A stretch of DNA of 64,000 nt, from the NCBI GenBank assembly GCA_025560025.1, contig CP048486.1:1328501-1392500 (forward strand), given 5' to 3'. This document shows positions 1 to 64,000 of the stretch, piece by piece; position 1 is the stretch's first letter, and the number at the start of each line of letters is the position of its first letter. The notes under the pieces are model-generated. The model saw only the letters and a list, made by a program, of their open reading frames with translations. It was not told the DNA's origin and ran no database searches. Both the position numbers and the translations under genes were made by a program. Source of the DNA: Agrobacterium tumefaciens (lineage in GTDB: Bacteria > Pseudomonadota > Alphaproteobacteria > Rhizobiales > Rhizobiaceae).

Positions 1-1431
1 GCACGCACCGCACTGTCGCAGCGACGGCTGGAAGCACTGAATGCCGTAGCGCAGGTGTCGCCACTCGATCTGTCGCGCACGGCATCCGGGGAGGTTGCTG
101 GCGTCGTTGCCGAGACGGCGGAAGCGCTGGTGCCCTATCTTTCCCGTTTCCAGCCGGCGCGGATGAAAGCCACCATCGTCCCCTTGGTGTTCGTGCTGGC
201 AATCCTGCCATTCACCTGGATTGCGGCCCTCGTGCTGCTCCTCTCCATGCCGACCATCCCGCTTTTCATGGCGCTGATCGGCTGGCAGGCAAAGGCTGCC
301 AGTGAAAAGCAGCTGGCCGAGACCGGCAACATGAATGCCTTCCTGCTCGATCGCCTGCGCGGGCTGGAAACGATCCGGGCGCTTGAAGCCGTCGATCTGA
401 CCGCTGGACGCCTGAGCAGAGACGCGGAAAACCTCAAGAAGCGGACAATGGCGGTGCTGCGGATCGCCTTTCTCTCCTCGGCCGTGCTGGAACTTTTCGC
501 CGCCCTCGGTGTTGCGATGACCGCCGTTTATATCGGTTTTCATCTGCTCGGTTTTCTCGATTTCGGCGCATGGGGCGAGAAGCTGACGCTTGCCGAGGGG
601 CTCTTCATTCTGCTGCTGGCCCCCGCTTTCTTCGAGCCATTGCGGGAATTATCTGCCGTGTGGCATGACCGTGCAGCCGGCGAAGCAGCACTCGGCGCGC
701 TTGGCACATTGACGGAAGGCGGCACCACCATCGTGGGCGAGGGCACCGAAGCCGTGTTAACCCCAAACCCGATGCCCGGTTTGGTGGAACTGGATAATCT
801 CTCCTTCGCCTATCCGAATTCTCCACCCGTCATTCAAAATCTCAACCTTGCGGTTCAGCAGGGCGAGAGAGTTGCGATTCTCGGGCCTTCCGGTTGTGGC
901 AAATCCACTGTACTCTCCTTGATTGCCGGGTTGGCCGAGGCTGGCAGCGGCACAATAAGGATCGCCGGCGTGACGCTCGATCATGCGAGTGCCGACGGGC
1001 TGCGCAGGACAATCGGCTGGGTCAGCCAGAAGCCGTTCTTTTTTGCCGGTTCCCTGAAGGCGAATATTCGCTTTGGCCGTGCAGGTGTTGGTGAAGGCAT
1101 GGTGGAAGAGGTGCTGCGCCGCACCGGGCTGGATACATTGTGGCATGCGCGCCGGCATCTGCCGATCGGAGATGGCGGATATGGCATTTCAGGCGGGGAA
1201 GCCGTGCGGCTCGCCATTGCGCGCGCCTTTGCCGATCCCGCAACGCAGCTGGTTCTGGTGGATGAGCCAACGGCGCATCTCGACCGGGAGACGGCGGCTC
1301 TGGTGACGGAAAACCTGCTGCAGCTTGCAAAGGGCAGGACATTGATTGTCGCAACACATGATCCGGTGCTCGCGGCACGCATGGACAGGATCGTGGACAT
1401 AACGGCGATCCATTCGGGGGAACGGTCATGA
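1..1431 (+). CDS. cydD: CydD, cysteine/glutathione ABC exporter subunit (5' end outside window)
   Basis: Half of the heterodimeric CydDC transporter, which exports cysteine and glutathione and is needed to assemble cytochrome bd. The reading frame is open from base 1, so the gene continues to the left; only about the last 476 codons are present and no start can be assigned. Visible parts are the end of a transmembrane domain with several hydrophobic segments, then an ATPase domain with Walker A GPSGCGKST, ABC signature ISGGE and Walker B LVLVDEP followed by a D-loop. Its stop overlaps the start of cydC by 4 bases (ATGA), which indicates translational coupling in a cydDCABX operon. Confidence 0.93.
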   Translation, partial: ARTALSQRRLEALNAVAQVSPLDLSRTASGEVAGVVAETAEALVPYLSRFQPARMKATIVPLVFVLAILPFTWIAALVLLLSMPTIPLFMALIGWQAKAASEKQLAETGNMNAFLLDRLRGLETIRALEAVDLTAGRLSRDAENLKKRTMAVLRIAFLSSAVLELFAALGVAMTAVYIGFHLLGFLDFGAWGEKLTLAEGLFILLLAPAFFEPLRELSAVWHDRAAGEAALGALGTLTEGGTTIVGEGTEAVLTPNPMPGLVELDNLSFAYPNSPPVIQNLNLAVQQGERVAILGPSGCGKSTVLSLIAGLAEAGSGTIRIAGVTLDHASADGLRRTIGWVSQKPFFFAGSLKANIRFGRAGVGEGMVEEVLRRTGLDTLWHARRHLPIGDGGYGISGGEAVRLAIARAFADPATQLVLVDEPTAHLDRETAALVTENLLQLAKGRTLIVATHDPVLAARMDRIVDITAIHSGERS

Positions 1432-3119
1432 TTGCGCGTTTTGCCATATTGAAACCCGTCATCGCGCTGTTCTGGTCGGCGCGACGCGGTATGCTGCTTG
1501 CCGGTGCCGTTCTGGCGGCAACCACGGTGCTGGCGGGCATCGGCCTGCTCGGCGTTTCCGGCTGGTTCATCACGGCCACCGCAATTGCCGGTCTTCTGCC
1601 GGCCACGGCCTACGCATTTGACGTCTTTGCGCCGTCGGCAGCGATCCGCCTGCTGGCGCTGTCGCGCACCGCCGCGCGTTATGGCGAACGTATGACCACC
1701 CATGAAGCAACGCTGTCCGTGCTTGCAGCTCTTCGGGAAAAGCTGTTTCGCGGCTTTGCCGCGCCGCAGGCGGCAAAAACTCTGGAGGCAAGGCCCGCCC
1801 GTCTGCTGAACCGTCTGACCGCGGATATCGACGCGCTGGATTCGCTTTATCTACGCGTATTGGTGCCCGCGGCCGTTGCTGTTCTTGCCGCCATCGCGAC
1901 AGGTATCGGGCTTGCTTTTCTCAGCCCGCTTGCAGGTGCTCTGGCGGCGATCTTCCTTGTCGCGGCGGGGCTCGGCATTTCGGTGCGGTCGGCATTGCGG
2001 GCGGAAAAATTCTCACGCCGCCGGGCAATCGGGCTTGAAGCGCTCCGCGCCCGCACGGCTGATCTCGTCAACGGACAGGCGGAATTGCTGACGACATCCC
2101 GTCTTTCCGCGCAGATTACCGCAGTAAAGCAGGCGGACGACTATCTGTCTGTCTGCGACGACCGCCTGAACCGGATCGAAACGAATGCCGGCTTTTCCTT
2201 CGGCATGTCAGCGGCGGTTCTTTTGAGTGCGGCTCTCCTCGGCATGGCCTGGCTTGCGGAACAGGGGGCGGTGACTGCGCCGGCTGCGGCCCTCGGTCTG
2301 CTCGTCTGTTTCGCTGCGCTGGAGCCCTTCACGGCGCTGCGCCGTGGTGCAATGGAACTCGGGCGCACGCTCTTTTCGGCAAGACGCATCGCGCCGCGTC
2401 TTTCCGCCGAGGCAGCCGTCAACTGTCTGTGCGTGCCTGCCACCGGCATGGCGGCCGAGCTTGATGGCGTGCGGCTGGAGCGGGACGGGAACGAAAACGC
2501 CGTTCTGACAAATATCAACCTTGCGATTGCCGCCGGAGAAACGGTCGCGATTATCGGGCCGAGCGGTGCCGGCAAGACCAGCCTCATTCAGCTTCTGGCG
2601 GGCGAATTGCAGCCGGCGGCGGGCACGGTCAGCGCTTTGCCGTGCTCTCTCATGACGCAGCGCAGCCAGCTTTTCCGCGACAGCATCGCCGATAATCTGA
2701 GGCTGGCAAAACCTGCCGCGACCGAGCGTGAAATGTGGGACGCCCTGCAATCGGCAGGCCTTGGTGAGCACGTCAAAACCCTGGCCGCCGGGCTGGATAC
2801 AAAGCTTGGCGAGGCGGGGCAGGGCCTCTCCGGCGGCCAGTCGCGGCGGCTTGCACTTGCCCGCTTCCTGCTGCGCGACAAACCGCTCTGGCTTCTCGAC
2901 GAGGTGACGGAAGGGCTCGACGGCGAGACCGCCCGCGACGTGCTGGGCCGGCTGTTTGCCAGGGCACAGGGAAAGACTGTCGTGATGATCACCCATAATC
3001 GCCGTGAGGCGGAATTTGCCGATCGCATCATCGTACTGAAAGAGGGTCGCCAACTTGATCAATGTCAAAGCGGCACCCCGGAATACGACGTAATGCTGCA
3101 AACATTGCGTCCGGACTGA
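1428..3119 (+). CDS. cydC: CydC, cysteine/glutathione ABC exporter subunit
   Basis: Second half of the CydDC thiol exporter, 563 residues, the usual length. The N-terminal half has the transmembrane helices of a type IV ABC exporter. The ATPase domain has Walker A GPSGAGKTS near residue 377, signature LSGGQ near 466 and Walker B LWLLDEV near 487. The residue after the Walker B Asp-Glu is Val rather than the usual Pro. It starts inside the cydD stop (ATGA) and is followed by a 69-base gap to cydA. That gap contains a GC-rich imperfect inverted repeat (GGCCGGC and GCCGGCC) that might modulate read-through. Confidence 0.94.
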   Translation: MIARFAILKPVIALFWSARRGMLLAGAVLAATTVLAGIGLLGVSGWFITATAIAGLLPATAYAFDVFAPSAAIRLLALSRTAARYGERMTTHEATLSVLAALREKLFRGFAAPQAAKTLEARPARLLNRLTADIDALDSLYLRVLVPAAVAVLAAIATGIGLAFLSPLAGALAAIFLVAAGLGISVRSALRAEKFSRRRAIGLEALRARTADLVNGQAELLTTSRLSAQITAVKQADDYLSVCDDRLNRIETNAGFSFGMSAAVLLSAALLGMAWLAEQGAVTAPAAALGLLVCFAALEPFTALRRGAMELGRTLFSARRIAPRLSAEAAVNCLCVPATGMAAELDGVRLERDGNENAVLTNINLAIAAGETVAIIGPSGAGKTSLIQLLAGELQPAAGTVSALPCSLMTQRSQLFRDSIADNLRLAKPAATEREMWDALQSAGLGEHVKTLAAGLDTKLGEAGQGLSGGQSRRLALARFLLRDKPLWLLDEVTEGLDGETARDVLGRLFARAQGKTVVMITHNRREAEFADRIIVLKEGRQLDQCQSGTPEYDVMLQTLRPD

Positions 3120-3188
3120 GTGATTTTTTCAGGGCCGGCGCCGTCTCGTAACAGAAGGCCGGCCTTTCCTGAAAGGTGGGGTAAAAAC

Positions 3189-4766
3189 ATGGAACTCGAC
3201 ATCGTGGCGCTATCGCGCCTGCAATTCGCGGTTACCGCTTTATATCACTTTCTATTCGTTCCCCTGACGATCGGACTATCGGTGGTGATCGCCATCATGG
3301 AAACGGTCTATGTCATGACCGGCCGCGTGATCTGGCGGCAGATGACGAAATTCTGGGGCACATTGTTCGGCATCAATTTCGTGCTTGGTGTTTCCACCGG
3401 CATCGTCATGGAATTCCAGTTCGGCATGAACTGGAGCTATTACAGCCACTATGTCGGTGATATTTTCGGTGCGCCGCTGGCGATCGAAGGAATGATGGCC
3501 TTCTTTCTGGAAGCCACCTTTGTCGGTCTGTTCTTTTTCGGCTGGGACAAGCTGTCGAAACTTGGCCATCTCATCGCAACATGGTGCGTGGCGATAGGCT
3601 CGAACTTCTCGGCGCTATGGATATTGATCGCCAATGGCTGGATGCAGAACCCGGCGGGATCGGCTTTCAACCCCCAGACCATGCGCATGGAAGTGACTGA
3701 CTTCTTCGAGGTACTGTTCAACCCGGTGGCGCAGGCGAAGTTCGTCCATACCGTTTCTGCGGGCTATGTGACCGCCTCCATCTTCGTGCTCGGCGTTTCG
3801 GCCTGGTATGTTCTCAAGGGGCGTCACGTTGATCTCGCCAAGCGGTCGATGACGGTCGCCGCTTCCTTCGGTCTGGCGGCGGCGCTGTCGGTTGTCGTGC
3901 TCGGTGACGAAAGCGGATATCTTTCGACCGAACACCAGAAGATGAAGCTCGCCTCCATCGAGGCCATGTGGGAAACGGAACCGGCGCCGGCGCCTTTCAC
4001 CGTCATCGGTTTTCCCGATCAGGAAGCGCGTGAGACGCATTTCGCCGTCAAAATCCCTTGGGTCATGGGTCTTATCGGCACCCGCTCGCTCGACACGGAA
4101 ATCCCCGGCATCAACGATCTGGTGGAGCTGGCAAAGAACCGCATCCGCGATGGCATCAAGGCCTATGATGCGTTGATGCAGATACGCGCTACCGGCAAGG
4201 GCGCGGAACTGCCCGAAGAGGTGCGTGGCACCTTTGCGGAACTTGGCCACGAACTTGGTTACGCCCTGCTGCTGAAACGTTATGTCGACGATCCGCGCCA
4301 GGCGACCGAGGAACAGATCGCCAAGGCGGCCGCCGATACTATCCCGCATGTGCCGACGCTGTTCTGGGCCTTCCGCATCATGGTCGGTCTTGGCATGTTC
4401 TTCATTCTGTTGACGGCGACCTTCTTTTATCTCTCGGCCCGCCGCCGGCTGGATCGCTATCCGCTGTTGCTGAAGGTGGCCGTCTTCGCCATCCCGCTGC
4501 CGTGGATCGCGGTTGAAATGGGCTGGATAGTTGCGGAATTCGGTCGCCAGCCATGGATCATCGAGGGCGTGCTGCCGACGGCCGCCGCCGTCTCCAGTCT
4601 CAGCGCCTCGACGGTTCTGATTACGCTTCTGTGTTTCATCGCCATCTACACGGTGCTGTTCATCGTCGAAATGGGGCTGATGCTGAAGGCGATCCGCAAG
4701 GGGCCTGATCCGGATCACGAGCCGGAAGCGCCGCTCGTTCCTGAAAAACTCGTCGCTGCGGAGTAA
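3189..4766 (+). CDS. cydA: Cytochrome bd ubiquinol oxidase subunit I
   Basis: Inner-membrane subunit carrying hemes b558, b595 and d; it oxidises quinol and reduces oxygen at high affinity. 525 residues. The ATG at 3189 follows a purine-rich AGGTGGGG; an in-frame extension to 3120 exists but adds an atypical N-terminus before the conserved MELDIVALSRLQFAVTALYH. His20 in that motif corresponds to the heme b595/d ligand. A periplasmic quinol-binding loop (from about residue 240), the FRIMVGLGM segment carrying the heme b558 Met ligand, and the GRQPW motif are all present. The long loop between residues about 250 and 400 suggests the E. coli-like long Q-loop class. Confidence 0.96.
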   Translation: MELDIVALSRLQFAVTALYHFLFVPLTIGLSVVIAIMETVYVMTGRVIWRQMTKFWGTLFGINFVLGVSTGIVMEFQFGMNWSYYSHYVGDIFGAPLAIEGMMAFFLEATFVGLFFFGWDKLSKLGHLIATWCVAIGSNFSALWILIANGWMQNPAGSAFNPQTMRMEVTDFFEVLFNPVAQAKFVHTVSAGYVTASIFVLGVSAWYVLKGRHVDLAKRSMTVAASFGLAAALSVVVLGDESGYLSTEHQKMKLASIEAMWETEPAPAPFTVIGFPDQEARETHFAVKIPWVMGLIGTRSLDTEIPGINDLVELAKNRIRDGIKAYDALMQIRATGKGAELPEEVRGTFAELGHELGYALLLKRYVDDPRQATEEQIAKAAADTIPHVPTLFWAFRIMVGLGMFFILLTATFFYLSARRRLDRYPLLLKVAVFAIPLPWIAVEMGWIVAEFGRQPWIIEGVLPTAAAVSSLSASTVLITLLCFIAIYTVLFIVEMGLMLKAIRKGPDPDHEPEAPLVPEKLVAAE

Positions 4767-4772
4767 ACGATC

Positions 4773-5930
4773 ATGATATTGCACCAACTCATCGACTACG
4801 AAATCCTCCGCGTTATCTGGTGGCTGCTGCTCGGCGTGGTGCTGATCGGATTTGCCGTCACCGGCGGTTTCGATCTGGGCACCGGCGCGCTTTTGCCCTT
4901 CGTCGCGAAAACGGATCTCGAGCGGCGCGTCGTCATCAATTCCATCGGCCCGGTCTGGGAAGGCAATCAGGTCTGGCTCATCCTTGGCGGCGGCGCCATC
5001 TTTGCCGCCTGGCCGCCGCTTTATGCGGTGTCGTTTTCAGGGTTTTACCTGGCGATGTTCGCCACCCTGTTTGCGCTGATCCTGCGACCGGTCGGTTTCA
5101 AATACCGCTCCAAGCGTGAGAGCACGACATGGCGCAGTGCCTGGGATTGGGCGCTGTTTATAGGCGGCTTTGTTCCTGCGCTGATCTTCGGTGTGGCGGT
5201 CGGCAATGTGCTGCAGGGCGTCCCCTTCCGCTTCAATGACGACTTGAGGATTTTCTACGACGGCACGACGCTGTTCGAACTTCTCAACCCTTACGCCATC
5301 CTCTGCGGCCTCGTTTCCGTTGCCATGCTGGTGATGCATGGTGCTGCCTGGCTGGTGCTGAAGACCGAAGGCCCGGTTGCAGCCCGCGCCCGCAGTTTCG
5401 GCAGCATTGCCGCACTCGCCACATCAGTTCTTTTCGCACTCGGCGGCGTTCTGCTGTGGCTTGGTGTCGATGGGTATCGCTTCACCTCGGAAGTCGTGAC
5501 CGACGGTCCGTCCAATCCGCTGTCAAAGACGGTCGAGGTCGCAAGCGGCGTCTGGTTTGCGAATTATGCGGCCCATCCCTGGATGATGCTGGCGCCGGCG
5601 CTCGGTCTTGCCTTCCCGCTCGTCGCCTTCCTGTTGTTCAGGGTCGGGCGTGAGGTGCTGGCGCTACTTTCCAGTTCGCTTGCCATTTTCGGCATCATCT
5701 CGACGGTCGGGCTGACGATGTTTCCCTTCATCCTGCCGTCGTCGATCGATCCGAAATCGAGCCTGACGGTCTGGGATGCATCGTCCAGCCATATGACGCT
5801 GTTCATCATGCTGGTCGTCGCCCTCATCTTCATCCCCATCATCGTTGCTTATACCTCATGGGTCTATCGCGTGCTGTGGGGCAAGGTTGATGAAAAGGCG
5901 ATCCGCGACGACAGCGGCCACGCCTATTGA
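4773..5930 (+). CDS. cydB: Cytochrome bd ubiquinol oxidase subunit II
   Basis: Second membrane subunit of cytochrome bd, 385 residues and strongly hydrophobic, with the family N-terminal motif GFDLGTGALLPF and the following VWEGNQVWLI segment. The start at 4773 lies 6 bases after the cydA stop, and a GGAG overlapping that stop serves as ribosome binding site, so the two subunits are made together. The start of cydX follows 23 bases after its end. Confidence 0.96.
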   Translation: MILHQLIDYEILRVIWWLLLGVVLIGFAVTGGFDLGTGALLPFVAKTDLERRVVINSIGPVWEGNQVWLILGGGAIFAAWPPLYAVSFSGFYLAMFATLFALILRPVGFKYRSKRESTTWRSAWDWALFIGGFVPALIFGVAVGNVLQGVPFRFNDDLRIFYDGTTLFELLNPYAILCGLVSVAMLVMHGAAWLVLKTEGPVAARARSFGSIAALATSVLFALGGVLLWLGVDGYRFTSEVVTDGPSNPLSKTVEVASGVWFANYAAHPWMMLAPALGLAFPLVAFLLFRVGREVLALLSSSLAIFGIISTVGLTMFPFILPSSIDPKSSLTVWDASSSHMTLFIMLVVALIFIPIIVAYTSWVYRVLWGKVDEKAIRDDSGHAY

Positions 5931-5953
5931 TATCAAACAGAAGGAGATCGACC

Positions 5954-6076
5954 ATGTGGTATTTCGCCTGGCTGCTTGGCCTGCCTCTCGCCGCCATCTT
6001 CGCCGTCATGAACGCGATGTGGTATGAGCTGATGGAAGAAAACGCCAGAAAGGCCGAGGCCAAGCCGGAAAAATAG
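5954..6076 (+). CDS. cydX: CydX small subunit of cytochrome bd oxidase
   Basis: A 40-codon gene directly after cydB with a good AAGGAGAT ribosome binding site. The product starts MWYFAWLLG, has one hydrophobic helix, and carries the conserved W-E pair in MWYELMEE, then a short charged tail ending in KPEK. CydX subunits (about 30-50 residues, single helix) stabilise the heme groups of cytochrome bd. Position, length and motif all fit. It is easy to miss because of its size. Confidence 0.93.
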   Translation: MWYFAWLLGLPLAAIFAVMNAMWYELMEENARKAEAKPEK

Positions 6077-6100
6077 TGTTTCGGGGCACGAGGTAAAAAA

Positions 6101-6127
6101 GGGCGGCATCCGTTGTGAATGCCGCCC
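6101..6127. terminator. Bidirectional rho-independent terminator after cydX
   Basis: A 9-bp GC-rich stem (GGGCGGCAT / ATGCCGCCC) with a 9-base loop. On the minus strand it is followed by six T, so it suits the end of the convergent 6162-7047 operon. On the plus strand it is followed by the weaker TTCCTGT after cydX. Confidence 0.8.
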
Positions 6128-6161
6128 TTCCTGTAAAAATCGCCGCGCTTGACGTGCGGCT

Positions 6162-6350
6162 TCAGTGGATTGCGATGCCGCGCTTGTCCGCTTCTTCCTT
6201 GATGATGTCTTCGACCAGCGCTCTCTTGAGATTTGGGTTTCCCAGAAGATAGTCGTCGGCAATCTCGAAAATCGATTTCGGGTTCTCGGTCCTGTGCAGG
6301 GTGTCGAGGTCCTGGCCGATCTGCTCTCGCAAGCTAGAATAGTCGTCCAT
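6162..6350 (-). CDS. Small hypothetical protein, 62 residues
   Basis: Acidic, soluble-looking 62-residue protein beginning MDDYSSLREQ, with helix-forming sequence and no transmembrane segment or cysteine. The ATG is preceded by GGGAGAGCCGCG, a usable ribosome binding site. It is the last gene of a three-gene minus-strand set (GlsB-like, DUF3597, this gene; gaps of 12 and 22 bases) that ends at the terminator near 6101. The set lies behind a sigma-EcfG-like promoter, so a general-stress role is inferred. I do not recognise the family. Confidence 0.7.
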   Translation of the reverse strand: MDDYSSLREQIGQDLDTLHRTENPKSIFEIADDYLLGNPNLKRALVEDIIKEEADKRGIAIH

Positions 6351-6372
6351 CGCGGCTCTCCCGTTCGCTGGT

Positions 6373-6783
6373 TCAGTCCAGAAGGTCGGCAGGAACCTTG
6401 CCGCCGTTCTCTGACAGTTTCTTGATAACGGCCTTATGCAGCCAGATGTTCATGGTGGCGGAATCCGAGGTGTCGCCGGTATAGCCGAGTTCACCGGCCA
6501 GTTCCTTTCTGGCGGTGAGGCTGCTGTCCAGATTGAGCGCCTTCAGAAGGTCAACGATTGAACGTTTCCAGTCGAGTTTCTGTCCGTTCTGCTTGACGGC
6601 CGCATCCAGAATGGAGGCGACGTCGACGTTGCCCGTGCTTGCCGAAGGTGTGGCTGCTGGAGCAGGTGCTGCTGGCTGGGCCGGTGCGGCCGGGCTTGCG
6701 GTTGTTGCAGTTGGAGCCGAAGCTTGTGGAGCGGCTTCGGCCTTGCCGAAAATCGCGTTCTTGATCTTGTCGAAAAAGCTCAT
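6373..6783 (-). CDS. DUF3597 domain protein
   Basis: 136 residues. The N-terminus MSFFDKIKNAIFGK is typical of DUF3597 proteins, followed by an Ala/Pro-rich low-complexity linker (about residues 17-50). A conserved C-terminal helical domain runs from about residue 52 (VDVASILD, then the LDWKRSIVDLLKALNLDSSL region). No enzymatic motif is seen; the domain is predicted to be a small helical module of unknown role. The gene lies between the GlsB-like gene and the 62-residue protein, and all three are probably cotranscribed. Confidence 0.85.
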   Translation of the reverse strand: MSFFDKIKNAIFGKAEAAPQASAPTATTASPAAPAQPAAPAPAATPSASTGNVDVASILDAAVKQNGQKLDWKRSIVDLLKALNLDSSLTARKELAGELGYTGDTSDSATMNIWLHKAVIKKLSENGGKVPADLLD

Positions 6784-6795
6784 TGTGTCCTCCCT

Positions 6796-7047
6796 TTATC
6801 GGCGAAATGCGCGCCCGACGGCGATGAGAATGCAGGCGCCGATGAAACCCGCGATGAGATATCCAATCCAGCCTCCGAGCGAAATGCCCACAAGCCCCAG
6901 AAGGAAATTGGCGACGATGGCGCCAACGATGCCGAGGATGATGTTCATGAAAACACCCATGTTGCTTTTCATGAACTGTTCAGCGAGCCAGCCGGCCACG
7001 CCGCCAATGATGATTGCTGCAATCCAGCCGATTTGTGCGTCTTCCAT
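6796..7047 (-). CDS. GlsB/YeaQ/YmgE family stress-response membrane protein
   Basis: 83 residues, nearly all hydrophobic, with the glycine-rich three-helix pattern of the transglycosylase-associated (GlsB/YeaQ) family: GWIAAIIIGGVAGWLAEQF, then the NIILGIVGAIVANFLLG segment and GGWIGYLIAGFIGA. The chosen ATG has AGGAAAGG upstream; a longer frame reaches 7143 but its extra residues are not family-like. It is the first gene after the promoter at 7145-7169, leaving a 5' leader of roughly 90 bases. Members of this family are commonly stress induced. Confidence 0.88.
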   Translation of the reverse strand: MEDAQIGWIAAIIIGGVAGWLAEQFMKSNMGVFMNIILGIVGAIVANFLLGLVGISLGGWIGYLIAGFIGACILIAVGRAFRR

Positions 7048-7144
7048 AACAGGCCTTTCCTTTGTGAGAGAGGTCCACCGGCATATGGACAGGCTTTTGC
7101 GCGCACTGATCCCCCCGCCTTGAATCGACCCCAGGCGAGGCAAT

Positions 7145-7169
7145 AACGAAAATGCTGGCGGTTGGTTCC
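7145..7169 (-). promoter_or_regulatory. Sigma-EcfG (RpoE2-type) promoter for the GlsB/DUF3597 genes
   Basis: Read on the minus strand: GGAAC at 7169-7165, 17 bases, then GTT at 7147-7145. This matches the rhizobial general-stress consensus GGAAC-N18/19-TT. It lies about 100 bases upstream of the GlsB-like start, pointing towards it. Confidence 0.7.
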
Positions 7170-7199
7170 GTGCGGCGGGCTGTATCGCGGCCCTTTCGT

Positions 7200-8057
7200 T
7201 CAGCTCCGGCTTTGGAAGTCCAGCCCGATATCCAGAACCGGCGCACTATGGGTCAGCCAGCCGACGGAGATGAGATCGACGCCGGTTGCGGCAATAATGG
7301 CGGCTGTTTCCGGGTTGATCCGGCCGGAGGCCTCGATGATCGCACGACCGGCGACGATTTCCACCGCTTCGCGCAGCTGTTCCGGCGTCATATTGTCCAG
7401 AAGAACGGCATCGACGCCTTCCTCCATCGCCTCGCGCAATTGTGCGAGCGTATCGACCTCCACTTCGATCTTGACGAGATGTCCAACACCCTGCCGGGCG
7501 CTGCGGATAGCCTCGCGCACGCCCCCGGCCACGGCGATGTGGTTGTCCTTGATGAGTACGGCGTCATAAAGGGCGAAACGGTGGTTCATGCCGCCGCCGG
7601 CGCGCACGGCATATTTTTCCAGCGCCCTGAGACCCGGCGTGGTCTTGCGGGTGCAGGCGACGGAGGCTCTGGTGCCGGAGATGGCGGCTGCGATCTTTGC
7701 GGTGACTGAAGCAATGCCCGACAGATGGCCGAGGAAATTAAGCGCAGTGCGCTCCCCGGTCAAAAGGCCGCGCGAGGGACCTTCGATTGTCGCGATGATA
7801 TCACCGGGTACGACGGTCGCCCCATCCTGCACGTGGCGCTTCATCACGATTGCCGGGTCGACGAGCTGGAATGCGAGCTCCGCGGCATCGAGACCGGCGA
7901 TGACGCCCGGTTCCCGTGCGGCCATGACAACGACGGAACGATGATCGGCGGGAATGACAGCGGCGGAGGTTATATCGCCGGCGAGCCCGAGATCTTCCAG
8001 TAGGGCGTTGCGGACGAGCGGTTCCACGATGAGGCGTGGCAGGGGGGAAAGGGTCAT
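7200..8057 (-). CDS. nadC: Quinolinate phosphoribosyltransferase (NadC)
   Basis: Converts quinolinate and PRPP to nicotinate mononucleotide, CO2 and pyrophosphate in de novo NAD synthesis. 285 residues from the ATG at 8057, beginning MTLSPLPRLIVEPLVRNAL; the in-frame extension to 8117 lies inside nadB and is less likely. Family motifs present are EDLGLAGDIT, the TRKTTPGLR substrate loop, GGGMNHRFALYDAVLIKDNH and EVEVD. The start lies one base beyond the nadB stop, so translation is coupled. Last gene of nadABC. Confidence 0.95.
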   Translation of the reverse strand: MTLSPLPRLIVEPLVRNALLEDLGLAGDITSAAVIPADHRSVVVMAAREPGVIAGLDAAELAFQLVDPAIVMKRHVQDGATVVPGDIIATIEGPSRGLLTGERTALNFLGHLSGIASVTAKIAAAISGTRASVACTRKTTPGLRALEKYAVRAGGGMNHRFALYDAVLIKDNHIAVAGGVREAIRSARQGVGHLVKIEVEVDTLAQLREAMEEGVDAVLLDNMTPEQLREAVEIVAGRAIIEASGRINPETAAIIAATGVDLISVGWLTHSAPVLDIGLDFQSRS

Positions 8058-8058
8058 G

Positions 8059-9624
8059 TCAGGCGCTCCGCGCAATACTGGGGGAGGAAAGGCTGCTGGA
8101 GGAAAGGTCGCGGGCAATGGCGATGATGTCGGTCAGGCAAAGCCTGCGCCTTGTGGCGGTCACGTCCTTTTCCGGGAAATCGTTACGGAAATGGCCGCCG
8201 CGCGATTCCGTGCGCAGGGCCGCGAAGACGGCGATGGCGAGCCCGACAATGGCGGGATCGGACGCCGGGCCATTCTGTTCGGCGAGCGGCAGAAGATCGC
8301 GGATCGCCTCGGTCAACCCGGCTTCATGTCTTGCGATGCCGAGATGGCGGGAGACGATTGGCCTGACGATAGATGGGTCTGCGGCCGAAAGAACAGGCGT
8401 CGCGAATGGTGTGACGGTCGCCACCGGTTTCGATGTCGACTGGCCGGCAATATCTTTCGCCGCGCGCATGCCCATGGCGGCCGCTTCCAGCAGGGAGTTG
8501 CTGGCAAGCCGGTTGGCCCCGTGAAGGCCTGTGCAGGCGGTTTCGCCCGCAACCCAGAGGCCCGGCACGGAACTGCGGCCATTCCCGTCAGTGGCGACAC
8601 CGCCCATGTGATAATGTACGGCGGGACGGACGGGAACCAGCTCGTAAGCGGGGTCTATTCCGGCCTCGCGGCAGAGCAGGTCTATCGAGGGAAAACGCGA
8701 AGCAAAACCGTTGCCGAGCGCCTTGCGGGCATCGAGAAAGACCCTGCCACCCCGCAGGATTTCCCGGTCGATGGCGCGGGCGACAATATCGCGGGAGGCA
8801 AGCTCGGCACCCGGGATGGCCGCCATGAAACGTTCGCCGTTTTCATTGAGCAGCAGCGCGCCTTCGCCCCGCACCGCCTCGCTGACCAGCGCCAGCGGCC
8901 GCCGGTGGGAGGAAAGCGCCGTCGGATGGAACTGGACGAATTCCATATCGGCAAGCACGGCGCCAGCGCGCGCGGCAAGCATGATGCCCTGTCCATAATT
9001 GCCGGAAGGATTGGTCGTCGCCTCATAAAGCCCGCCGAGTCCGCCCGTTGCGAGAATGACCTTCGTGGCCGGCAGAATAAAACTGCCCTTTTGTCCGGCG
9101 CAGACGAGACCGGTCAAGGCCCCGTCTTCCGTCAGCAGCCGGCGCACCTCCGTGCCTTCCAGAACTGCAATGGACGGCGTGTTGAGAGCGGCGGCCGCAA
9201 GAGCACTGACAATGGCCGCGCCCGAGCCGTCACCTTCGGAATGGAGGATGCGGCGACGGCTATGGGCGGCTTCCAGTCCAAAGACGAGTTTGCCCTGCGC
9301 ATCGCGGTCAAAACGGACGCCGGCGCTCTCCAGTGCATCAATGACGTCAGGGGCGGCGGAGACGATGCCCGCTGCCATATCCGCGTCGCAGAGGCCATCA
9401 CCCGCGGCAAGCGTATCGGCGAGATGGAGGGCTGCGCTGTCATCCGCGCCAAGACTGGCCGCAATGCCGCCCTGCGCCCAGGCGCTGGATGTCTCTCCGC
9501 CGAGGGCGCTGCGCGTCAGAAGCAGCACAGGCTGTGGCGCAAGCGTCAGCGCCGCCATCAGGCCCGCTATGCCGCTGCCGACGATGACCGTCCTGCCCGC
9601 ATATTGCGACAGCGCTTCGCTCAT
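8059..9624 (-). CDS. nadB: L-aspartate oxidase (NadB)
   Basis: FAD enzyme that oxidises L-aspartate to iminoaspartate, the substrate of NadA. 521 residues. The N-terminal dinucleotide fold has [15 protein letters not shown], followed by [12 protein letters not shown]. The catalytic FAD domain has FHPTAL and [12 protein letters not shown], then [10 protein letters not shown] and [16 protein letters not shown] near the C-terminal third, as in the succinate dehydrogenase/aspartate oxidase family. The start overlaps the nadA stop by 4 bases. Confidence 0.95.
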
Positions 9625-10592
9625 ACCGCCAGCATCCTTTCCACCGCGCGGCGGGCCGCGACCGCGATCGCCGGATCGACGGTCACTTCGTGGCGGTTTT
9701 CCTCAAGTGCCGTGCGGATATTGCCGAGCGTGATGCGCTTCATGTGGGGGCAGAGATTGCAGGGGCGGATGAATTCGACATCCGGGTGATGCACGGCGAC
9801 ATTGTCGCTCATCGAGCATTCCGTCAAAAGCACCACGCGGGCCGGCCGCTCCCGGCCGACATAATCTGACATGACGGCGGTGGAGCCGGAAAAATCCGCA
9901 GCCTCGACGACATCGGGCGGACATTCCGGATGCGCCAGCACGGTGACGCCCGGATGGCTTTCCCGCAATTCCCTGATGTCATCGGCGGTGAAAAGCTCGT
10001 GCACCTCGCAATGGCCGCGCCAGGCGATCAGCTCGACACTGGTTTCCCGCGCCACGTTCTTCGCCAGATATTCATCCGGCAGCATCAAAACGCGCGGCAC
10101 GCCGAGCGATTCCACCACCTGGCGGGCATTGCCGGAGGTGCAGCAGATGTCGGAAGCCGCTTTCACTGCCGCCGATGTATTCACGTAAGTGACGACCGGA
10201 ACGCCGGGATAGGCCTTGCGCAGAAGCGCTATGTCTTCGGGCGTGATGGAATCGGCGAGCGAACAGCCGGCGGCCATATCCGGAATGAGCACGGTTTTTT
10301 CCGGATTGAGCAGTTTTGCCGTCTCGGCCATGAAATGAACGCCGGCCAGAACGATCACATCCGCCTCCACCTCCATCGCCTTGCGGGCGAGGGCCAGGCT
10401 GTCGCCGACGATATCGGCGACGCCGTGGAAGATTTCCGGTGTCTGGTAATTATGGGCGAGGATGACGGCGTTGCGCTTGCGTTTCAGCTCAAGGATCGCA
10501 TCCACATCGTCCTGAAAGCCCATCCATTCGGCCTTGGGGATGACGCGGCTGACGCGGTCATAAAGGCTTGCGGCAGAAATCTGTTCGTTCAC
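9621..10592 (-). CDS. nadA: Quinolinate synthase A (NadA), 4Fe-4S enzyme
   Basis: Condenses iminoaspartate with dihydroxyacetone phosphate to quinolinate. Taken from a GTG at 10592, preceded by GGGAGAG; product 323 residues starting with the [13 protein letters not shown] segment. An in-frame extension to 10658 would run through both operator palindromes and is unlikely. The three cluster cysteines are visible in [19 protein letters not shown] and CNLCPHMK, together with the [11 protein letters not shown] motif. The start region is controlled by two operators immediately upstream. Confidence 0.94.
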
Positions 10593-10606
10593 GGCGCTCT
10601 CCCATT

Positions 10607-10625
10607 TATACTCTTTTTGAGCATA
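10607..10625 (-). promoter_or_regulatory. Operator 1 upstream of nadA (probable NadQ site)
   Basis: 19-bp imperfect inverted repeat TATACTC-N5-GAGCATA lying 14 bases before the nadA GTG, next to its ribosome binding site. It shares the pattern TATNCTC-N5-GAGCATA with a second site 34 bp away. Binding here would block transcription of nadABC. Confidence 0.75.
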
Positions 10626-10640
10626 TCTATGGCAAAGAGA

Positions 10641-10659
10641 TATTCTCATTATGAGCATA
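10641..10659 (-). promoter_or_regulatory. Operator 2 upstream of nadA (probable NadQ site)
   Basis: 19-bp inverted repeat TATTCTC-ATTAT-GAGCATA with 8 of 9 arm positions paired, ending 2 bases before the nadQ stop codon. It is centred 34 bp from operator 1, about three helical turns, so two bound regulators would lie on the same face of the DNA. Confidence 0.75.
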
Positions 10660-10661
10660 TG

Positions 10662-11564
10662 TCAATTGCGGGAGAGTGGCAGTTTCGTTCCGGAAAGGGC
10701 GCGTTCATCGAGAACCGTCTGGCGGAAGCGGAAAAGCTTTGCCGGGCGGCCGCCGGTTTCGGTCGCCATGTCGCCGGTTTCTTCCACCAGTTGCTGCTGT
10801 TCGATCAACCGGCGGAAATTCTGCTTGTGCAGCGTCAGCCCCGCCAGTGCCTCGATGGCGCGCTGTAATTGCAGCAGGGTGAAGGCATCGGCCATCAGCT
10901 CGAAAACCACAGGCCGGTATTTGATCTTGGCTCTCAGCCGGGCAATGCCGGTGGCGAGGATGCGGCGGTGATCGGCAAACATGGGTGTGCCGAAATTGAT
11001 CCGGGGTTCACCCTGGGCTTCCTCGACCAATCCCGCCTCATAGAGCAATTCGTAGCGCTGCAGGGTGAGTTCCTCGTTCCAGCCGCCGCCGTCGAGGCCG
11101 AAGGTGAAATCGGCACGCAAATGGCGCTGGCTTTTGCAGGCTGGATCGGAGTCCGCCCAGGCGCGCAGCCTGTCGATGATGGTGTCCAGAACTGCTGGCC
11201 GACCCTGACGGTGGTCCTCCCACGGAAAATATTCGTACCAGCCATGCCACAGCGGGCGTCCATTGCCGGATGATTCCTGCTCCCGAACCAGCCCGAGATA
11301 GCCGATCGAAATGGTTCTGCCGCCCGGAATGTCGTTGTTCCGGTCGCGGTCGGCGAAGGTGTAGAGTTGCTCGAGATAACCGACGGGGTGATGCGTCTGT
11401 TCGTGGATCCATTCCCGCAGCCCGCTCTGAAGCGTTCTGTGCCCGAATTCGAACGGTCCTGAAGGAAGGGCAGTGCCCGCCCGCACGGTCATTACCCGCG
11501 GCTCATCTCCGGTAATGGCGGTGACGACGGCAATGAGTTCGGCATGGGCAAGCCCGATGGTCAC
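10662..11564 (-). CDS. nadQ: NadQ/NrtR-type transcriptional regulator of NAD synthesis
   Basis: 300 residues from a GTG at 11564 with AGGAG five bases upstream; a TTG extension to 11594 has poor spacing. The N-terminal half resembles a Nudix fold, but its box reads REWIHEQTH where the catalytic consensus needs REUxEExGU, so it probably binds a ligand rather than hydrolysing one. The C-terminal part (from about residue 225, LQLQRAIEAL, then FRRLIEQQQLVEETG and GRPAKLFRF) looks like a winged helix. This architecture matches the COG4111 family called NadQ in regulon databases and is related to NrtR. It lies immediately upstream of nadABC with two operators between, so repression of NAD synthesis is the likely job. 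Confidence 0.82.
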   Translation of the reverse strand: MTIGLAHAELIAVVTAITGDEPRVMTVRAGTALPSGPFEFGHRTLQSGLREWIHEQTHHPVGYLEQLYTFADRDRNNDIPGGRTISIGYLGLVREQESSGNGRPLWHGWYEYFPWEDHRQGRPAVLDTIIDRLRAWADSDPACKSQRHLRADFTFGLDGGGWNEELTLQRYELLYEAGLVEEAQGEPRINFGTPMFADHRRILATGIARLRAKIKYRPVVFELMADAFTLLQLQRAIEALAGLTLHKQNFRRLIEQQQLVEETGDMATETGGRPAKLFRFRQTVLDERALSGTKLPLSRN

Positions 11565-11726
11565 GGCGACTCCTGTTGCAGGTTGCGATTTCAACCTTCT
11601 TTGGCACAGGAAGAGCGGTTCGCCAACAAGCGGACCAAAAGTGCCGCCGGTATTCGCGTAAATCCTAAAATAATGTCCTGTTAGACGAAAGGACGAATTC
11701 CTGTGGTTAGTCGCGTATATTTTGTT

Positions 11727-11746
11727 ATGTTATAAAAATGTTATAA
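11727..11746 (+). repeat. Direct repeat ATGTTATAA in the nadQ/PAS divergent region
   Basis: The 9-mer ATGTTATAA occurs at 11727 and 11738, 11 bp apart, in an AT-rich stretch 25-45 bases before the PAS gene. One helical turn of spacing could mean a regulator site, or the stretch may simply be a promoter -10 region. Confidence 0.35.
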
Positions 11747-11770
11747 GCATTCTAATAGTGTAGAAAGCCG

Positions 11771-12145
11771 ATGTTGGAAGATATATCTCTAGAAGAGACG
11801 CTTATTGGCTATTATACGTGGAATATCGGACAGAATCTGGTTTATCTGGATGCTGTGGCCGCTCGTGTGCGGGATTTTTCCTTCGATGAGGCGTCCGGTG
11901 GCATTCCGGTGGAAGCGTTCATTGCCCAGGTCGAGATCAACGCTCGGGCGAGGGTGGCAAGGGCTGTCCATAATTCGCTGACGCGCGGTGAGTTTTATGA
12001 CCAGGAGTACCGGATCGGGCTGAGGTCAGGCGGCTTTCGCTGGCTGCGGACGACAGGCAGGGTAATACATGACTGCGACGGTGTCCCGATGATGGCAATG
12101 GGCACGGTGCGCGAGATTGCCGCCCGCAAGGTCTTGTTGATGTAG
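11771..12145 (+). CDS. Stand-alone PAS-domain protein
   Basis: 124 residues forming a single PAS-like domain (PAS fold 3 type). An N-terminal segment TLIGYYTWNIGQNLVYLD precedes a helical middle part and ends in EYRIGLRSGGFRWLRTTGRV and the MAMGTVREIA strand, the usual PAS/PAC ending. No histidine kinase, GGDEF or DNA-binding part follows, so it is an orphan sensor module. The start is the first ATG in the frame, with no strong ribosome binding site, in unusually AT-rich upstream DNA. It is transcribed divergently from nadQ. Ligand and partner are unknown. Confidence 0.7.
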   Translation: MLEDISLEETLIGYYTWNIGQNLVYLDAVAARVRDFSFDEASGGIPVEAFIAQVEINARARVARAVHNSLTRGEFYDQEYRIGLRSGGFRWLRTTGRVIHDCDGVPMMAMGTVREIAARKVLLM

Positions 12146-12196
12146 TCCCCGCCCCGGCGACGAATTCATATTTTATTGTTTTGATGTTTCGGTGAC

Positions 12197-12697
12197 ATGG
12201 TCCGGCAGGTCGCAACGTTGCTTTTTCAGATCACGCTGGTCGTGAGCCTCGGTGTCGCGGGCATCCGTATCGCCTCGCTCGTGAACGGCGAGGCCGGATA
12301 TGCGACGGCAGGCCTTGCCGCCAACACGGAAATGCTGTGGACGACCTCACCGGTGCGGGTCGATCCTCGTCGCCAAAACTATGAACGCATCCCGACGCCG
12401 CCCGATCTCTATCCCCTCAAAATGCATGCGGATCAGCGCCTGCGCGTGGTTGCCAGCAACCGCTTCACTTTCAAGGGGCAGGAATTCCGGCTGGCGGGCG
12501 TGGAGGAAGTCGATCGCAACCGGGTCTGCGCGGGTTCCGATGGCCGCCGTTATGCCTGCGGCCTGAACGCTTTCAAGGCGCTGGAGAACCGATTGCGCGG
12601 GAGATATCTCGAATGCCGCGTGGTGGAGGAGGGTGCCGCTGCCCGTTCTATCGAATGCCGGATCAACGGACAGGATGTGCGGGCATTATTGCAATAG
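12197..12697 (+). CDS. Secreted or membrane-anchored thermonuclease-like protein
   Basis: 166 residues with an N-terminal hydrophobic stretch (residues about 6-28) acting as signal peptide or anchor. The C-terminal half resembles a staphylococcal-nuclease (TNase-like) fold: FTFKGQEFRLAGVEEVDRN, then a cysteine-containing loop, GLNAFKALENRLRGRYLECR. The arginine and acidic residues needed for catalysis in true nucleases are not all clear, so activity is uncertain. Rhizobial ExoI-type proteins have a similar architecture. It stands alone between the PAS gene and the tRNA. Confidence 0.6.
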   Translation: MVRQVATLLFQITLVVSLGVAGIRIASLVNGEAGYATAGLAANTEMLWTTSPVRVDPRRQNYERIPTPPDLYPLKMHADQRLRVVASNRFTFKGQEFRLAGVEEVDRNRVCAGSDGRRYACGLNAFKALENRLRGRYLECRVVEEGAAARSIECRINGQDVRALLQ

Positions 12698-12772
12698 GCG
12701 ATCGGGATTGGCTGCCAACAAGGTGGATCGAAATGATTGCCTGAAGACGAGATTTGCAGGTTCTGGGAAATT

Positions 12773-12848
<76 letters not shown>

Positions 12849-12953
12849 ATAAGGGTTCCGGCATTTCTTCCGGTTCCGGGAACCGAAGCGGCTGTTGTTC
12901 CGTTCGGTGGCGGCTTACTACTTCGGCTAATCGAAGAGTGCAAGCACAAAAAA

Positions 12954-12985
12954 CAGCCCGGCTTCATTTTTTTGTCGCCGGGCTG
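12954..12985 (-). terminator. Rho-independent terminator of the TIGR02300 gene
   Basis: 9-bp stem CAGCCCGGC / GCCGGGCTG; on the minus strand the right arm is followed by TTTTTTG. It lies 16 bases past the stop of the minus-strand TIGR02300 gene. Confidence 0.85.
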
Positions 12986-13000
12986 ATTTATTCAATAGGA

Positions 13001-13387
13001 TCAAGCTTCTTCGTCGTCGCCCGTTACGCCGATGATGCCGGACATGTCGTCATCATCATCGTCTTCGTCGGCTTCGAGGAAGGTGTCGTCATCGTCGTCG
13101 ATTTCCACGTCGTCGTCGTCGCCCATATCCGGGATCTCGTCGCCGCTGTTGTCTCCGTCGGCGTCTTCCAGCGATACGAGTTCGACTTCCGTGTTTTCGG
13201 TATCGACTTCCGCCACTTCCTCTTCTTCAGCCTGCTCCATCTTGGCCTGGGCGGTGCTTTCCTCAAAGAAGGAGAGCGGCCAGGACTTGCCGGTATAGGG
13301 AGAAACGACCGGGTCGCGGTTCAGATCGTAGAACTTCTTGCCGGTATCGGGGTCGGTGCGCTTGGTACCAAGTTCCGCTTTTGCCAC
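13001..13387 (-). CDS. TIGR02300 (FYDLN-acid) family protein
   Basis: 128 residues. The first 45 are conserved and basic to neutral with the naming motif FYDLNRDPVVSPYTGKSWP. The rest is a very acidic tail rich in Asp and Glu with long Asp runs, ending DMSGIIGVTGDDEEA. The family is restricted to alphaproteobacteria and has no established function; the acidic tail suggests a nucleic-acid mimic, a chaperone-like or an ion-binding role, but that is speculation. It is transcribed divergently from cmk. Confidence 0.9.
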   Translation of the reverse strand: MAKAELGTKRTDPDTGKKFYDLNRDPVVSPYTGKSWPLSFFEESTAQAKMEQAEEEEVAEVDTENTEVELVSLEDADGDNSGDEIPDMGDDDDVEIDDDDDTFLEADEDDDDDDMSGIIGVTGDDEEA

Positions 13388-13616
13388 TGTCTAAGCCTCA
13401 AATTGTCGAATGAGTTTCGGTGTGTACGCCGTAAAACCGGCATAGACGGTAAAATTTCTAGCCGGTCCCCTTAATCGTTGCGGTCTTTCGTGTCAAAGAC
13501 AAACTTCGGATGTCGCCTTCCCTTGCCGCAAGCTGTATGCGGGGATGCTCATAAATATCGGGAAACATCCCGTACTCCATATTGTATCAATGACCAATGC
13601 ACAGGCAGAAAGCTTC

Positions 13617-14270
13617 ATGACCTTCACGATCGCCATAGACGGGCCGGCTGCGGCGGGCAAAGGCACCTTGTCACGCAGGATTGCGCAGACCTATGGTTTC
13701 CATCATCTCGATACCGGGCTGACCTACAGGGCGACGGCCAAGGCGCTTCTTGATGCCGGCCTGCCGCTCGATGATGAGGCCATCGCTGAAAAGGTGGCGC
13801 TGGAACTCGACCTTGCCGGCCTCGACCGCTCTGTCCTTTCCCGGCACGATATCGGCGAAGCGGCTTCGAAGATTGCGGTCATGACGCCGGTAAGGCGGGC
13901 GCTGGTCAAGGCACAGCAGCGTTTTGCATTAAAGGAGCCGGGCACGGTTCTGGATGGCCGTGACATCGGGACGGTGGTTTGCCCGGATGCGCCGGTGAAG
14001 CTTTACGTCACCGCTTCGCCCGACGTCAGGGCGCGGCGGCGTTATGATGAAATCCTCGCCAATGGCAGCGTTGCGGATTATCATGCCATTTTCGCTGAAG
14101 TGAAAAAACGCGACGAGCGCGACATGGGCCGCGCCGACAGCCCGTTGAAGCCGGCTGAAGACGCGCACTTGCTAGATACGTCGGAAATGAGTATAGAGGC
14201 GGCGTTTCAGGCCGCGCGGACGATCATCGACGCCGCCCTGGAGAAACAGGTTTCTCGCGGAACCGCTTGA
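13617..14270 (+). CDS. cmk: Cytidylate kinase
   Basis: Phosphorylates CMP and dCMP using ATP. Taken from the ATG at 13617 (217 residues, [17 protein letters not shown]), where family homology begins; in-frame ATGs at 13590 and 13545 are possible and none has a strong ribosome binding site. P-loop GPAAAGKGT, the [10 protein letters not shown] substrate region and the [14 protein letters not shown] motif are all present. It lies 150 bases before rpsA, the normal cmk-rpsA order. Confidence 0.94.
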
Positions 14271-14314
14271 ATTCGGTCCGCGTTTAGTCCGGAATTGCCC
14301 GAAGACATGTCCTT

Positions 14315-14384
14315 GCGCCGGAAAGCCTTTTGAAAAGGCGGGCATGGGGTCGGGTATCAACAACACTAGCCCACCGGCGCTTTT
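14315..14384 (+). promoter_or_regulatory. Structured cmk-rpsA intergenic leader, possible attenuator
   Basis: A 7-bp outer stem GCGCCGG (14315-14321) / CCGGCGC (14374-14380) followed by TTTTG encloses an inner perfect hairpin GCCTTTT-G-AAAAGGC. The position is 40-105 bases before the rpsA start. It could end cmk transcripts partly or form part of the S1 autoregulatory leader known for rpsA in other bacteria. Confidence 0.45.
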
Positions 14385-14420
14385 GTATTCGCCATTGCGC
14401 GGATGCAATCAGGAGATTTC

Positions 14421-16121
14421 ATGTCAGTATCTACCCCCACGCGCGAAGATTTCGCAGCGCTTCTCGAAGAATCCTTTGCCTCCAACGATCTTGCCGAAGG
14501 CTATGTTGCCAAGGGTATCGTAACGGCAATCGAGAAGGACGTTGCCATCGTCGACGTCGGCCTCAAGGTTGAAGGCCGCGTACCGTTGAAGGAATTCGGC
14601 GCGAAGTCCAAGGACGGCACGCTGAAGGTCGGCGACGAAGTCGAAGTTTACGTCGAGCGCATCGAAAACGCTCTCGGAGAAGCCGTTCTGTCGCGCGAGA
14701 AGGCTCGCCGCGAAGAAAGCTGGGTCAAGCTCGAAGCCAAGTTCGAAGCTGGCGAGCGCGTCGAAGGCGTTATCTTCAACCAGGTCAAGGGTGGTTTCAC
14801 CGTCGATCTGGACGGCGCTGTTGCCTTCCTTCCGCGTTCGCAGGTCGACATCCGTCCGATCCGCGACGTTACCCCGCTGATGCACAACCCGCAGCCCTTC
14901 GAAATCCTCAAGATGGACAAGCGTCGCGGCAATATCGTTGTTTCGCGCCGCACGGTTCTCGAAGAGTCGCGTGCAGAGCAGCGTTCTGAAATCGTTCAGA
15001 ACCTCGAAGAAGGCCAGGTTGTTGACGGCGTCGTCAAGAACATCACCGATTATGGTGCGTTCGTTGACCTCGGCGGCATCGACGGCCTGCTGCACGTTAC
15101 CGACATGGCATGGCGCCGCGTCAACCATCCTTCGGAAATCCTCAACATTGGCCAGCAGGTCAAGGTTCAGATCATCCGCATCAACCAGGAAACCCACCGC
15201 ATCTCGCTCGGCATGAAGCAGCTCGAGTCTGATCCGTGGGATGGCATCTCCGCCAAGTACCCGGTTGGCAAGAAGATCTCCGGTACGGTCACGAACATCA
15301 CCGACTACGGTGCATTCGTTGAGCTGGAGCCGGGCATCGAAGGCCTGATCCACATTTCCGAAATGTCCTGGACCAAGAAGAACGTCCATCCCGGCAAGAT
15401 CCTGTCCACGAGCCAGGAAGTCGACGTTGTCGTTCTCGAAGTCGATCCGTCCAAGCGCCGTATCTCGCTCGGCCTCAAGCAGACGCTGGAAAACCCGTGG
15501 CAGGCATTTGCCTACAGCCATCCGGCCGGCACTGAAGTTGAAGGCGAAGTCAAGAACAAGACTGAATTCGGTCTGTTCATCGGCCTCGAAGGCGATGTCG
15601 ACGGCATGGTTCACCTGTCGGATCTCGACTGGAACCGTCCGGGCGAGCAGGTCATCGAAGAGTACAACAAGGGTGACGTCGTCAAGGCTGTCGTTCTTGA
15701 CGTTGACGTCGAGAAGGAACGCATCTCGCTCGGCATCAAGCAGCTCGGCAAGGATTCCGTCGGCGAAGCCGCGACCTCCGGCGATCTGCGCAAGAACGCC
15801 GTTGTTTCGTGCGAAGTCATCGCCGTCAACGACGGTGGCGTGGAAGTGAAGCTCGTCAACCACGAAGACATCACCTCCTTCATCCGCCGCAACGATCTCG
15901 CACGCGATCGCGACGATCAGCGTCCGGAGCGTTTCTCGGTCGGTCAGGTTTTCGACGCTCGCGTCGTCAACTTCTCCAAGAAGGACCGCAAGGTCATGCT
16001 TTCGATCAAGGCGCTGGAAATCGCTGAAGAGAAGGAAGCCGTCGCACAGTTCGGTTCGTCCGACTCGGGCGCTTCGCTCGGCGACATCCTCGGCGCGGCT
16101 CTGAAGAACCGCGGCGAATAA
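14421..16121 (+). CDS. rpsA: 30S ribosomal protein S1
   Basis: 566 residues, six S1 (OB-fold) repeats as in proteobacterial S1; the recurring ITDYGAFVDLGG / ITDYGAFVELEPG and RISLGMKQL / RISLGLKQ segments mark successive repeats. Binds mRNA on the small subunit and helps start translation. The ATG at 14421 follows CAGGAGATTTC; an upstream ATG at 14403 lacks such a site. Codon use is strongly biased towards GTC, CTC and AAG, as expected for a highly expressed gene. Confidence 0.97.
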   Translation: MSVSTPTREDFAALLEESFASNDLAEGYVAKGIVTAIEKDVAIVDVGLKVEGRVPLKEFGAKSKDGTLKVGDEVEVYVERIENALGEAVLSREKARREESWVKLEAKFEAGERVEGVIFNQVKGGFTVDLDGAVAFLPRSQVDIRPIRDVTPLMHNPQPFEILKMDKRRGNIVVSRRTVLEESRAEQRSEIVQNLEEGQVVDGVVKNITDYGAFVDLGGIDGLLHVTDMAWRRVNHPSEILNIGQQVKVQIIRINQETHRISLGMKQLESDPWDGISAKYPVGKKISGTVTNITDYGAFVELEPGIEGLIHISEMSWTKKNVHPGKILSTSQEVDVVVLEVDPSKRRISLGLKQTLENPWQAFAYSHPAGTEVEGEVKNKTEFGLFIGLEGDVDGMVHLSDLDWNRPGEQVIEEYNKGDVVKAVVLDVDVEKERISLGIKQLGKDSVGEAATSGDLRKNAVVSCEVIAVNDGGVEVKLVNHEDITSFIRRNDLARDRDDQRPERFSVGQVFDARVVNFSKKDRKVMLSIKALEIAEEKEAVAQFGSSDSGASLGDILGAALKNRGE

Positions 16122-16147
16122 TCGCTTCGATCCTTTGAAAATGAAGA

Positions 16148-16176
16148 ACCCGCCGGAATTTCCGGCGGGTTTTTTA
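16148..16176 (+). terminator. Rho-independent terminator of rpsA
   Basis: Near-perfect inverted repeat (ACCCGCCGGAA / TTCCGGCGGGT) followed by a run of T, 27 bases after the rpsA stop. Confidence 0.92.
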
Positions 16177-16220
16177 TTGGGTTTATTGTCCGCGTCAGGA
16201 ATGGAAGAGCGGCACGGTGC

Positions 16221-17759
16221 TCAGAGCATGCCGCTCATCCGCAGATAATAGTTTTCAGCGCTGTCATCGGAAGCTGCTTCCGGCTCATCGGTCTCGTCAT
16301 TGGCGGCGACACGTTCTTCGGCTTCATCCTGAGCGCCAGGATTTTCACCCTCCGGTTCGCCTTCCGCCTCCTCCTCGGAAAACGGCCCGCTTCCGCGATG
16401 CGGACTTTCCGATTCGTGATCGTCTTCCGCCGGGGGGTAGGCGACAAGTGGTAGCGGCGTGCCTTCTTTCGCAAGAGCCGCCGCGATCAGCGATTGCGAC
16501 GCCGATTGTTCCAGCATCGCCATTCTGGCTTCCGGATCGATGGCGGCGCGGGGAAGGGGCTGGGCTTCGGGCCTATTGGCAACTGTTTCCGTTTCCTCGC
16601 CGGACGGGCGGGCGGCGGCCGTTGCCGAAGCGGTTTTTTCGGCAGGCTGTTCTTCCGGCTGCTGTGGCGGAATGCCCGGTGGAGTGGCGGCGGGCTGGGG
16701 CGTGGCTGTTGCCCTGGCAGGAAGTTTGCCGGTCAGGGCGGCAAGCAGCAGGTTTTCCATATCCCGGGCATCGCCTGCAGGTTGGCCGGATGGCTGGAGC
16801 AAGGTTGTCCGCACGTCCTTCTGTTCGGCCTTCACCACATCCCGAAGCGGCAGGGCAGGGCGCGTTTCGACATTTTCTGCCCGTGAGGATTTTGACGCAT
16901 GGGTCTCCGCCGGTACGGTCACTTCCTTTGCCACGTTTCCCGTTTGCAGTTGAGGCGGACGTACCGCGCTTTCGGCTTTTCCGTCCGCTCTTGCGGCTTC
17001 AGGTGAAGAATCGGGCAGGTCGGCGGGTGAGGCAGGAAGATTGGTCCGCAGGTCCGGCAATGCGGGCTGTGCGGTGGCCATGGCTTTTACCGCTGCGGCA
17101 CCAAGGGCAGGCAGGCTGATGAATTGGGACAGGAGCCTGCCGGTTGTCTGCGCATTTGACAGTTGCGCGGCCGCAGCCGCATTCGGGCGGCTGTCCGCGT
17201 TCTGGCCTTGGGGTGTCTGGGCCTTCGGTTGTGGTGGCTGTGCTGGCGTTGGATTGGCCGAATTATTCTGCTGATAGGAAGAGACGACCGCCTTTGCGGC
17301 AAGATCCATTCCCTTGTAGCGGGAAAGCTCGATCAGAAGTGCGAGGCGTGCGGCATCCGGTCCCGTCGGCTGTTTCAGGATTTCGGCCAGCATTGAAAGG
17401 CTCAATCCCTGCAGGACCTTTGCGACCTGTTGTTCCAGTGCCAGACGCTGCGGGGCGGGCAGGGCGCGAATGGCGTCCGTCAGACGCACCACGTAGGCCT
17501 GAATGGCTTCGCCGTCCTGTCTTGGCAGGTTCATCAGCTTGCCGAGCGTTTCCGCCAGAATGGCGGTGCTGCGGGAAAGCTGAAATTCGCTGGCGAGAGA
17601 GGCGATCGCGGCTCTGGCAAAAAGACCGCTGCCATTGTCGGGTGCGGCATTGCTTGCCTGTGGCTGCGCGACCTCTTTCTGCTGCCCGCGCGGTGTCGGT
17701 GTGGCTGAGGCTCCATAGGCGGCATCGGCGGCCGGAATTTTCGGTACAGGCGGTAACAT
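16221..17759 (-). CDS. Unrecognised Ala/Pro-rich protein, 512 residues
   Basis: I do not recognise a family. Residues about 45-170 form an alpha-helical, probably folded region (AIASLASEFQLSRSTAI, then LGKLMNLPRQDGEAIQAYVV and LSLSMLAEILKQPTGPDAA). The middle, about 180-420, is low complexity, rich in Ala, Pro and Gln and likely disordered. The end is very acidic and finishes ENYYLRMSGML. The folded-disordered-short-tail layout resembles flagellar hook-length-control proteins, but no diagnostic motif is seen. Two minus-strand genes upstream end in a related acidic tail plus aromatic motif. The rpsA terminator lies just beyond its stop. Confidence 0.7.
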   Translation of the reverse strand: MLPPVPKIPAADAAYGASATPTPRGQQKEVAQPQASNAAPDNGSGLFARAAIASLASEFQLSRSTAILAETLGKLMNLPRQDGEAIQAYVVRLTDAIRALPAPQRLALEQQVAKVLQGLSLSMLAEILKQPTGPDAARLALLIELSRYKGMDLAAKAVVSSYQQNNSANPTPAQPPQPKAQTPQGQNADSRPNAAAAAQLSNAQTTGRLLSQFISLPALGAAAVKAMATAQPALPDLRTNLPASPADLPDSSPEAARADGKAESAVRPPQLQTGNVAKEVTVPAETHASKSSRAENVETRPALPLRDVVKAEQKDVRTTLLQPSGQPAGDARDMENLLLAALTGKLPARATATPQPAATPPGIPPQQPEEQPAEKTASATAAARPSGEETETVANRPEAQPLPRAAIDPEARMAMLEQSASQSLIAAALAKEGTPLPLVAYPPAEDDHESESPHRGSGPFSEEEAEGEPEGENPGAQDEAEERVAANDETDEPEAASDDSAENYYLRMSGML

Positions 17760-18019
17760 GTTGCGCTCCGTTCCTATCGATTACCGCCGCTGGCTGCGAA
17801 AGGGCCCTCCTGGCTCTCTGATCCGCATTTGGCTGTATGTTGAAAGATTGCCGCGCCGGTGATGTACAGGTGTCATCTCGCCCGCTCATGCGGGAGCGCC
17901 GTGCGCGCCACCGGCCCGAATGCCAGCTGTTGTCGGAGCACACAGAATCATCAAGCCGAAGCTTGACCTGCAGATATTAAGATTTGGCTAACCACGGGCA
18001 GTGCCGTTCACTGGCGTCG

Positions 18020-18328
18020 TCAGGGAGAAACGCCGATGAACATGCGGTAAAGCCCGTTATCGTCGGAATTGACCGATGAAATGTGATCCGGGTCGCTGAT
18101 CGTCTGATCCAGAGCCTCCGGCGGCATCGCATCGAGCCAGCTCGCCTTTGGAAAGCTTCTCTCCGGACGGATATCTTCAGGGGCGATGAGGTTATCTTCC
18201 TCGACCGGCGCGACAAAAACAACGTCATCCGGGACAAGCGACGGGGCAGCCATGGAGAGCAGCGTCTGTGCCGCATTCTGTTCGGCATCGTGACTGGCGG
18301 TGCCGGATATGCCTGAAATATCGGACAT
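18020..18328 (-). CDS. Small acidic protein with C-terminal DDNGLY tail
   Basis: About 102 residues from the ATG at 18328 (a GTG at 18340 is equally possible). Acidic, without cysteine or membrane segment. The last 15 residues, SDDNGLYRMFIGVSP, closely match the end of the protein encoded just upstream (IDDNGLYELLKKKAA); the preceding ten or so residues also align loosely (LDQTISDPDHI against AQAVIEDARDTI). It may be a truncated paralogue of that protein's C-terminal region. Gap to the upstream gene is 49 bases. Function unknown. Confidence 0.62.
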   Translation of the reverse strand: MSDISGISGTASHDAEQNAAQTLLSMAAPSLVPDDVVFVAPVEEDNLIAPEDIRPERSFPKASWLDAMPPEALDQTISDPDHISSVNSDDNGLYRMFIGVSP

Positions 18329-18377
18329 GTCTGAACTCACATCATGTTTCGCTCAAGTGACTATTGGGAAGCAGCAA

Positions 18378-19607
18378 TCATGCCGCCTTTTTCTTCAGCA
18401 GTTCATAAAGGCCATTGTCGTCGATCGAGATCGGCAGAATGGTGTCTCGGGCATCCTCGATAACGGCCTGCGCATCGAGCAGTTTTTCGGCGTCGTCTTC
18501 CGCTTCAGCTGGCGACGCAGGTGCATCCTTGCCTGCAGCTTCTTTATCGTTTTCAGGAGGAGCAGGTTCAGCGGCCGGCGTGGCGGCAAGTACGGAAATC
18601 AGGGCCATTTCCGAAGAAATATCGACTGGACCCTGCCCGCCTGCCGCGTCCGTTTTTTCATCGGCGGAGGCGTCCAGATGTTCTTTGACGACATCCTGCA
18701 ATTCCTGCACGTCTTCAAGCTTGCCCTGCGCATCGCGGGTCTGGATATCCTGTTCCCGCTCGGCGGCAACTTCCGCATCGTTGATCTCGCCGATGCGATT
18801 TTCCCCGCGCTCAGCCTGCAATTCTTCCTTACTCTTCGGGTCTGCGACATCTTCAAGGCGCTGGATGACCTTCAGCGTCTCCCGTGTCATGAAGCGCGTA
18901 CCTTGCGCCTGCTCGTTCAGCGCATCCTTGACGGCGCGCGCGGCATCGCCATAAGGGTTGGCGATGGCGGCGATCATCTGTTGTGCCGAAACACCGAGTT
19001 CCTTGAGACCCGTGGATTCTTCCAGATCATCGACGGTTCGGGGCAGGGTGGCGCGGGCCGCCATGATGGCCTTCGACAGCTGCTCGCCGAAATCCTCTTC
19101 CTTGCCTGACAGGCCGGCGCCTGCGGCGATACGTGCAGCAAGGGCGGCCATGGGATCTGTCTTGGCGCCGACGCCGTTGTTCAGAACCTCCAGGACCTGC
19201 GCTTCCGAGACACCGAAGGATGTCAGGGAAATCTTCGTGGCTTTTCCCTGTGCATCGGTTTTTTCGAAATTTTCGGTCAGGGTCAGCGCGTCCTGAAGCC
19301 TCTGCGCGAAAGAGGTGTTCGATTCATCGGCTTCCTGGGTGATGCCGAGGGCGGAGGAGAAGCGGGAAACAAGCGAGGCGAAGGGATCCGCGTCCGGCTT
19401 CATGATGCCGAACAGATAGGCGCTTATCTTTTCATTGGCGACACGCTGGCTTTCGTCCGGCTGCGGCTGCGTTTTGACCGCGTCATCCTTTTGGGTGCCG
19501 TTTGCCTTTTCCTGCTCTTCGCGCTGGCGTTCCTCGATGGTCTCGACCATCGACCGCATGATGTCGCTGACTGCAATGCCTGCCGTCTGCTGTAGCGGAG
19601 TAATCAT
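18378..19607 (-). CDS. Unrecognised acidic helical protein with DDNGLY tail
   Basis: 409 residues, acidic and mostly helical. An N-terminal 50 residues start MITPLQQTAGIAVSDIMRSM and continue into a Glu/Gln-rich segment with coiled-coil character. A middle part (about 75-250) has repeated helices such as DPFASLVSRFSSALGI and DPMAALAARIAAGAGLS, which resemble each other and may be an internal duplication. The C-terminal third is Ala/Glu/Asp-rich and ends ISIDDNGLYELLKKKAA. No signal peptide, cysteine or catalytic motif is seen. It heads a run of three minus-strand genes with similar tails. Real coding is supported by length and clean start context, but no function can be given. Confidence 0.7.
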   Translation of the reverse strand: MITPLQQTAGIAVSDIMRSMVETIEERQREEQEKANGTQKDDAVKTQPQPDESQRVANEKISAYLFGIMKPDADPFASLVSRFSSALGITQEADESNTSFAQRLQDALTLTENFEKTDAQGKATKISLTSFGVSEAQVLEVLNNGVGAKTDPMAALAARIAAGAGLSGKEEDFGEQLSKAIMAARATLPRTVDDLEESTGLKELGVSAQQMIAAIANPYGDAARAVKDALNEQAQGTRFMTRETLKVIQRLEDVADPKSKEELQAERGENRIGEINDAEVAAEREQDIQTRDAQGKLEDVQELQDVVKEHLDASADEKTDAAGGQGPVDISSEMALISVLAATPAAEPAPPENDKEAAGKDAPASPAEAEDDAEKLLDAQAVIEDARDTILPISIDDNGLYELLKKKAA

Positions 19608-19690
19608 CTGGAAAGTCCCCGGCCGCCCAAAGTTGCGGCCGAGAATAGGCAGTTCTGGTAAATCAGTGCTTAAACAATCTGCGCGAACGC

Positions 19691-20317
19691 TCAGCTATGG
19701 GCGAAAATATCCGTTTCTTCCCAGCCGAGGAGGTCGAGCTTCGCGCGGGTCGGCAGAAAGGCGAAACAGGCATCGGCGTGATCGAGGCGACCGTCGCGGA
19801 TAAGGCGGGCTGTCAGCTTGTCGCGCAGCGCATGCAGGTAAAGCACGTCGGAAGCGGCATATTCAAGCTGCGCGGGCGACAGGGTTTCCGCTGCCCAGTC
19901 CGACGATTGCTGCGCCTTGGAAATATCGATTTCCAGCATTTCCTTCAGATTGTCCTTCAGCCCATGCCGGTCCGTATAGGTGCGGGTCAGGCGCGAGGCG
20001 ATCTTGGTGCAGAAAACCGGTGTGGTCGTCACGCCGAAGGTGTGGAACAGAACGGCAATGTCAAAACGGCCATAATGAAAGATTTTCTGGCGGGCGGGAT
20101 CGGCAAGCATCCGGACGAGGTTCGGGGCCTCCTTCTGGCCGGCGGCGATGCGGATGACGTCTGCCGTGCCGTCGCCCGGCGAAAGCTGGACGACGCAGAG
20201 GCGGTCACGGCGCGGCACCAGTCCCAGCGTTTCCGTGTCGATGGCGATGGCGCCGGTATAACGTGCGGCATCTTCGGCGGAAATATCGCCTTCGTGGTAA
20301 CGGATGGGTGCGGCCAT
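19691..20317 (-). CDS. RNase D-like 3'-5' exonuclease
   Basis: 208 residues from the ATG at 20317, preceded by CTGGAGCAAGAC. DEDD exonuclease signatures are present in order: Exo I IAIDTETLG, Exo II FHYGRFDIAVL and Exo III YAASDVLYLHAL with the Tyr four residues before the Asp (DEDDy type). It is about half the length of E. coli RNase D and has no HRDC domain, as in the short RNase D-like proteins of alphaproteobacteria. A frame extension to 20500 adds non-homologous residues. It is transcribed divergently from the neighbouring deoxyribosyltransferase. Confidence 0.88.
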   Translation of the reverse strand: MAAPIRYHEGDISAEDAARYTGAIAIDTETLGLVPRRDRLCVVQLSPGDGTADVIRIAAGQKEAPNLVRMLADPARQKIFHYGRFDIAVLFHTFGVTTTPVFCTKIASRLTRTYTDRHGLKDNLKEMLEIDISKAQQSSDWAAETLSPAQLEYAASDVLYLHALRDKLTARLIRDGRLDHADACFAFLPTRAKLDLLGWEETDIFAHS

Positions 20318-20493
20318 GTCTTGCTCCAGGAATTTCCAGTTCGTTGCTCCGGCTATAACGGAAAGAGCGGGCGGACGATACCGTTTTATAGGCCCGCCCA
20401 AGGTCCTTCGCGCGCCTCTTGGCACTTGCCTTTGCGAAAGTCCCCGGGTTAGGTTCGGGAAATCCTTTTCTTCCAGATTGCATGAAATTCCCG

Positions 20494-21108
20494 ATGACAA
20501 AGAAAATCTATCTCGCCGGACCGGAAGTTTTCCTCCCGAACGCGCGTGAAATGCTTGATCTCAAGGCCGCGCTTGCGCGGGAAGCCGGTTTTGTGCCGCT
20601 ATCGCCGGGTGATCTGCAAATCCCTCCGGCGGATACGAAGATTGGCCACGGTTGCAACATCAATGCCATCGATGAGCAGATGATGCTGGAAGCGGATGCG
20701 GTGATCGCCAATCTAACACCGTTCCGTGGTATCGCCGCCGATACGGGAACGAGCTACGAACTTGGGTTCATGTGCGCGCTGGGCAAGCCGGTTTTCGCCT
20801 ATACCAATGTCGCGGCCAATCATTTCACCCGCATCAAGGCGCATTACGGCGGTATTGCCGCAATTGACGAAACCGGCCGGTATCGCGGGCCGGACGGGCT
20901 GTCGATCGAGAATTTCGACATGGTCGACAATCTCATGCTGCATGGCGGGATCGTGCGGCGCGGCGGCGTCATCATCGTCGGCAACGCGTCCGGGGAGGCG
21001 CTGTATACGGATCTGGACGCCTACAGGCGCTGCCTCGCTGTGGCCGCCGAAAAATTATTGACAGAGACTGACCCTGACAGAAGAAATCTAGCGGAGACAT
21101 CATCATGA
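20494..21108 (+). CDS. Nucleoside 2-deoxyribosyltransferase
   Basis: 204 residues, starting MTKKIYLAGPEVFLPNA, the family hallmark; an in-frame ATG at 20482 is also possible. Family members swap bases on 2'-deoxyribonucleosides or hydrolyse deoxynucleoside monophosphates. The substrate pocket DAVIANLTPFRG and the catalytic Glu in GTSYELGFMCALGKPV are both visible. The stop overlaps the start of the next gene by 4 bases, so it is coupled to the serine dehydrogenase. Confidence 0.88.
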   Translation: MTKKIYLAGPEVFLPNAREMLDLKAALAREAGFVPLSPGDLQIPPADTKIGHGCNINAIDEQMMLEADAVIANLTPFRGIAADTGTSYELGFMCALGKPVFAYTNVAANHFTRIKAHYGGIAAIDETGRYRGPDGLSIENFDMVDNLMLHGGIVRRGGVIIVGNASGEALYTDLDAYRRCLAVAAEKLLTETDPDRRNLAETSS

Positions 21109-21854
21109 GCGGTACCATCCTCATCACCGGCGCTACATCCGGTTTCGGACAGGCCACGGCGCAGCGCTTCATCAAGGAAGGCTGGAAAGTCATCGGCACC
21201 GGCCGCCGGGCCGAACGCCTGGAAGCATCGGCGAAGGAACTCGGTTCCGCCTTTCATGGTGTCGCTTTCGACATCACAGATGAAGATGCAACTAAAAAGG
21301 CGCTTGCGGCACTGCCGGAGGATTTCCGGGACATCGATATCCTCGTCAACAATGCCGGCCTGGCGCTTGGTACGGCGCCTGCGCCGCAGGTGCCGCTGAA
21401 AGACTGGCAGACCATGGTGAACACCAACATCACCGGCCTCCTGAACATCACCCATCAGCTTTTGCCGACCCTGATCGACCGCAGGGGCATTGTCGTCAAT
21501 CTTTCATCGGTGGCTGCGCATTGGCCCTATGCCGGCGGCAATGTCTATGCCGGCACAAAGGCCTTCCTGCGGCAGTTCTCGCTCGGTCTTCGCTCAGACC
21601 TGCATGGCAAGGGCGTAAGGGTTACCTCCATCGAACCCGGCATGTGCGAAACCGAATTCACGCTGGTGCGAACCGGCGGCAACCAGGATGCCTCGGACAA
21701 TCTCTATAAGGGCGTCAACCCGATCACGGCCGAAGATATCGCCAATACGATCTATTGGGTCGCCTCGCAGCCGAAGCATATCAACATCAACAGCCTCGAA
21801 CTCATGCCGGTCAACCAGTCCTTTGCCGGTTTTCAGGTCTATCGGGAAAGCTGA
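21105..21854 (+). CDS. sdh: NADP-dependent serine 3-dehydrogenase (SDR family)
   Basis: 249-residue short-chain dehydrogenase with cofactor motif TGATSGFG, NNAG and the catalytic Ser (NLSSVAAHW) and Tyr-Lys (VYAGTK). The sequence closely follows YdfG and the L-serine 3-dehydrogenase characterised from Agrobacterium, which oxidises L-serine to 2-aminomalonate semialdehyde; related enzymes reduce 3-hydroxy acids. The ATG overlaps the previous stop, and AGCGGAGA upstream acts as ribosome binding site. Exact substrate is inferred from family. Confidence 0.85.
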   Translation: MSGTILITGATSGFGQATAQRFIKEGWKVIGTGRRAERLEASAKELGSAFHGVAFDITDEDATKKALAALPEDFRDIDILVNNAGLALGTAPAPQVPLKDWQTMVNTNITGLLNITHQLLPTLIDRRGIVVNLSSVAAHWPYAGGNVYAGTKAFLRQFSLGLRSDLHGKGVRVTSIEPGMCETEFTLVRTGGNQDASDNLYKGVNPITAEDIANTIYWVASQPKHININSLELMPVNQSFAGFQVYRES

Positions 21855-21976
21855 TTTCTCAGTGTATTCCGGGGAGTGCTGAAAAACAGAGCAGGATTTT
21901 TCGAGCTATGCAGAAATGCAATGCTGCATTGCGAGACTCGCTCTGTTAAAAAGCGCGGAAGTCGCTATATTCAAAT

Positions 21977-22099
21977 CATCGAAGCGACGCACTCCTCCTC
22001 CCAGCGTCGCTCGATGTGGATCGGTGGCACTCCTCCTCCCAGTCGCCGATCAAGTTTGAAGCCTGCCGCACCTCCTCCCGCGGCAGGCTTTTTCCTTTT
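21977..22099 (+). ncRNA. Trans-acting small RNA of the alpha-r14 (NfeR1-like) family
   Basis: Three consecutive hairpins each present an anti-Shine-Dalgarno sequence in the loop. Stem 21984-21990/22004-22010 has loop ACTCCTCCTCCCA. Stem 22019-22028/22042-22051 (with two G-U pairs) has the same 13-base loop. The perfect 9-bp stem 22061-22069/22080-22088 has loop ACCTCCTCCC and is followed by TTTTTCCTTTT, serving as terminator. Repeated CUCCUCCC loops are the trademark of rhizobial alpha-r14 RNAs such as NfeR1 of Sinorhizobium, which are about 120 nt long. The 5' end is estimated from a CTATAT at 21965-21970 and is approximate. Confidence 0.85.
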
Positions 22100-22408
22100 C
22101 TGGGCCTCATTTCCGAAGAGTCTCATGCGCGAGTTTCCGCGCGCCGGCTATGTGCCGGCGGTGCTTTTGCATCTTCCCCCATGGATTTCCGGGGGATTTC
22201 GGATTTCTCCGTCAAGGCGACGAGTGCGGAAATCGGACGCGTGTCGATCACGATTTCGTTATGTCTAGATGAATATGCACAGTTTTGTGGCAGTGGGCGG
22301 TGCTGGCCCATTGCTTAGCCTCCGGCCTGTGTTTAAGCATGGGCAAAAGAACGCTTGGGAGGTTGCCGGCACGCTTGTGTCTGTGCGCCCGAAAGCGGCG
22401 GGGAGAGA

Positions 22409-23596
22409 ATGGCAGACTTTCAAGAGGCGCTGAAGCGGTTTCAGCCGATCGCGGTTTCATCGATCGCTGAAGACGAACTAAGGTTGCGACTACGCGGCCT
22501 GCAAGCGCGAATGATCCAGCAGAACATCAAGGCGGTCTGGCTCGATGCATCATCGTCGCTGACCTATTATACCGGCCTGTCGCTCGGTCTTTCCGAACGA
22601 ATTCACGGCGCCCTGGTGCCGGCGGAAGGCGCCCCGGTCTATGTCAGCCCGACCTTCGAGGAGCCGAAGCTTCAGACCCTGATCCGTATCCCGGGTGAGG
22701 TCGTCGTCTGGGAAGAAGATGAAAATCCCTTTGACCTGATGACGACGCGTATCGACGCACTTTCCTGTTCCGGCCATCTTGTCGCTATCGATCCAGCCAC
22801 ACCTTTTGTTTTTGCATCGGCTTTGATGCAGCGTCTGGAAGGACGGATCATTTCCGCCCAGCCGCTGATCGTCGCCCAGCGACAGGTCAAGTCCGCCGCC
22901 GAAATCGCCCTCATCCAGACCGCCATGGATGCAAGCTACGGCGTGCAGAAGGCTGTGTTCGAGGGGCTGCGTCCGGGCGTTTCCACCACCGAAGTAGCTG
23001 ATTTCGTTAACGCTGCCCATATTGCGCTTGGCCTGAAGCCGCTTTTCGTGGCGGTGCAGTTCGGCGAGGCGACGGCCTATCCGCATGGCGTGCCCTATGC
23101 GCAGACGCTGAATGAAGGCGACATGGTGCTGGTCGATCTCGGCGCCATTCTTCACGGCTATCGTTCGGATATCACCCGCACCTATGTTTTCGGCCAGCCG
23201 ACGGATCGGCAGCGCTTTCTCTGGAACGCCGAACGCGATGCCCAGGCTGCGGCCTTTAACGCGGCTAAGGTCGGCGCTGCCTGTTCGGATGTGGACAAGG
23301 CCGCGCGCGACAGTCTGAAGGCGGCCGGTTTCGGCCCGGATTATCAGCTTCCCGGACTGCCGCACCGCACCGGCCACGGGCTCGGGCTGGATATTCACGA
23401 AGAACCCTATATCGTTGCAGGAAATGCCACGGCGCTTGAGCCGGGCATGTGCTTTTCCATCGAGCCGATGCTTTGCGTTTATGGGGAATGCGGCGTCCGT
23501 CTCGAGGACATTGTTTATATGACGGAGGCCGGGCCGCGCTGGTTCTGCCCTCCGGAGAAGAACCTCGACCGGCTGTTTCAGCCGGTCGCCGGGTAA
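22409..23596 (+). CDS. M24 family X-Pro aminopeptidase/dipeptidase
   Basis: 395 residues from the ATG at 22409 (GGGGAGAGA upstream). N-terminal creatinase-like domain (about 1-160), then the pita-bread metallopeptidase domain with a complete two-metal site: Asp in VLVDLG, Asp in YRSDITRTYVFG, His in HRTGHGLGLDIHEEP, Glu in FSIEPML and Glu in VRLEDIVYM. It probably cleaves peptides containing proline. It is followed 120 bases later by a dipeptide transporter operon, so imported peptides may be its substrate. A longer in-frame start at 22355 has no ribosome binding site. Confidence 0.88.
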   Translation: MADFQEALKRFQPIAVSSIAEDELRLRLRGLQARMIQQNIKAVWLDASSSLTYYTGLSLGLSERIHGALVPAEGAPVYVSPTFEEPKLQTLIRIPGEVVVWEEDENPFDLMTTRIDALSCSGHLVAIDPATPFVFASALMQRLEGRIISAQPLIVAQRQVKSAAEIALIQTAMDASYGVQKAVFEGLRPGVSTTEVADFVNAAHIALGLKPLFVAVQFGEATAYPHGVPYAQTLNEGDMVLVDLGAILHGYRSDITRTYVFGQPTDRQRFLWNAERDAQAAAFNAAKVGAACSDVDKAARDSLKAAGFGPDYQLPGLPHRTGHGLGLDIHEEPYIVAGNATALEPGMCFSIEPMLCVYGECGVRLEDIVYMTEAGPRWFCPPEKNLDRLFQPVAG

Positions 23597-23716
23597 TTGG
23601 TCGGGAGGCAAAGGACCGAACAGCGACACGGGGGTTCCCGCGTCGCTGCTGACCAGAAGAGGTAGGCCCCCGGACGGGGCCGCAGGAACTCAGAAAAAGA
23701 GGGAAAGGACCACCAG

Positions 23717-25321
23717 ATGAAAACGCTGACCCGCAGTTTGCTTATCGCCTCTGCGCTTGCGATTACTTCCGCCGTGCCTGCCATGGCGAAGACCTTCGTT
23801 TATTGCTCCGAGGCGTCGCCGGAAGGCTTCGATCCGTCGCCCTACACCGCCGGCGGCACCTTCGATGCCTCCGCGCATCCGGTCTACAACCGTCTGACCG
23901 AGTTCAAGAAGGGCACGACCGAAGTTGAGCCGGGCCTTGCTGAAAAATGGGATGTTTCGAGCGATGGCCTCGAATACACCTTCCACCTGCGCAAGGGTGT
24001 GAAGTTCCACTCCAACGACAAGTTCACGCCGAGCCGCGATTTCAACGCCGATGACGTGATCTTCAGCTACAACCGCCAGGGCGACGCGAAGAACCCGTGG
24101 AACCAGTATATCGCAGGTATCACCTACGAATATTACAACTCCATGGAAATGCCGTCGCTGATCAAGGAAATCGTCAAGGTTGACGATTACACGGTCAAGT
24201 TCGTGCTGACGCGCCCGGAAGCGCCGTTCCTCGCCAACATCGCCATGCCTTTCGCTTCGATCGTGTCGAAGGAATATGCCGATGCGCTCGACAAGGCCGG
24301 CACCAAGGAAGACTTCAACAACCTGCCGATCGGCACCGGTCCGTTCAAGTTCGTCGCCTATCAGAAGGACGCGGTCATCCGCTACCAGAAGAATGCCGAC
24401 TACTGGGGTGACGCGCCGAAGATCGACGATCTGATCTTCGCAATCACGCCGGATGCCGCCGTTCGCCTGCAGAAGCTGAAGGCCGGCGAATGCCACCTGA
24501 TGCCTTATCCGGCACCGGCTGACCTTGCCGCCATCCGCGCCGACAAGAACCTCAAGCTCGATGAACAGCCGGGCCTGAACGTTGCCTACTTCGCCTACAA
24601 CACCACTGTTGCACCTTTCGACAAGCCGGAAGTGCGCAAGGCGCTGAACATGGCGATGAACAAGCAGGCGATCATTGACGCCGTGTTCCAGGGCGCAGGC
24701 CAGGTTGCCAAGAACCCGATCCCGCCGACCATGTGGTCCTACAACGACAGCATCAAGGACGATGCCTACGATCCGGAAGCTGCCAAGAAGGCTCTCGAAG
24801 CCGCTGGCGTCAAGGATCTGTCGATGAAGATCTGGGCAATGCCGGTGCAGCGCCCCTACATGCCGAACGCCCGCCGCACGGCCGAACTGATCCAGTCGGA
24901 TTTCGCGAAGGTCGGTGTCAAGGCCGAGATCGTCTCCTTCGAATGGGGTGAATACCTCAAGAAGTCGACCGAAGTGAACCGTGACGGTTCCGTCATCCTC
25001 GGCTGGACCGGCGACAACGGTGACCCGGACAACTTCATGGGTGTTCTGCTCTCCTGCGCCGCAACCGGCGAAGGCGGTGCAAACCGTGCTCAGTGGTGCA
25101 ACAAGGAGTTCTCCGAGCTGCTGTCCAAGGCAAAGCAGACCACTGACGTTGCCGAGCGCACCAAGCTTTATGAGCAGGCGCAGGTGATCTTCAAGGAACA
25201 GGCTCCGTGGGCGACGCTTGCGCACTCCACGCAGTTCGTTCCGATGTCTGCCAAGGTTTCCGGCTTCACCATGAGCCCGCTTGGCGACTTCACCTTCGAA
25301 TCCGTCGACATCGCGGAGTAA
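23717..25321 (+). CDS. dppA: Periplasmic dipeptide-binding protein, ABC transporter family 5
   Basis: 534 residues with a signal peptide cut near [11 protein letters not shown]. Family 5 solute-binding features include [44 protein letters not shown] and the [12 protein letters not shown] segment, and [12 protein letters not shown] as in E. coli DppA. The 120-base leader holds a stable hairpin at 23621-23648 (CAGCGAC-A-CGGG paired with CCCG-C-GTCGCTG). GAGGGAAAGGA serves as ribosome binding site. First gene of dppABCDF; substrate preference for dipeptides is inferred by similarity. Confidence 0.92.
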
Positions 25322-25334
25322 TCCCAAGTAACAG

Positions 25335-25371
25335 GACGCGCGGAAGAACTCGGTTCTTCCGCGCGTCTTTT
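25335..25371 (+). terminator. Intercistronic stem-loop between dppA and dppB
   Basis: Perfect 15-bp stem (GACGCGCGGAAGAAC / GTTCTTCCGCGCGTC) with a 3-base loop, followed by TTTTC. Such structures protect the abundant binding-protein mRNA and let only part of the transcripts run on into the permease genes. Confidence 0.85.
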
Positions 25372-25383
25372 CAGGAAAAAACC

Positions 25384-26391
25384 ATGATCCGGTTCATTTT
25401 CGGCAAACTTCTCTATCTCGTTCCGACATTTCTCGGGATTACCATTGTCGCCTTTGCCTTCGTTCGCGTCCTGCCGGGAGATCCCGTGCTGTTGATGGCG
25501 GGTGAGCGCGGCATTTCACCCGAACGGCATGCGCAGCTTGCCGAACAGCTCGGCTTCAGCCAGCCAATCTGGCAGCAATATCTCCATTTCCTCGGGCGGC
25601 TGCTTCAGGGTGATCTCGGCAATTCGCTGGTCACCAAGAAACCCGTTCTGACCGAGTTCCTGTCGCTCTTCCCCGCGACGGTCGAGCTTGGCCTCGTCGC
25701 CATCATCATTGCAACGCTGATCGGCGTGCCGGTGGGCGTCATCGCCGCCATCCGCCGTGGCTCCTGGTTCGACCAGATTTCCATGACGACCGCGCTGGTG
25801 GGCTTCTCCATGCCGATCTTCTGGTGGGGCCTGCTGCTCATCATCATGTTCTCCGGCATCCTGCAATGGACGCCGGTGTCGGGCCGCATCTCGCTGATGT
25901 ATTTCTTCCCCTCCGTCACCGGTTTCATGCTGATCGACAGCCTGATTTCGGGGCAGAAGGGCGCCTTCGCTTCGGCCTTGTCGCATCTCATCCTGCCCTC
26001 GGTGGTGCTTGCCACCATTCCGCTGGCGGTGATTGCGCGCCAGACGCGCTCGGCAATGCTGGAGGTCCTGAGTGAGGATTACGTGCGCACCGCGCGTGCC
26101 AAGGGCATGTCGCCCTCCCGCGTCGTCGGTATCCATGCGCTGCGTAACGCCATGATCCCGGTCATCACCACCATCGGCCTGCAGATTGGCGTGCTGATGG
26201 CGGGCGCGATCCTGACCGAAACCATCTTTTCCTGGCCGGGTATCGGCAAGTGGATGATCGATTCCATCTCGCGCCGCGACTATCCCGTCGTGCAGAGCGG
26301 CCTGCTTCTGATCGCGGGTCTGGTAATGGTCGTCAACCTGCTCGTCGATCTGACCTATGGCCTCATCAATCCGAGGATCCGTCACAAATGA
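25384..26391 (+). CDS. dppB: Dipeptide ABC transporter permease DppB
   Basis: 335 residues starting MIRFIFGKLLYLVPTFLGIT, the typical DppB/OppB first helix, with CAGGAAAAACC before the ATG. Five to six membrane segments; the ABC-interacting EAA loop lies near RTARAKGMSPSRVV about 80 residues before the end. The upstream in-frame extension overlaps the stem-loop and dppA and is rejected. The stop overlaps dppC by 4 bases. Confidence 0.93.
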   Translation: MIRFIFGKLLYLVPTFLGITIVAFAFVRVLPGDPVLLMAGERGISPERHAQLAEQLGFSQPIWQQYLHFLGRLLQGDLGNSLVTKKPVLTEFLSLFPATVELGLVAIIIATLIGVPVGVIAAIRRGSWFDQISMTTALVGFSMPIFWWGLLLIIMFSGILQWTPVSGRISLMYFFPSVTGFMLIDSLISGQKGAFASALSHLILPSVVLATIPLAVIARQTRSAMLEVLSEDYVRTARAKGMSPSRVVGIHALRNAMIPVITTIGLQIGVLMAGAILTETIFSWPGIGKWMIDSISRRDYPVVQSGLLLIAGLVMVVNLLVDLTYGLINPRIRHK

Positions 26392-27302
26392 GCGATGTGA
26401 CCACCACCCCCGGCGTCCGTCTTTCGGACGCCGCCATCCGCCGCCGGATGATCGCCGATTTCTGGTTCTACTTCCGCCAGAACCGTGGCGCCGTCATCGG
26501 TCTCGCCGTCTTCCTTCTTCTGGTGCTGGTGGCGGTTTTTGCGCCGCTCATCGCGCCGCATGATCCGACGCAGCAATATCGCGACGCTCTGCTCGTTCCG
26601 CCCGTATGGCAGGATGGCGGCCGCGCCGGCTTCTTCTTCGGTACCGATGCGGTCGGTCGCGACATGCTGTCCCGGCTGATCTACGGTGCGCAGTATTCGC
26701 TGTTCATCGGCGTTGTCGTCGTCTCCATCGCCCTTGTCGGCGGTATCGTCATCGGTCTCGTCGCCGGTTTCTTTGGCGGCTGGGTCGATACCGTCATCAT
26801 GCGTGTGATGGATGTCATCCTGGCGTTTCCCTCGCTGCTTCTGGCGCTGGTGCTGGTTGCGATCCTGGGGCCTGGGCTCACCAATGCCATGATCGCCATC
26901 GCCATCGTCTACCAGCCGCATTTCGCGCGTTTGACGCGTGCGGCTGTCATGAGCGAGTTGCGCCGTGAATATGTCACGGCCGCCCGTGTGGCGGGTGCCG
27001 GCAATTTCCGGCTGATGTTCAAGACCATCCTGCCGAACTGCCTTGCGCCGCTGATCGTGCAGGCGACGCTTTCCTTCTCGTCCGCCGTTCTTGATGCGGC
27101 GGCTCTCGGCTTCCTCGGCATGGGCGCGCAGCCGCCCGCCTCCGAATGGGGCACGATGCTGGCCGAGGCCCGCGAGTTTATCCTGCGCGCCTGGTGGGTC
27201 GTTACCCTTCCGGGTCTCACGATCCTCGTATCCGTGCTCGCCATCAACCTGATGGGTGACGGGCTGCGCGATGCGCTCGATCCCAAACTGAAGCGGAGCT
27301 GA
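26388..27302 (+). CDS. dppC: Dipeptide ABC transporter permease DppC
   Basis: 304 residues from the ATGA overlap with dppB. The N-terminal cytosolic part (RRMIADFWFYFRQNRGAV) precedes the first helix and the PHDPTQQY and GTDAVGRDMLSRLIYGAQYS motifs typical of DppC/OppC. The EAA loop is in REYVTAARVAGAGNFRLMF. Forms the inner-membrane channel with DppB. Confidence 0.93.
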   Translation: MSDVTTTPGVRLSDAAIRRRMIADFWFYFRQNRGAVIGLAVFLLLVLVAVFAPLIAPHDPTQQYRDALLVPPVWQDGGRAGFFFGTDAVGRDMLSRLIYGAQYSLFIGVVVVSIALVGGIVIGLVAGFFGGWVDTVIMRVMDVILAFPSLLLALVLVAILGPGLTNAMIAIAIVYQPHFARLTRAAVMSELRREYVTAARVAGAGNFRLMFKTILPNCLAPLIVQATLSFSSAVLDAAALGFLGMGAQPPASEWGTMLAEAREFILRAWWVVTLPGLTILVSVLAINLMGDGLRDALDPKLKRS

Positions 27303-27305
27303 CCG

Positions 27306-28145
27306 ATGAGCCTGCTGAAAATCAAGAACCTCACCGTCAAGTTCGCCACGGCCACCGGCGCGTTCACGGCCGTCAACGGCATCGACGTGTCCGTGGACAA
27401 GCACGAAGTGCTCGCCATCGTCGGGGAGTCCGGTTCGGGCAAGTCGGTATCCATGCTCGCCGTGATGGGGCTTCTGCCCGATACGGCGACGATTACCGCC
27501 GACGAGATGACCTTTGACGGCACGAACCTGCTGGCCATGACGCCACAAGAGCGTCGCAAGCTGATCGGCCGCGAGATCACCATGATCTTTCAGGAGCCGG
27601 TCGCTTCGCTCAACCCGTCGTTCACGGTCGGTTTCCAGATCGAGGAGGTGCTGCGCCTCAATCTCGGCATGGGCCGGTCCGCCGCGCGTGCGCGGGCGCT
27701 CGAACTGTTCCGGGCCGTCGGTATTCCCGATCCTGAAACCAAGCTCAACGCCTATCCGCACCAGATGTCCGGCGGTCAATGCCAGCGTGTGATGATCGCG
27801 ATCGCAATCGCCTCCAAACCGCGTCTGCTGATCGCCGACGAGCCGACGACCGCGCTCGACGTGACGATCCAGAAACAGATCCTCGATCTGTTGATGAACC
27901 TGCAGGAAGAATATGGCATGGCGCTGATCCTCATCACCCATGACATGGGTGTTGTGGCGGAAACCGCAGACCGCGTCGTGGTGCAATATAAGGGCCGCAA
28001 GATGGAGGAGGCGGATGTCTTAAGCCTCTTCGAAGCCCCGCAGCATCCCTATACCAAGGCATTGCTTTCGGCCCTGCCGGAAAATGCGACCGGTGACCGC
28101 CTGCCCACGGTTTCCGATTTCTTCGGCAAGGAGGGCGTTCAATGA
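27306..28145 (+). CDS. dppD: Dipeptide ABC transporter ATPase DppD
   Basis: 279 residues with Walker [12 protein letters not shown]-loop [10 protein letters not shown], signature [12 protein letters not shown] and Walker [13 protein letters not shown]. The C-terminal [14 protein letters not shown] is the oligopeptide-transporter motif, but the extension after it is short, making the protein some 40-50 residues smaller than E. coli DppD. Starts 3 bases after dppC; stop overlaps dppF. Confidence 0.93.
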
Positions 28146-28987
28146 GCATCGTTGTCGAAGGCAGGGGCATTACCCGCCATTATCACGTTCCGGGCGGCCT
28201 GTTTGGCGGCGCCAAGACGGTTCAGGCGCTGAAGGGCATCGATTTCGCTGTCGAGCGTGGCAAGACGCTCGCCATCGTCGGGGAATCCGGTTCGGGCAAG
28301 TCGACGCTTGCGCGCATCATCGCGCTGATCGATCCGGCATCCGGCGGCGAGCTGAAGATCGATGGCCAGCCGGTCGATATCGCCAAGCGTCGTCCCGGCA
28401 CCGACATGCGCTCCAAGGTGCAGATGGTGTTCCAGAACCCCTATGGCAGCCTCAATCCGCGCCAGAAGGTGGGCGACGTGCTGATGGAACCTTTGGTCAT
28501 CAACACGGGGATGCCGGCTTCCGAGCGTCGCGAGCGGGCTGAAGCCATGCTGGTGAAGGTGGGCCTGGGGCCGGAACACTTCAACCGCTATCCGCACATG
28601 TTCTCGGGCGGCCAGCGCCAGCGCATCGCCATTGCACGGGCGTTGATGCTCAATCCGGCACTTCTGGTGCTGGACGAACCGGTCTCGGCGCTCGATCTGT
28701 CGGTACAGGCGCAGGTGCTGAACCTGCTCAGGGATCTGCAGGAAGAGTTCGAACTCACCTACGTCTTCGTCAGCCACGATCTTTCCGTGGTCCGCTATAT
28801 CGCCGATGACGTGATGGTCATCTCGAAGGGCGAGGCCGTGGAGCAGGGAACGCGCGAGGAACTGTTCGCCGATCCCAAGCACGCCTATACGCGCCAGCTT
28901 TTTGCAGCCACGCCGATTACGGATGTCGACGCCATCCGCGCCCGCGTGGAACGCCGTAAGGCGGCACGGCAGGCTGCGACGGCTTGA
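28142..28987 (+). CDS. dppF: Dipeptide ABC transporter ATPase DppF
   Basis: 281 residues with Walker [29 protein letters not shown], signature FSGGQRQRIAIARAL and Walker B LLVLDEPVSALDLS. Ends with the family motif KHAYTRQLFAATP and a short basic tail. Partner of DppD in energising uptake. Last gene of the operon, followed by a terminator at 29016. Confidence 0.93.
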   Translation: MSIVVEGRGITRHYHVPGGLFGGAKTVQALKGIDFAVERGKTLAIVGESGSGKSTLARIIALIDPASGGELKIDGQPVDIAKRRPGTDMRSKVQMVFQNPYGSLNPRQKVGDVLMEPLVINTGMPASERRERAEAMLVKVGLGPEHFNRYPHMFSGGQRQRIAIARALMLNPALLVLDEPVSALDLSVQAQVLNLLRDLQEEFELTYVFVSHDLSVVRYIADDVMVISKGEAVEQGTREELFADPKHAYTRQLFAATPITDVDAIRARVERRKAARQAATA

Positions 28988-29015
28988 GTGATTTTTACCG
29001 GTGAGTAAAGTTGGG

Positions 29016-29045
29016 CAGGCCGGATTTCCGGCCTGTTCTTTTTTC
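29016..29045 (+). terminator. Rho-independent terminator of dppABCDF
   Basis: 8-bp stem CAGGCCGG / CCGGCCTG with loop ATTT, followed by TTCTTTTTTC. Its T-run ends inside the stop region of the convergent uxuB-like gene. Confidence 0.85.
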
Positions 29046-30513
29046 AGGACTTCAAAAACTTGCCGATGGCCCCCAGCGCGCCATTTTCCCGAATATTGCG
29101 ATAAGCGGCCTTCAGGGTTGAGACGAAGGTCTCGTTTTCAGGAAGGTCCTCGCCAAATGTGCGCCCGAAGGTGAGAAAACGGTCGACGACGGCATCGGGC
29201 GACATTGTCAGTTGGTCCGGGGCATCCCATTCCTTGAAAGCAGGATCGAGAATGGTGATCGGCTGACCCTTTTCATCCATGTCCGCGCAGGACCTGATCC
29301 ACAGGGCGACCGCGAAAATGACGGCCCTGCTTTCGGCCTTCTCTTCCAGCAATTCGCGTAAGGGGGCGAGAATGCGCAGCGGCACTTTCTGCGAAGCGTC
29401 GGAGGCGATCTGCATCGTCTTGTGTTGCAGGGAAGGGTTGGCGAAACGCTCCCGCAGGCCAGCCACGAATTCCGCGCCGTCGACGGCGGGGTCGAGTGTC
29501 CGGTCGATCTCGCGCCAATAGGCATCGATGAAATCGCGCACGGGCGTTTCGGCCCAGGCATCGGCCACTGTCGGAAGGCCGGCGATCTGGCCGATGGCCG
29601 CGATGGCGCTATGGGAACCGTTCAGCATTCTGAGCTTCATATGCTCATATGGTTCGACATTGCCGACAAATTCCACACCCGATTTTTCGAGCGCCGGCCT
29701 TCCATGCGGAAAATTGTCCTCGATGACGAAGCGGAAATAGGGCTCGGCCACCACGGGCCAGGCATCGCGCGCGCCAAGTGCCGCGGATACCGCATCCCGA
29801 TCCTTATCGGTGGTTGCGGGAACGATCCGGTCCACCATCGAGCAGGGGAAGGCAATATTGGTTTCGATGAATGTTCCCAGCTCCTTGTCCGCAAGGCTTG
29901 CAAATTCCAGCAGCAGCTTTCGCAGCACATGTCCGTTGGCCGGCAGGTTATCGCAGGACAGAAGCGTCAGCGGCAGGGAGCCTTCAGCGCGCCTGCGCCT
30001 TGTGGCGGCAAGAATGAAACCGAAGATGGAACGCGGCCGGTCCGGATGTTCGAGATCATGGAGAATATCGGGATGATCGCGCAGCAGGCTTCGGGATGCG
30101 AGATTGGTCAGATAACCCTTCTCCGTCACCGTCAGCGTCACGATAAGGACGCGCGGATCGGAGAGCCGTTCCACCAGCCGTTCGGGGTCCTCAGGTGCGA
30201 CGATGGTTTCGAGGATGGAGCCGATGACGCGCAGGCGCTCGTTTTCTCCGTCACGCAGGCAGAAGGTGTAGAGATTATCCTGCGGCTCTATGGCGTCGCG
30301 GGTGTCCGGGCTTCTGAGGGAGGCGGCGACAATGCCCCATTGCGTCTCGCCGCGGTTGAGGCAATCGTCGATGAAAACTGCCTGATGCGCGCGATGAAAG
30401 GCGCCGACGCCAAGATGCACGATGCCCGGTGTAGCGGTCTGGCGGTCATAGGTGGGTGTTGCGACGGATTGCGGCAGGCGGGGCAGGGCGGCAGCGGAAA
30501 GCCTCTCTGTCAT
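29044..30513 (-). CDS. uxuB: Mannitol dehydrogenase family oxidoreductase, probable fructuronate reductase
   Basis: 489 residues, the long-chain polyol dehydrogenase family. Visible are the N-terminal GIVHLGVGAFHRAHQAVF cofactor motif, TVTEKGY, LSCDNLPANG, the VDRIVPATT segment and the catalytic-lysine region EPYEHMKLRMLNGSHSA. Members are mannitol 2-dehydrogenase, mannonate/fructuronate (UxuB) and altronate oxidoreductases. Its location next to a GntR/FCD regulator and an enolase-superfamily sugar-acid dehydratase favours a hexuronate role, so UxuB is preferred, but mannitol dehydrogenase cannot be excluded. Confidence 0.75.
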   Translation of the reverse strand: MTERLSAAALPRLPQSVATPTYDRQTATPGIVHLGVGAFHRAHQAVFIDDCLNRGETQWGIVAASLRSPDTRDAIEPQDNLYTFCLRDGENERLRVIGSILETIVAPEDPERLVERLSDPRVLIVTLTVTEKGYLTNLASRSLLRDHPDILHDLEHPDRPRSIFGFILAATRRRRAEGSLPLTLLSCDNLPANGHVLRKLLLEFASLADKELGTFIETNIAFPCSMVDRIVPATTDKDRDAVSAALGARDAWPVVAEPYFRFVIEDNFPHGRPALEKSGVEFVGNVEPYEHMKLRMLNGSHSAIAAIGQIAGLPTVADAWAETPVRDFIDAYWREIDRTLDPAVDGAEFVAGLRERFANPSLQHKTMQIASDASQKVPLRILAPLRELLEEKAESRAVIFAVALWIRSCADMDEKGQPITILDPAFKEWDAPDQLTMSPDAVVDRFLTFGRTFGEDLPENETFVSTLKAAYRNIRENGALGAIGKFLKS

Positions 30514-30637
30514 CGATGCGACTTTCCCGTTCCGAATGAGAAATCCGTGGCATGGGCCACTGGAATTGCGGCGTCCGGGTTTTCGCCCATGATGTCAGTT
30601 CCTCCCGTTTTATCTGAATGGCGGTATTTTGAATGGA

Positions 30638-31312
30638 TCAGGCCCGGGCCTCTTTGAGTATGCGTACCTGGCGCAACGTATTCTGCCGGCTGCGCTCGAG
30701 ATGCCGCCATAGGGCGTCGACAATCTGCGCCTTGCTGCCGGCGGCAATGGCATCGGCAATATTCTGGTGCTCCTCGACCGAGCGGGCATAGTCGCCGAGG
30801 ATCGACACGAAAACCGTATGGGTCTGGTCGAGAATGCGCTCATGCGAACCGGAAATGACCGGAATGCGTGCGGCTGAAACCAGATCGGTGTGAAAGCGGC
30901 GGTCGTAAAAAAGCGCCTTTGACAACTCGTCGAGGGTGGAGCCTTTGGCAAATTCGCGATGTTTTACGAGGCTTTGCAGAAGCTGCGCATGCAGCGCTTC
31001 ATCCAGTTGCCCGGCGTCGAAGGCCACTTCCACGGCACCTTTTTCCAGCAGCATTCTGGCGGCGTAGAGTTCCTCCACATCCTCCACCGTAAAATCACGC
31101 ACCACCATACCGCGCCGGGAGGAGTTGACCACCAGCCCGTCCGCCTCGAGTTTCAGGCAGGCTTCCTTGACCGGCGTGGGGCTGATGCCGAGATCGGCGG
31201 CAAGCTCATTGGGCAGCAGGCGCTCGCCGCCGCGCAATCTGCCGCTGACGATGCGTGCCCGCAATTCCTGATGCGCCTGTTCGGCGAGTGTGACTTTGAC
31301 CAGCGTGTTCAT
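30638..31312 (-). CDS. GntR family regulator with FCD domain
   Basis: 224 residues from the ATG at 31312. N-terminal winged helix (HQELRARIVSGRLRGGERL, then LAADLGISPTPVKEACLKLEADG and the RGMVVRDFT wing), then an all-helical FCD ligand domain with the metal-binding pattern Asp (FYDRRFH), His and HxxH-type residues (ERILDQTH, EEHQNIADAI). FCD regulators usually sense organic or sugar acids. It is divergent from the dehydratase gene at 31590 and upstream of the uxuB-like gene, so it probably controls both. A perfect 22-bp palindrome lies 49 bases before its start. Confidence 0.88.
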   Translation of the reverse strand: MNTLVKVTLAEQAHQELRARIVSGRLRGGERLLPNELAADLGISPTPVKEACLKLEADGLVVNSSRRGMVVRDFTVEDVEELYAARMLLEKGAVEVAFDAGQLDEALHAQLLQSLVKHREFAKGSTLDELSKALFYDRRFHTDLVSAARIPVISGSHERILDQTHTVFVSILGDYARSVEEHQNIADAIAAGSKAQIVDALWRHLERSRQNTLRQVRILKEARA

Positions 31313-31360
31313 GAAAACATCATCGCTCAGCTTTACGAGGCAGGCAATGGTCAAATATTA

Positions 31361-31382
31361 AAAATAAAAAATTTTTTATTTT
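31361..31382. promoter_or_regulatory. 22-bp perfect A/T palindrome between gntR and the dehydratase gene
   Basis: Consists of AAAAT-A6-T6-ATTTT with every base paired across the centre. It sits in the divergent region, 49 bases before the GntR start. It may be an operator for the GntR protein or an intrinsically bent A-tract promoter element. Confidence 0.45.
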
Positions 31383-31583
31383 ACAATGGTCGTTTTTCCG
31401 TTAGCTCTATCGGTCATCGGAAGCTGGCTGCTGGAGGAGGGCGGTCTGGCGTTCCCCCGAAGGGCTTCCTGCGGTCAATGACTGCGGGGGTGAGGATTTT
31501 CCGGCGGCCAACCGTCGGGCTTCGATCAGAAAGGGGCATCCGTTTATTCCTCCTCAAAGGCCGCTCAAGCGTCGAGGAACTGA

Positions 31584-32708
<1,125 letters not shown>

Positions 32709-32750
32709 GCAGCGATACACAGCCCGGATTTTAAGGGAGGGAAGCCCGTC

Positions 32751-32869
32751 CTCCGTCATGCCGGACTAGATCCGGCATCCAGCCACGGCGCGTCTGCGCC
32801 GTGAAAAGAGTCTCTTGCGATCAAGGACTTGATCGCGCTGGACCCCGGATCAAGTCCGGGGTGACGGAG
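32751..32869. repeat. 119-bp mosaic palindromic intergenic element
   Basis: Two 33-base terminal inverted repeats (32751-32783 and 32837-32869, 28 of 33 positions matching) enclose a perfect 8-bp hairpin CACGGCGC-GTCT-GCGCCGTG and a second hairpin GCGATCAA/TTGATCGC. Each end is itself partly palindromic (CCGGACTAGATCCGG, CCGGATCAAGTCCGG). Resembles the RIME/BIME-type repeats of rhizobial genomes. Located between the convergent dehydratase and monooxygenase genes. Confidence 0.75.
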
Positions 32870-32894
32870 TGTGGATTATGTAGGTTTGCCAGAC

Positions 32895-33917
32895 CTAGCG
32901 CCAGCCAAGTGCGGGCGCCACCTGCTTCAGGATCGTCTCGATCACATGGGCGTTGTATTCGACGCCCAGCTGGTTAGGTACGGTGAGGAGCAGCGTGTCG
33001 GCCTCGGCGATGGCCTCGTCGGCTTTCAGCTGTTCGATCAGTTTTTCAGGCTCGGCGGCATAGCTGCGCCCGAAGATCGCGCGCGTCTTGTCGTCGATAT
33101 AACCGATCTTGTCGTCACCCTCGTTGCCGTAACCGAAATAGGACCGGTCGCGGTCATTGACGAGAGCGAAGATGCTGCGGCTGACCGAAACACGGGGTTC
33201 GCGGGTGTGGCCTGCTTCCTTCCAGGCTTCCCGGAAGGTGCGGATCTGTTGCGCCTGCTGGACATGGAAGGGCTCGCCCGTTTCGTCCGTCTTCAGGGTG
33301 GAGCTTTGCAGGTTCATGCCAAGCTTCGCCGCCCACACTGCCGTGGCGTTGGAACTGGAACCCCACCAGATGCGCTCGCGCAGCCCTTCGGAATGCGGCT
33401 CCAGCCGCAACAGGCCGGGCGGGTTCGGGAACATCGGGCGCGGGTTCGGCTCAGCGAAACCTTCGCCCTTCAAGAGTTCGAGGAAGACCTCGGTATGCTG
33501 CCGCGCCATATCCTCTTCGCTCTGGCCTTCAGCGGGGCGGTAACCGAAATAACGCCAGCCGTCGATCACCTGTTCCGGCGAACCGCGGCTGATGCCGAGT
33601 TGCAGGCGGCCGCCGGCGATAAGATCGGCAGAACCCGCATCTTCAGCCATGTAGAACGGGTTTTCATAACGCATGTCGATGACGCCGGTGCCGATCTCGA
33701 TGCTTTTCGTTCTGGCGCCCACTGCGGCCAGAAGCGGGAAGGGTGAAGCCAGCTGACGGGCGAAATGATGCACGCGGAAATAGGCGCCGTCGGCTCCCAG
33801 CTCTTCCGCCGCGACAGCGAGGTCGATCGATTGCAGCAGCGTGTCGGCAGCCGAGCGGGTCTGCGACTGGGGCGAGGGCGTCCAGTGGCCGAAGGATAAA
33901 AATCCGATCTTTTTCAT
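32895..33917 (-). CDS. LLM-class (luciferase-like) flavin-dependent oxidoreductase
   Basis: 340 residues beginning MKKIGFLSFGHWTPSP, with the luciferase-like barrel motifs DLAVAAEELGADGAYFRVHHFA, IEIGTGVIDMRYENP and GGRLQLGISRGSPEQV. These enzymes use reduced FMN from a partner reductase. The substrate is unknown; no reductase gene adjoins. It follows the LysR gene on the same strand with a 136-base gap. Confidence 0.82.
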   Translation of the reverse strand: MKKIGFLSFGHWTPSPQSQTRSAADTLLQSIDLAVAAEELGADGAYFRVHHFARQLASPFPLLAAVGARTKSIEIGTGVIDMRYENPFYMAEDAGSADLIAGGRLQLGISRGSPEQVIDGWRYFGYRPAEGQSEEDMARQHTEVFLELLKGEGFAEPNPRPMFPNPPGLLRLEPHSEGLRERIWWGSSSNATAVWAAKLGMNLQSSTLKTDETGEPFHVQQAQQIRTFREAWKEAGHTREPRVSVSRSIFALVNDRDRSYFGYGNEGDDKIGYIDDKTRAIFGRSYAAEPEKLIEQLKADEAIAEADTLLLTVPNQLGVEYNAHVIETILKQVAPALGWR

Positions 33918-34053
33918 GATGACCTTCCAGATGTCGGAGGATGCCGGCTTTCACAAACCGGCTTCGTTGTTGTCAGTCATATAGGCAATGGCGCGCATCC
34001 TCCAATCCGCCGCCCGTAAACACGGTGTCGCCGAAATGTGAACGATGGCTGCT

Positions 34054-34971
34054 TTAGGCAATCGTCCTGCGGTCGAGGATGAAGAGATTTTCGTGGGCGC
34101 GCGCGGTGGTGAGGATGAAGTCCATCAGCGAGCGGACGCGCGGCACGTTGGCAAAGTCCTGATGGCTCGTCAGCCAGTAGCCCCGTCGCAGTTCCACTTC
34201 CCCGGCAAGCACCATCTGCAAATCGGGAAAGCGCGCGGCGATGAAATTCGGCAATATGCAAAGGCCACGGCCGCTGAGAGTAGCGGTCAGCTGGGCAAAA
34301 ATGCTTGATGACTGGAAGTTGGGTCTGAGGCCGGGCAGCACGTCGCGCATATAGTCGAGACCCGGCGAAAAGATCAGGTCCTGCACGTAACCGATAAAGA
34401 AATGATCGAGCAGATCCTCGCGCTTGGTGATTTTCGGTCGCCCGGCGAGATAGGAACGCGAGGCATAGATATGCAGCGTGTAATCGATGATCTGTTCGTT
34501 GATATAGGGACCGGCCTTCGGTGGGTCGAGCGTGACCGCCACGTCGGCCTCCTTTCTCGACAGCGCCATGATCTGCTGGATCGTCACCATTTCCACCATG
34601 ATGTGGGGATGCGTGATGGCGAAGTCCTTCAGCCTTTCAACGAAGAAAAAATTGGAAAAACCTTCCGGTGCGCTGAGCCGCACCACGCCGCGCAGCAGGC
34701 TGCCGCTTTCGGAAATATCCGATTGCAGTCTTTCCGCTTCCGCCTCGATACGCTCGACCGTATCCACCAGCCGCCGGCCGACGGTCGTGAGTTCATAACC
34801 GCGCGGGTTTCGCTCGAACAGCTTGGTTTTAAGCGAGAATTCCAGCCGGTCGATATGGCGGGAGACGGTGGCGTGGCTGGTGCGCAGGCTTCTGGCTGCC
34901 GATGAGAGCTGCCCGGTGCGGGCTACGGCCAGAAAATATTGCAGGTCGTCCCAGGTGAAAGGGGTGGCCAT
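34054..34971 (-). CDS. LysR family transcriptional regulator
   Basis: 305 residues. N-terminal winged helix WDDLQYFLAVARTGQLSSAA with ATVSRHIDRLE as recognition helix, then a LysR substrate-binding domain (from about residue 90). The ATG at 34971 is followed upstream by a perfect inverted repeat at 34993-35010, a candidate autoregulatory site. Divergent from the ABC transporter gene at 35204, which it may control. Confidence 0.9.
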   Translation of the reverse strand: MATPFTWDDLQYFLAVARTGQLSSAARSLRTSHATVSRHIDRLEFSLKTKLFERNPRGYELTTVGRRLVDTVERIEAEAERLQSDISESGSLLRGVVRLSAPEGFSNFFFVERLKDFAITHPHIMVEMVTIQQIMALSRKEADVAVTLDPPKAGPYINEQIIDYTLHIYASRSYLAGRPKITKREDLLDHFFIGYVQDLIFSPGLDYMRDVLPGLRPNFQSSSIFAQLTATLSGRGLCILPNFIAARFPDLQMVLAGEVELRRGYWLTSHQDFANVPRVRSLMDFILTTARAHENLFILDRRTIA

Positions 34972-34992
34972 TTTCGTCTCCCATCAAGAGTT

Positions 34993-35010
34993 CTGTTCAA
35001 AAATGAACAG
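34993..35010. promoter_or_regulatory. Candidate LysR operator, inverted repeat CTGTTCA-N4-TGAACAG
   Basis: Perfect 7-bp arms around AAAA, 22 bases before the lysR start and about 195 bases before the divergent transporter gene; contains a T-N11-A pattern. A related half-site CTGTTCG follows at 35014. Confidence 0.55.
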
Positions 35011-35203
35011 TTCCTGTTCGCAATTTGATGATGCCCCGCTCTTGTGTCAACGGCCGAATTCGAGAAGTCTAGGCTCAGGATGCACCGCTTTGAGGAGGGC
35101 GGTGTGACCATTCGGGTGCAATGGCATGGAAGCCCGCAGGCGGTTTCGTTCACCGTTGCACAGACCCATCTGAGGCTCGCAATCATCTCTGGGAGGAGAA
35201 GTC

Positions 35204-36412
35204 ATGCGCAAGAGTATTCTTTTATCCACGGCCATGGTCCTAGCCGCGGGCACCGCCGCTTATGCCGCCGAGATTTCCGACGGCAAGGTCAAGATCGGCA
35301 TCCTGAACGACCAGTCGGGCGTCTATGCCAATTTCGGCGGCAAATATTCTTACGAGGCCGCGAAGATGGCGGTCGAGGATTTCGGCGGCAAGGTGCTCAA
35401 TGCGCCGGTGGAAGTGGTGACCGCCGACCACCAGAACAAGGCGGATGTCGCCTCCAATATCGCCCGCCAATGGTACGACACCGAACAGGTCGATTCGATC
35501 ATGGAATTGACGTCGTCCTCGGTGGGCCTCGCCGTACAGGCGCTTTCCAAGGACAAGAAGAAGATTACCGTCAATACGGGTGCGGCAACCACCGAGCTGA
35601 CGGGCAAACAATGCAGCCCCTATGGTTTCCATTGGGCCTATGACACCTATTCGCTGGCAGTCGGCACCGGCGGCGCGCTTGTCAAGCAGGGCGGCGACAG
35701 CTGGTTCTTCCTGACCGCAGACTATGCCTTCGGTTATTCGCTGGAAGAAAACACCGGCAATTTCGTCAAGGCCAATGGCGGCAAGGTGCTGGGTTCCGTG
35801 CGCCATCCGCTGGCCACGACGGATTATTCCTCCTTCCTGCTGCAGGCGCAGTCTTCGGGCGCGAAGGTCATAGGCCTTGCCAATGCCGGTCTCGATACCT
35901 CCAACGCCATCAAGCAGGCGGCCGAATTCGGTATCGTGGCGGGCGGCCAGCGGCTTGCGGCGCTTCTCTTCACGCTTGCCGAAGTCCACGGCCTCGGTCT
36001 GGAAGCGGCTCAAGGGTTGACGCTGACGGAAGGTTTTTATTGGGACCGCGACGATGAATCGCGCAAGTTCGGTGAACGTTTCAAGGAACGCACTGGCGCC
36101 ATGCCGAACATGGTTCATGCCGGCACTTACTCTGCCGTGCTGCACTACCTGAAGGCCATCGAAAAGGCCGGTACGGATGATGCCGATGCCGTCGCCAAGG
36201 CCATGAAGGAAATGCCGGTCAACGACGTTTTCTCGAAGGACGGCCGTGTGGCCGCCAATGGCCGCATGATCCACGACATGTATCTCATGGAAGTGAAGAA
36301 GCCGGAGGAAAGCAAGCAGCCGTGGGATTATTACAAGGTACTTGCCACCATCCCCGGCAAGGAAGCCTTCATGGACCCCGCAAAGAGCGGTTGCCCGCTG
36401 GTAACGCAGTAA
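35204..36412 (+). CDS. Periplasmic substrate-binding protein, branched-chain amino-acid (HAAT) type
   Basis: 402 residues with signal peptide MRKSILLSTAMVLAAGTAAYA ending at AYA-AEIS. The mature part has the type I periplasmic fold of LivJ/urea/aromatic-acid binding proteins (VKIGILNDQSGVYANFGGK, then YDTEQVDSIMELTSSSVGLA). GGGAGGAGAAG before the ATG is a strong ribosome binding site. First gene of a transporter operon followed by alcohol and ketone-body enzymes, so the ligand is more likely an organic acid or alcohol than leucine. The true ligand is not known. Confidence 0.85.
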   Translation: MRKSILLSTAMVLAAGTAAYAAEISDGKVKIGILNDQSGVYANFGGKYSYEAAKMAVEDFGGKVLNAPVEVVTADHQNKADVASNIARQWYDTEQVDSIMELTSSSVGLAVQALSKDKKKITVNTGAATTELTGKQCSPYGFHWAYDTYSLAVGTGGALVKQGGDSWFFLTADYAFGYSLEENTGNFVKANGGKVLGSVRHPLATTDYSSFLLQAQSSGAKVIGLANAGLDTSNAIKQAAEFGIVAGGQRLAALLFTLAEVHGLGLEAAQGLTLTEGFYWDRDDESRKFGERFKERTGAMPNMVHAGTYSAVLHYLKAIEKAGTDDADAVAKAMKEMPVNDVFSKDGRVAANGRMIHDMYLMEVKKPEESKQPWDYYKVLATIPGKEAFMDPAKSGCPLVTQ

Positions 36413-36437
36413 AGAAGAATAAAAAGGGGAAAGCTTG

Positions 36438-37223
36438 ATGACGATCGCTCCCGCCCTTGCCGGGCAGGCCGAACCTCGCGTCGTTCTTTCGGCGCGCGGT
36501 CTCTCCAAGACCTTCGGCGCATTCGCGGCCGTGAAAAACGTCGATCTCGACGTCCACCATGCCCGCGTGCATGCGCTTATCGGTCCGAACGGTGCCGGCA
36601 AAACCACGGTCTTCAACCTGTTGACCAAGTTTCTCCAGCCGACAGGCGGGGCGATCACCTTCATGGGAACGGACATAACAAGGACGCCGCCGGACAAGGT
36701 GGCGCGTCTCGGCCTCGTCAGGTCTTTCCAGATATCGGCGGTGTTTCCGCATCTGACGGTTCTGGAAAACGTGCGGGTGGCGTTGCAGCGGCCCAACAGC
36801 CTTGCAACGCAGTTCTGGCTGCCGCTCTCCTCGCTCGACAGGCTGAACGCCCGCGCCGAGGAGCTGATCGCCATGGTCGGCCTGACACGAGAAAAACATG
36901 CGCTTGCGGCCGATCTTTCTTACGGCCGCAAGCGGGTCCTCGAAATCGCCACCACGCTGGCGCTCGATCCGAAGGTTCTGCTGCTCGATGAACCGATGGC
37001 AGGCATGGGCGGCGAGGATGTCGCCCACGTCGCCGAACTCATCCGTGAGGTGGCAAAGACACGCGCGGTGCTGATGGTCGAACACAATCTGAAAGTCGTG
37101 GCCGATATTTGCCACCACGTCACGGTCCTGCAACGCGGTGAAATTCTGGCGGAGGGCGATTATGCCGCTGTTGCCGCCGATCCGCGTGTGCGCACGGCCT
37201 ATATGGGCACGGAGGAGGCTTGA
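36438..37223 (+). CDS. LivG-like ABC transporter ATPase
   Basis: 261 residues from ATG at 36438 (AGGGGAAAGC upstream; a TTG lies directly before it). Walker A GPNGAGKTTVFN, signature LSYGRKRVLEIA (Tyr in place of the second Ser/Gly position, common in LivG) and Walker B VLLLDEPMAGMGGED. Partner of the following LivF-like ATPase, one base beyond its stop. Confidence 0.9.
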   Translation: MTIAPALAGQAEPRVVLSARGLSKTFGAFAAVKNVDLDVHHARVHALIGPNGAGKTTVFNLLTKFLQPTGGAITFMGTDITRTPPDKVARLGLVRSFQISAVFPHLTVLENVRVALQRPNSLATQFWLPLSSLDRLNARAEELIAMVGLTREKHALAADLSYGRKRVLEIATTLALDPKVLLLDEPMAGMGGEDVAHVAELIREVAKTRAVLMVEHNLKVVADICHHVTVLQRGEILAEGDYAAVAADPRVRTAYMGTEEA

Positions 37224-37224
37224 T

Positions 37225-37926
37225 ATGGCGGCAATGCTCGAAGTCTCCAACCTGAAATCCTGGTATGGCGAAAGCCAGGCGCTGCACGGTGTCGATCTGA
37301 CGGTCGGCGAGGGTGAAACCATCACCATTCTCGGCCGCAACGGCGTGGGGAAGACCACGACGCTGCGCACCATCATGGGCATCATCCGCAACCGCAAGGG
37401 TTCCATCAAGCTCGGCGGCAAGGATATGATGCCGGTGCCGCTGCATCGAACTGCGAAATACGGCCTTGGTTTCGTGCCGGAAGAGCGCGGCATCTTCGCG
37501 ACGCTGAGCGTCGAGGAAAATCTGAAGCTGCCGCCCGTCGTCGCATCCGGCGGCATGACTCTCGATGAGATATACGAGCTGTTTCCCAATCTTTATGAAC
37601 GTCGGGCGAGCCCCGGCACGAAGCTCTCCGGTGGCGAGCAGCAGATGCTGGCCATGGCGCGCATCCTGCGCACCGGGGTGAAGGTGCTGCTGCTTGATGA
37701 ACCGACCGAGGGACTTGCCCCTGTTATCGTCCAGCGCATCGGCGAGGTGCTGAAGACACTGAAGAGCCGCGGCATGACCGTGGTTCTGGTCGAGCAGAAT
37801 TTCCGTTTCGCCAGCCGCATCGCCGACCGCTTCTACCTGATGGATCATGGCCAGATGGTCGGCAATTTTCCGGTGGGCGAGCTTTCCGGCCGCATGGGCG
37901 AACTCAACAAGGTGCTGGGGGTTTAA
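37225..37926 (+). CDS. LivF-like ABC transporter ATPase
   Basis: 233 residues from ATG at 37225 (GGAGGAGGCTTGAT upstream). Walker A GRNGVGKTTTLRT, signature LSGGEQQMLAMARIL, Walker B VLLLDEPTEGLAP. An earlier in-frame start lies inside the preceding ATPase gene and is rejected. Confidence 0.9.
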   Translation: MAAMLEVSNLKSWYGESQALHGVDLTVGEGETITILGRNGVGKTTTLRTIMGIIRNRKGSIKLGGKDMMPVPLHRTAKYGLGFVPEERGIFATLSVEENLKLPPVVASGGMTLDEIYELFPNLYERRASPGTKLSGGEQQMLAMARILRTGVKVLLLDEPTEGLAPVIVQRIGEVLKTLKSRGMTVVLVEQNFRFASRIADRFYLMDHGQMVGNFPVGELSGRMGELNKVLGV

Positions 37927-37928
37927 CG

Positions 37929-38816
37929 ATGACGATGATCTTCGGCGTTCCAATTCAGGCACTGCTCGGGCAATTGCTGATCGGCCTCATCAACGGTTCG
38001 TTTTATGCCCTGCTGTCGCTTGGCCTTGCCGTCATTTTCGGCCTGTTGCGTGTCATCAATTTTGCGCATGGCGCGCAATATATGCTCGGCGCTTTTGTGG
38101 CCTTCCTCGGCCTGCAATATTTCGGCATCAATTTCTGGGTGGCGCTGGTGGTGACGCCGCTTGTCGTGGCGCTTCTCGGTGCGATCGTCGAACGTCTCAT
38201 GCTGTCACGGCTTTACGATCTCGATCCGCTTTATGGGCTGCTCTTCACTTTCGGCCTGGCGCTGGTGGTGGAAGGCACGTTCCGCTGGCTTTATGGCGCT
38301 GCGGGCCAACCCTATTCGGTTCCGCCGCAGCTTGCCGGCGGCACCAATCTCGGCTTCATGTTCCTGCCGAACTACCGCGCTTTCGTCGTCGTCATTTCGC
38401 TGGTCGCCTGCATTGCGACATGGGCGCTGATCGAAAAAACAAGACTCGGCTCCTATCTGCGGGCCGCGACGGAAAACCCGACGCTGGTGCAGGCTTTCGG
38501 CATCAACGTGCCGGTACTGCTGACGCTGACCTACGCGCTGGGTGCCGGCCTTGCAGGCTTCACCGGCGTGCTGGCGGCGCCCATCTATCAGGTCTCGCCG
38601 CTGATGGGCACCAACCTCATCATCGTCGTTTTTGCCGTGGTCGTGGTTGGCGGCATGGGGTCGATCATGGGTGCCATTGTCACCGGTTACATGCTCGGCA
38701 TTGCGGAGGGCCTTACCAAGGTGTTCTACCCGGAAGCCTCCAACATCGTCATTTTCGTCATCATGGCCTTTGTGCTGCTCATCCGCCCCGCCGGACTTTT
38801 CGGAAAGGACGCCTGA
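37929..38816 (+). CDS. LivH-like ABC transporter permease
   Basis: 295 residues, eight or so membrane segments. N-terminus QALLGQLLIGLINGSFYALL and the FGLLRVINFAHGAQYMLGAF motif are typical of LivH; the cytosolic coupling loop is around RAATENPTLVQAFGINV. Two bases after livF-like stop. Confidence 0.9.
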   Translation: MTMIFGVPIQALLGQLLIGLINGSFYALLSLGLAVIFGLLRVINFAHGAQYMLGAFVAFLGLQYFGINFWVALVVTPLVVALLGAIVERLMLSRLYDLDPLYGLLFTFGLALVVEGTFRWLYGAAGQPYSVPPQLAGGTNLGFMFLPNYRAFVVVISLVACIATWALIEKTRLGSYLRAATENPTLVQAFGINVPVLLTLTYALGAGLAGFTGVLAAPIYQVSPLMGTNLIIVVFAVVVVGGMGSIMGAIVTGYMLGIAEGLTKVFYPEASNIVIFVIMAFVLLIRPAGLFGKDA

Positions 38817-38817
38817 T

Positions 38818-39825
38818 ATGTCCAAAGCCACCCATAGCCCCACCGCCGGAGCAATGCCGCAGACGGAGGTTTCGACGACTGCCGGCACCATCAAGACCGT
38901 GCTTATTCTCGCAGGGCTTGCCGTTCTCATCGCCGCGCCGATGTTCGTTTATCCGATCTTTCTGATGAAGCTGCTGTGCTTTGCGCTGTTTGCCTGCGCC
39001 TTCAACCTCCTGATCGGTTACACGGGCCTTCTGTCCTTCGGCCATGCCGCGTTTTTCGGCGGTGCAGCCTATTTCACCGCCTATTCGGTGAAAGAATGGG
39101 GCGTGACGCCGGAGATCGGCCTTGTCATCGGCATGGCGGGTGCGGCGCTGCTCGGTCTTGTCATCGGCTTTTTCGCCATCCGCCGCCAGGGCATCTATTT
39201 CGCCATGATCACGCTGGCGCTGTCGCAGATGTTTTATTTCTTCTGCCTTCAGGCGCCGTTCACCCATGGTGAGGATGGCTTGCAGGGCGTGCCGCGCGGC
39301 CATCTCTTCGGCCTTCTCGATCTCAACGCGCCGCTCAACATCTATTATACGGTGCTGGCCGCCTTTGTGTTGGCGCTTCTGGTCATCTGGCGTTTCGTCA
39401 ACTCGCCCTTCGGCATGATCCTGAAATCGATCCGCGAAAACGAGCAACGCGCCATTTCGCTGGGCTACAGCGTGCAGCGCTACAAGCTCGGTGCTTTCGT
39501 GATGTCGGCGACGCTGGCCGGTCTTGCGGGCGGTCTGAAGGCGCTGGTCTTCCAGTTCGCAACGCTGACGGATGTGACCTGGCAGATGTCCGGCGAAGTA
39601 ATCCTGATGACGCTGCTCGGCGGCATCGGCACCATGATTGGCCCGATTTTTGGCGCGGGCCTTGTCGTCACCCTGCAAAACTATCTCGCGACATCGGATT
39701 TCCCGGTTACCATCATTACCGGCCTCGTTTTCATGGCCTGCGTTCTGGTGTTCCGACGGGGTCTTATCGGCGAATTCTACGCGTCGCGGCTTGGGAGAAA
39801 ACTCGGCTTCCAGCACCGCGGCTAA
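38818..39825 (+). CDS. LivM-like ABC transporter permease
   Basis: 335 residues from ATG at 38818, with cytosolic N-terminal 20-30 residues then about eight to ten helices. Characteristic motifs are CAFNLLIGYTGLLSFGHAAFFG, FFAIRRQGIYFAMITLALSQ and the coupling loop SIRENEQRAISLGYSVQRYK. Completes the transporter; a 75-base gap separates it from the GMC enzyme. Confidence 0.9.
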   Translation: MSKATHSPTAGAMPQTEVSTTAGTIKTVLILAGLAVLIAAPMFVYPIFLMKLLCFALFACAFNLLIGYTGLLSFGHAAFFGGAAYFTAYSVKEWGVTPEIGLVIGMAGAALLGLVIGFFAIRRQGIYFAMITLALSQMFYFFCLQAPFTHGEDGLQGVPRGHLFGLLDLNAPLNIYYTVLAAFVLALLVIWRFVNSPFGMILKSIRENEQRAISLGYSVQRYKLGAFVMSATLAGLAGGLKALVFQFATLTDVTWQMSGEVILMTLLGGIGTMIGPIFGAGLVVTLQNYLATSDFPVTIITGLVFMACVLVFRRGLIGEFYASRLGRKLGFQHRG

Positions 39826-39900
39826 ACATTTTTTGAAAACACTGGAAAGGCCTCCCCCGCGTCCGGGACGACGCGGCAAGGGCGGCGTATGGAGAAGAGT

Positions 39901-41496
39901 ATGGGCGAATATGACTATATCGTCATCGGAGCGGGGAGTGCCGGATGCGTTCTCGCCAACCGCCTTTCGAAAGATCCGAACAACCGCGTGCTGCTGCTGG
40001 AAGCGGGCGGCAACGATAATTACCACTGGATCCATATTCCGGTCGGTTATCTCTATTGCATCAACAATCCGCGCACCGACTGGTGTTTCAAGACGGCGGA
40101 AGAGCCGGGGCTCAACGGCCGCTCGCTGATCTATCCGCGCGGCAAGGTGCTTGGCGGCTGCTCCTCCATCAACGGCATGATCTATATGCGCGGCCAGGCG
40201 CGCGATTACGATATGTGGCGGCAGCTCGGCTGCGAGGGCTGGGGATGGAACGATATCCTGCCCTATTTCCTGAAGTCGGAAGACTTTTATCGCGGCAAGA
40301 ACGAGATGCATTCCGCCGGCGGCGAATGGCGCGTGGAAAAGGCCCGTGTGCGCTGGGATGTGCTGGATGCTTTCCAGAAGGCGGCGGGCGAGGCGGGCAT
40401 TCCCACGACCGATGATTTCAACCGGGGCGACAATGAGGGTGCCGGTTATTTCGACGTCAACCAGCGGGCGGGCTGGCGCTGGAACACGGCGAAAGCCTTC
40501 CTGAAACCGGCGCTTGGCCGCAAGAACCTGACGGTTCTGACCAAGGCCCATGTCAAGCGCCTGATCATCGAAGAAGGCCGTGTTACCGGCGTCGAGTTTC
40601 ACCATGACGGCGTCTTGAAAACGATGCGGGCTCGGCGTGAGACGGTGCTGTCCGCCGGTGCCATTGGCTCGCCGCATATTCTGGAGCTTTCCGGCGTTGG
40701 CCGTGGCGATGTGTTGCAGGCGGCCGGTATCGACACAGTAGCGGAGGTTCAGGGTGTGGGTGAAAATCTGCAGGACCATCTGCAACTGCGCATGGTCTAT
40801 AAGGTCTCCGGCGTCCTGACGCTGAATGAAAGGGCTTCCACCCTGTTCGGCAAGGCGCGGATCGGCCTCGAATATGCACTGACGCGCTCCGGGCCGATGT
40901 CGATGGCGCCGAGCCAGCTCGGTGTCTTCACCCGTTCGTCACCCGAGAAGGAAACCGCTGATCTGGAATATCATGTCCAGCCGGTTTCACTCGACAAGTT
41001 CGGCGATCCGGTTCACACTTTTCCGGCCATTACCGCAAGTGTCTGCAATCTGCGGCCGGAAAGCCGGGGCTCAGTGCATGTGAAAGGACCGGATTTCGCC
41101 ATGCAACCGGAAATCCGCCCGAACTATCTTTCCACCGAAGGCGACCGCCAGGTGGCCATCGATTCCATGCGGCTGACGCGCCGCATCGTCGCCCAGCCGG
41201 CCTTTGCGCGGTTCAAGCCGCAGGAATACAAGCCGGGTCCCTCCTTCGAAAACGACAATGATCTTGCAAAGGCCGCGGGCGATATCGGCACCACCATCTT
41301 TCACCCCGTCGGCACGCTGCGCATGGGGTCGGATATGGAAAGCGTGGTCGATGCGCGGCTGAAATTCCGCCGGCTCGCCGGGTTGCGCGTCGCCGATGCA
41401 TCAGTGATGCCGCGTATCACATCCGGAAATACCAATTCCCCGACGATCATGATTGCCGAAAAGGCCGCCGACATGATCCTTGCGGATAATCGCTGA
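39901..41496 (+). CDS. GMC family FAD-dependent alcohol/choline dehydrogenase-like oxidoreductase
   Basis: 531 residues from ATG at 39901 (GGAGAAGAGT upstream; another ATG at 39889 in frame). FAD motif [23 protein letters not shown] signature 1 [18 protein letters not shown], signature 2 [17 protein letters not shown], and the C-terminal catalytic His in [12 protein letters not shown] with Asn in [13 protein letters not shown]. Closest groups are choline, alkanol and polyethylene-glycol dehydrogenases. It probably oxidises an alcohol brought in by the adjacent transporter. Confidence 0.88.
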
Positions 41497-41509
41497 AAGG
41501 AGCGCTCCG

Positions 41510-42390
41510 ATGAAGACCGTCGCTTTTATCGGGCTGGGACATATGGGCCTGCCCATGGCCGCCAATCTCGTCAAGGCCGGATATGCCGTCAGGGGTCACG
41601 ATCTTTCCGAAGCCTGCCGCGCGGCGGCGAGAGAGGCGGGCATTCCCGTTGCCGCGGATTCCGCCGAGGCCATCGAAGCGGCTGACGTGATCATCACCAT
41701 GCTGCCGAAGGGCGAACATGTCGTGTCGGTCTATGGCGATCTGGTTCGGAAAATCCCTGCTGGAACGCTGCTCATCGATTGCTCGACGGTGGATATGGAA
41801 AGCGCGCTTAAGGCGCATGAACTGGCTGCTTCCGCCGGTTGCCCCTCGGTCGATGCGCCCGTTTCCGGCGGGACGGGCGGGGCTGCGGCGGGCACCCTGA
41901 CCTTCATGTGCGGCGGCGAGGCTGAGGCCTTCTCTGCGGCAAAGCCGGTGCTGGAGGCGATGGGCAAGAAGATCGTGCATTGCGGCAAGGGCGGTAACGG
42001 CCAGGCGGCCAAGATCTGCAACAACATGATCCTCGGCATTTCCATGATCGCCGTTTCCGAAGCCTTCGTGCTGGGCGAAAAACTCGGGCTTTCGCATCAG
42101 GCGCTGTTCGATGTCGCCTCCACCTCCTCCGGGCAATGCTGGTCGCTCACCACCTATTGCCCGGTGCCGGGCCCGGTGCCGACATCGCCCGCCAACAAGG
42201 AATACCATCCCGGATTTGCAGCGGCCCTGATGCTGAAGGATCTGAAGCTTTCGCAGGAGGCCGCGAATGGAGCCGGGGCCTCCACCCCACTCGGTGCGGC
42301 GGCGGCGGCGCTTTACGAGAACTTCGTCGATGAGGGGAGCGGCGGGCGTGATTTTTCCGCCATCGTCGAAATGCTGCGCGGGAGCGAAGC

Positions 42391-42394
<4 letters not shown>
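41510..42394 (+). CDS. mmsB: 3-hydroxyisobutyrate dehydrogenase-like beta-hydroxyacid dehydrogenase
   Basis: 294 residues from ATG at 41510 with AAAGGAGCGCTCCG upstream. Cofactor motif FIGLGHMGLPMAANL, substrate motif DAPVSGGTGGAAAGTLTFM and catalytic lysine in GQAAKICNNM. MmsB oxidises 3-hydroxyisobutyrate to methylmalonate semialdehyde in valine catabolism, but relatives act on other beta-hydroxyacids; context suggests a short hydroxy acid. Overlaps the next start by 4 bases. Confidence 0.85.
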
Positions 42395-44346
<1,952 letters not shown>

Positions 44347-44350
44347 GCCG

Positions 44351-45136
44351 ATGGAGGATCAACCGAAAACCGTGCTCGTCACGGGTTCCACCAGCGGCAT
44401 CGGGCTCGCCATCGCCAAACGTTTCGCCGAGGCGGGGTATCTGGTTGCGGTGCATGGCATAGAGACGGCCGAGGAGGCGACGCAGGCGCTGGAGGCGGTC
44501 GCGAAGGTGGCGCGGCACAGGCCGGTCTATTTTGCCGCCAACCTCGCCAATTATGATGAAAGCGCCCATCTGCCGGAAACCGTCATCGCCGAATTCGGTC
44601 ATATTGACGTCCTCGTCAATAATGCCGGCATCCAGAAAGTCGCGCCGATCGACGAGTTCGATTTTGCCGATTTCTCCCACATTGTCGCTATCTCGCTCGA
44701 CAGTGCCTTTCATACGATCCGTGCGGCTTTGCCGGGCATGAAGGAAAGGGGTTGGGGCCGCATCGTCAACATCGCTTCCGCGCACGGCCTGCGTGCTTCG
44801 CCCTTCAAGGGACCCTATGTGGCGACCAAACATGCAGTGGTGGGCCTGACGAAAAGCGTGGCGCTGGAAGTGGCCGAACTCGGCATCACCTGCAACGCCA
44901 TCTGCCCCGGTTATGTCTGGACGCCGCTTGTCGCCGCCCAGGTTGCCGATCAGGCGCGTGTGCATGGCATGAGCGAGGAGGATGTGGTGAAAAAGGTGAT
45001 GCTTGCGCCGCAGCCGACCAGGCGGTTTGTGCAACCGGAAGAAGTGGCGGAAATGGCGCTTTATCTCTCCGGCGATATGGCGCGCTCCATCACCGGCACC
45101 ACCATCTCCATCGATGGCGGCTGGACCGCGAAATAA
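44351..45136 (+). CDS. bdhA: 3-hydroxybutyrate dehydrogenase
   Basis: 261-residue SDR enzyme. NAD motif TGSTSGIG, NNAGIQKVAPI, catalytic Ser in NIASAHGL and Tyr-Lys in YVATKHAVVGLTK, and the BdhA-typical CPGYVWTPL. Interconverts 3-hydroxybutyrate and acetoacetate. Four bases after the acetoacetyl-CoA synthetase stop, so the pair converts 3-hydroxybutyrate to acetoacetyl-CoA. Confidence 0.92.
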   Translation: MEDQPKTVLVTGSTSGIGLAIAKRFAEAGYLVAVHGIETAEEATQALEAVAKVARHRPVYFAANLANYDESAHLPETVIAEFGHIDVLVNNAGIQKVAPIDEFDFADFSHIVAISLDSAFHTIRAALPGMKERGWGRIVNIASAHGLRASPFKGPYVATKHAVVGLTKSVALEVAELGITCNAICPGYVWTPLVAAQVADQARVHGMSEEDVVKKVMLAPQPTRRFVQPEEVAEMALYLSGDMARSITGTTISIDGGWTAK

Positions 45137-45254
45137 TTCTCGTGCACGCGCTTGAAGCGAACCGTCTCATCGGCTTCCGGCATTGTTGAGCGGTTTCAAT
45201 CCTGTATAGTTTTCGTGGACGGCGGAGTCAGCGCCGTGTTCACGGAAAAGCGTC

Positions 45255-46298
45255 ATGATGAACACAGGGTCTTTTGAAGCGCCGCTGGCGCGCTCGCGCT
45301 TCGACACGCGCCAGGTGCCGAAACGCGACGCCATGGGGCTTTGGCGGGATTCGATCAACGTGCTGTTCGATGCCCGGCTGCGTCGCCCGCAGGATGACGG
45401 TTTCTTCGCCAGCGTCGATGCGGCTTTCATCGGCAATGTCGCGCTCGGTCGCACCCAGTCCTCGGCGCAGGATTTCGACCGTTCGCGCCACAAGCTTGCC
45501 CGCGACGGCATGGACGGTTTTCTCCTGCAATTCTACGCCAGCGGACAAAGCATGTCGCGGCGTGGATCGGGCGAGACCGCGGGCCCCGGCGACCTCTATC
45601 TCATCGATATGGCGCAACCGTTGGCCACTGCGACGACAGACCATGACCATCTCAGCCTCGTCGTGCCGCGCCGGCTGCTGGAAGGCAGGCTTGTCGGTTC
45701 CGGCAATCATCATGAACGTGTGCTGCCGGCCGGTCTGCCGCTGGTATCGCTGCTGCGCGAAACGATGACGAGCATCTATCGTCATTTCGACGTGATGAAC
45801 GCCAGTGAAGGCGCAGCCACGGTCTCGCCGCTTCTGGACCTTGCCGCAGCCGCCATCAACAATCATGTCGGGCACGACAATGCGCAGGGCGTGCAGCGGG
45901 CGCTCCGGGCATCCATCAGGCGCTATATCGACAATCACCTTCTCGATCCGGCCCTGTCGGTGGAAAGGGTCATGGGCGAATTCGGCGTATCACGGCGCAC
46001 CGTCTATCGGCTTTTCGAGCCGCTGGGCGGGTTTTCGGCCTGCATCACCCATCGGCGTCTCGAACGTGCAATGGATTTCCTGCGGGCACCGCAATCGGCA
46101 CATATGACGATTGCCGAGGTGGCGGCGTCTTATGGTTTCACCAATCCGGAAAATTTCAGCCGCGTCTTCAAGAAGACCTTCGGTCTTTCGCCGCGCCAGA
46201 TGCGCCATTTCGCGTCGGAAAGCCGTGACGTCACGTCGGATATTCTGAAGCCTGATAGTGCGGAATGGACACGCTGGATCGTGCAGCTCGGCCGCTGA
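45255..46298 (+). CDS. AraC family transcriptional regulator
   Basis: 347 residues. The N-terminal 200 residues form an AraC-binding-like (PF14525-type) sensor part; the C-terminal part (about 215-330) has two helix-turn-helix units (LSVERVMGEFGVSRRTVYRLF and the region TIAEVAASYGFTNPENFSRVFKKTFG). It follows the bdhA gene by 118 bases on the same strand and is the likely regulator of the transporter and dehydrogenase genes before it. Start may be 45255 or the adjacent ATG at 45258. Confidence 0.88.
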   Translation: MMNTGSFEAPLARSRFDTRQVPKRDAMGLWRDSINVLFDARLRRPQDDGFFASVDAAFIGNVALGRTQSSAQDFDRSRHKLARDGMDGFLLQFYASGQSMSRRGSGETAGPGDLYLIDMAQPLATATTDHDHLSLVVPRRLLEGRLVGSGNHHERVLPAGLPLVSLLRETMTSIYRHFDVMNASEGAATVSPLLDLAAAAINNHVGHDNAQGVQRALRASIRRYIDNHLLDPALSVERVMGEFGVSRRTVYRLFEPLGGFSACITHRRLERAMDFLRAPQSAHMTIAEVAASYGFTNPENFSRVFKKTFGLSPRQMRHFASESRDVTSDILKPDSAEWTRWIVQLGR

Positions 46299-46800
46299 TC
46301 ACGCTTTGCCGAGCTCTATCTGACACTTTATGACGGTTTGTTGGCACAATTCGACCATTCGCTGCGGTTGCGTCGCAACGGGGATGTGCGACTCGTCCAG
46401 ACGTGCCAAACAAGGGGAAGTTATTTTATCGATATATTGCCTGACAATCATGATGTTGAGAATTCCTGCTTTTCTGGACCTTTGGCGTGGATGGCGCCAT
46501 GCGGTTAAAAGATACCTTTCCTTTTCCGGCACCCGCTTTCATGCGGGAACATTGCCCCCGCCGTCGGCGAATTCCGATAACCCGCCAGACGATATCCGGG
46601 AAACGGATGGCGGTGGAACACGCCTGCCGGTCTCCTGGCTCGGCCTCGGGCAAAGCTTCAGCGCGGTGGATGTGGCAGAGGATGAGCGCGCGGAGAGGCC
46701 CCGTTTGCCGGCCGAGTGCGGTTAAAGTCGTTCTCCGGCGATCTGGAACAAAACCCTGACCCAGGGGATTAAATCTGCAGGGTTACAGGGAGTGAAAGAC
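46299..46800 (+). other. 502-base gap with one weak candidate gene (46450-46725)
   Basis: Between the AraC gene and the small membrane protein. The only reasonable frame is 46450-46725, 91 codons starting MMLRIPAFLDLW; GC at third positions is high only in its second half, no ribosome binding site is clear, and no family is recognised. The first 150 bases are AT-richer and hold nothing recognisable. The last 60 hold a sigma-EcfG-like promoter. Confidence 0.4.
46745..46770 (+). promoter_or_regulatory. Sigma-EcfG-like promoter before the small membrane protein
   Basis: GGAAC at 46745-46749, 19 bases, TT at 46769-46770, about 30 bases before the ATG at 46801. The spacing is at the upper end of the GGAAC-N18/19-TT consensus and the -10 lacks the usual GTT, so it is weaker than the others. 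Confidence 0.45.
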
Positions 46801-47052
46801 ATGGCCAGAGAAAATGCCCACTATCTCGACGGTCGGGATTCCCCGAAAAGCGAGACGGCAACACGGGCACGGCAAGGGTCCCAGGGACGGCCGGTGCTTG
46901 TCATTTTGATTGTCAGTGTACTTCTTGCGCTGGTGGTTTGGGCCGTCGTCGAATATTCGGTTTTCGAGCCTGATGAGAACCGGCCGCAAAATTCCCAGAT
47001 GGAGACCTCACCTGCCCCGCAGGGCTCGACCGGCGCGTCGCAAAACCCATGA
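46801..47052 (+). CDS. Small single-helix membrane protein, unknown function
   Basis: 83 residues: a charged, polar N-terminus of about 30 residues, one hydrophobic helix (VLVILIVSVLLALVVWAVVE, residues about 32-51), then a polar Pro/Ser/Gln-rich C-terminal tail. Predicted to be inserted once in the membrane. AGGGAG lies nine bases before the ATG; a GTG three codons earlier is also possible. It precedes glucose dehydrogenase by about 105 bases on the same strand. No family recognised. Confidence 0.65.
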   Translation: MARENAHYLDGRDSPKSETATRARQGSQGRPVLVILIVSVLLALVVWAVVEYSVFEPDENRPQNSQMETSPAPQGSTGASQNP

Positions 47053-47096
47053 CCACCATGCCGTGAAATTTTTCACGACAAATGAATGGTTCTTAT

Positions 47097-47122
47097 GGAA
47101 CCAGATCGCACCCGATTTCATT
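47097..47122 (+). promoter_or_regulatory. Sigma-EcfG-like promoter before gcd
   Basis: GGAAC at 47097-47101, 19 bases, TT at 47121-47122, 34 bases before the gcd start. Fits GGAAC-N19-TT but without the stronger GTT form. Confidence 0.45.
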
Positions 47123-47156
47123 TCACGCAAAGTGACAGGAATCGGGGGTTTCATTC

Positions 47157-49493
47157 ATGGCAGTCACCGTCACTGCGGTTATTCTCTCGCTGATCGGCCT
47201 TGCGCTGTTCGGCTTCGGCTCTCAGCTGGTCATGCTGGGCGGGAGCTTTTATTATGTCCTTTCCGGGCTGGCCTTCCTGTTGACGGCCATCCTGCTCTTC
47301 AAGCGCAATCGTGCAGCACTGCACGTCTATGCCGTCTTCATCGTCGCGACCCTTGCCTGGGCCGTCTGGGAAGTTGGTTTCGACTGGTGGCAGCTCGGTC
47401 CGCGTGGCGGCATCATCATTCTCATCGGCCTCTGGCTTCTGGTGCCCTGGGTCAGAAAACCACTTGGTTTTGCGAGCCCGACAGGCTTGCGTTACGGCCC
47501 GAATGCATGGCCGCTTGGGCTATCGGTTCTCGCCTCCATAGCAGTGGCCGGATATTCCATGGCGCAGGATCCGCATGACAAGCCGGGTTCCCTGCCACAG
47601 GAGACCGCATCTGCGGCACCCGTCTATGGCGGCAATGTGCCTGACGGTGACTGGCATCAATATGGTCGCACCCCCTATGGCCAGCGTTATTCGCCGCTGA
47701 CCCAGGTCAATGTCGATAACGTCTCGCAGCTCAAGGAAGCCTGGCGTTACCAGACGGGCGACGTGAAGCTGCCCGATGATGTGGGTGAGACGACCTATCA
47801 GGTCACGCCGCTCAAGGTTGGCAACACGCTTTATATCTGCACGCCGCATAATTGGGCGATTGCCATCGATGCCGCCACCGGCAAGGAAAAGTGGAAATAC
47901 GACCCGAATGTCGGCCTCAATCCCGACCGCCAGCACCAGACCTGCCGCGGCGTTTCCTATTATGCCGAGCCCAACGCCGCGCAGGGAACGGCCTGCGCCG
48001 AGCGCGTCTATCTGCCGACCTCCGATGCGCGGCTGATCGCACTCGATGCCGCAACCGGTCAGGTCTGCACGTCCTTTGCAGATCAGGGTGTCCTGCATCT
48101 TGAGCAGGGCATGAAATACAATCCCGCCGGTTATTATTATTCGACCTCGCCGCCGGTCATCGCCGCTGGCAAGATCATCATCGGCGGCGCGGTGAACGAC
48201 AACTATTCCACGCAGGAACAGTCCGGCGTCATCCGTGCTTTCGATGTGAACAGCGGCGCTTTGATCTGGAACTGGGATTCCGGCAATCCGGAAAAGACCG
48301 AGCCGATTGCGGCGGGCGAGACCTATACGACCAACTCGCCGAACAGCTGGTCTGTTCTAAGCTATGACGAAGGTCTCGGCCTCGTCTATGTACCGCTCGG
48401 CAACCAGGTGCCGGATCAGCTCGGCATGGGGCGCAGCGAGAATGTGGAGAAATATTCCTCCTCCATCGTCGCGCTCGATATCAATACCGGCAAGGATCGC
48501 TGGGTGCGGCAGACAGTTCACCACGATCTGTGGGACATGGATGTTCCGGCCCAGCCGGTGCTTCTGGACATCACCAAGGACGGCCAGAGCGTTCCGGCGC
48601 TCGTCGGACCCACCAAGCAGGGCGATATCTACGTTCTCGACCGGCGTACCGGCGAACCGCTTCTGCCGATCACGGAAGAACCGGCGCCGGGCGGTGCCAT
48701 CCCTGAAGACTTCACATCGCCGACGCAGCCGACGACGGCGCTGTCATTCAAGCCGGAGCCGCTGAAGGAAAAGGACATGTGGGGCGTCTCCATGTTCGAT
48801 CAGCTCGCCTGCCGTATCCGCTTCCATCAATTGAACTACAAGGGTCGTTACACGCCGCCGTCGCTGACGGGGTCGATCATCTATCCCGGCAATTTCGGCA
48901 CGTTCAACTGGGGCAGCGTGGCGGTCGATCCTGAACGTCAGGTCATGTTCGGCATGCCGACCTATCTCGCCTTCACCTCGAAGCTGGTTCCGCGCGACCA
49001 GATTCCGCCAAAGGGTCAGGACGAGAAGGGCAGCGAGCAGGGCTTGAACCGCAATGACGGCGCGCCCTATGGCGTCTTTATGGGGCCGTTTCTCGGTCCG
49101 TTGAAAATCCCCTGCCAGGCGCCGCCATGGGGCTATGTCGCAGGTGCTGACCTTCGCACCGGCGATATCGCCTACAAACACAAGAACGGCACGGTCTACG
49201 ACATGACGCCGCTGCCACTGCCCTTCAAGGTGGGTGTGCCGGGCATCGGCGGGCCGATGATCACCAAGGGTGGCGTGGCCTTCCTCGGTGCGGCGGTCGA
49301 CGACTATCTGCGGGCCTACGACCTCACTACCGGCAAGCAGCTCTGGGAAGCGCGTCTGCCGGCCGGTGGCCAGGCAACGCCGATGACCTATGCCCTGGAG
49401 GGCGGCAAGCAATATGTCGTGATGGTTGCCGGGGGGCACGGCTCGGTGGGAACCAAACCGGGCGACTATGTGATTGCCTATACCCTCCCATAG
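47157..49493 (+). CDS. gcd: Membrane-bound PQQ-dependent glucose dehydrogenase
   Basis: 778 residues. The first about 140 contain five hydrophobic helices that anchor the enzyme and feed electrons to ubiquinone. The rest is a periplasmic eight-bladed propeller with PQQ-enzyme features: DGDWHQYGRTPYGQRYSPLTQVN-type start (kept here as DWHQYGRTPYGQRYSP), TPHNWAIAIDAATGKEKWKY, ETYTTNSPNSWSVLSYDE, VHHDLWDMDVPAQPVLLD and the closing TPMTYALEGGKQYVV. Oxidises glucose to gluconolactone. Agrobacteria often lack PQQ synthesis genes; none are in this window. Ends at a bidirectional terminator. Confidence 0.93.
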   Translation: MAVTVTAVILSLIGLALFGFGSQLVMLGGSFYYVLSGLAFLLTAILLFKRNRAALHVYAVFIVATLAWAVWEVGFDWWQLGPRGGIIILIGLWLLVPWVRKPLGFASPTGLRYGPNAWPLGLSVLASIAVAGYSMAQDPHDKPGSLPQETASAAPVYGGNVPDGDWHQYGRTPYGQRYSPLTQVNVDNVSQLKEAWRYQTGDVKLPDDVGETTYQVTPLKVGNTLYICTPHNWAIAIDAATGKEKWKYDPNVGLNPDRQHQTCRGVSYYAEPNAAQGTACAERVYLPTSDARLIALDAATGQVCTSFADQGVLHLEQGMKYNPAGYYYSTSPPVIAAGKIIIGGAVNDNYSTQEQSGVIRAFDVNSGALIWNWDSGNPEKTEPIAAGETYTTNSPNSWSVLSYDEGLGLVYVPLGNQVPDQLGMGRSENVEKYSSSIVALDINTGKDRWVRQTVHHDLWDMDVPAQPVLLDITKDGQSVPALVGPTKQGDIYVLDRRTGEPLLPITEEPAPGGAIPEDFTSPTQPTTALSFKPEPLKEKDMWGVSMFDQLACRIRFHQLNYKGRYTPPSLTGSIIYPGNFGTFNWGSVAVDPERQVMFGMPTYLAFTSKLVPRDQIPPKGQDEKGSEQGLNRNDGAPYGVFMGPFLGPLKIPCQAPPWGYVAGADLRTGDIAYKHKNGTVYDMTPLPLPFKVGVPGIGGPMITKGGVAFLGAAVDDYLRAYDLTTGKQLWEARLPAGGQATPMTYALEGGKQYVVMVAGGHGSVGTKPGDYVIAYTLP

Positions 49494-49511
49494 AACGGGT
49501 AGCCCTTAAGC

Positions 49512-49548
49512 AAAAAAAACCGGAATGGATGACCATTCCGGTTTTTTT
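49512..49548. terminator. Bidirectional rho-independent terminator between gcd and the DUF892 gene
   Basis: Stem AACCGGAATGG / CCATTCCGGTT with loop ATGA, flanked by A-run on the left and T-run on the right, so it works for both converging genes. Confidence 0.92.
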
Positions 49549-49568
49549 AATTGTGCGGCTGAAACCTG

Positions 49569-50069
49569 TCATGCCGCTTTCTTCTGGGCCGCCGCATTGA
49601 TCGAAGTCTTGGCAAGCGATGTCAGCGCATCGTCTGTTTTGGTTTCTTCCTTGAGCGTGGCGTCCAGCAGGGAAACGACGTTGGCGTGTCCCAGCTTTTC
49701 CGCCCATGCCTTTAGGGTGCCGTAACGCGCGATCTCATAATGTTCGACCGCCTGGGCCGACGAAATGAGACCGGCATCGAGAGCCGCCGTGCCCTTGAAG
49801 TCATCCATGATCTCCTCGCCCTCGGCGATGATGCCCTGGATAGCTTCGCAGGTCTTGCCCTGCGCCCGCTTGCCGATCATTTCGAACACTTCCTGCAGGC
49901 GTTCGATCTGTCCCTGCGTTTCTTCCTTGTGCTTTTCAAAGGCCTGTTTCAGCTTGGTATCGGTTGCTGCCCGCGCCATCTTCGGCAGGGCTTTGAGAAT
50001 CTGCCTTTCGGCGTAATAGATATCCTTCAACGTGTCGTAAAACAGGTCGTCGAGTTTCTTCTCGGCCAT
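49569..50069 (-). CDS. Ferritin-like DUF892 (YciE/YciF) protein
   Basis: 166 residues from ATG at 50069 (GGAGAAGGACCA upstream). Long helices with the di-iron-like pattern: LDDLFYDTLKDIYYAERQIL, EKHKEETQGQIERL, SAQAVEHYEIARYGTLKAWA and LLDATLKEETKTDDALTSLA, matching the YciF/DUF892 family. These proteins are usually induced by general stress. It is transcribed alone from a sigma-EcfG-like promoter shared back to back with the MgtC-like gene. Confidence 0.9.
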   Translation of the reverse strand: MAEKKLDDLFYDTLKDIYYAERQILKALPKMARAATDTKLKQAFEKHKEETQGQIERLQEVFEMIGKRAQGKTCEAIQGIIAEGEEIMDDFKGTAALDAGLISSAQAVEHYEIARYGTLKAWAEKLGHANVVSLLDATLKEETKTDDALTSLAKTSINAAAQKKAA

Positions 50070-50121
50070 TGGTCCTTCTCCCATGTGTGAAAGTGCGTGG
50101 CGTGCGCCCGCACGGGAGACA

Positions 50122-50146
50122 AACCCTTCGCAGCTCCCATGGTTCC
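50122..50146 (-). promoter_or_regulatory. Sigma-EcfG promoter for the DUF892 gene
   Basis: On the minus strand: GGAAC at 50146-50142, 17 bases, GTT at 50124-50122. About 52 bases upstream of the start codon. Confidence 0.7.
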
Positions 50147-50180
50147 GGCTCCGTTGCGCGCAACATTTATATTGCTGCAG

Positions 50181-50205
50181 GGAACCAACAGGCTTTCCCT
50201 AACTT
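50181..50205 (+). promoter_or_regulatory. Sigma-EcfG promoter for the MgtC-like gene
   Basis: GGAAC at 50181-50185, 18 bases, TT at 50204-50205 (preceded by C), on the plus strand 32 bases before the GTG start. Divergent from the promoter at 50122. Confidence 0.65.
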
Positions 50206-50237
50206 ACTGTGCTGAAATTTCGGGAGGAGACACGACT

Positions 50238-50723
50238 GTGCCCCAAAGCCTTGCAGAAGAATTTTCCATGAATATCTCCATTCCCTTCGAGGTGCTGGTG
50301 GTGCGCGTTTTTGGTGCGGTCATCCTGTGCGGCCTGATCGGTCTGGAGCGCGAATTTCACAAGAATACTGCCGGTCTTCGCACCAATATGCTGATCGGTC
50401 TTGCAGCGGTCACTTTCTGCGTCATCACCATCCATATGATGGAGACGATGGCGGAGGGTCATGAGGCCGCGCGGCTCGATCCCATCCGGCTGGTGGAGGC
50501 CGTGACGGCGGGCATCGCCTTTCTGGCGGCAGGTGTGGTCGTCTATACCAGGGGCGATGTCAAAGGTCTGACGACGGGGGCAAGCATGTGGCTCTCCGCG
50601 GCGATCGGCCTTGCCGCCGGTCTCGGCATGTGGCCGCTGGCCATTGTTGCCGCCGGCATCGGCATCCTCGTCTTGTGGACGCTGCGCCGCATACAGGTGG
50701 TGGCGGGCATCAAGGACGAATGA
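50238..50723 (+). CDS. MgtC/SapB family membrane protein
   Basis: 161 residues from a GTG at 50238 preceded by GGGAGGAGA; an ATG at 50268 gives the minimal domain. Four to five hydrophobic helices with the family motifs AVILCGLIGLEREFH, GLRTNMLIGLAA, TAGIAFLAAGVVVYTRGDVKGLTTGASMW. Such proteins help survival at low magnesium or under acid stress, but the C-terminal soluble domain of true MgtC is absent, so this is the short form. Confidence 0.88.
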   Translation: MPQSLAEEFSMNISIPFEVLVVRVFGAVILCGLIGLEREFHKNTAGLRTNMLIGLAAVTFCVITIHMMETMAEGHEAARLDPIRLVEAVTAGIAFLAAGVVVYTRGDVKGLTTGASMWLSAAIGLAAGLGMWPLAIVAAGIGILVLWTLRRIQVVAGIKDE

Positions 50724-50730
50724 ACGGCGA

Positions 50731-51957
50731 TCAATCGAACCGGAAGAGATCGGCGTCGGGATCCTTGCCGCCATTGACGGCGGCAGCGATTATCTCGGCG
50801 GCGATCTGGCTGAAGGTGATGCCGTTACCCCCGAAGCCCATGACGGCGTAGACGTTCCTCATGCCGGGAACCGCGCCGATCAGCGGCAGGCCGGTGGTGG
50901 TGGTACCGAAGGCCGCCGCCCAGCGATATTCCGGCTCTCCGATGTCGATACCAAGGAGACTTTCTATCTTGCGCCGGATTGCGTCCTGTTTGGCAAAGAG
51001 CTTTCCTTCAGAAAGGTACGATGTCGGGTTTTCCTCATCTTCGCCCCCTGCGATCAGGCGTCCGTCACGGTCGGTACGCAGGTAGAGATAGGGATCGGAA
51101 GCCTCCCAGACGATATGGCTTTTCAGCCAGTCCGGCAGATCGATGCCCTTCCTGCTCGCCAGCGCCCAGGTGGAGATGATCTGATGTTTCGGGCTTTCCA
51201 GCGACTTCAGGAATTCGTATCCGGTGCAGAAAACGACATTGCGGGCGGAAAGGATCTTGCCCTGTGCGGTGGCGACGACCACCTCGTCACCGAGGTTTCT
51301 GAGATCGGTGATTTCCAGATGGGACACGATTTCCGCACCGGCGCCCGACGTGTGGCGCAAAAGGCCGGCCGTCAGCTGTGCGGGATTGGCGGAGGCCGAA
51401 ATATCGCTGAGGATAGCCCCAGTCCGATCGATGGCGTAGTCGCTCCTCAATTCGGCGGGGCCAAGGAAGCGCGCCGCAATCCCTGCTTCTTCCCGGGCTG
51501 CCGCTTCAGCCTTCAGCGCGCGCGACCCCATTTCGTCGCCGGCGAGATAAAGCGCCTGCTTGCGCGCCATGCTGCAGGATATGCCGAGCGAGGAAACGAT
51601 TTCCTCAAGACGCAGGACGGCCCGCGCCGAGCGTTGCCACGCCCGATCCGCAGCGTCCCTACCGATCATCTTTCTGAGTTCAGTCAGAGGAGTGTCGATC
51701 TCGTGTTGAATCATCGCGGTGCTGGCGACGCTGCTGCCCATTACCGGGTCACGCCGGTCGACGATCAGCATCGACTGGCCCGGCCTGTGCAACGCATGGG
51801 CCACAAGCGCGCCGCTGATGCCGGCACCCACCACGATCGTGTCATAATGGTTGGCTTCCGGGGTCTTTCCGCTGCGAATGCCGATGCGGGGCGTATCGGC
51901 CCACAGGGGTTTTGATTCCCTGAGGTCCCGTTCCTTCGTCAGTTCCGATGTGTGCAT
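50731..51957 (-). CDS. FAD-dependent amino-acid oxidase (DAO) family oxidoreductase
   Basis: 408 residues from ATG at 51957; frame extension to 52077 overlaps the preceding gene. FAD motif YDTIVVGAGISGALVAHAL and C-terminal GVPGMRNVYAVMGFGGNGITF-type closure (GFGGNGITFSQIAAE) are typical of the DAO/glycine oxidase family. Substrate unknown. It is the last gene of a minus-strand set after the TIGR02587 and TIGR02588 genes, with a 19-base gap. Confidence 0.82.
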   Translation of the reverse strand: MHTSELTKERDLRESKPLWADTPRIGIRSGKTPEANHYDTIVVGAGISGALVAHALHRPGQSMLIVDRRDPVMGSSVASTAMIQHEIDTPLTELRKMIGRDAADRAWQRSARAVLRLEEIVSSLGISCSMARKQALYLAGDEMGSRALKAEAAAREEAGIAARFLGPAELRSDYAIDRTGAILSDISASANPAQLTAGLLRHTSGAGAEIVSHLEITDLRNLGDEVVVATAQGKILSARNVVFCTGYEFLKSLESPKHQIISTWALASRKGIDLPDWLKSHIVWEASDPYLYLRTDRDGRLIAGGEDEENPTSYLSEGKLFAKQDAIRRKIESLLGIDIGEPEYRWAAAFGTTTTGLPLIGAVPGMRNVYAVMGFGGNGITFSQIAAEIIAAAVNGGKDPDADLFRFD

Positions 51958-51976
51958 GAAAGTGTCCTGAAAGGTC

Positions 51977-52387
51977 TCACGGCTCGGTATAGCCGGCGAC
52001 GTTGATGATGAGTGTTCCGTTTTGGGGATTGTTTCGGAAGAAGAGCGTGCCGGTGTCGCGGGATTCCGAGGCGACATAATCGAATGTCACGTCGGCGCTT
52101 TCCAGCGTGGCGGCATTTTGCTGCAGGTCGCCGCGCACATGCACCTGCGCCGCCGTCGTCATCGAGAGGTTGCGAATGTCGAAACTCACCCGGTACTGTC
52201 CCGCCTGTGCCTCGACGTCCGTGACGGCAAACTCGAAACGGGCCTTGTCCGGCTTGTAGCGATAGATGTCATAGCCGATCCAGCCGAGCATCGCGACGAC
52301 AAGAAGCGTACAGACGGCGCCCGTCAGCCACTCCACCCAATGCGGCTTGGGGCTTTCAACATGTTTGCGGCCCTTCGATATGGTCAT
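51977..52387 (-). CDS. TIGR02588 family membrane-anchored protein
   Basis: 136 residues: short cytosolic N-terminus, one transmembrane helix (about 20-42, LTGAVCTLLVVAMLGWIGYDI), and a periplasmic beta-rich domain (FEFAVTDVEAQAGQYRVSFDI, then the TAAQVHVRGDL segment) of the type found beside TIGR02587 proteins. No enzyme motif. Seven bases separate it from the TIGR02587 gene. Confidence 0.85.
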   Translation of the reverse strand: MTISKGRKHVESPKPHWVEWLTGAVCTLLVVAMLGWIGYDIYRYKPDKARFEFAVTDVEAQAGQYRVSFDIRNLSMTTAAQVHVRGDLQQNAATLESADVTFDYVASESRDTGTLFFRNNPQNGTLIINVAGYTEP

Positions 52388-52394
52388 TTTTTCC

Positions 52395-53252
52395 TCACAG
52401 GATCAGCCGGGCAGAGGCTGCGCCGATCGAAGCGGGAACACCGAGAATGACGGCGGCATTCATGATCTGCGACAGCGAGGTATGGTCGAGACGTTCGAAG
52501 GTCCAGAGCGTGTAGATACTGATGGCAATGGCGATGACATAACCGGGCAGGGTGAAGCGCAGGAAGGACTGCCACCATTCCTGCCCCTCGTGCACTTGGT
52601 GCGACCCCTTGAAATGAAGCGCATAAACGAAGCCGTGCATGATCGCGATCGAGACCAGGCAAAGCGCCAGAATGTGATAGGGAGTTACTTTGTAGGCAAT
52701 CAGGATCATTTCTTCCGTCGGGGCGACATTGAGGCTGAGAAAAAGCGCGCCGACCATCATCATGAAGAGTTCGTGCAGATAACCCGTCTCGCCGGAATAT
52801 TCGCCATCGTCCTCATCCTCGGTGTCGGAATGTTCGCCGAGCTGGCTGCGGCCAAGCAGCGCCCCGATGCTGGCGGGCACGGATTGCAGGGCGATTTTGG
52901 CGATGAGATTTGAGGTGGTGAGCTGATCGTTCAAAATGCCGAACAGCAAAAGTACGGCGGCGCTGACGGCAATGCCCAGCCCATAGGCCGTTATCGCGTC
53001 GCGTAGCGCCTGTGTCCGGGAATGAATATTTTCAAAGCCGATGCGGCGGGCGAGCAGGAAAAGCAGCGGCAGGTTGAGGATGCAAAGCAGCAGAAGCCGC
53101 CAGGAATTGATGTAAAGGCCTAGAAACCACATTTCCATGGTCATCAGCATGGGCAGGGCAAACAGCAGTGCGCCTGCCGTTCCACGTGCCAGACCGATCA
53201 GAAATTGCCTGACTTCATCACTATCCGCATCTTTTCGTGTGATTGCCGCCAT
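52395..53252 (-). CDS. TIGR02587 family integral membrane protein
   Basis: 285 residues with six to eight hydrophobic helices and a charged cytosolic loop rich in Asp and Glu (HSDTEDEDDGEYSGETG, about 142-158). The conserved GTAGALLFALPMLMTMEMW and LFLSLNVAPTEEM segments mark the family. Function unknown; always seen with a TIGR02588 partner. First gene after the promoter at 53275. Confidence 0.85.
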   Translation of the reverse strand: MAAITRKDADSDEVRQFLIGLARGTAGALLFALPMLMTMEMWFLGLYINSWRLLLLCILNLPLLFLLARRIGFENIHSRTQALRDAITAYGLGIAVSAAVLLLFGILNDQLTTSNLIAKIALQSVPASIGALLGRSQLGEHSDTEDEDDGEYSGETGYLHELFMMMVGALFLSLNVAPTEEMILIAYKVTPYHILALCLVSIAIMHGFVYALHFKGSHQVHEGQEWWQSFLRFTLPGYVIAIAISIYTLWTFERLDHTSLSQIMNAAVILGVPASIGAASARLIL

Positions 53253-53274
53253 TCGTCCCCCTGCATGAAGAGAT

Positions 53275-53299
53275 AACGCAGTGGCGTTTTTCCGGTTCC
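53275..53299 (-). promoter_or_regulatory. Sigma-EcfG promoter for the TIGR02587/TIGR02588/oxidoreductase genes
   Basis: On the minus strand: GGAAC at 53299-53295, 17 bases, GTT at 53277-53275. It fits in the 52-base gap after the DUF296 gene, 23 bases before the TIGR02587 start. Confidence 0.72.
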
Positions 53300-53304
53300 G
53301 TTGG

Positions 53305-53745
53305 TTATTTTGCGGGATCGATGAGTGCTATGCCGAATTCGCGGCGGTAACTGCGCCGCAATTCCGCCGGTGTCTCGCGAATGACGACTTCGAGCGTCGG
53401 GCGCACCACCCCCTTCAGGAAATGGCCGCCTTTCGTAGAACCGTCGGCAAAGCCCAGAACAACGTGCAGGTGCGGATTTGGGGTGTCGTTTTCGTCAAGC
53501 GTAATATCGCCAAGCAGGCTCAGAACCTCGCTCTGCTCCGTCACGGGAATTTCCTTATATTCGCGCGTCGAAAGGTCGAAAAAAGCGAGCGTCGCAGTTG
53601 AAAAGGCACCTATCGCGGTCACCGACGCAGCGTTGATGTTTTCCGATTTTGCGAAGCGGCGGATCGCCTCGAATGCCTCTTCCTCCGGGTCGATGACAAG
53701 AATGAAGGCACGTTCGGCACCGGTGACCAGCAATCTACTTTTCAT
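53305..53745 (-). CDS. DUF296 (PPC/PCC domain) protein
   Basis: 146 residues forming one PPC domain: FILVIDPEEEAFEAIRRFA, ASVTAIGAFSTATLAFFD, the NPHLHVVLGFADGSTKGGHF metal-site region with His residues, and VVIRETPAELRR. Related to AT-hook plant and archaeal proteins but without a DNA-binding arm; a trimeric enzyme or ligand-binding role is likely. Follows the PfpI-type gene after a 57-base gap holding a stem-loop. Confidence 0.85.
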   Translation of the reverse strand: MKSRLLVTGAERAFILVIDPEEEAFEAIRRFAKSENINAASVTAIGAFSTATLAFFDLSTREYKEIPVTEQSEVLSLLGDITLDENDTPNPHLHVVLGFADGSTKGGHFLKGVVRPTLEVVIRETPAELRRSYRREFGIALIDPAK

Positions 53746-53763
53746 GGATGTCTCCCAATAAAA

Positions 53764-53786
53764 GTGCCGCCGGCAAGCGGCGGCAC
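53764..53786 (-). terminator. Stem-loop between the PfpI-type and DUF296 genes
   Basis: Perfect 9-bp stem GTGCCGCCG / CGGCGGCAC with a 5-base loop, followed on the minus strand by TTTTATT. A partial terminator lowering DUF296 expression relative to PfpI. Confidence 0.65.
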
Positions 53787-53802
53787 AGGAATGTCATGCA
53801 CC

Positions 53803-54363
53803 TCAGGCGGCGCGGCGTTCGTGGCGGCCTTCCTCGACCTCCTCGACGATTTTCGCAACGAAGGCATCTAGGTCTTCCGGGCTGCGGGACGTGATGATGC
53901 CCTTGTCCGTCACCACCTTTTCGTCCTTCCAGTTGGCGCCGGCGTTTTTCAGGTCGGTCTTGATCGACCAGTAGGAAGTGGCGTTACGGCCGCGCAGGGC
54001 ATCCGCTTCAACGAGAAGCCAGGGGGCGTGGCAAATCGCAGCCACGACCTTGCCGGACTTGACGAAATCGCGAATGACGCGCATCGCATCCTCGTCGTGG
54101 CGCAGGACATCCGGATTGATCTGGCCGCCTGGAAGAACCAGCGCATCGAAGTCATCCGATTTGATGCTCCCGGCGGAAAGATCGACGGCAATGCTGTCGC
54201 CCCAGTCCTTTTTATCCCAGCTCCTGATCTCGCCTTCCTTGATTGAGGCGATCTTTACGTCCGCACCCTTGGCCTTCAACTGGTCATAGGGCACGCGCAG
54301 TTCGGAGCGCTCATAGCCGTCCGTTGCGAGAATGAGGATCTTTGCAGCGTTGATGGCAGTCAT
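53803..54363 (-). CDS. DJ-1/PfpI family protein (YhbO-like, class I glutamine amidotransferase fold)
   Basis: 186 residues. The nucleophile elbow AAICHAPWLL has the conserved Cys-His, with the acidic partner region YERSELRVPYDQL near the N-terminus; DDFDALVLPGGQINPDVLR is the flavodoxin-like strand. The family includes proteases, chaperones and protein or nucleotide deglycases active on methylglyoxal damage, and is often stress induced. It follows the small gene at 54382 by 18 bases. Confidence 0.88.
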   Translation of the reverse strand: MTAINAAKILILATDGYERSELRVPYDQLKAKGADVKIASIKEGEIRSWDKKDWGDSIAVDLSAGSIKSDDFDALVLPGGQINPDVLRHDEDAMRVIRDFVKSGKVVAAICHAPWLLVEADALRGRNATSYWSIKTDLKNAGANWKDEKVVTDKGIITSRSPEDLDAFVAKIVEEVEEGRHERRAA

Positions 54364-54381
54364 ATCTGTCTCCTTATGGGT

Positions 54382-54603
54382 TCAATCATCCTTGTCGGAA
54401 TTCACGGAAGGGAGAAAAAATTCCACGTCCTTCAGGCGTTCCTCGTCGAGATTTTCGATGTTGGTCTGCCAAAATCTCTCCGCTTCCGCCGGTTCGTCTT
54501 TCCATTGGCGCACGAAGGTCTTGTTGTCGTCGATCATGACCTGGCGGGTTCCGCCGAGCCGCAGATATTCTTCCGCAAGTTTACGCGTTTCGGTCTTTTC
54601 CAT
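54382..54603 (-). CDS. Small hypothetical protein, 73 residues
   Basis: From ATG at 54603 (AAGGAGCCGCGAC upstream). Charged, helical, no cysteine or membrane segment: starts MEKTETRKLAEEYLRLGGTR and ends VEFFLPSVNSDKDD. No family recognised. First gene after the promoter at 54761, cotranscribed with the PfpI-type and DUF296 genes, so probably part of the general stress response. Confidence 0.72.
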   Translation of the reverse strand: MEKTETRKLAEEYLRLGGTRQVMIDDNKTFVRQWKDEPAEAERFWQTNIENLDEERLKDVEFFLPSVNSDKDD

Positions 54604-54760
54604 GTCGCGGCTCCTTATGCGTGGAAAGCGGGGACGGAGGGACGCCGGATGGGTAAGAAGCTCGGCTGCCATTTCGTTGGCCACCGGGAGAAAACGGAAA
54701 AATCCCGATGTTCTTCAGCGCCATCGCGTCCGTTTGACACGGCGGCCCTCCTGCCAGAAC

Positions 54761-54785
54761 AACGTGGGCTTTCCTATATGGTTCC
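54761..54785 (-). promoter_or_regulatory. Sigma-EcfG promoter for the 54603-53305 operon
   Basis: On the minus strand: GGAAC at 54785-54781, 17 bases, GTT at 54763-54761. It leaves a leader of roughly 150 bases before the ATG at 54603. Confidence 0.68.
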
Positions 54786-54841
54786 CATGTTTTGAAGGGG
54801 TGTCATTGCCGGGGCCAAATACATCGCGCGCAATTTTTCCC

Positions 54842-54867
54842 GGAACAAACGGGCCAGGCCCGCTGTT
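54842..54867 (+). promoter_or_regulatory. Sigma-EcfG-like promoter for the amidohydrolase/DUF1704/ATP-grasp cassette
   Basis: GGAAC at 54842-54846, 18 bases, GTT at 54865-54867 (equal to GGAAC-N19-TT), 25 bases before the first ATG. It is divergent from the promoter at 54761. Confidence 0.6.
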
Positions 54868-54892
54868 TTACCCCCGATGCAGGGGAGGCAGC

Positions 54893-55723
54893 ATGGCAGC
54901 CGGACAGAGCGACGACGAATATCGCGGCAATAACGAAAACAAGGGTTTCTGGTCGATCGACTTCGGCAATTCGCCCGTCATCGGCACGGCTATTCATGAC
55001 GGTCATCGCATCCGTCCCGATATAGCCGGCCTGATGGCACTTTCCCCGGACAAGCGGCTGCGGGAAGAAGATCCGTTTACCGGCGCGATGATTGCAGGGA
55101 TGACCAACCGTATCGTCGTTCATCATTCGCGTTTTGAAATCGATCTCAACCGCGCTGCCGATCAGGCGATCTATTTAAAGCCGGAACAATCCTGGGGCTT
55201 GGAGGTCTGGAACGGGCAGCCGCCCGAAGACGCGCTTCGCCAATCGCTCGATTTTCATGCCGACTATTACACGATGCTTGAAGCGGTTCTTTCAACGGTT
55301 GAGCGCCGGCATGGCGCTTTCGTGGTGCTGGACGTGCATAGCTATAATCATCGCCGACAGGGCGCTGCCGCGCCGCCAACGGCGCAGGCGGAAGCGCCCG
55401 ACATCAATATTGGCACCTATTCCATGGATCGTAGCCGCTGGAACGATATCGTCAGTGCGGTGGGCCGTCATTTTGCATCCGCGACCATTGGTGGGCGCCG
55501 CCTCGATGTGCGCGAGAATGTGGCCTTTCAGGGCAAAGGAGAGCAGACCCGCTTCATTCATGAGCGCTTTGCGGAGAATGGCTGCGCCATCGCGATCGAA
55601 TTCAAGAAATTCTTCATGGATGAGTGGACGGGAGAGGCGGATGCGCGCGCGGTGGCGGATATTCGCGACACGATTGCAGCACTTCAGCCGGTCATTGAAG
55701 AATGTCTGAGATCGCGGCGATGA
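54893..55723 (+). CDS. N-formylglutamate amidohydrolase-like protein
   Basis: 276 residues from ATG at 54893 (AGGGGAGGCAGC upstream). Zinc-amidohydrolase features of PF05013: AIHDGHRIRPDI with His35 and His38, HHSRFEIDLNR, and VVLDVHSYNHRR with the third His. True N-formylglutamate deformylase works in histidine breakdown, but no hut genes are nearby, and here it heads a cassette with DUF1704 and ATP-grasp proteins. Its real substrate is therefore likely an N-acyl or peptide compound. Overlaps the next start by 4 bases (ATGA). Confidence 0.8.
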   Translation: MAAGQSDDEYRGNNENKGFWSIDFGNSPVIGTAIHDGHRIRPDIAGLMALSPDKRLREEDPFTGAMIAGMTNRIVVHHSRFEIDLNRAADQAIYLKPEQSWGLEVWNGQPPEDALRQSLDFHADYYTMLEAVLSTVERRHGAFVVLDVHSYNHRRQGAAAPPTAQAEAPDINIGTYSMDRSRWNDIVSAVGRHFASATIGGRRLDVRENVAFQGKGEQTRFIHERFAENGCAIAIEFKKFFMDEWTGEADARAVADIRDTIAALQPVIEECLRSRR

Positions 55724-57597
55724 ATATATCCTCCGCCCGCAATGCGCCGTCCCCCATCGCCGATCTGGTTGATGATGTCGTGTCATGCCTCGAGGCCGGC
55801 AAGGCCGTCCGCCGCGATGTCGGAAAAGATGGCCGCCTGCATATCGACCGGCCGCTGCCGTTCCTCTGTCTGCATCTGACGGGCGGCACGAAAGACCTCG
55901 CCGCGCGCGATATCGCCGCTGCCCATGCATCCTATCTCATCGCCTCCACCATTCAGGAGGCTGCGCCGCTGATCGAGGCCGTGGGCGCCGCCATGCGGCA
56001 GCGTTTCGGCGCTTTCATGGTGATTGATATCGGCGAGCTGGAACATGATATTCTTCTGGCCGACGATTCCCCCTTCCTGCCGCATTATGAAGTTTCCGTC
56101 TCCGCCACGGCTGAACCGGAAACGCAAAAGGCGCGCCGGGTCTTCATCAAAGCGGTTTGTGATGCCGAGGTGCGGTTTCGCACGCCGCGCATTATCCGGC
56201 CGGAACCGGATGCCGATCCGATCCTCAGGTTTCAGAATGCCGGGCTGGATTTCCCCTGCATCAGCGTGCGTTTTGCGCCGATCTATCGTCAGCCGGAATC
56301 CGGAGCGGATTATCCTGGCCTGCGCGAAACGATGATCGCCGATCTTTTCGATGCCGGTTTGCAGGCTTTCTCTTCATTTGCTTCCGGCATGGATGCACTC
56401 AAGGTCACCAGCCACCGGGCACTCGGCCGCAAAGCCTTCGTCGATGCAGTCAGACGTGCGGATCGTTCGATCGACGACATTGTCTCTTCCTTCGATTTTC
56501 TTCTGTCCGTCACACCGATCAATGCTCGCCGGGCCTTCGAGGAGTTCCGCGATGGCGGCTTTCAATATGCGCCGCGCCTGCTCTATCGGCCGCTCGGTGT
56601 CGATGTCGAGGAGCAGAAACGCAAGCTCTATTCGGTCGTTTTCGATCATCTGGAAGACCCGGTGCTCTATCACCTCTACCGGGAAAAACAGCGGGAGATC
56701 GATCTGCAGCTGACGATGCTTGCAAGCCTGCACCATCGCACCTTCACCGATTTTTCACGCGCCCTGTATGGCGCCGTGGAACCCGCACTTCTGACACTCG
56801 CGCTTGGTGTGCTCAAGGATTGTCCGCGAAAGGAAGAAGGCGGCGAAATCGCCATGGTCGATTGCTACGCGGTCGCCAAGAAGTCGCGGGAGATGGTCGA
56901 GACCTATCTGGCGGAAGACCCGGAATTCAAGGCGCGCGTCGAGATCCGTGACGACCTGCCGCCGGGCCTAATGGTGACGGGCGAGAAGCTTCTGATTTCC
57001 CGCCACACCGTCATGGAACAGCGCCGTGTCGAGGCGCTGCTGTCGCATGAGATCGGCGTGCATCTTCTCACCTATTTCAACGGCTCGTTTCAGGGCTTGC
57101 GGCTCTTTCGCACCGGCCTTTCCGGTTATGAGGGCGTGCAGGAAGGGCTGGCGGTGCTGGCGGAACATCTGGCCGGCGGCATGACGCGCGAGCGCCTGCG
57201 GCTGATCGCCGGCCGCGTTATTGGCTGCGCCGCCATGCTGGATGGGGCAAGCTTCGTCGAGACCTTCCGCATCATGACCCGCGACCACGGTTTCGATGAG
57301 GCCGGGGCCTTCAACATGGTGCTGCGCATCTATCGCGGCGGCGGTCTTTCCAAGGACGCGATCTATCTGCGCGGGCTGGCGGAGGTGCTGGAGCATCTGC
57401 GCAGGGGCGGGGCGCTCGATCCGTTCTGGATGGGCAAGATCGCCGCCGCCCATTTTCCGGTGATGCAGGAGCTGGCCCTGCGCGGCCTGCTTCGTCCGCC
57501 GGCTGTCAGACCCGCATTTCTGCTGCCCGCCCGGGCTAATGAGCGGCTGGAAAAAATACGGGCTGGGTTATCCATTGCCGAACTGGCGACATTATAG
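55720..57597 (+). CDS. DUF1704 / QEGLA-motif protein, putative metallocarboxypeptidase
   Basis: 625 residues from the coupled ATG at 55720 (ATG at 55702 also in frame). The family is annotated as flavohemoglobin expression-modulating QEGLA motif protein (TIGR02421). Its zinc site is visible: HEIGVH at residues 443-448 (HExxxH) and Glu475 in VQEGLAVLAEHL. Eukaryotic DUF1704 members (MATCAP) are detyrosinating carboxypeptidases with the same residues. The N-terminal about 280 residues resemble an N-formylglutamate amidohydrolase domain fragment (LIASTIQEAAPLIEAVGAAM, RVFIKAVCDAEVRF), seemingly without a full zinc set, so this may be a fused regulatory domain. An aminoacyl-end protease activity is inferred. 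Confidence 0.82.
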   Translation: MNISSARNAPSPIADLVDDVVSCLEAGKAVRRDVGKDGRLHIDRPLPFLCLHLTGGTKDLAARDIAAAHASYLIASTIQEAAPLIEAVGAAMRQRFGAFMVIDIGELEHDILLADDSPFLPHYEVSVSATAEPETQKARRVFIKAVCDAEVRFRTPRIIRPEPDADPILRFQNAGLDFPCISVRFAPIYRQPESGADYPGLRETMIADLFDAGLQAFSSFASGMDALKVTSHRALGRKAFVDAVRRADRSIDDIVSSFDFLLSVTPINARRAFEEFRDGGFQYAPRLLYRPLGVDVEEQKRKLYSVVFDHLEDPVLYHLYREKQREIDLQLTMLASLHHRTFTDFSRALYGAVEPALLTLALGVLKDCPRKEEGGEIAMVDCYAVAKKSREMVETYLAEDPEFKARVEIRDDLPPGLMVTGEKLLISRHTVMEQRRVEALLSHEIGVHLLTYFNGSFQGLRLFRTGLSGYEGVQEGLAVLAEHLAGGMTRERLRLIAGRVIGCAAMLDGASFVETFRIMTRDHGFDEAGAFNMVLRIYRGGGLSKDAIYLRGLAEVLEHLRRGGALDPFWMGKIAAAHFPVMQELALRGLLRPPAVRPAFLLPARANERLEKIRAGLSIAELATL

Positions 57598-57607
57598 GAG
57601 GGGCTTC

Positions 57608-58654
57608 ATGCGTATCGCATTTTTCGTCAATTCCATCGAAACCGAGGGACCGAACTACGCGACCGGCCTGCTTGCCATGGCGGCGCTCAATCGCGGCCAC
57701 GAGGTGGTCTATCTGACGCCCGGCGATTTCACGTTGCGCTCGGACGACAGCCTGACCATCCATGCCACGGTGCTGCCGAAGGCGAAATACAAGAAATCGG
57801 ATGCGTTTCATGCTGCCCTGCAGGACAAGGCGCTGGAACGGCGGACCATGGATGTGGAGGAAATCGATGCGTTGATGCTGCGCAACGACCCCTCTCTCGA
57901 CCAGACCACACGGCCATGGGCGGTGCATGCCGGCATCCTGTTCGGGCGGCTTGCCGAACAGCGTGGCGTCGTGGTTCTGAACGATCCCGAAGGTCTGGCG
58001 CTCGCGCAGAACAAGCTCTATTTCCAGAGCTTTCCCGAAATCGTCCGCCCGACCACGATCATTTCGCGCAATGTCGAGGAAATCCGCGCCTTTGCCGACG
58101 CGCACCCCAAGGGCGTCATCGTCAAGCCGCTGCAGGGCTCCGGCGGCAAGAATGTCTTCAAGATCGGCTCCAGCAAGGAGACCAATCTCAACCAGATTTT
58201 CGAGGCGGTGAGCCTCGAAGGTTATCTGATCGCGCAGGCCTATCTGCCGGCCGCCAAGGATGGTGATATCCGCTTCTTCATGATGAATGGCCGCCCGCTG
58301 ATGCGCGACGGTCAATATGCCGCCCTGCGCCGCGTGCCGGCGAAAGGCGATCTGCGCTCCAACATTCACGCCAAGGGCACCGCCGAGGCGGTGAAAGTGA
58401 CGGACGAAATCGTGGCGCTTGCCGATATGATGCGGCCGAAGCTGGTGGAAGACGGCATGTTCCTTGTCGGGCTGGATATCGTTGGCGACAAGATACTGGA
58501 AGTGAACGTGTTTTCCCCGGGTGGCCTTTCCAATATCCGCGATCTCACGGAGATGGATTTCAGCGACACGATCATTGAGGCCGTCGAAACCAAGATCACC
58601 ATGCAGAGCGCTTCCGGCGGCACCATCTCCAACCGCCTGCTGGCGACGTTGTGA
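57608..58654 (+). CDS. ATP-grasp ligase, glutathione synthetase-like
   Basis: 348 residues from ATG at 57608 (AGGAGGGGCTTC upstream). N-terminal MRIAFFVNSIETEGPNYATG, then the ATP-grasp lid GVIVKPLQGSGGKNVFKIG near residue 170 and metal-binding LVGLDIVGDKILEVNVFSPGG near 285-305, as in GshB-type peptide ligases. True GshB of rhizobia is a different, shorter and better conserved protein, so this is a paralogue. Eleven bases after the DUF1704 gene; the enzymes probably form and cleave the same bond. Confidence 0.82.
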   Translation: MRIAFFVNSIETEGPNYATGLLAMAALNRGHEVVYLTPGDFTLRSDDSLTIHATVLPKAKYKKSDAFHAALQDKALERRTMDVEEIDALMLRNDPSLDQTTRPWAVHAGILFGRLAEQRGVVVLNDPEGLALAQNKLYFQSFPEIVRPTTIISRNVEEIRAFADAHPKGVIVKPLQGSGGKNVFKIGSSKETNLNQIFEAVSLEGYLIAQAYLPAAKDGDIRFFMMNGRPLMRDGQYAALRRVPAKGDLRSNIHAKGTAEAVKVTDEIVALADMMRPKLVEDGMFLVGLDIVGDKILEVNVFSPGGLSNIRDLTEMDFSDTIIEAVETKITMQSASGGTISNRLLATL

Positions 58655-58656
58655 GG

Positions 58657-59679
58657 TTATTCTCGTAATTCGGCCGGGTGCATCTCGCGATACCAGGCGA
58701 CGAGGGCCTTGATGCCCTCTTCGACCGGGGTTTGCGGCACATAACCGGTCAATGCCTTCAGAAGGTCGGGCGAGGCGAAGGTGCGGGGAACATCGCCCTG
58801 CTGCATCGGCAGCATGTTGCGGATCGCGGGTTTCCCGACCGCCTTTTCGACCGTCTCTACGAAATGCATCAGTTCCACCGGCTGGCCGCCGCCAATATTG
58901 ACCACGCGGAAGGGCGCGTGGTGCGAGAGCGTATCGGTGACGCCTTCCTGCGTGACGCGGTTTTCCTCGGACGGGATAACCGTGCTCAACCGGACGATGC
59001 CCTCGACCAGATCGTCGATATAGGTGAAGTCGCGGCTCATATTGCCTTGCCCGTAAATATCGATCGGCCGGCCGTTGGAAACGGCGTCGACGAATTTGAT
59101 CGGCGCCATGTCCGGCCGTCCCCATGGACCGTAGACCGTGAAGAAGCGGAAGGCGGTGGTGGGCAGCTTGTGCAGATGGGCATAGCTGTGCGCCATCAGC
59201 TCCATCGATTTTTTGGTGGCGGCGTAAAGCGTCATCGGCTCGTCGGCCTTGTCGCTTTCCGCAAAGGGGATTTTTTCGTTGGCGCCGTAGATGGAGGAGG
59301 TCGATGCCAGCATCAGGTGCTTGACCTCAAGGCTTCTGGCGAGCTCCAGCATGTTGAACGAGCCGATGAGATTGGAATCGATATAGGCGCGCGGATTTTC
59401 AAGGCTGTAACGGACGCCTGCCTGTGCGGCGAGGTGGATGATGATCTCAGGTTCGGCGGCCTCAGCCGCGCGCTTCAGCGCATCTGTATCTTCCAGCATG
59501 CCGATTTCGGCCCGGAAGCCGTTGGAGCGGGAAAGAATGGCGTGGCGTTTTTCCTTGAGGCTGACATCGTAATATTTCGTCATGCCGTCGAAACCGGTCA
59601 CGAAATGGCCGGCGTCCAACAGTCGCTTCGCAACATAAAAGCCGATGAAGCCAGCCGTGCCGGTAACCAGATAACGCAT
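58657..59679 (-). CDS. lpsL: UDP-glucuronate 4-epimerase
   Basis: 340-residue extended SDR. NAD motif [31 protein letters not shown], catalytic Ser in ASTSSIYG and Tyr-Lys in [10 protein letters not shown], and [15 protein letters not shown], the GAE/LpsL signature. Converts UDP-glucuronate to UDP-galacturonate, used for lipopolysaccharide core and capsular sugars. It follows rkpK on the same strand, which supplies its substrate. Convergent with the ATP-grasp gene, 2 bases apart. Confidence 0.92.
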
Positions 59680-59765
59680 GATGATTATATCCCGAATTCG
59701 TTGGTGCGTTTGCGGTCTGACCGAAGCGCAGAAAACCTTTTAATGAAATGGCGAAAACGAAACCT

Positions 59766-61097
59766 CTATGCGCCCTTGTCGAAACCGCCTTCATGCGGAC
59801 GGCCGACCGCGGCATAGATGAAACCATGCGCGGCGACCTCATCCGTGCGGTAGATATTGCGCAGATCCACCAGCACCGGATGTTTCATGATCGCTTTCAG
59901 GCGCGGCAGGTCGAGCGCACGGAACTGGTTCCATTCCGTCACGATCACCACGGCGTCGGCATCTTCCGCCGCCTCGTAGGGGCCGGCCGCGTATTCGATG
60001 TCTTCCATCAGATGGCGGGCATTCGCCATGCCTTCCGGATCGTAACCGACGACTTTCGCACCGCCGTCCTGCAGGGTCTGGATGATGGCGATTGCCGGGC
60101 TGTCGCGCATGTCGTCGGTATTCGGTTTGAAGGTGAGGCCGAGCACAGCGATCTTCTTGCCGCGCACATCGCCGCCCACCGCATTGATGACCTTGCGGCC
60201 CATGGCGCGCTTGCGATTGTCGTTAATGGCGATGGTGGTCTCGATCAGTCGCACCGGCGCGTCATAATCCTGCGCGGTCTTGGCGAGCGCCAGCGTGTCC
60301 TTCGGGAAACAGGAGCCGCCATAACCGGGGCCGGCATGCAGGAATTTGGGGCCGATGCGGCCATCGAGGCCGATGCCGCGCGAGACATCCTGCACATTGG
60401 CGCCGACCTTTTCGCAGAGGTCAGCCATCTCGTTGATGAAGGTGATCTTCATCGCCAGAAAGGCGTTGGCGGCATATTTGATTAGTTCGGAAGCGCGTCT
60501 TGTGGTGAAGAGCAGCGGCGACTGGTTGAGATAGAGCGGGCGGTAAACCTCGGTCATGACGGGGCGGGCGCGCTCGTCCGAAAGGCCGACGACGATGCGG
60601 TCCGGCCGCTTGAAATCCTCGATGGCCGCACCTTCGCGCAGGAATTCCGGGTTGGAGACAACCGCAAAATCGGCCGAAGGGTTTTCCTCGTGGATGATAC
60701 GCTCCACCTCATCACCTGTGCCGACGGGAACGGTGGATTTGGTGACGATGACCGTGAAGCCGTCAAGCGAATGGGCGATCTCTTTTGCCGCCGCATAGAC
60801 ATAACCAAGATCGGCATGGCCATCGCCGCGCCGCGAGGGCGTGCCGACCGCGATGAAGACGACATCGGCATTGGCAACGGCTGCGGAAAGATCGGTGGTG
60901 AAGCTCAACCGCCCGGCCTTTGCATTGTTGGCGACAATGGTCTCCAGACCCGGTTCGAAGATTGGAATATGGCCGTTTTTCAGGGCCTCGATCTTCTCCG
61001 GCATCTTGTCGACGCAGACCACATCATGGCCGAAATCCGCAAAACACGCGCCGGACACAAGGCCGACATAACCCGAACCGATCATCACAATCCGCAT
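59766..61097 (-). CDS. rkpK: UDP-glucose 6-dehydrogenase
   Basis: 443 residues. N-terminal Rossmann fold MIGSGYVGLVSGACFADFGH, STVPVGTGDEVE, VSNPEFLREGAAIEDF, catalytic Cys in GYGGSCFPKDTLAL and the second NAD-binding half VLGLTFKPNTDDMRDSPA. Makes UDP-glucuronate from UDP-glucose for surface polysaccharides. 86 bases upstream of lpsL; the rkpK-lpsL order is the one known from Sinorhizobium. Confidence 0.94.
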   Translation of the reverse strand: MRIVMIGSGYVGLVSGACFADFGHDVVCVDKMPEKIEALKNGHIPIFEPGLETIVANNAKAGRLSFTTDLSAAVANADVVFIAVGTPSRRGDGHADLGYVYAAAKEIAHSLDGFTVIVTKSTVPVGTGDEVERIIHEENPSADFAVVSNPEFLREGAAIEDFKRPDRIVVGLSDERARPVMTEVYRPLYLNQSPLLFTTRRASELIKYAANAFLAMKITFINEMADLCEKVGANVQDVSRGIGLDGRIGPKFLHAGPGYGGSCFPKDTLALAKTAQDYDAPVRLIETTIAINDNRKRAMGRKVINAVGGDVRGKKIAVLGLTFKPNTDDMRDSPAIAIIQTLQDGGAKVVGYDPEGMANARHLMEDIEYAAGPYEAAEDADAVVIVTEWNQFRALDLPRLKAIMKHPVLVDLRNIYRTDEVAAHGFIYAAVGRPHEGGFDKGA

Positions 61098-61480
61098 TCT
61101 TTTTCCTTTCGGTTAGCGAGGCCATGGTAACGCAGCAATATCAGCCGGGGAAATCGGCGGATGAAAATCGCACGATAATATTTAGCCGCCTTCACGCCCG
61201 CCGCCAAGCGCCACGATCAACACCGGCTAACCTCTTTCCATGACGGTGATGTGATGGCCATGGCGGGACAAATTTGCCGCACCCTGCAGCCATTTTCATC
61301 GGTTGGGTTCAATCGGGCAATTTTGCCGTTTTTCCGGCTTGCACTCATAGGTAGCCGGGTCTAGCCATAGGGCTGAGGATCAAATCTGCCAGACTGTCTG
61401 TCCCTTGAAGGGGCGTCCGGGTCGCGTTCCACGCGGCCGGGGGATGCTTTGCATTGCGGTCGGTGTTTGGGGACGTTCAA
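61098..61480. other. 383-base divergent intergenic region, no feature recognised
   Basis: Between rkpK and the DMT transporter. It must hold the promoters of both, but no consensus operator, hairpin with T-run or short coding frame with ribosome binding site stands out. Confidence 0.6.
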
Positions 61481-62368
61481 ATGCAAAAGGGTTTTCTGCT
61501 CGGTCTGTTCGCTTATGCGACCTTTTCCATGGGCGATGCCACCATCAAGTCGCTTGGATCGCAGATCAGCGTTTTCGAAATCGGCTTCTTCAGCATTCTA
61601 TTTTCCGGCATTTTCATTTTCTTCAGTAAACCACGGGAGGAAAGGTGGCGTGAATTCTGGCGCATGAGCCGGCCCTTTGCCGTGCACGGGCGTGCCATTT
61701 CCGGCCTCTTCGCCGGTATTTTTGGCATCTACGCCTTCACCACTATTCCACTGGCGGAAGCCTATGCGCTGATCTTCCTGTCGCCGCTTTTTGTGACCGT
61801 GCTTTCCGCCGTGGTGCTGAAGGAAAATATCGGTCCATGGCGCTGGGCGGCGGTTCTGGCGGGTATCGTCGGCGTGATCCTCGTCGTGCGGCCAGGCTTC
61901 AAGACGCTGGAACTCGGGCATTTCGCCGCCATCGGCGTTGCCTTCCTGGCGGCGATGACCATCGTTTTGCTGCGCTCGCTTGCCGGCAAGGAAAAGCGCA
62001 CCTCGATCATGGGCGTGCTGCTGATCTACGGCCTCACCTTCAATGGCATTGCCTCCATCCCCGAATTCGTCATGCCCAACCTGCACCAGCTTCTGGCCTT
62101 CGCCTTCATCGGCCTTTGCACGGCCACGGGGCAGATCACCCTTCTGGTCGCAACCCGCATCGCGCCAGCAAGCCAGATCGCGCCATCGCATTATTCGCAA
62201 ATCCTCTGGGCCGTGGCGATCGGCATGGCTTTCTTCCACGAATATCCGGATGCGGTCGCCGTGCTTGGTCTGGCCGTCATCGCCGCATCGGGACTGCTGA
62301 CGATGATCCGCGAAAAGGTGAGGCTCGGCACCGTGCGCTGGAACCCGTTTTTCCGCAATCGCCTCTGA
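61481..62368 (+). CDS. DMT-superfamily (EamA) transporter
   Basis: 295 residues from ATG at 61481. Ten hydrophobic helices in two EamA repeats; repeat 1 has FAYATFSMGDATIKSLG and PLAEAYALIFLSPLFVTVL with LKENIG, repeat 2 has IAPASQIAPSHYSQILWAVAIGM with a matching HEYPD. Such permeases export metabolites or amino acids; substrate not predictable. The start could also be 61454. Confidence 0.85.
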   Translation: MQKGFLLGLFAYATFSMGDATIKSLGSQISVFEIGFFSILFSGIFIFFSKPREERWREFWRMSRPFAVHGRAISGLFAGIFGIYAFTTIPLAEAYALIFLSPLFVTVLSAVVLKENIGPWRWAAVLAGIVGVILVVRPGFKTLELGHFAAIGVAFLAAMTIVLLRSLAGKEKRTSIMGVLLIYGLTFNGIASIPEFVMPNLHQLLAFAFIGLCTATGQITLLVATRIAPASQIAPSHYSQILWAVAIGMAFFHEYPDAVAVLGLAVIAASGLLTMIREKVRLGTVRWNPFFRNRL

Positions 62369-62472
62369 ATTCACCCTTGATCGGAAACAGTGCGTCAACC
62401 GAAGCGCGGCTTGTGAAGCGGTGGCAACCCGGCCCATAAGGCTTTCATCTTTAGATGAACGGAGAGCCGCAA

Positions 62473-63453
62473 ATGCTCGTGGATGGAAAATGGACCGCCG
62501 AATGGCATCCGGTGCAGGCGACCGACAAGAAAGGCGGCTTCGTTCGCCAGACCTCCGGCTTCCGCAACTGGGTGACACCTGACGGCTCGGCGGGGCCGAC
62601 GGGTGAGGGCGGCTTTGCGGCCGAAAGTGGCCGTTATCATCTTTACGTCGCGCTGATCTGCCCATGGGCATCGCGCACGCTGATCGGCCGAAAGCTGAAG
62701 AAGCTGGAAGAGGTGATTTCCGTTTCCGTTGTCGAGCCCGCCCTTTCCGACGAGGGCTGGAAATTCGGCGACTATCCGGGCGCGGATCGCGATACGCTCA
62801 ACGGCTTCACCTATATGCACGAGGTCTATACCAGCGCGGATCCGCATTATACCGGCCGCGCCACCGTGCCCGTGCTTTGGGACAAAAAGACGAAAACCAT
62901 CGTCAACAACGAATCCGCCGATATTCTGCGCATGCTGAATTCCGGTTTCGGCGATCTGGCCGATAATGGCGTGGACCTGTATCCGGAAGCTTTGCGCGAT
63001 GAGATCGATGCTCTCAATGACCACATCTATCCGCGCCTCAACAACGGCGTTTACCGGACCGGTTTCGCCACCACGCAGGTCGCCTATGAAGAGGCCTTCG
63101 CCGATGTGTTCGCGACGCTTCAGGAGCTCGAAAGCCGCCTCGTCTCAGGCGGACCTTTCCTTTTCGGCGATCACCTGACCGAAACGGATGTCCGGCTCTT
63201 CGTGACGCTGGTGCGTTTCGATGCCGCCTATTACGGCCTGTTCAAATGCAATCTTCGCCGTATCGCCGATTATCCCGCCCTTCAGGCTTATATGATGCGG
63301 GTGCTGACCATTCCGGGCGTGCGCGACACGGTCAATATCGACCATATCAAGCGCGGTTATTATTCCATCAAGGCGCTCAACCCGACCCGCATCGTGCCCG
63401 TCGGTCCCGATCTTCCCGGGCTGTATGACGTTTCACTCAGCCCTTCGAGCTGA
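62473..63453 (+). CDS. Xi-class glutathione S-transferase, glutathionyl-hydroquinone reductase-like
   Basis: 326 residues from ATG at 62473 (GGAGAGCCGCAA upstream; ATG at 62455 also in frame). Catalytic cysteine in YVALICPWASRTLIGRKLK, the CPWA motif of Xi-class enzymes, with VPVLWDKKTKTIVNNESADI as thioredoxin-like glutathione site and helical C-terminal half. It probably reduces glutathionyl-quinone conjugates. Convergent with the LysR gene, with a short hairpin at 63434-63456 over the stop. Confidence 0.9.
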   Translation: MLVDGKWTAEWHPVQATDKKGGFVRQTSGFRNWVTPDGSAGPTGEGGFAAESGRYHLYVALICPWASRTLIGRKLKKLEEVISVSVVEPALSDEGWKFGDYPGADRDTLNGFTYMHEVYTSADPHYTGRATVPVLWDKKTKTIVNNESADILRMLNSGFGDLADNGVDLYPEALRDEIDALNDHIYPRLNNGVYRTGFATTQVAYEEAFADVFATLQELESRLVSGGPFLFGDHLTETDVRLFVTLVRFDAAYYGLFKCNLRRIADYPALQAYMMRVLTIPGVRDTVNIDHIKRGYYSIKALNPTRIVPVGPDLPGLYDVSLSPSS

Positions 63454-63465
63454 GTGAATGATGGA

Positions 63466-64000
63466 TTACACTGGTTTGCCGACCTGATCGAGCAGCCAGG
63501 CCTGAAAGGCGCGGGCCAGCGCATTGTCCTGCCGTCCTTCCGGCAGGGCGACGTAATAGCTCTTGTCAGTCTGCAGGGGAATGTCGAAGACGATTTCGAG
63601 GCGGCCGGAGGCGATCTCCGCCTCGATGAGATATTTCGGCAGAAGGGCAAAGCCGATGCCGCTTGCGGCGGCCTCGATGATCATCGAGAACTGGTCGAAA
63701 CGGCTGCCCTGATAGGCATTGTCAGCCGTAACCCCGTTCATCTCCAGCCATTCCGTCCATAGTTTCGGCCGCGTCGTCACATGTAGCAGCGGCTGCCCGG
63801 TCAGATCCTGTGGTTGGCTCACGCCGGCGCGGCGTAGCAGGGCGGGGCTTGCGACCGGCACGATCACCTCGTTGCACAAAAATGTGCAGGTACCATGCGC
63901 CCAGACCGGCTGGCCGTAGTGAATGGCGAGGTCGAACCCTTCTTCGTCGAAGTCGAAGGGATGCGAGCGCGAGCCGATGGTGATCGTTATTTCCGGATTG
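63466..64000 (-). CDS. LysR family transcriptional regulator (5' end outside window)
   Basis: Only the C-terminal 178 codons are present; the frame stays open to base 64000. The sequence is a LysR substrate-binding domain of the GcvA type: DLAIHYGQPVWAHGT, then EVIVPVASPALL, VTTRPKLWTEWLE, and GSRFDQFSMIIEAAASGIGFALLP. The DNA-binding part lies to the right. Target genes unknown; the convergent GST is a possible one. Confidence 0.85.
   Translation of the reverse strand, partial: NPEITITIGSRSHPFDFDEEGFDLAIHYGQPVWAHGTCTFLCNEVIVPVASPALLRRAGVSQPQDLTGQPLLHVTTRPKLWTEWLEMNGVTADNAYQGSRFDQFSMIIEAAASGIGFALLPKYLIEAEIASGRLEIVFDIPLQTDKSYYVALPEGRQDNALARAFQAWLLDQVGKPV

Follow-up and report, generated by a model that had tools for sequence, protein, structure and literature searches.

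The DNA analysed here, called the window, is a stretch of 64,000 nucleotides from Agrobacterium tumefaciens, in which three genes, termed A, B and C, follow one another in this order on the plus strand. The features of the locus are as follows.

54761..54785, minus strand: divergent EcfG-like motif facing a small ORF (54382-54684) and a DJ-1/PfpI gene
54842..54867, plus strand: EcfG promoter-like motif GGAAC-N18-GTT, 25 bp before the ATG of gene A
54893..55723, plus strand: gene A, FGase-family (PF05013) amidohydrolase of 276 aa, assigned by profile match and conserved motifs
55720..57597, plus strand: gene B, 625 aa, a decayed FGase domain followed by a MATCAP metallopeptidase domain
55807..56409, plus strand: residues about 30-230 of B, degenerate FGase-like domain without the motifs of A
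56461..57564, plus strand: residues 248-615 of B, MATCAP/QEGLA domain
57046..57063, plus strand: HEIGVH, the HExxxH zinc motif, residues 443-448 of B
57139..57153, plus strand: QEGLA with the third zinc-ligand Glu, residue 475 of B
57608..58654, plus strand: gene C, GshB-family ATP-grasp ligase of 348 aa (NF009110)

An earlier note on this DNA had described three tightly coupled genes, and their strand, order and families are borne out: by Pfam and NCBIfam scores A belongs to FGase, B to MATCAP/QEGLA and C to GSH-S_ATP. Of the spacings it gave, the ATGA overlap of A and B at 55720-55723 stands, but the gap between the end of B (57597) and the start of C (57608) is 10 bases and not 11. It had also let the first gene begin at 54842; this is not a start codon, being the first base of the GGAAC-N18-GTT motif, and A starts from ATG 54893, which is preceded by the ribosome-binding site AGGGGAGG.

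Gene A of the window scores 96 bits against Pfam FGase (PF05013; cut-off 28.9), a family matched by all 32 cassette A proteins (E <= 0.001). Conserved among them are the motifs IHxG, SRFxxDxNR, DxHxYN and ExKKxxMxE, with H35, G37, D84, N86, R87, D147, H149, E236, K238, K239, M242 and E244 invariant in 32 of 32. The substrates of FGase relatives are presumably small molecules. Against the model of HutG, the N-formylglutamate deformylase (TIGR02017), A reaches 28 bits, far under the equivalog cut-off of 278.75, and neither a single A protein nor the 32-row profile matches a solved FGase structure in sequence at E 0.01.

MATCAP is known from animals, where it trims tubulin tails. Gene B scores 321 bits against Pfam MATCAP (PF08014; cut-off 27) and 450 bits against QEGLA/TIGR02421 (cut-off 338.65), and its predicted structure (pLDDT 91.7), compared with solved structures, has the MATCAP fold and not an unrelated one. 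Both the HEIGVH and the QEGLA Glu that had been reported in B are present, and loss of the zinc residues across the family is not observed: each of the 46 long B proteins aligned has H443, E444, H448 and E475, which line up with those of the human structure 7z5g. Two things had been overlooked. B consists of two domains, the first about 230 residues being a degenerate relative of A, so that A and the N-terminal domain of B are of common origin; by structure comparison this domain also resembles M14 carboxypeptidases. In addition, natural fusions of FGase with MATCAP exist, giving a two-gene form of the cassette. The label carried by the bacterial relatives of MATCAP, 'flavohemoglobin expression-modulating', tells little of function, and a literature search found no explanation for the 'flavohemoglobin' link in the name of this DUF1704/QEGLA/TIGR02421 group.

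Gene C scores 185 bits against Pfam GSH-S_ATP (cut-off 23) and 494 bits against NF009110 (cut-off 408), which is named 'glutathione synthetase' in NCBIfam and matched by all 37 split-type C proteins at E 1e-20. The predicted structure (pLDDT 91.2) has the GshB-type ATP-grasp fold, with GshB as the nearest solved relative and RimK as the second-best fold, and C is nearer GshB than RimK in both sequence and fold. It nevertheless falls short of the two GshB equivalog models, with 218.8 bits for a cut-off of 272 and 198.9 bits for one of 299, and also of the RimK family cut-off (77.3 vs 143.4 bits). A TTL chain was found neither among the matches listed in the structure comparisons nor among the sequence hits; thus, of the proposed likeness of C to GshB and TTL, the GshB part is upheld and the TTL part is weak. 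Invariant in 37 of 37 split-type C proteins are the residues aligned with K125, K160, D208, R210, R225, R233, D273, E281 and N283 of E. coli GshB (correspondence counted by hand on a pairwise alignment), which presumably have catalytic roles in that enzyme. The loop RSNxHxGG was considered as a RimK-like signature of C and dropped because the source genome's own GshB carries it as well; the only loop difference left is Pro-Gly in C and RimK versus Pro-Thr in GshB.

How firmly are the three genes tied together? Among 104 distinct long MATCAPs, C lies within 300 bp of B in 101, and A accompanies B in 98, being fused to it in six, including one decayed case, within 300 bp in 90 and within 3 kb in two. 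The co-occurrence on which the earlier note's idea depended is therefore real, and three-gene linkage is near-obligate for long B. A or C over 100 bits is present at none of 27 short or solo MATCAP loci, taken from part of the short forms found. Among 150 genomes of the Vibrio family, C (E 1e-60) occurs in 54, none of which is without MATCAP, and it adjoins 52 of 56 long MATCAPs; exceptions include G950 and G1006, with a long MATCAP frame and C not found, and G1066, with C 53 kb away. FGase activity beside B would not be universal, because at L071 the fused FGase is decayed and an intact A was not found, A is absent from L080, and the long B of L076 stands without A or C. At L184, A and C are neighbours on one strand and B is on the other. 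In a sample of 398 genomes the C profile missed the fused-type C genes because scoring was limited to at most five candidates in each genome; these C genes were seen in the fetched loci. A protein of about 73 aa is encoded near A in the window and, counting the window, at seven loci, in varying position.

The cassette occurs in at least ten named phyla, a lower bound for taxon breadth, as 80 loci were kept of at least 567 confirmed with the long-form query. Across these phyla a large bacterial branch of MATCAP goes together with a ligase and another hydrolase, and itself contains that hydrolase in a dead copy. A literature search found no earlier description of the cassette among the papers listed; the 2009 amidoligase survey (Iyer and colleagues) may well include the neighbourhood, and priority is not claimed.

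The setting of the cassette points to stress control, a context that had been overlooked and that is supported by counts. EcfG is the alphaproteobacterial general-stress sigma, and positions 54842-54867 conform to GGAAC-N16-20-GTT, the promoter pattern of its regulon. Two reports give the EcfG motif as GGAAC-N16-CGTT (PMC3892343) and GGAAC-N17-20-GTT (PMC6599016). A pattern of this type, GGAAC-N16-18-GTT, lies upstream of A at 20 of 61 alphaproteobacterial loci, which are related to one another and of which only this third or so carries it, versus 11 of 538 other genes at the same loci. In Photobacterium damselae, two consecutively tagged loci that bear the labels GshB and QEGLA show rises of 38.4- and 27.5-fold at 1% relative to 3% NaCl (PMC10308900); that this pair is the present cassette is read from the tags, the names and other Vibrionaceae, in which the fused form accompanies C. 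Among 88 near neighbours Pfam finds MscS six times, CorA four times and MgtE_N three times, versus two for MscS and at most one each for CorA and MgtE among 88 far control proteins, as counted in the first 25 families listed, so that single-member families may be hidden in either set. Both sets were drawn from the same loci, the far one as a random 88 of 131 and the near one as 88 of 102 listed neighbours, leaving aside the four from L193, a single very long ORF and nine more, most of them short. In a Magnetococcales genome the order A-B-C-RloA-RloB-RloC is consecutive, and Rlo peptidases are described as required in hypo-osmotic medium (PMC12239564).

Our preferred reading, to which we give a probability of roughly one half as a whole, is that the cassette is a cytoplasmic module, turned on by stress, that writes and erases an amide bond. 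We infer the reaction and its direction, the cytoplasmic site, the contact of A with B and the substrate as follows. C, as a ligase of the GshB/RimK type, would couple an amino acid to a carboxyl group at the expense of ATP, and the MATCAP domain of B, as a zinc carboxypeptidase, would remove the C-terminal residue again. Cleavage of this bond, or of the N-acyl amino acid set free, would fall to A, which probably binds to the dead FGase domain of B. As substrate we consider a short cytoplasmic peptide most likely, possibly rich in glutamate; the cell would adjust its amount under osmotic or ionic stress. The ligase and the peptidases could also act on different substrates. The cycle of ligation and removal put forward in the earlier note is reasonable in that a proven bacterial precedent exists in RimK/RimB; its analogy with TTL is the weak part.

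A rather unlikely alternative places the cycle on the C-terminus of one particular cellular protein, to which C would attach an amino acid or a chain of glutamates and from which B would take it off, on the model of TTL/TTLL, MATCAP/TMCP and CCP acting on tubulin or of RimK/RimB acting on ribosomal protein S6. The MATCAP fold and zinc residues of B and RimK as the second-best fold of C speak for it; TMCP/MATCAP enzymes also remove polyglutamylation (PMC10499314), and RimK/RimB is a bacterial cycle of just this kind. However, when a peptide or small-protein substrate encoded with the cassette was sought by clustering 875 ATG-started ORFs of 25-99 aa, located between the genes or up to 600 bp away, the eight largest clusters (at most four members each) were alphaproteobacterial or Pontibacter only and gave no candidate target common to several phyla. 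The greater closeness of C to GshB than to RimK and the presumed small-molecule substrates of FGase relatives likewise argue against a protein tail.

More doubtful is the view of the cassette as a dedicated bacterial equivalent to the tubulin-tail code, serving stress or osmotic adaptation and possibly older than the eukaryotic use. An ATP-grasp ligase would here write amino acids, perhaps glutamate, on C-termini, and MATCAP and M14-like (FGase-fold) enzymes would erase them; the cassette has the same three fold classes as the eukaryotic TTL/TTLL, MATCAP/TMCP and CCP enzymes that act on tubulin.

It is improbable that A and B serve salvage, degrading N-acyl amino acids or peptides released in stress or imported, while C re-uses one of the products in a different reaction. 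Two hydrolases per ligase, the family membership of A and the opposite strand of A and C at L184 would suit such a role, but C and long B are hardly ever found apart, and neither a catabolic enzyme nor an uptake transporter is frequent among the 88 near proteins, in the first 25 families listed. That C is a second glutathione synthetase, with A and B recycling glutathione or its conjugates, is very improbable in spite of its NCBIfam name and its nearest solved relative: besides its scores below both equivalog cut-offs, all 37 split-type C proteins have Phe-x-Pro-Gly where 1gsa and the source genome's own GshB have Thr-Ser-Pro-Thr, and C is not simply for glutathione synthesis because that genome has another GshB (247 bits) and a GCS2-family protein, and three of 15 carriers (Poribacteria, Calditrichaeota and Kiritimatiellae, all metagenome-assembled) have no PF04107 or PF04262 match, C being their sole GshB-family match over 160 bits.

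If the write-and-erase reading is true, the bacterial branch of MATCAP gains a testable function, the label 'glutathione synthetase' on many genomes is called into question, including a published GshB reading of one such gene, and a bacterial setting is offered for the origin of tail-trimming chemistry.

Among known systems, RimK/RimB is a bacterial cycle of S6 C-terminal polyglutamylation and removal under environmental control (PMC11957791), and it resembles the cassette in pairing an ATP-grasp amino-acid ligase with a peptidase that reverses the modification. It differs in that RimB is a retropepsin-like aspartic peptidase, whereas the erasers of the cassette would be a MATCAP zincin and an FGase, and in that C is a GshB-family ligase under the RimK cut-off. 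Pfam found no retropepsin-like peptidase (PF05618) among the scanned proteins of the window; a full-length PF05618 protein adjoins the cassette in one genome (L077, L192), and L080 has a fragment of 88 aa (39 bits). The rlo operon of Pseudomonas aeruginosa (RloA-RloB-RloC; PMC12239564) likewise combines a ligase-type protein with a peptidase, but its exported aspartic peptidase and its membrane transglutaminase-like protein are both absent from the cassette.

The C-terminal domain of B shares fold and zinc residues with MATCAP/TMCP (KIAA0895L, KIAA0895), C is an ATP-grasp enzyme as are TTL/TTLL, and the N-terminal domain of B resembles M14 carboxypeptidases, the class to which CCP belongs; in contrast to the tubulin-tail system, the relatives listed nearest to C include no TTL, there is no tubulin, and MATCAP is fused to an FGase-like domain. 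From GshB, C differs as a distinct subfamily that in the three metagenome-assembled carriers occurs without a GshA detectable by PF04107 or PF04262 and that is tied to the genes of A and B. The NAGGN osmolyte operon, in which an ATP-grasp synthetase and an M42 peptidase stand around an osmoprotectant dipeptide, is similar in joining a ligase with a metallopeptidase, though both are of families other than those of the cassette.

In the window, which comes from a genome (G000, contig C2) of four contigs and 5.68 Mb, the cassette genes A, B and C lie on the plus strand as a tight operon. The product of A belongs to the FGase family (PF05013, 96 bits), that of B is a MATCAP/QEGLA protein (321 bits for MATCAP and 450 bits for QEGLA), and C encodes an ATP-grasp ligase of the GshB family (NF009110, 494 bits). 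The overlap of A and B is ATGA, as the earlier note had claimed, and the gap between B and C, given there as 11 bases, is actually 10. Position 54842, where the same note placed the start of A, is not a start codon: it is base 1 of a promoter-like motif, and an ATG at 54893 comes after AGGGGAGG. The product of B is 94% identical to the representative of a 474-sequence cluster and about 80% identical to named Agrobacterium proteins. The protein families of the cassette are already known. Literature searches found no description of the module, its decayed-copy architecture, its spread or its stress setting; a 2009 survey may mention the module.

Co-occurrence of the three genes in other genomes, on which the earlier note had made its proposal depend, is extensive: C lies within 300 bp of 101 of 104 distinct long MATCAPs (B-type or fused proteins). 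The three others are L188, where the contig ends, L184, where C is 806 bp from B, behind A and on the opposite strand, and L076, which has neither A nor C. A is fused to six of the 104, within 300 bp of 90 and within 3 kb of two. This leaves six: those of L076 and L080, a pair on the short contig L179, and one in each of the planctomycete arrays L183 and L197, namely the second B, which is about 4 kb from A. Neither A nor C was found above 100 bits in 27 loci of short or solo MATCAPs (frame-broken L195 left out), one of which, L102, has a GshB-like frame of 87 bits about 5 kb away. Starting from C, a profile search at E 1e-60, which missed fused-type C genes, was positive in 8 of 398 sampled genomes of the phylum. 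Of the eight, seven also match MATCAP (G727 with a frame cut to 283 aa), and the last is 82% complete with C at a contig start. Among 150 genomes of what is presumed to be the Vibrio family (that of G795), 54 have C and none of the 54 lacks MATCAP. There, C is next door to 52 of 56 long MATCAPs, the misses being G1066 (C 53 kb off), G1083 (near a contig start), G1006 and G950, and adjoins 1 of 11 shorter matches (G957).

The FGase domain is joined to the MATCAP domain in six loci (L071–L075, L079), giving proteins of 660–703 aa that C adjoins in every case; L079 belongs to the same class as the window, and the other five loci to different classes of that phylum. The fused domain, matched by the standalone-A profile (probability 100, E 1.8e-39), keeps the motifs of A in four loci (L072–L075), keeps them with substitutions in L079 and is decayed in L071. 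Pfam records both domains in most listed proteins of Thalassotalea, Colwellia, Vibrio, Shewanella, Ferrimonas and Pseudoalteromonas. In a quick tree built from 78 MATCAP domains, the short forms, the split forms, and the fused together with the solo forms each take a branch of their own, and the form labels need three changes, which is the minimum; the tree is not firmly rooted and so gives groupings, not an order of fusion and duplication. Solo MATCAPs of about 390 aa (L099, L115, L117) sit on the fused-form branch, yet have no FGase domain and no C nearby.

MATCAP is patchy: in overlapping samples it occurs in 9 of the 385 genomes taken from the class, 19 of 199 from the family and 47 of 398 from the phylum. 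Named carriers of the long form belong to at least 10 phyla among the matches listed (Pseudomonadota, Bacteroidota, Planctomycetota, Acidobacteriota, Actinomycetota, Poribacteria, Kiritimatiellota, Gemmatimonadota, Calditrichota and Verrucomicrobiota), five of them each represented by no more than one locus or pair; beyond Pseudomonadota and Pontibacter, many carriers are metagenome bins. Planctomycete arrays have doubled genes (L183, 7.9–15.8 kb; L197, 6.2–14.1 kb; L179). The order in L183 and L197 is A-B-C-C-B-C, with two MATCAP proteins from separate branches and three ligases in the row. On a Rhizobium plasmid (L195), the matches to A, to B and to C are all broken across two frames each, and this cassette looks like a decayed copy.

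Upstream of A, 20 of 61 alphaproteobacterial loci have GGAAC-N16-18-GTT, with a spacing of 17 in 8 and 18 in 12; published forms of the EcfG motif include GGAAC-N16-CGTT (PMC3892343) and GGAAC-N17-20-GTT (PMC6599016). At every other spacing between 8 and 29, at most 6 of the 61 loci have it. The motif precedes 11 of 538 other genes of the same loci and is found on the opposite strand at 4 of the 61; among 30 letter permutations the next best reaches 6. The window holds 9 EcfG-like motifs where 4.3 are expected, and 3 of 100 shuffles reach 9; four of the motifs, at 50.1–54.9 kb, lie one each a short way upstream of DUF892, DUF2391, a small ORF and A. The small ORF is as follows.

54382–54684, minus strand, small ORF of about 73 aa counted from an internal ATG, preceded by an EcfG-like motif

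It has no Pfam or NCBIfam match; relatives occur near the cassettes of Sinorhizobium-type loci (L128, L134, L135, L138, L145) and in L082. Beside the cassette, 49569–54684 encodes DUF892, MgtC-family, FAD oxidoreductase, TIGR02588, DUF2391/TIGR02587, PCC-domain and DJ-1/PfpI proteins, several of the genes being preceded by EcfG-like motifs, and this run looks like a general-stress island.

Neighbours were also counted at 28 loci that lie apart from the main alphaproteobacterial group; three of these loci (L065, L066, L079) still belong to the window's class. Among the families listed, 88 near neighbours include 9 LysR regulators, 6 MscS, 4 CorA and 3 MgtE_N, versus 2 MscS and at most 1 each of the others in 88 far controls. 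MscS, CorA or MgtE lies within about 2.7 kb of B in nine of the 28 loci; in L071, an MscS gene begins 21 bp past B on the same strand. In Photobacterium damselae, 1% versus 3% NaCl is reported to raise A0J47_RS17020 (‘GshB’) 38.4-fold, A0J47_RS17025 (a QEGLA protein) 27.5-fold and RimK 52-fold, the first being discussed by the authors as glutathione synthetase (PMC10308900). These two genes are probably a two-gene cassette, with ‘GshB’ as its ligase, because their tags look consecutive and fit the C-then-fused order of Vibrio locus L072. The cue is not the same in all these organisms, being low salt in one and the EcfG response in others, so that ‘osmotic’ is a theme rather than a demonstrated trigger.

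A known system stands next to the cassette in the Magnetococcales locus L192, where the gene order is A-B-C-RloA-RloB-RloC. At 7970–15115 the cassette is followed by a same-strand rlo-type operon (PF05618, PF14402/PF14400, PF14397), placing two ligase-peptidase systems side by side; in Pseudomonas aeruginosa, RloA-type peptidases are reported to be required in hypo-osmotic medium (PMC12239564).
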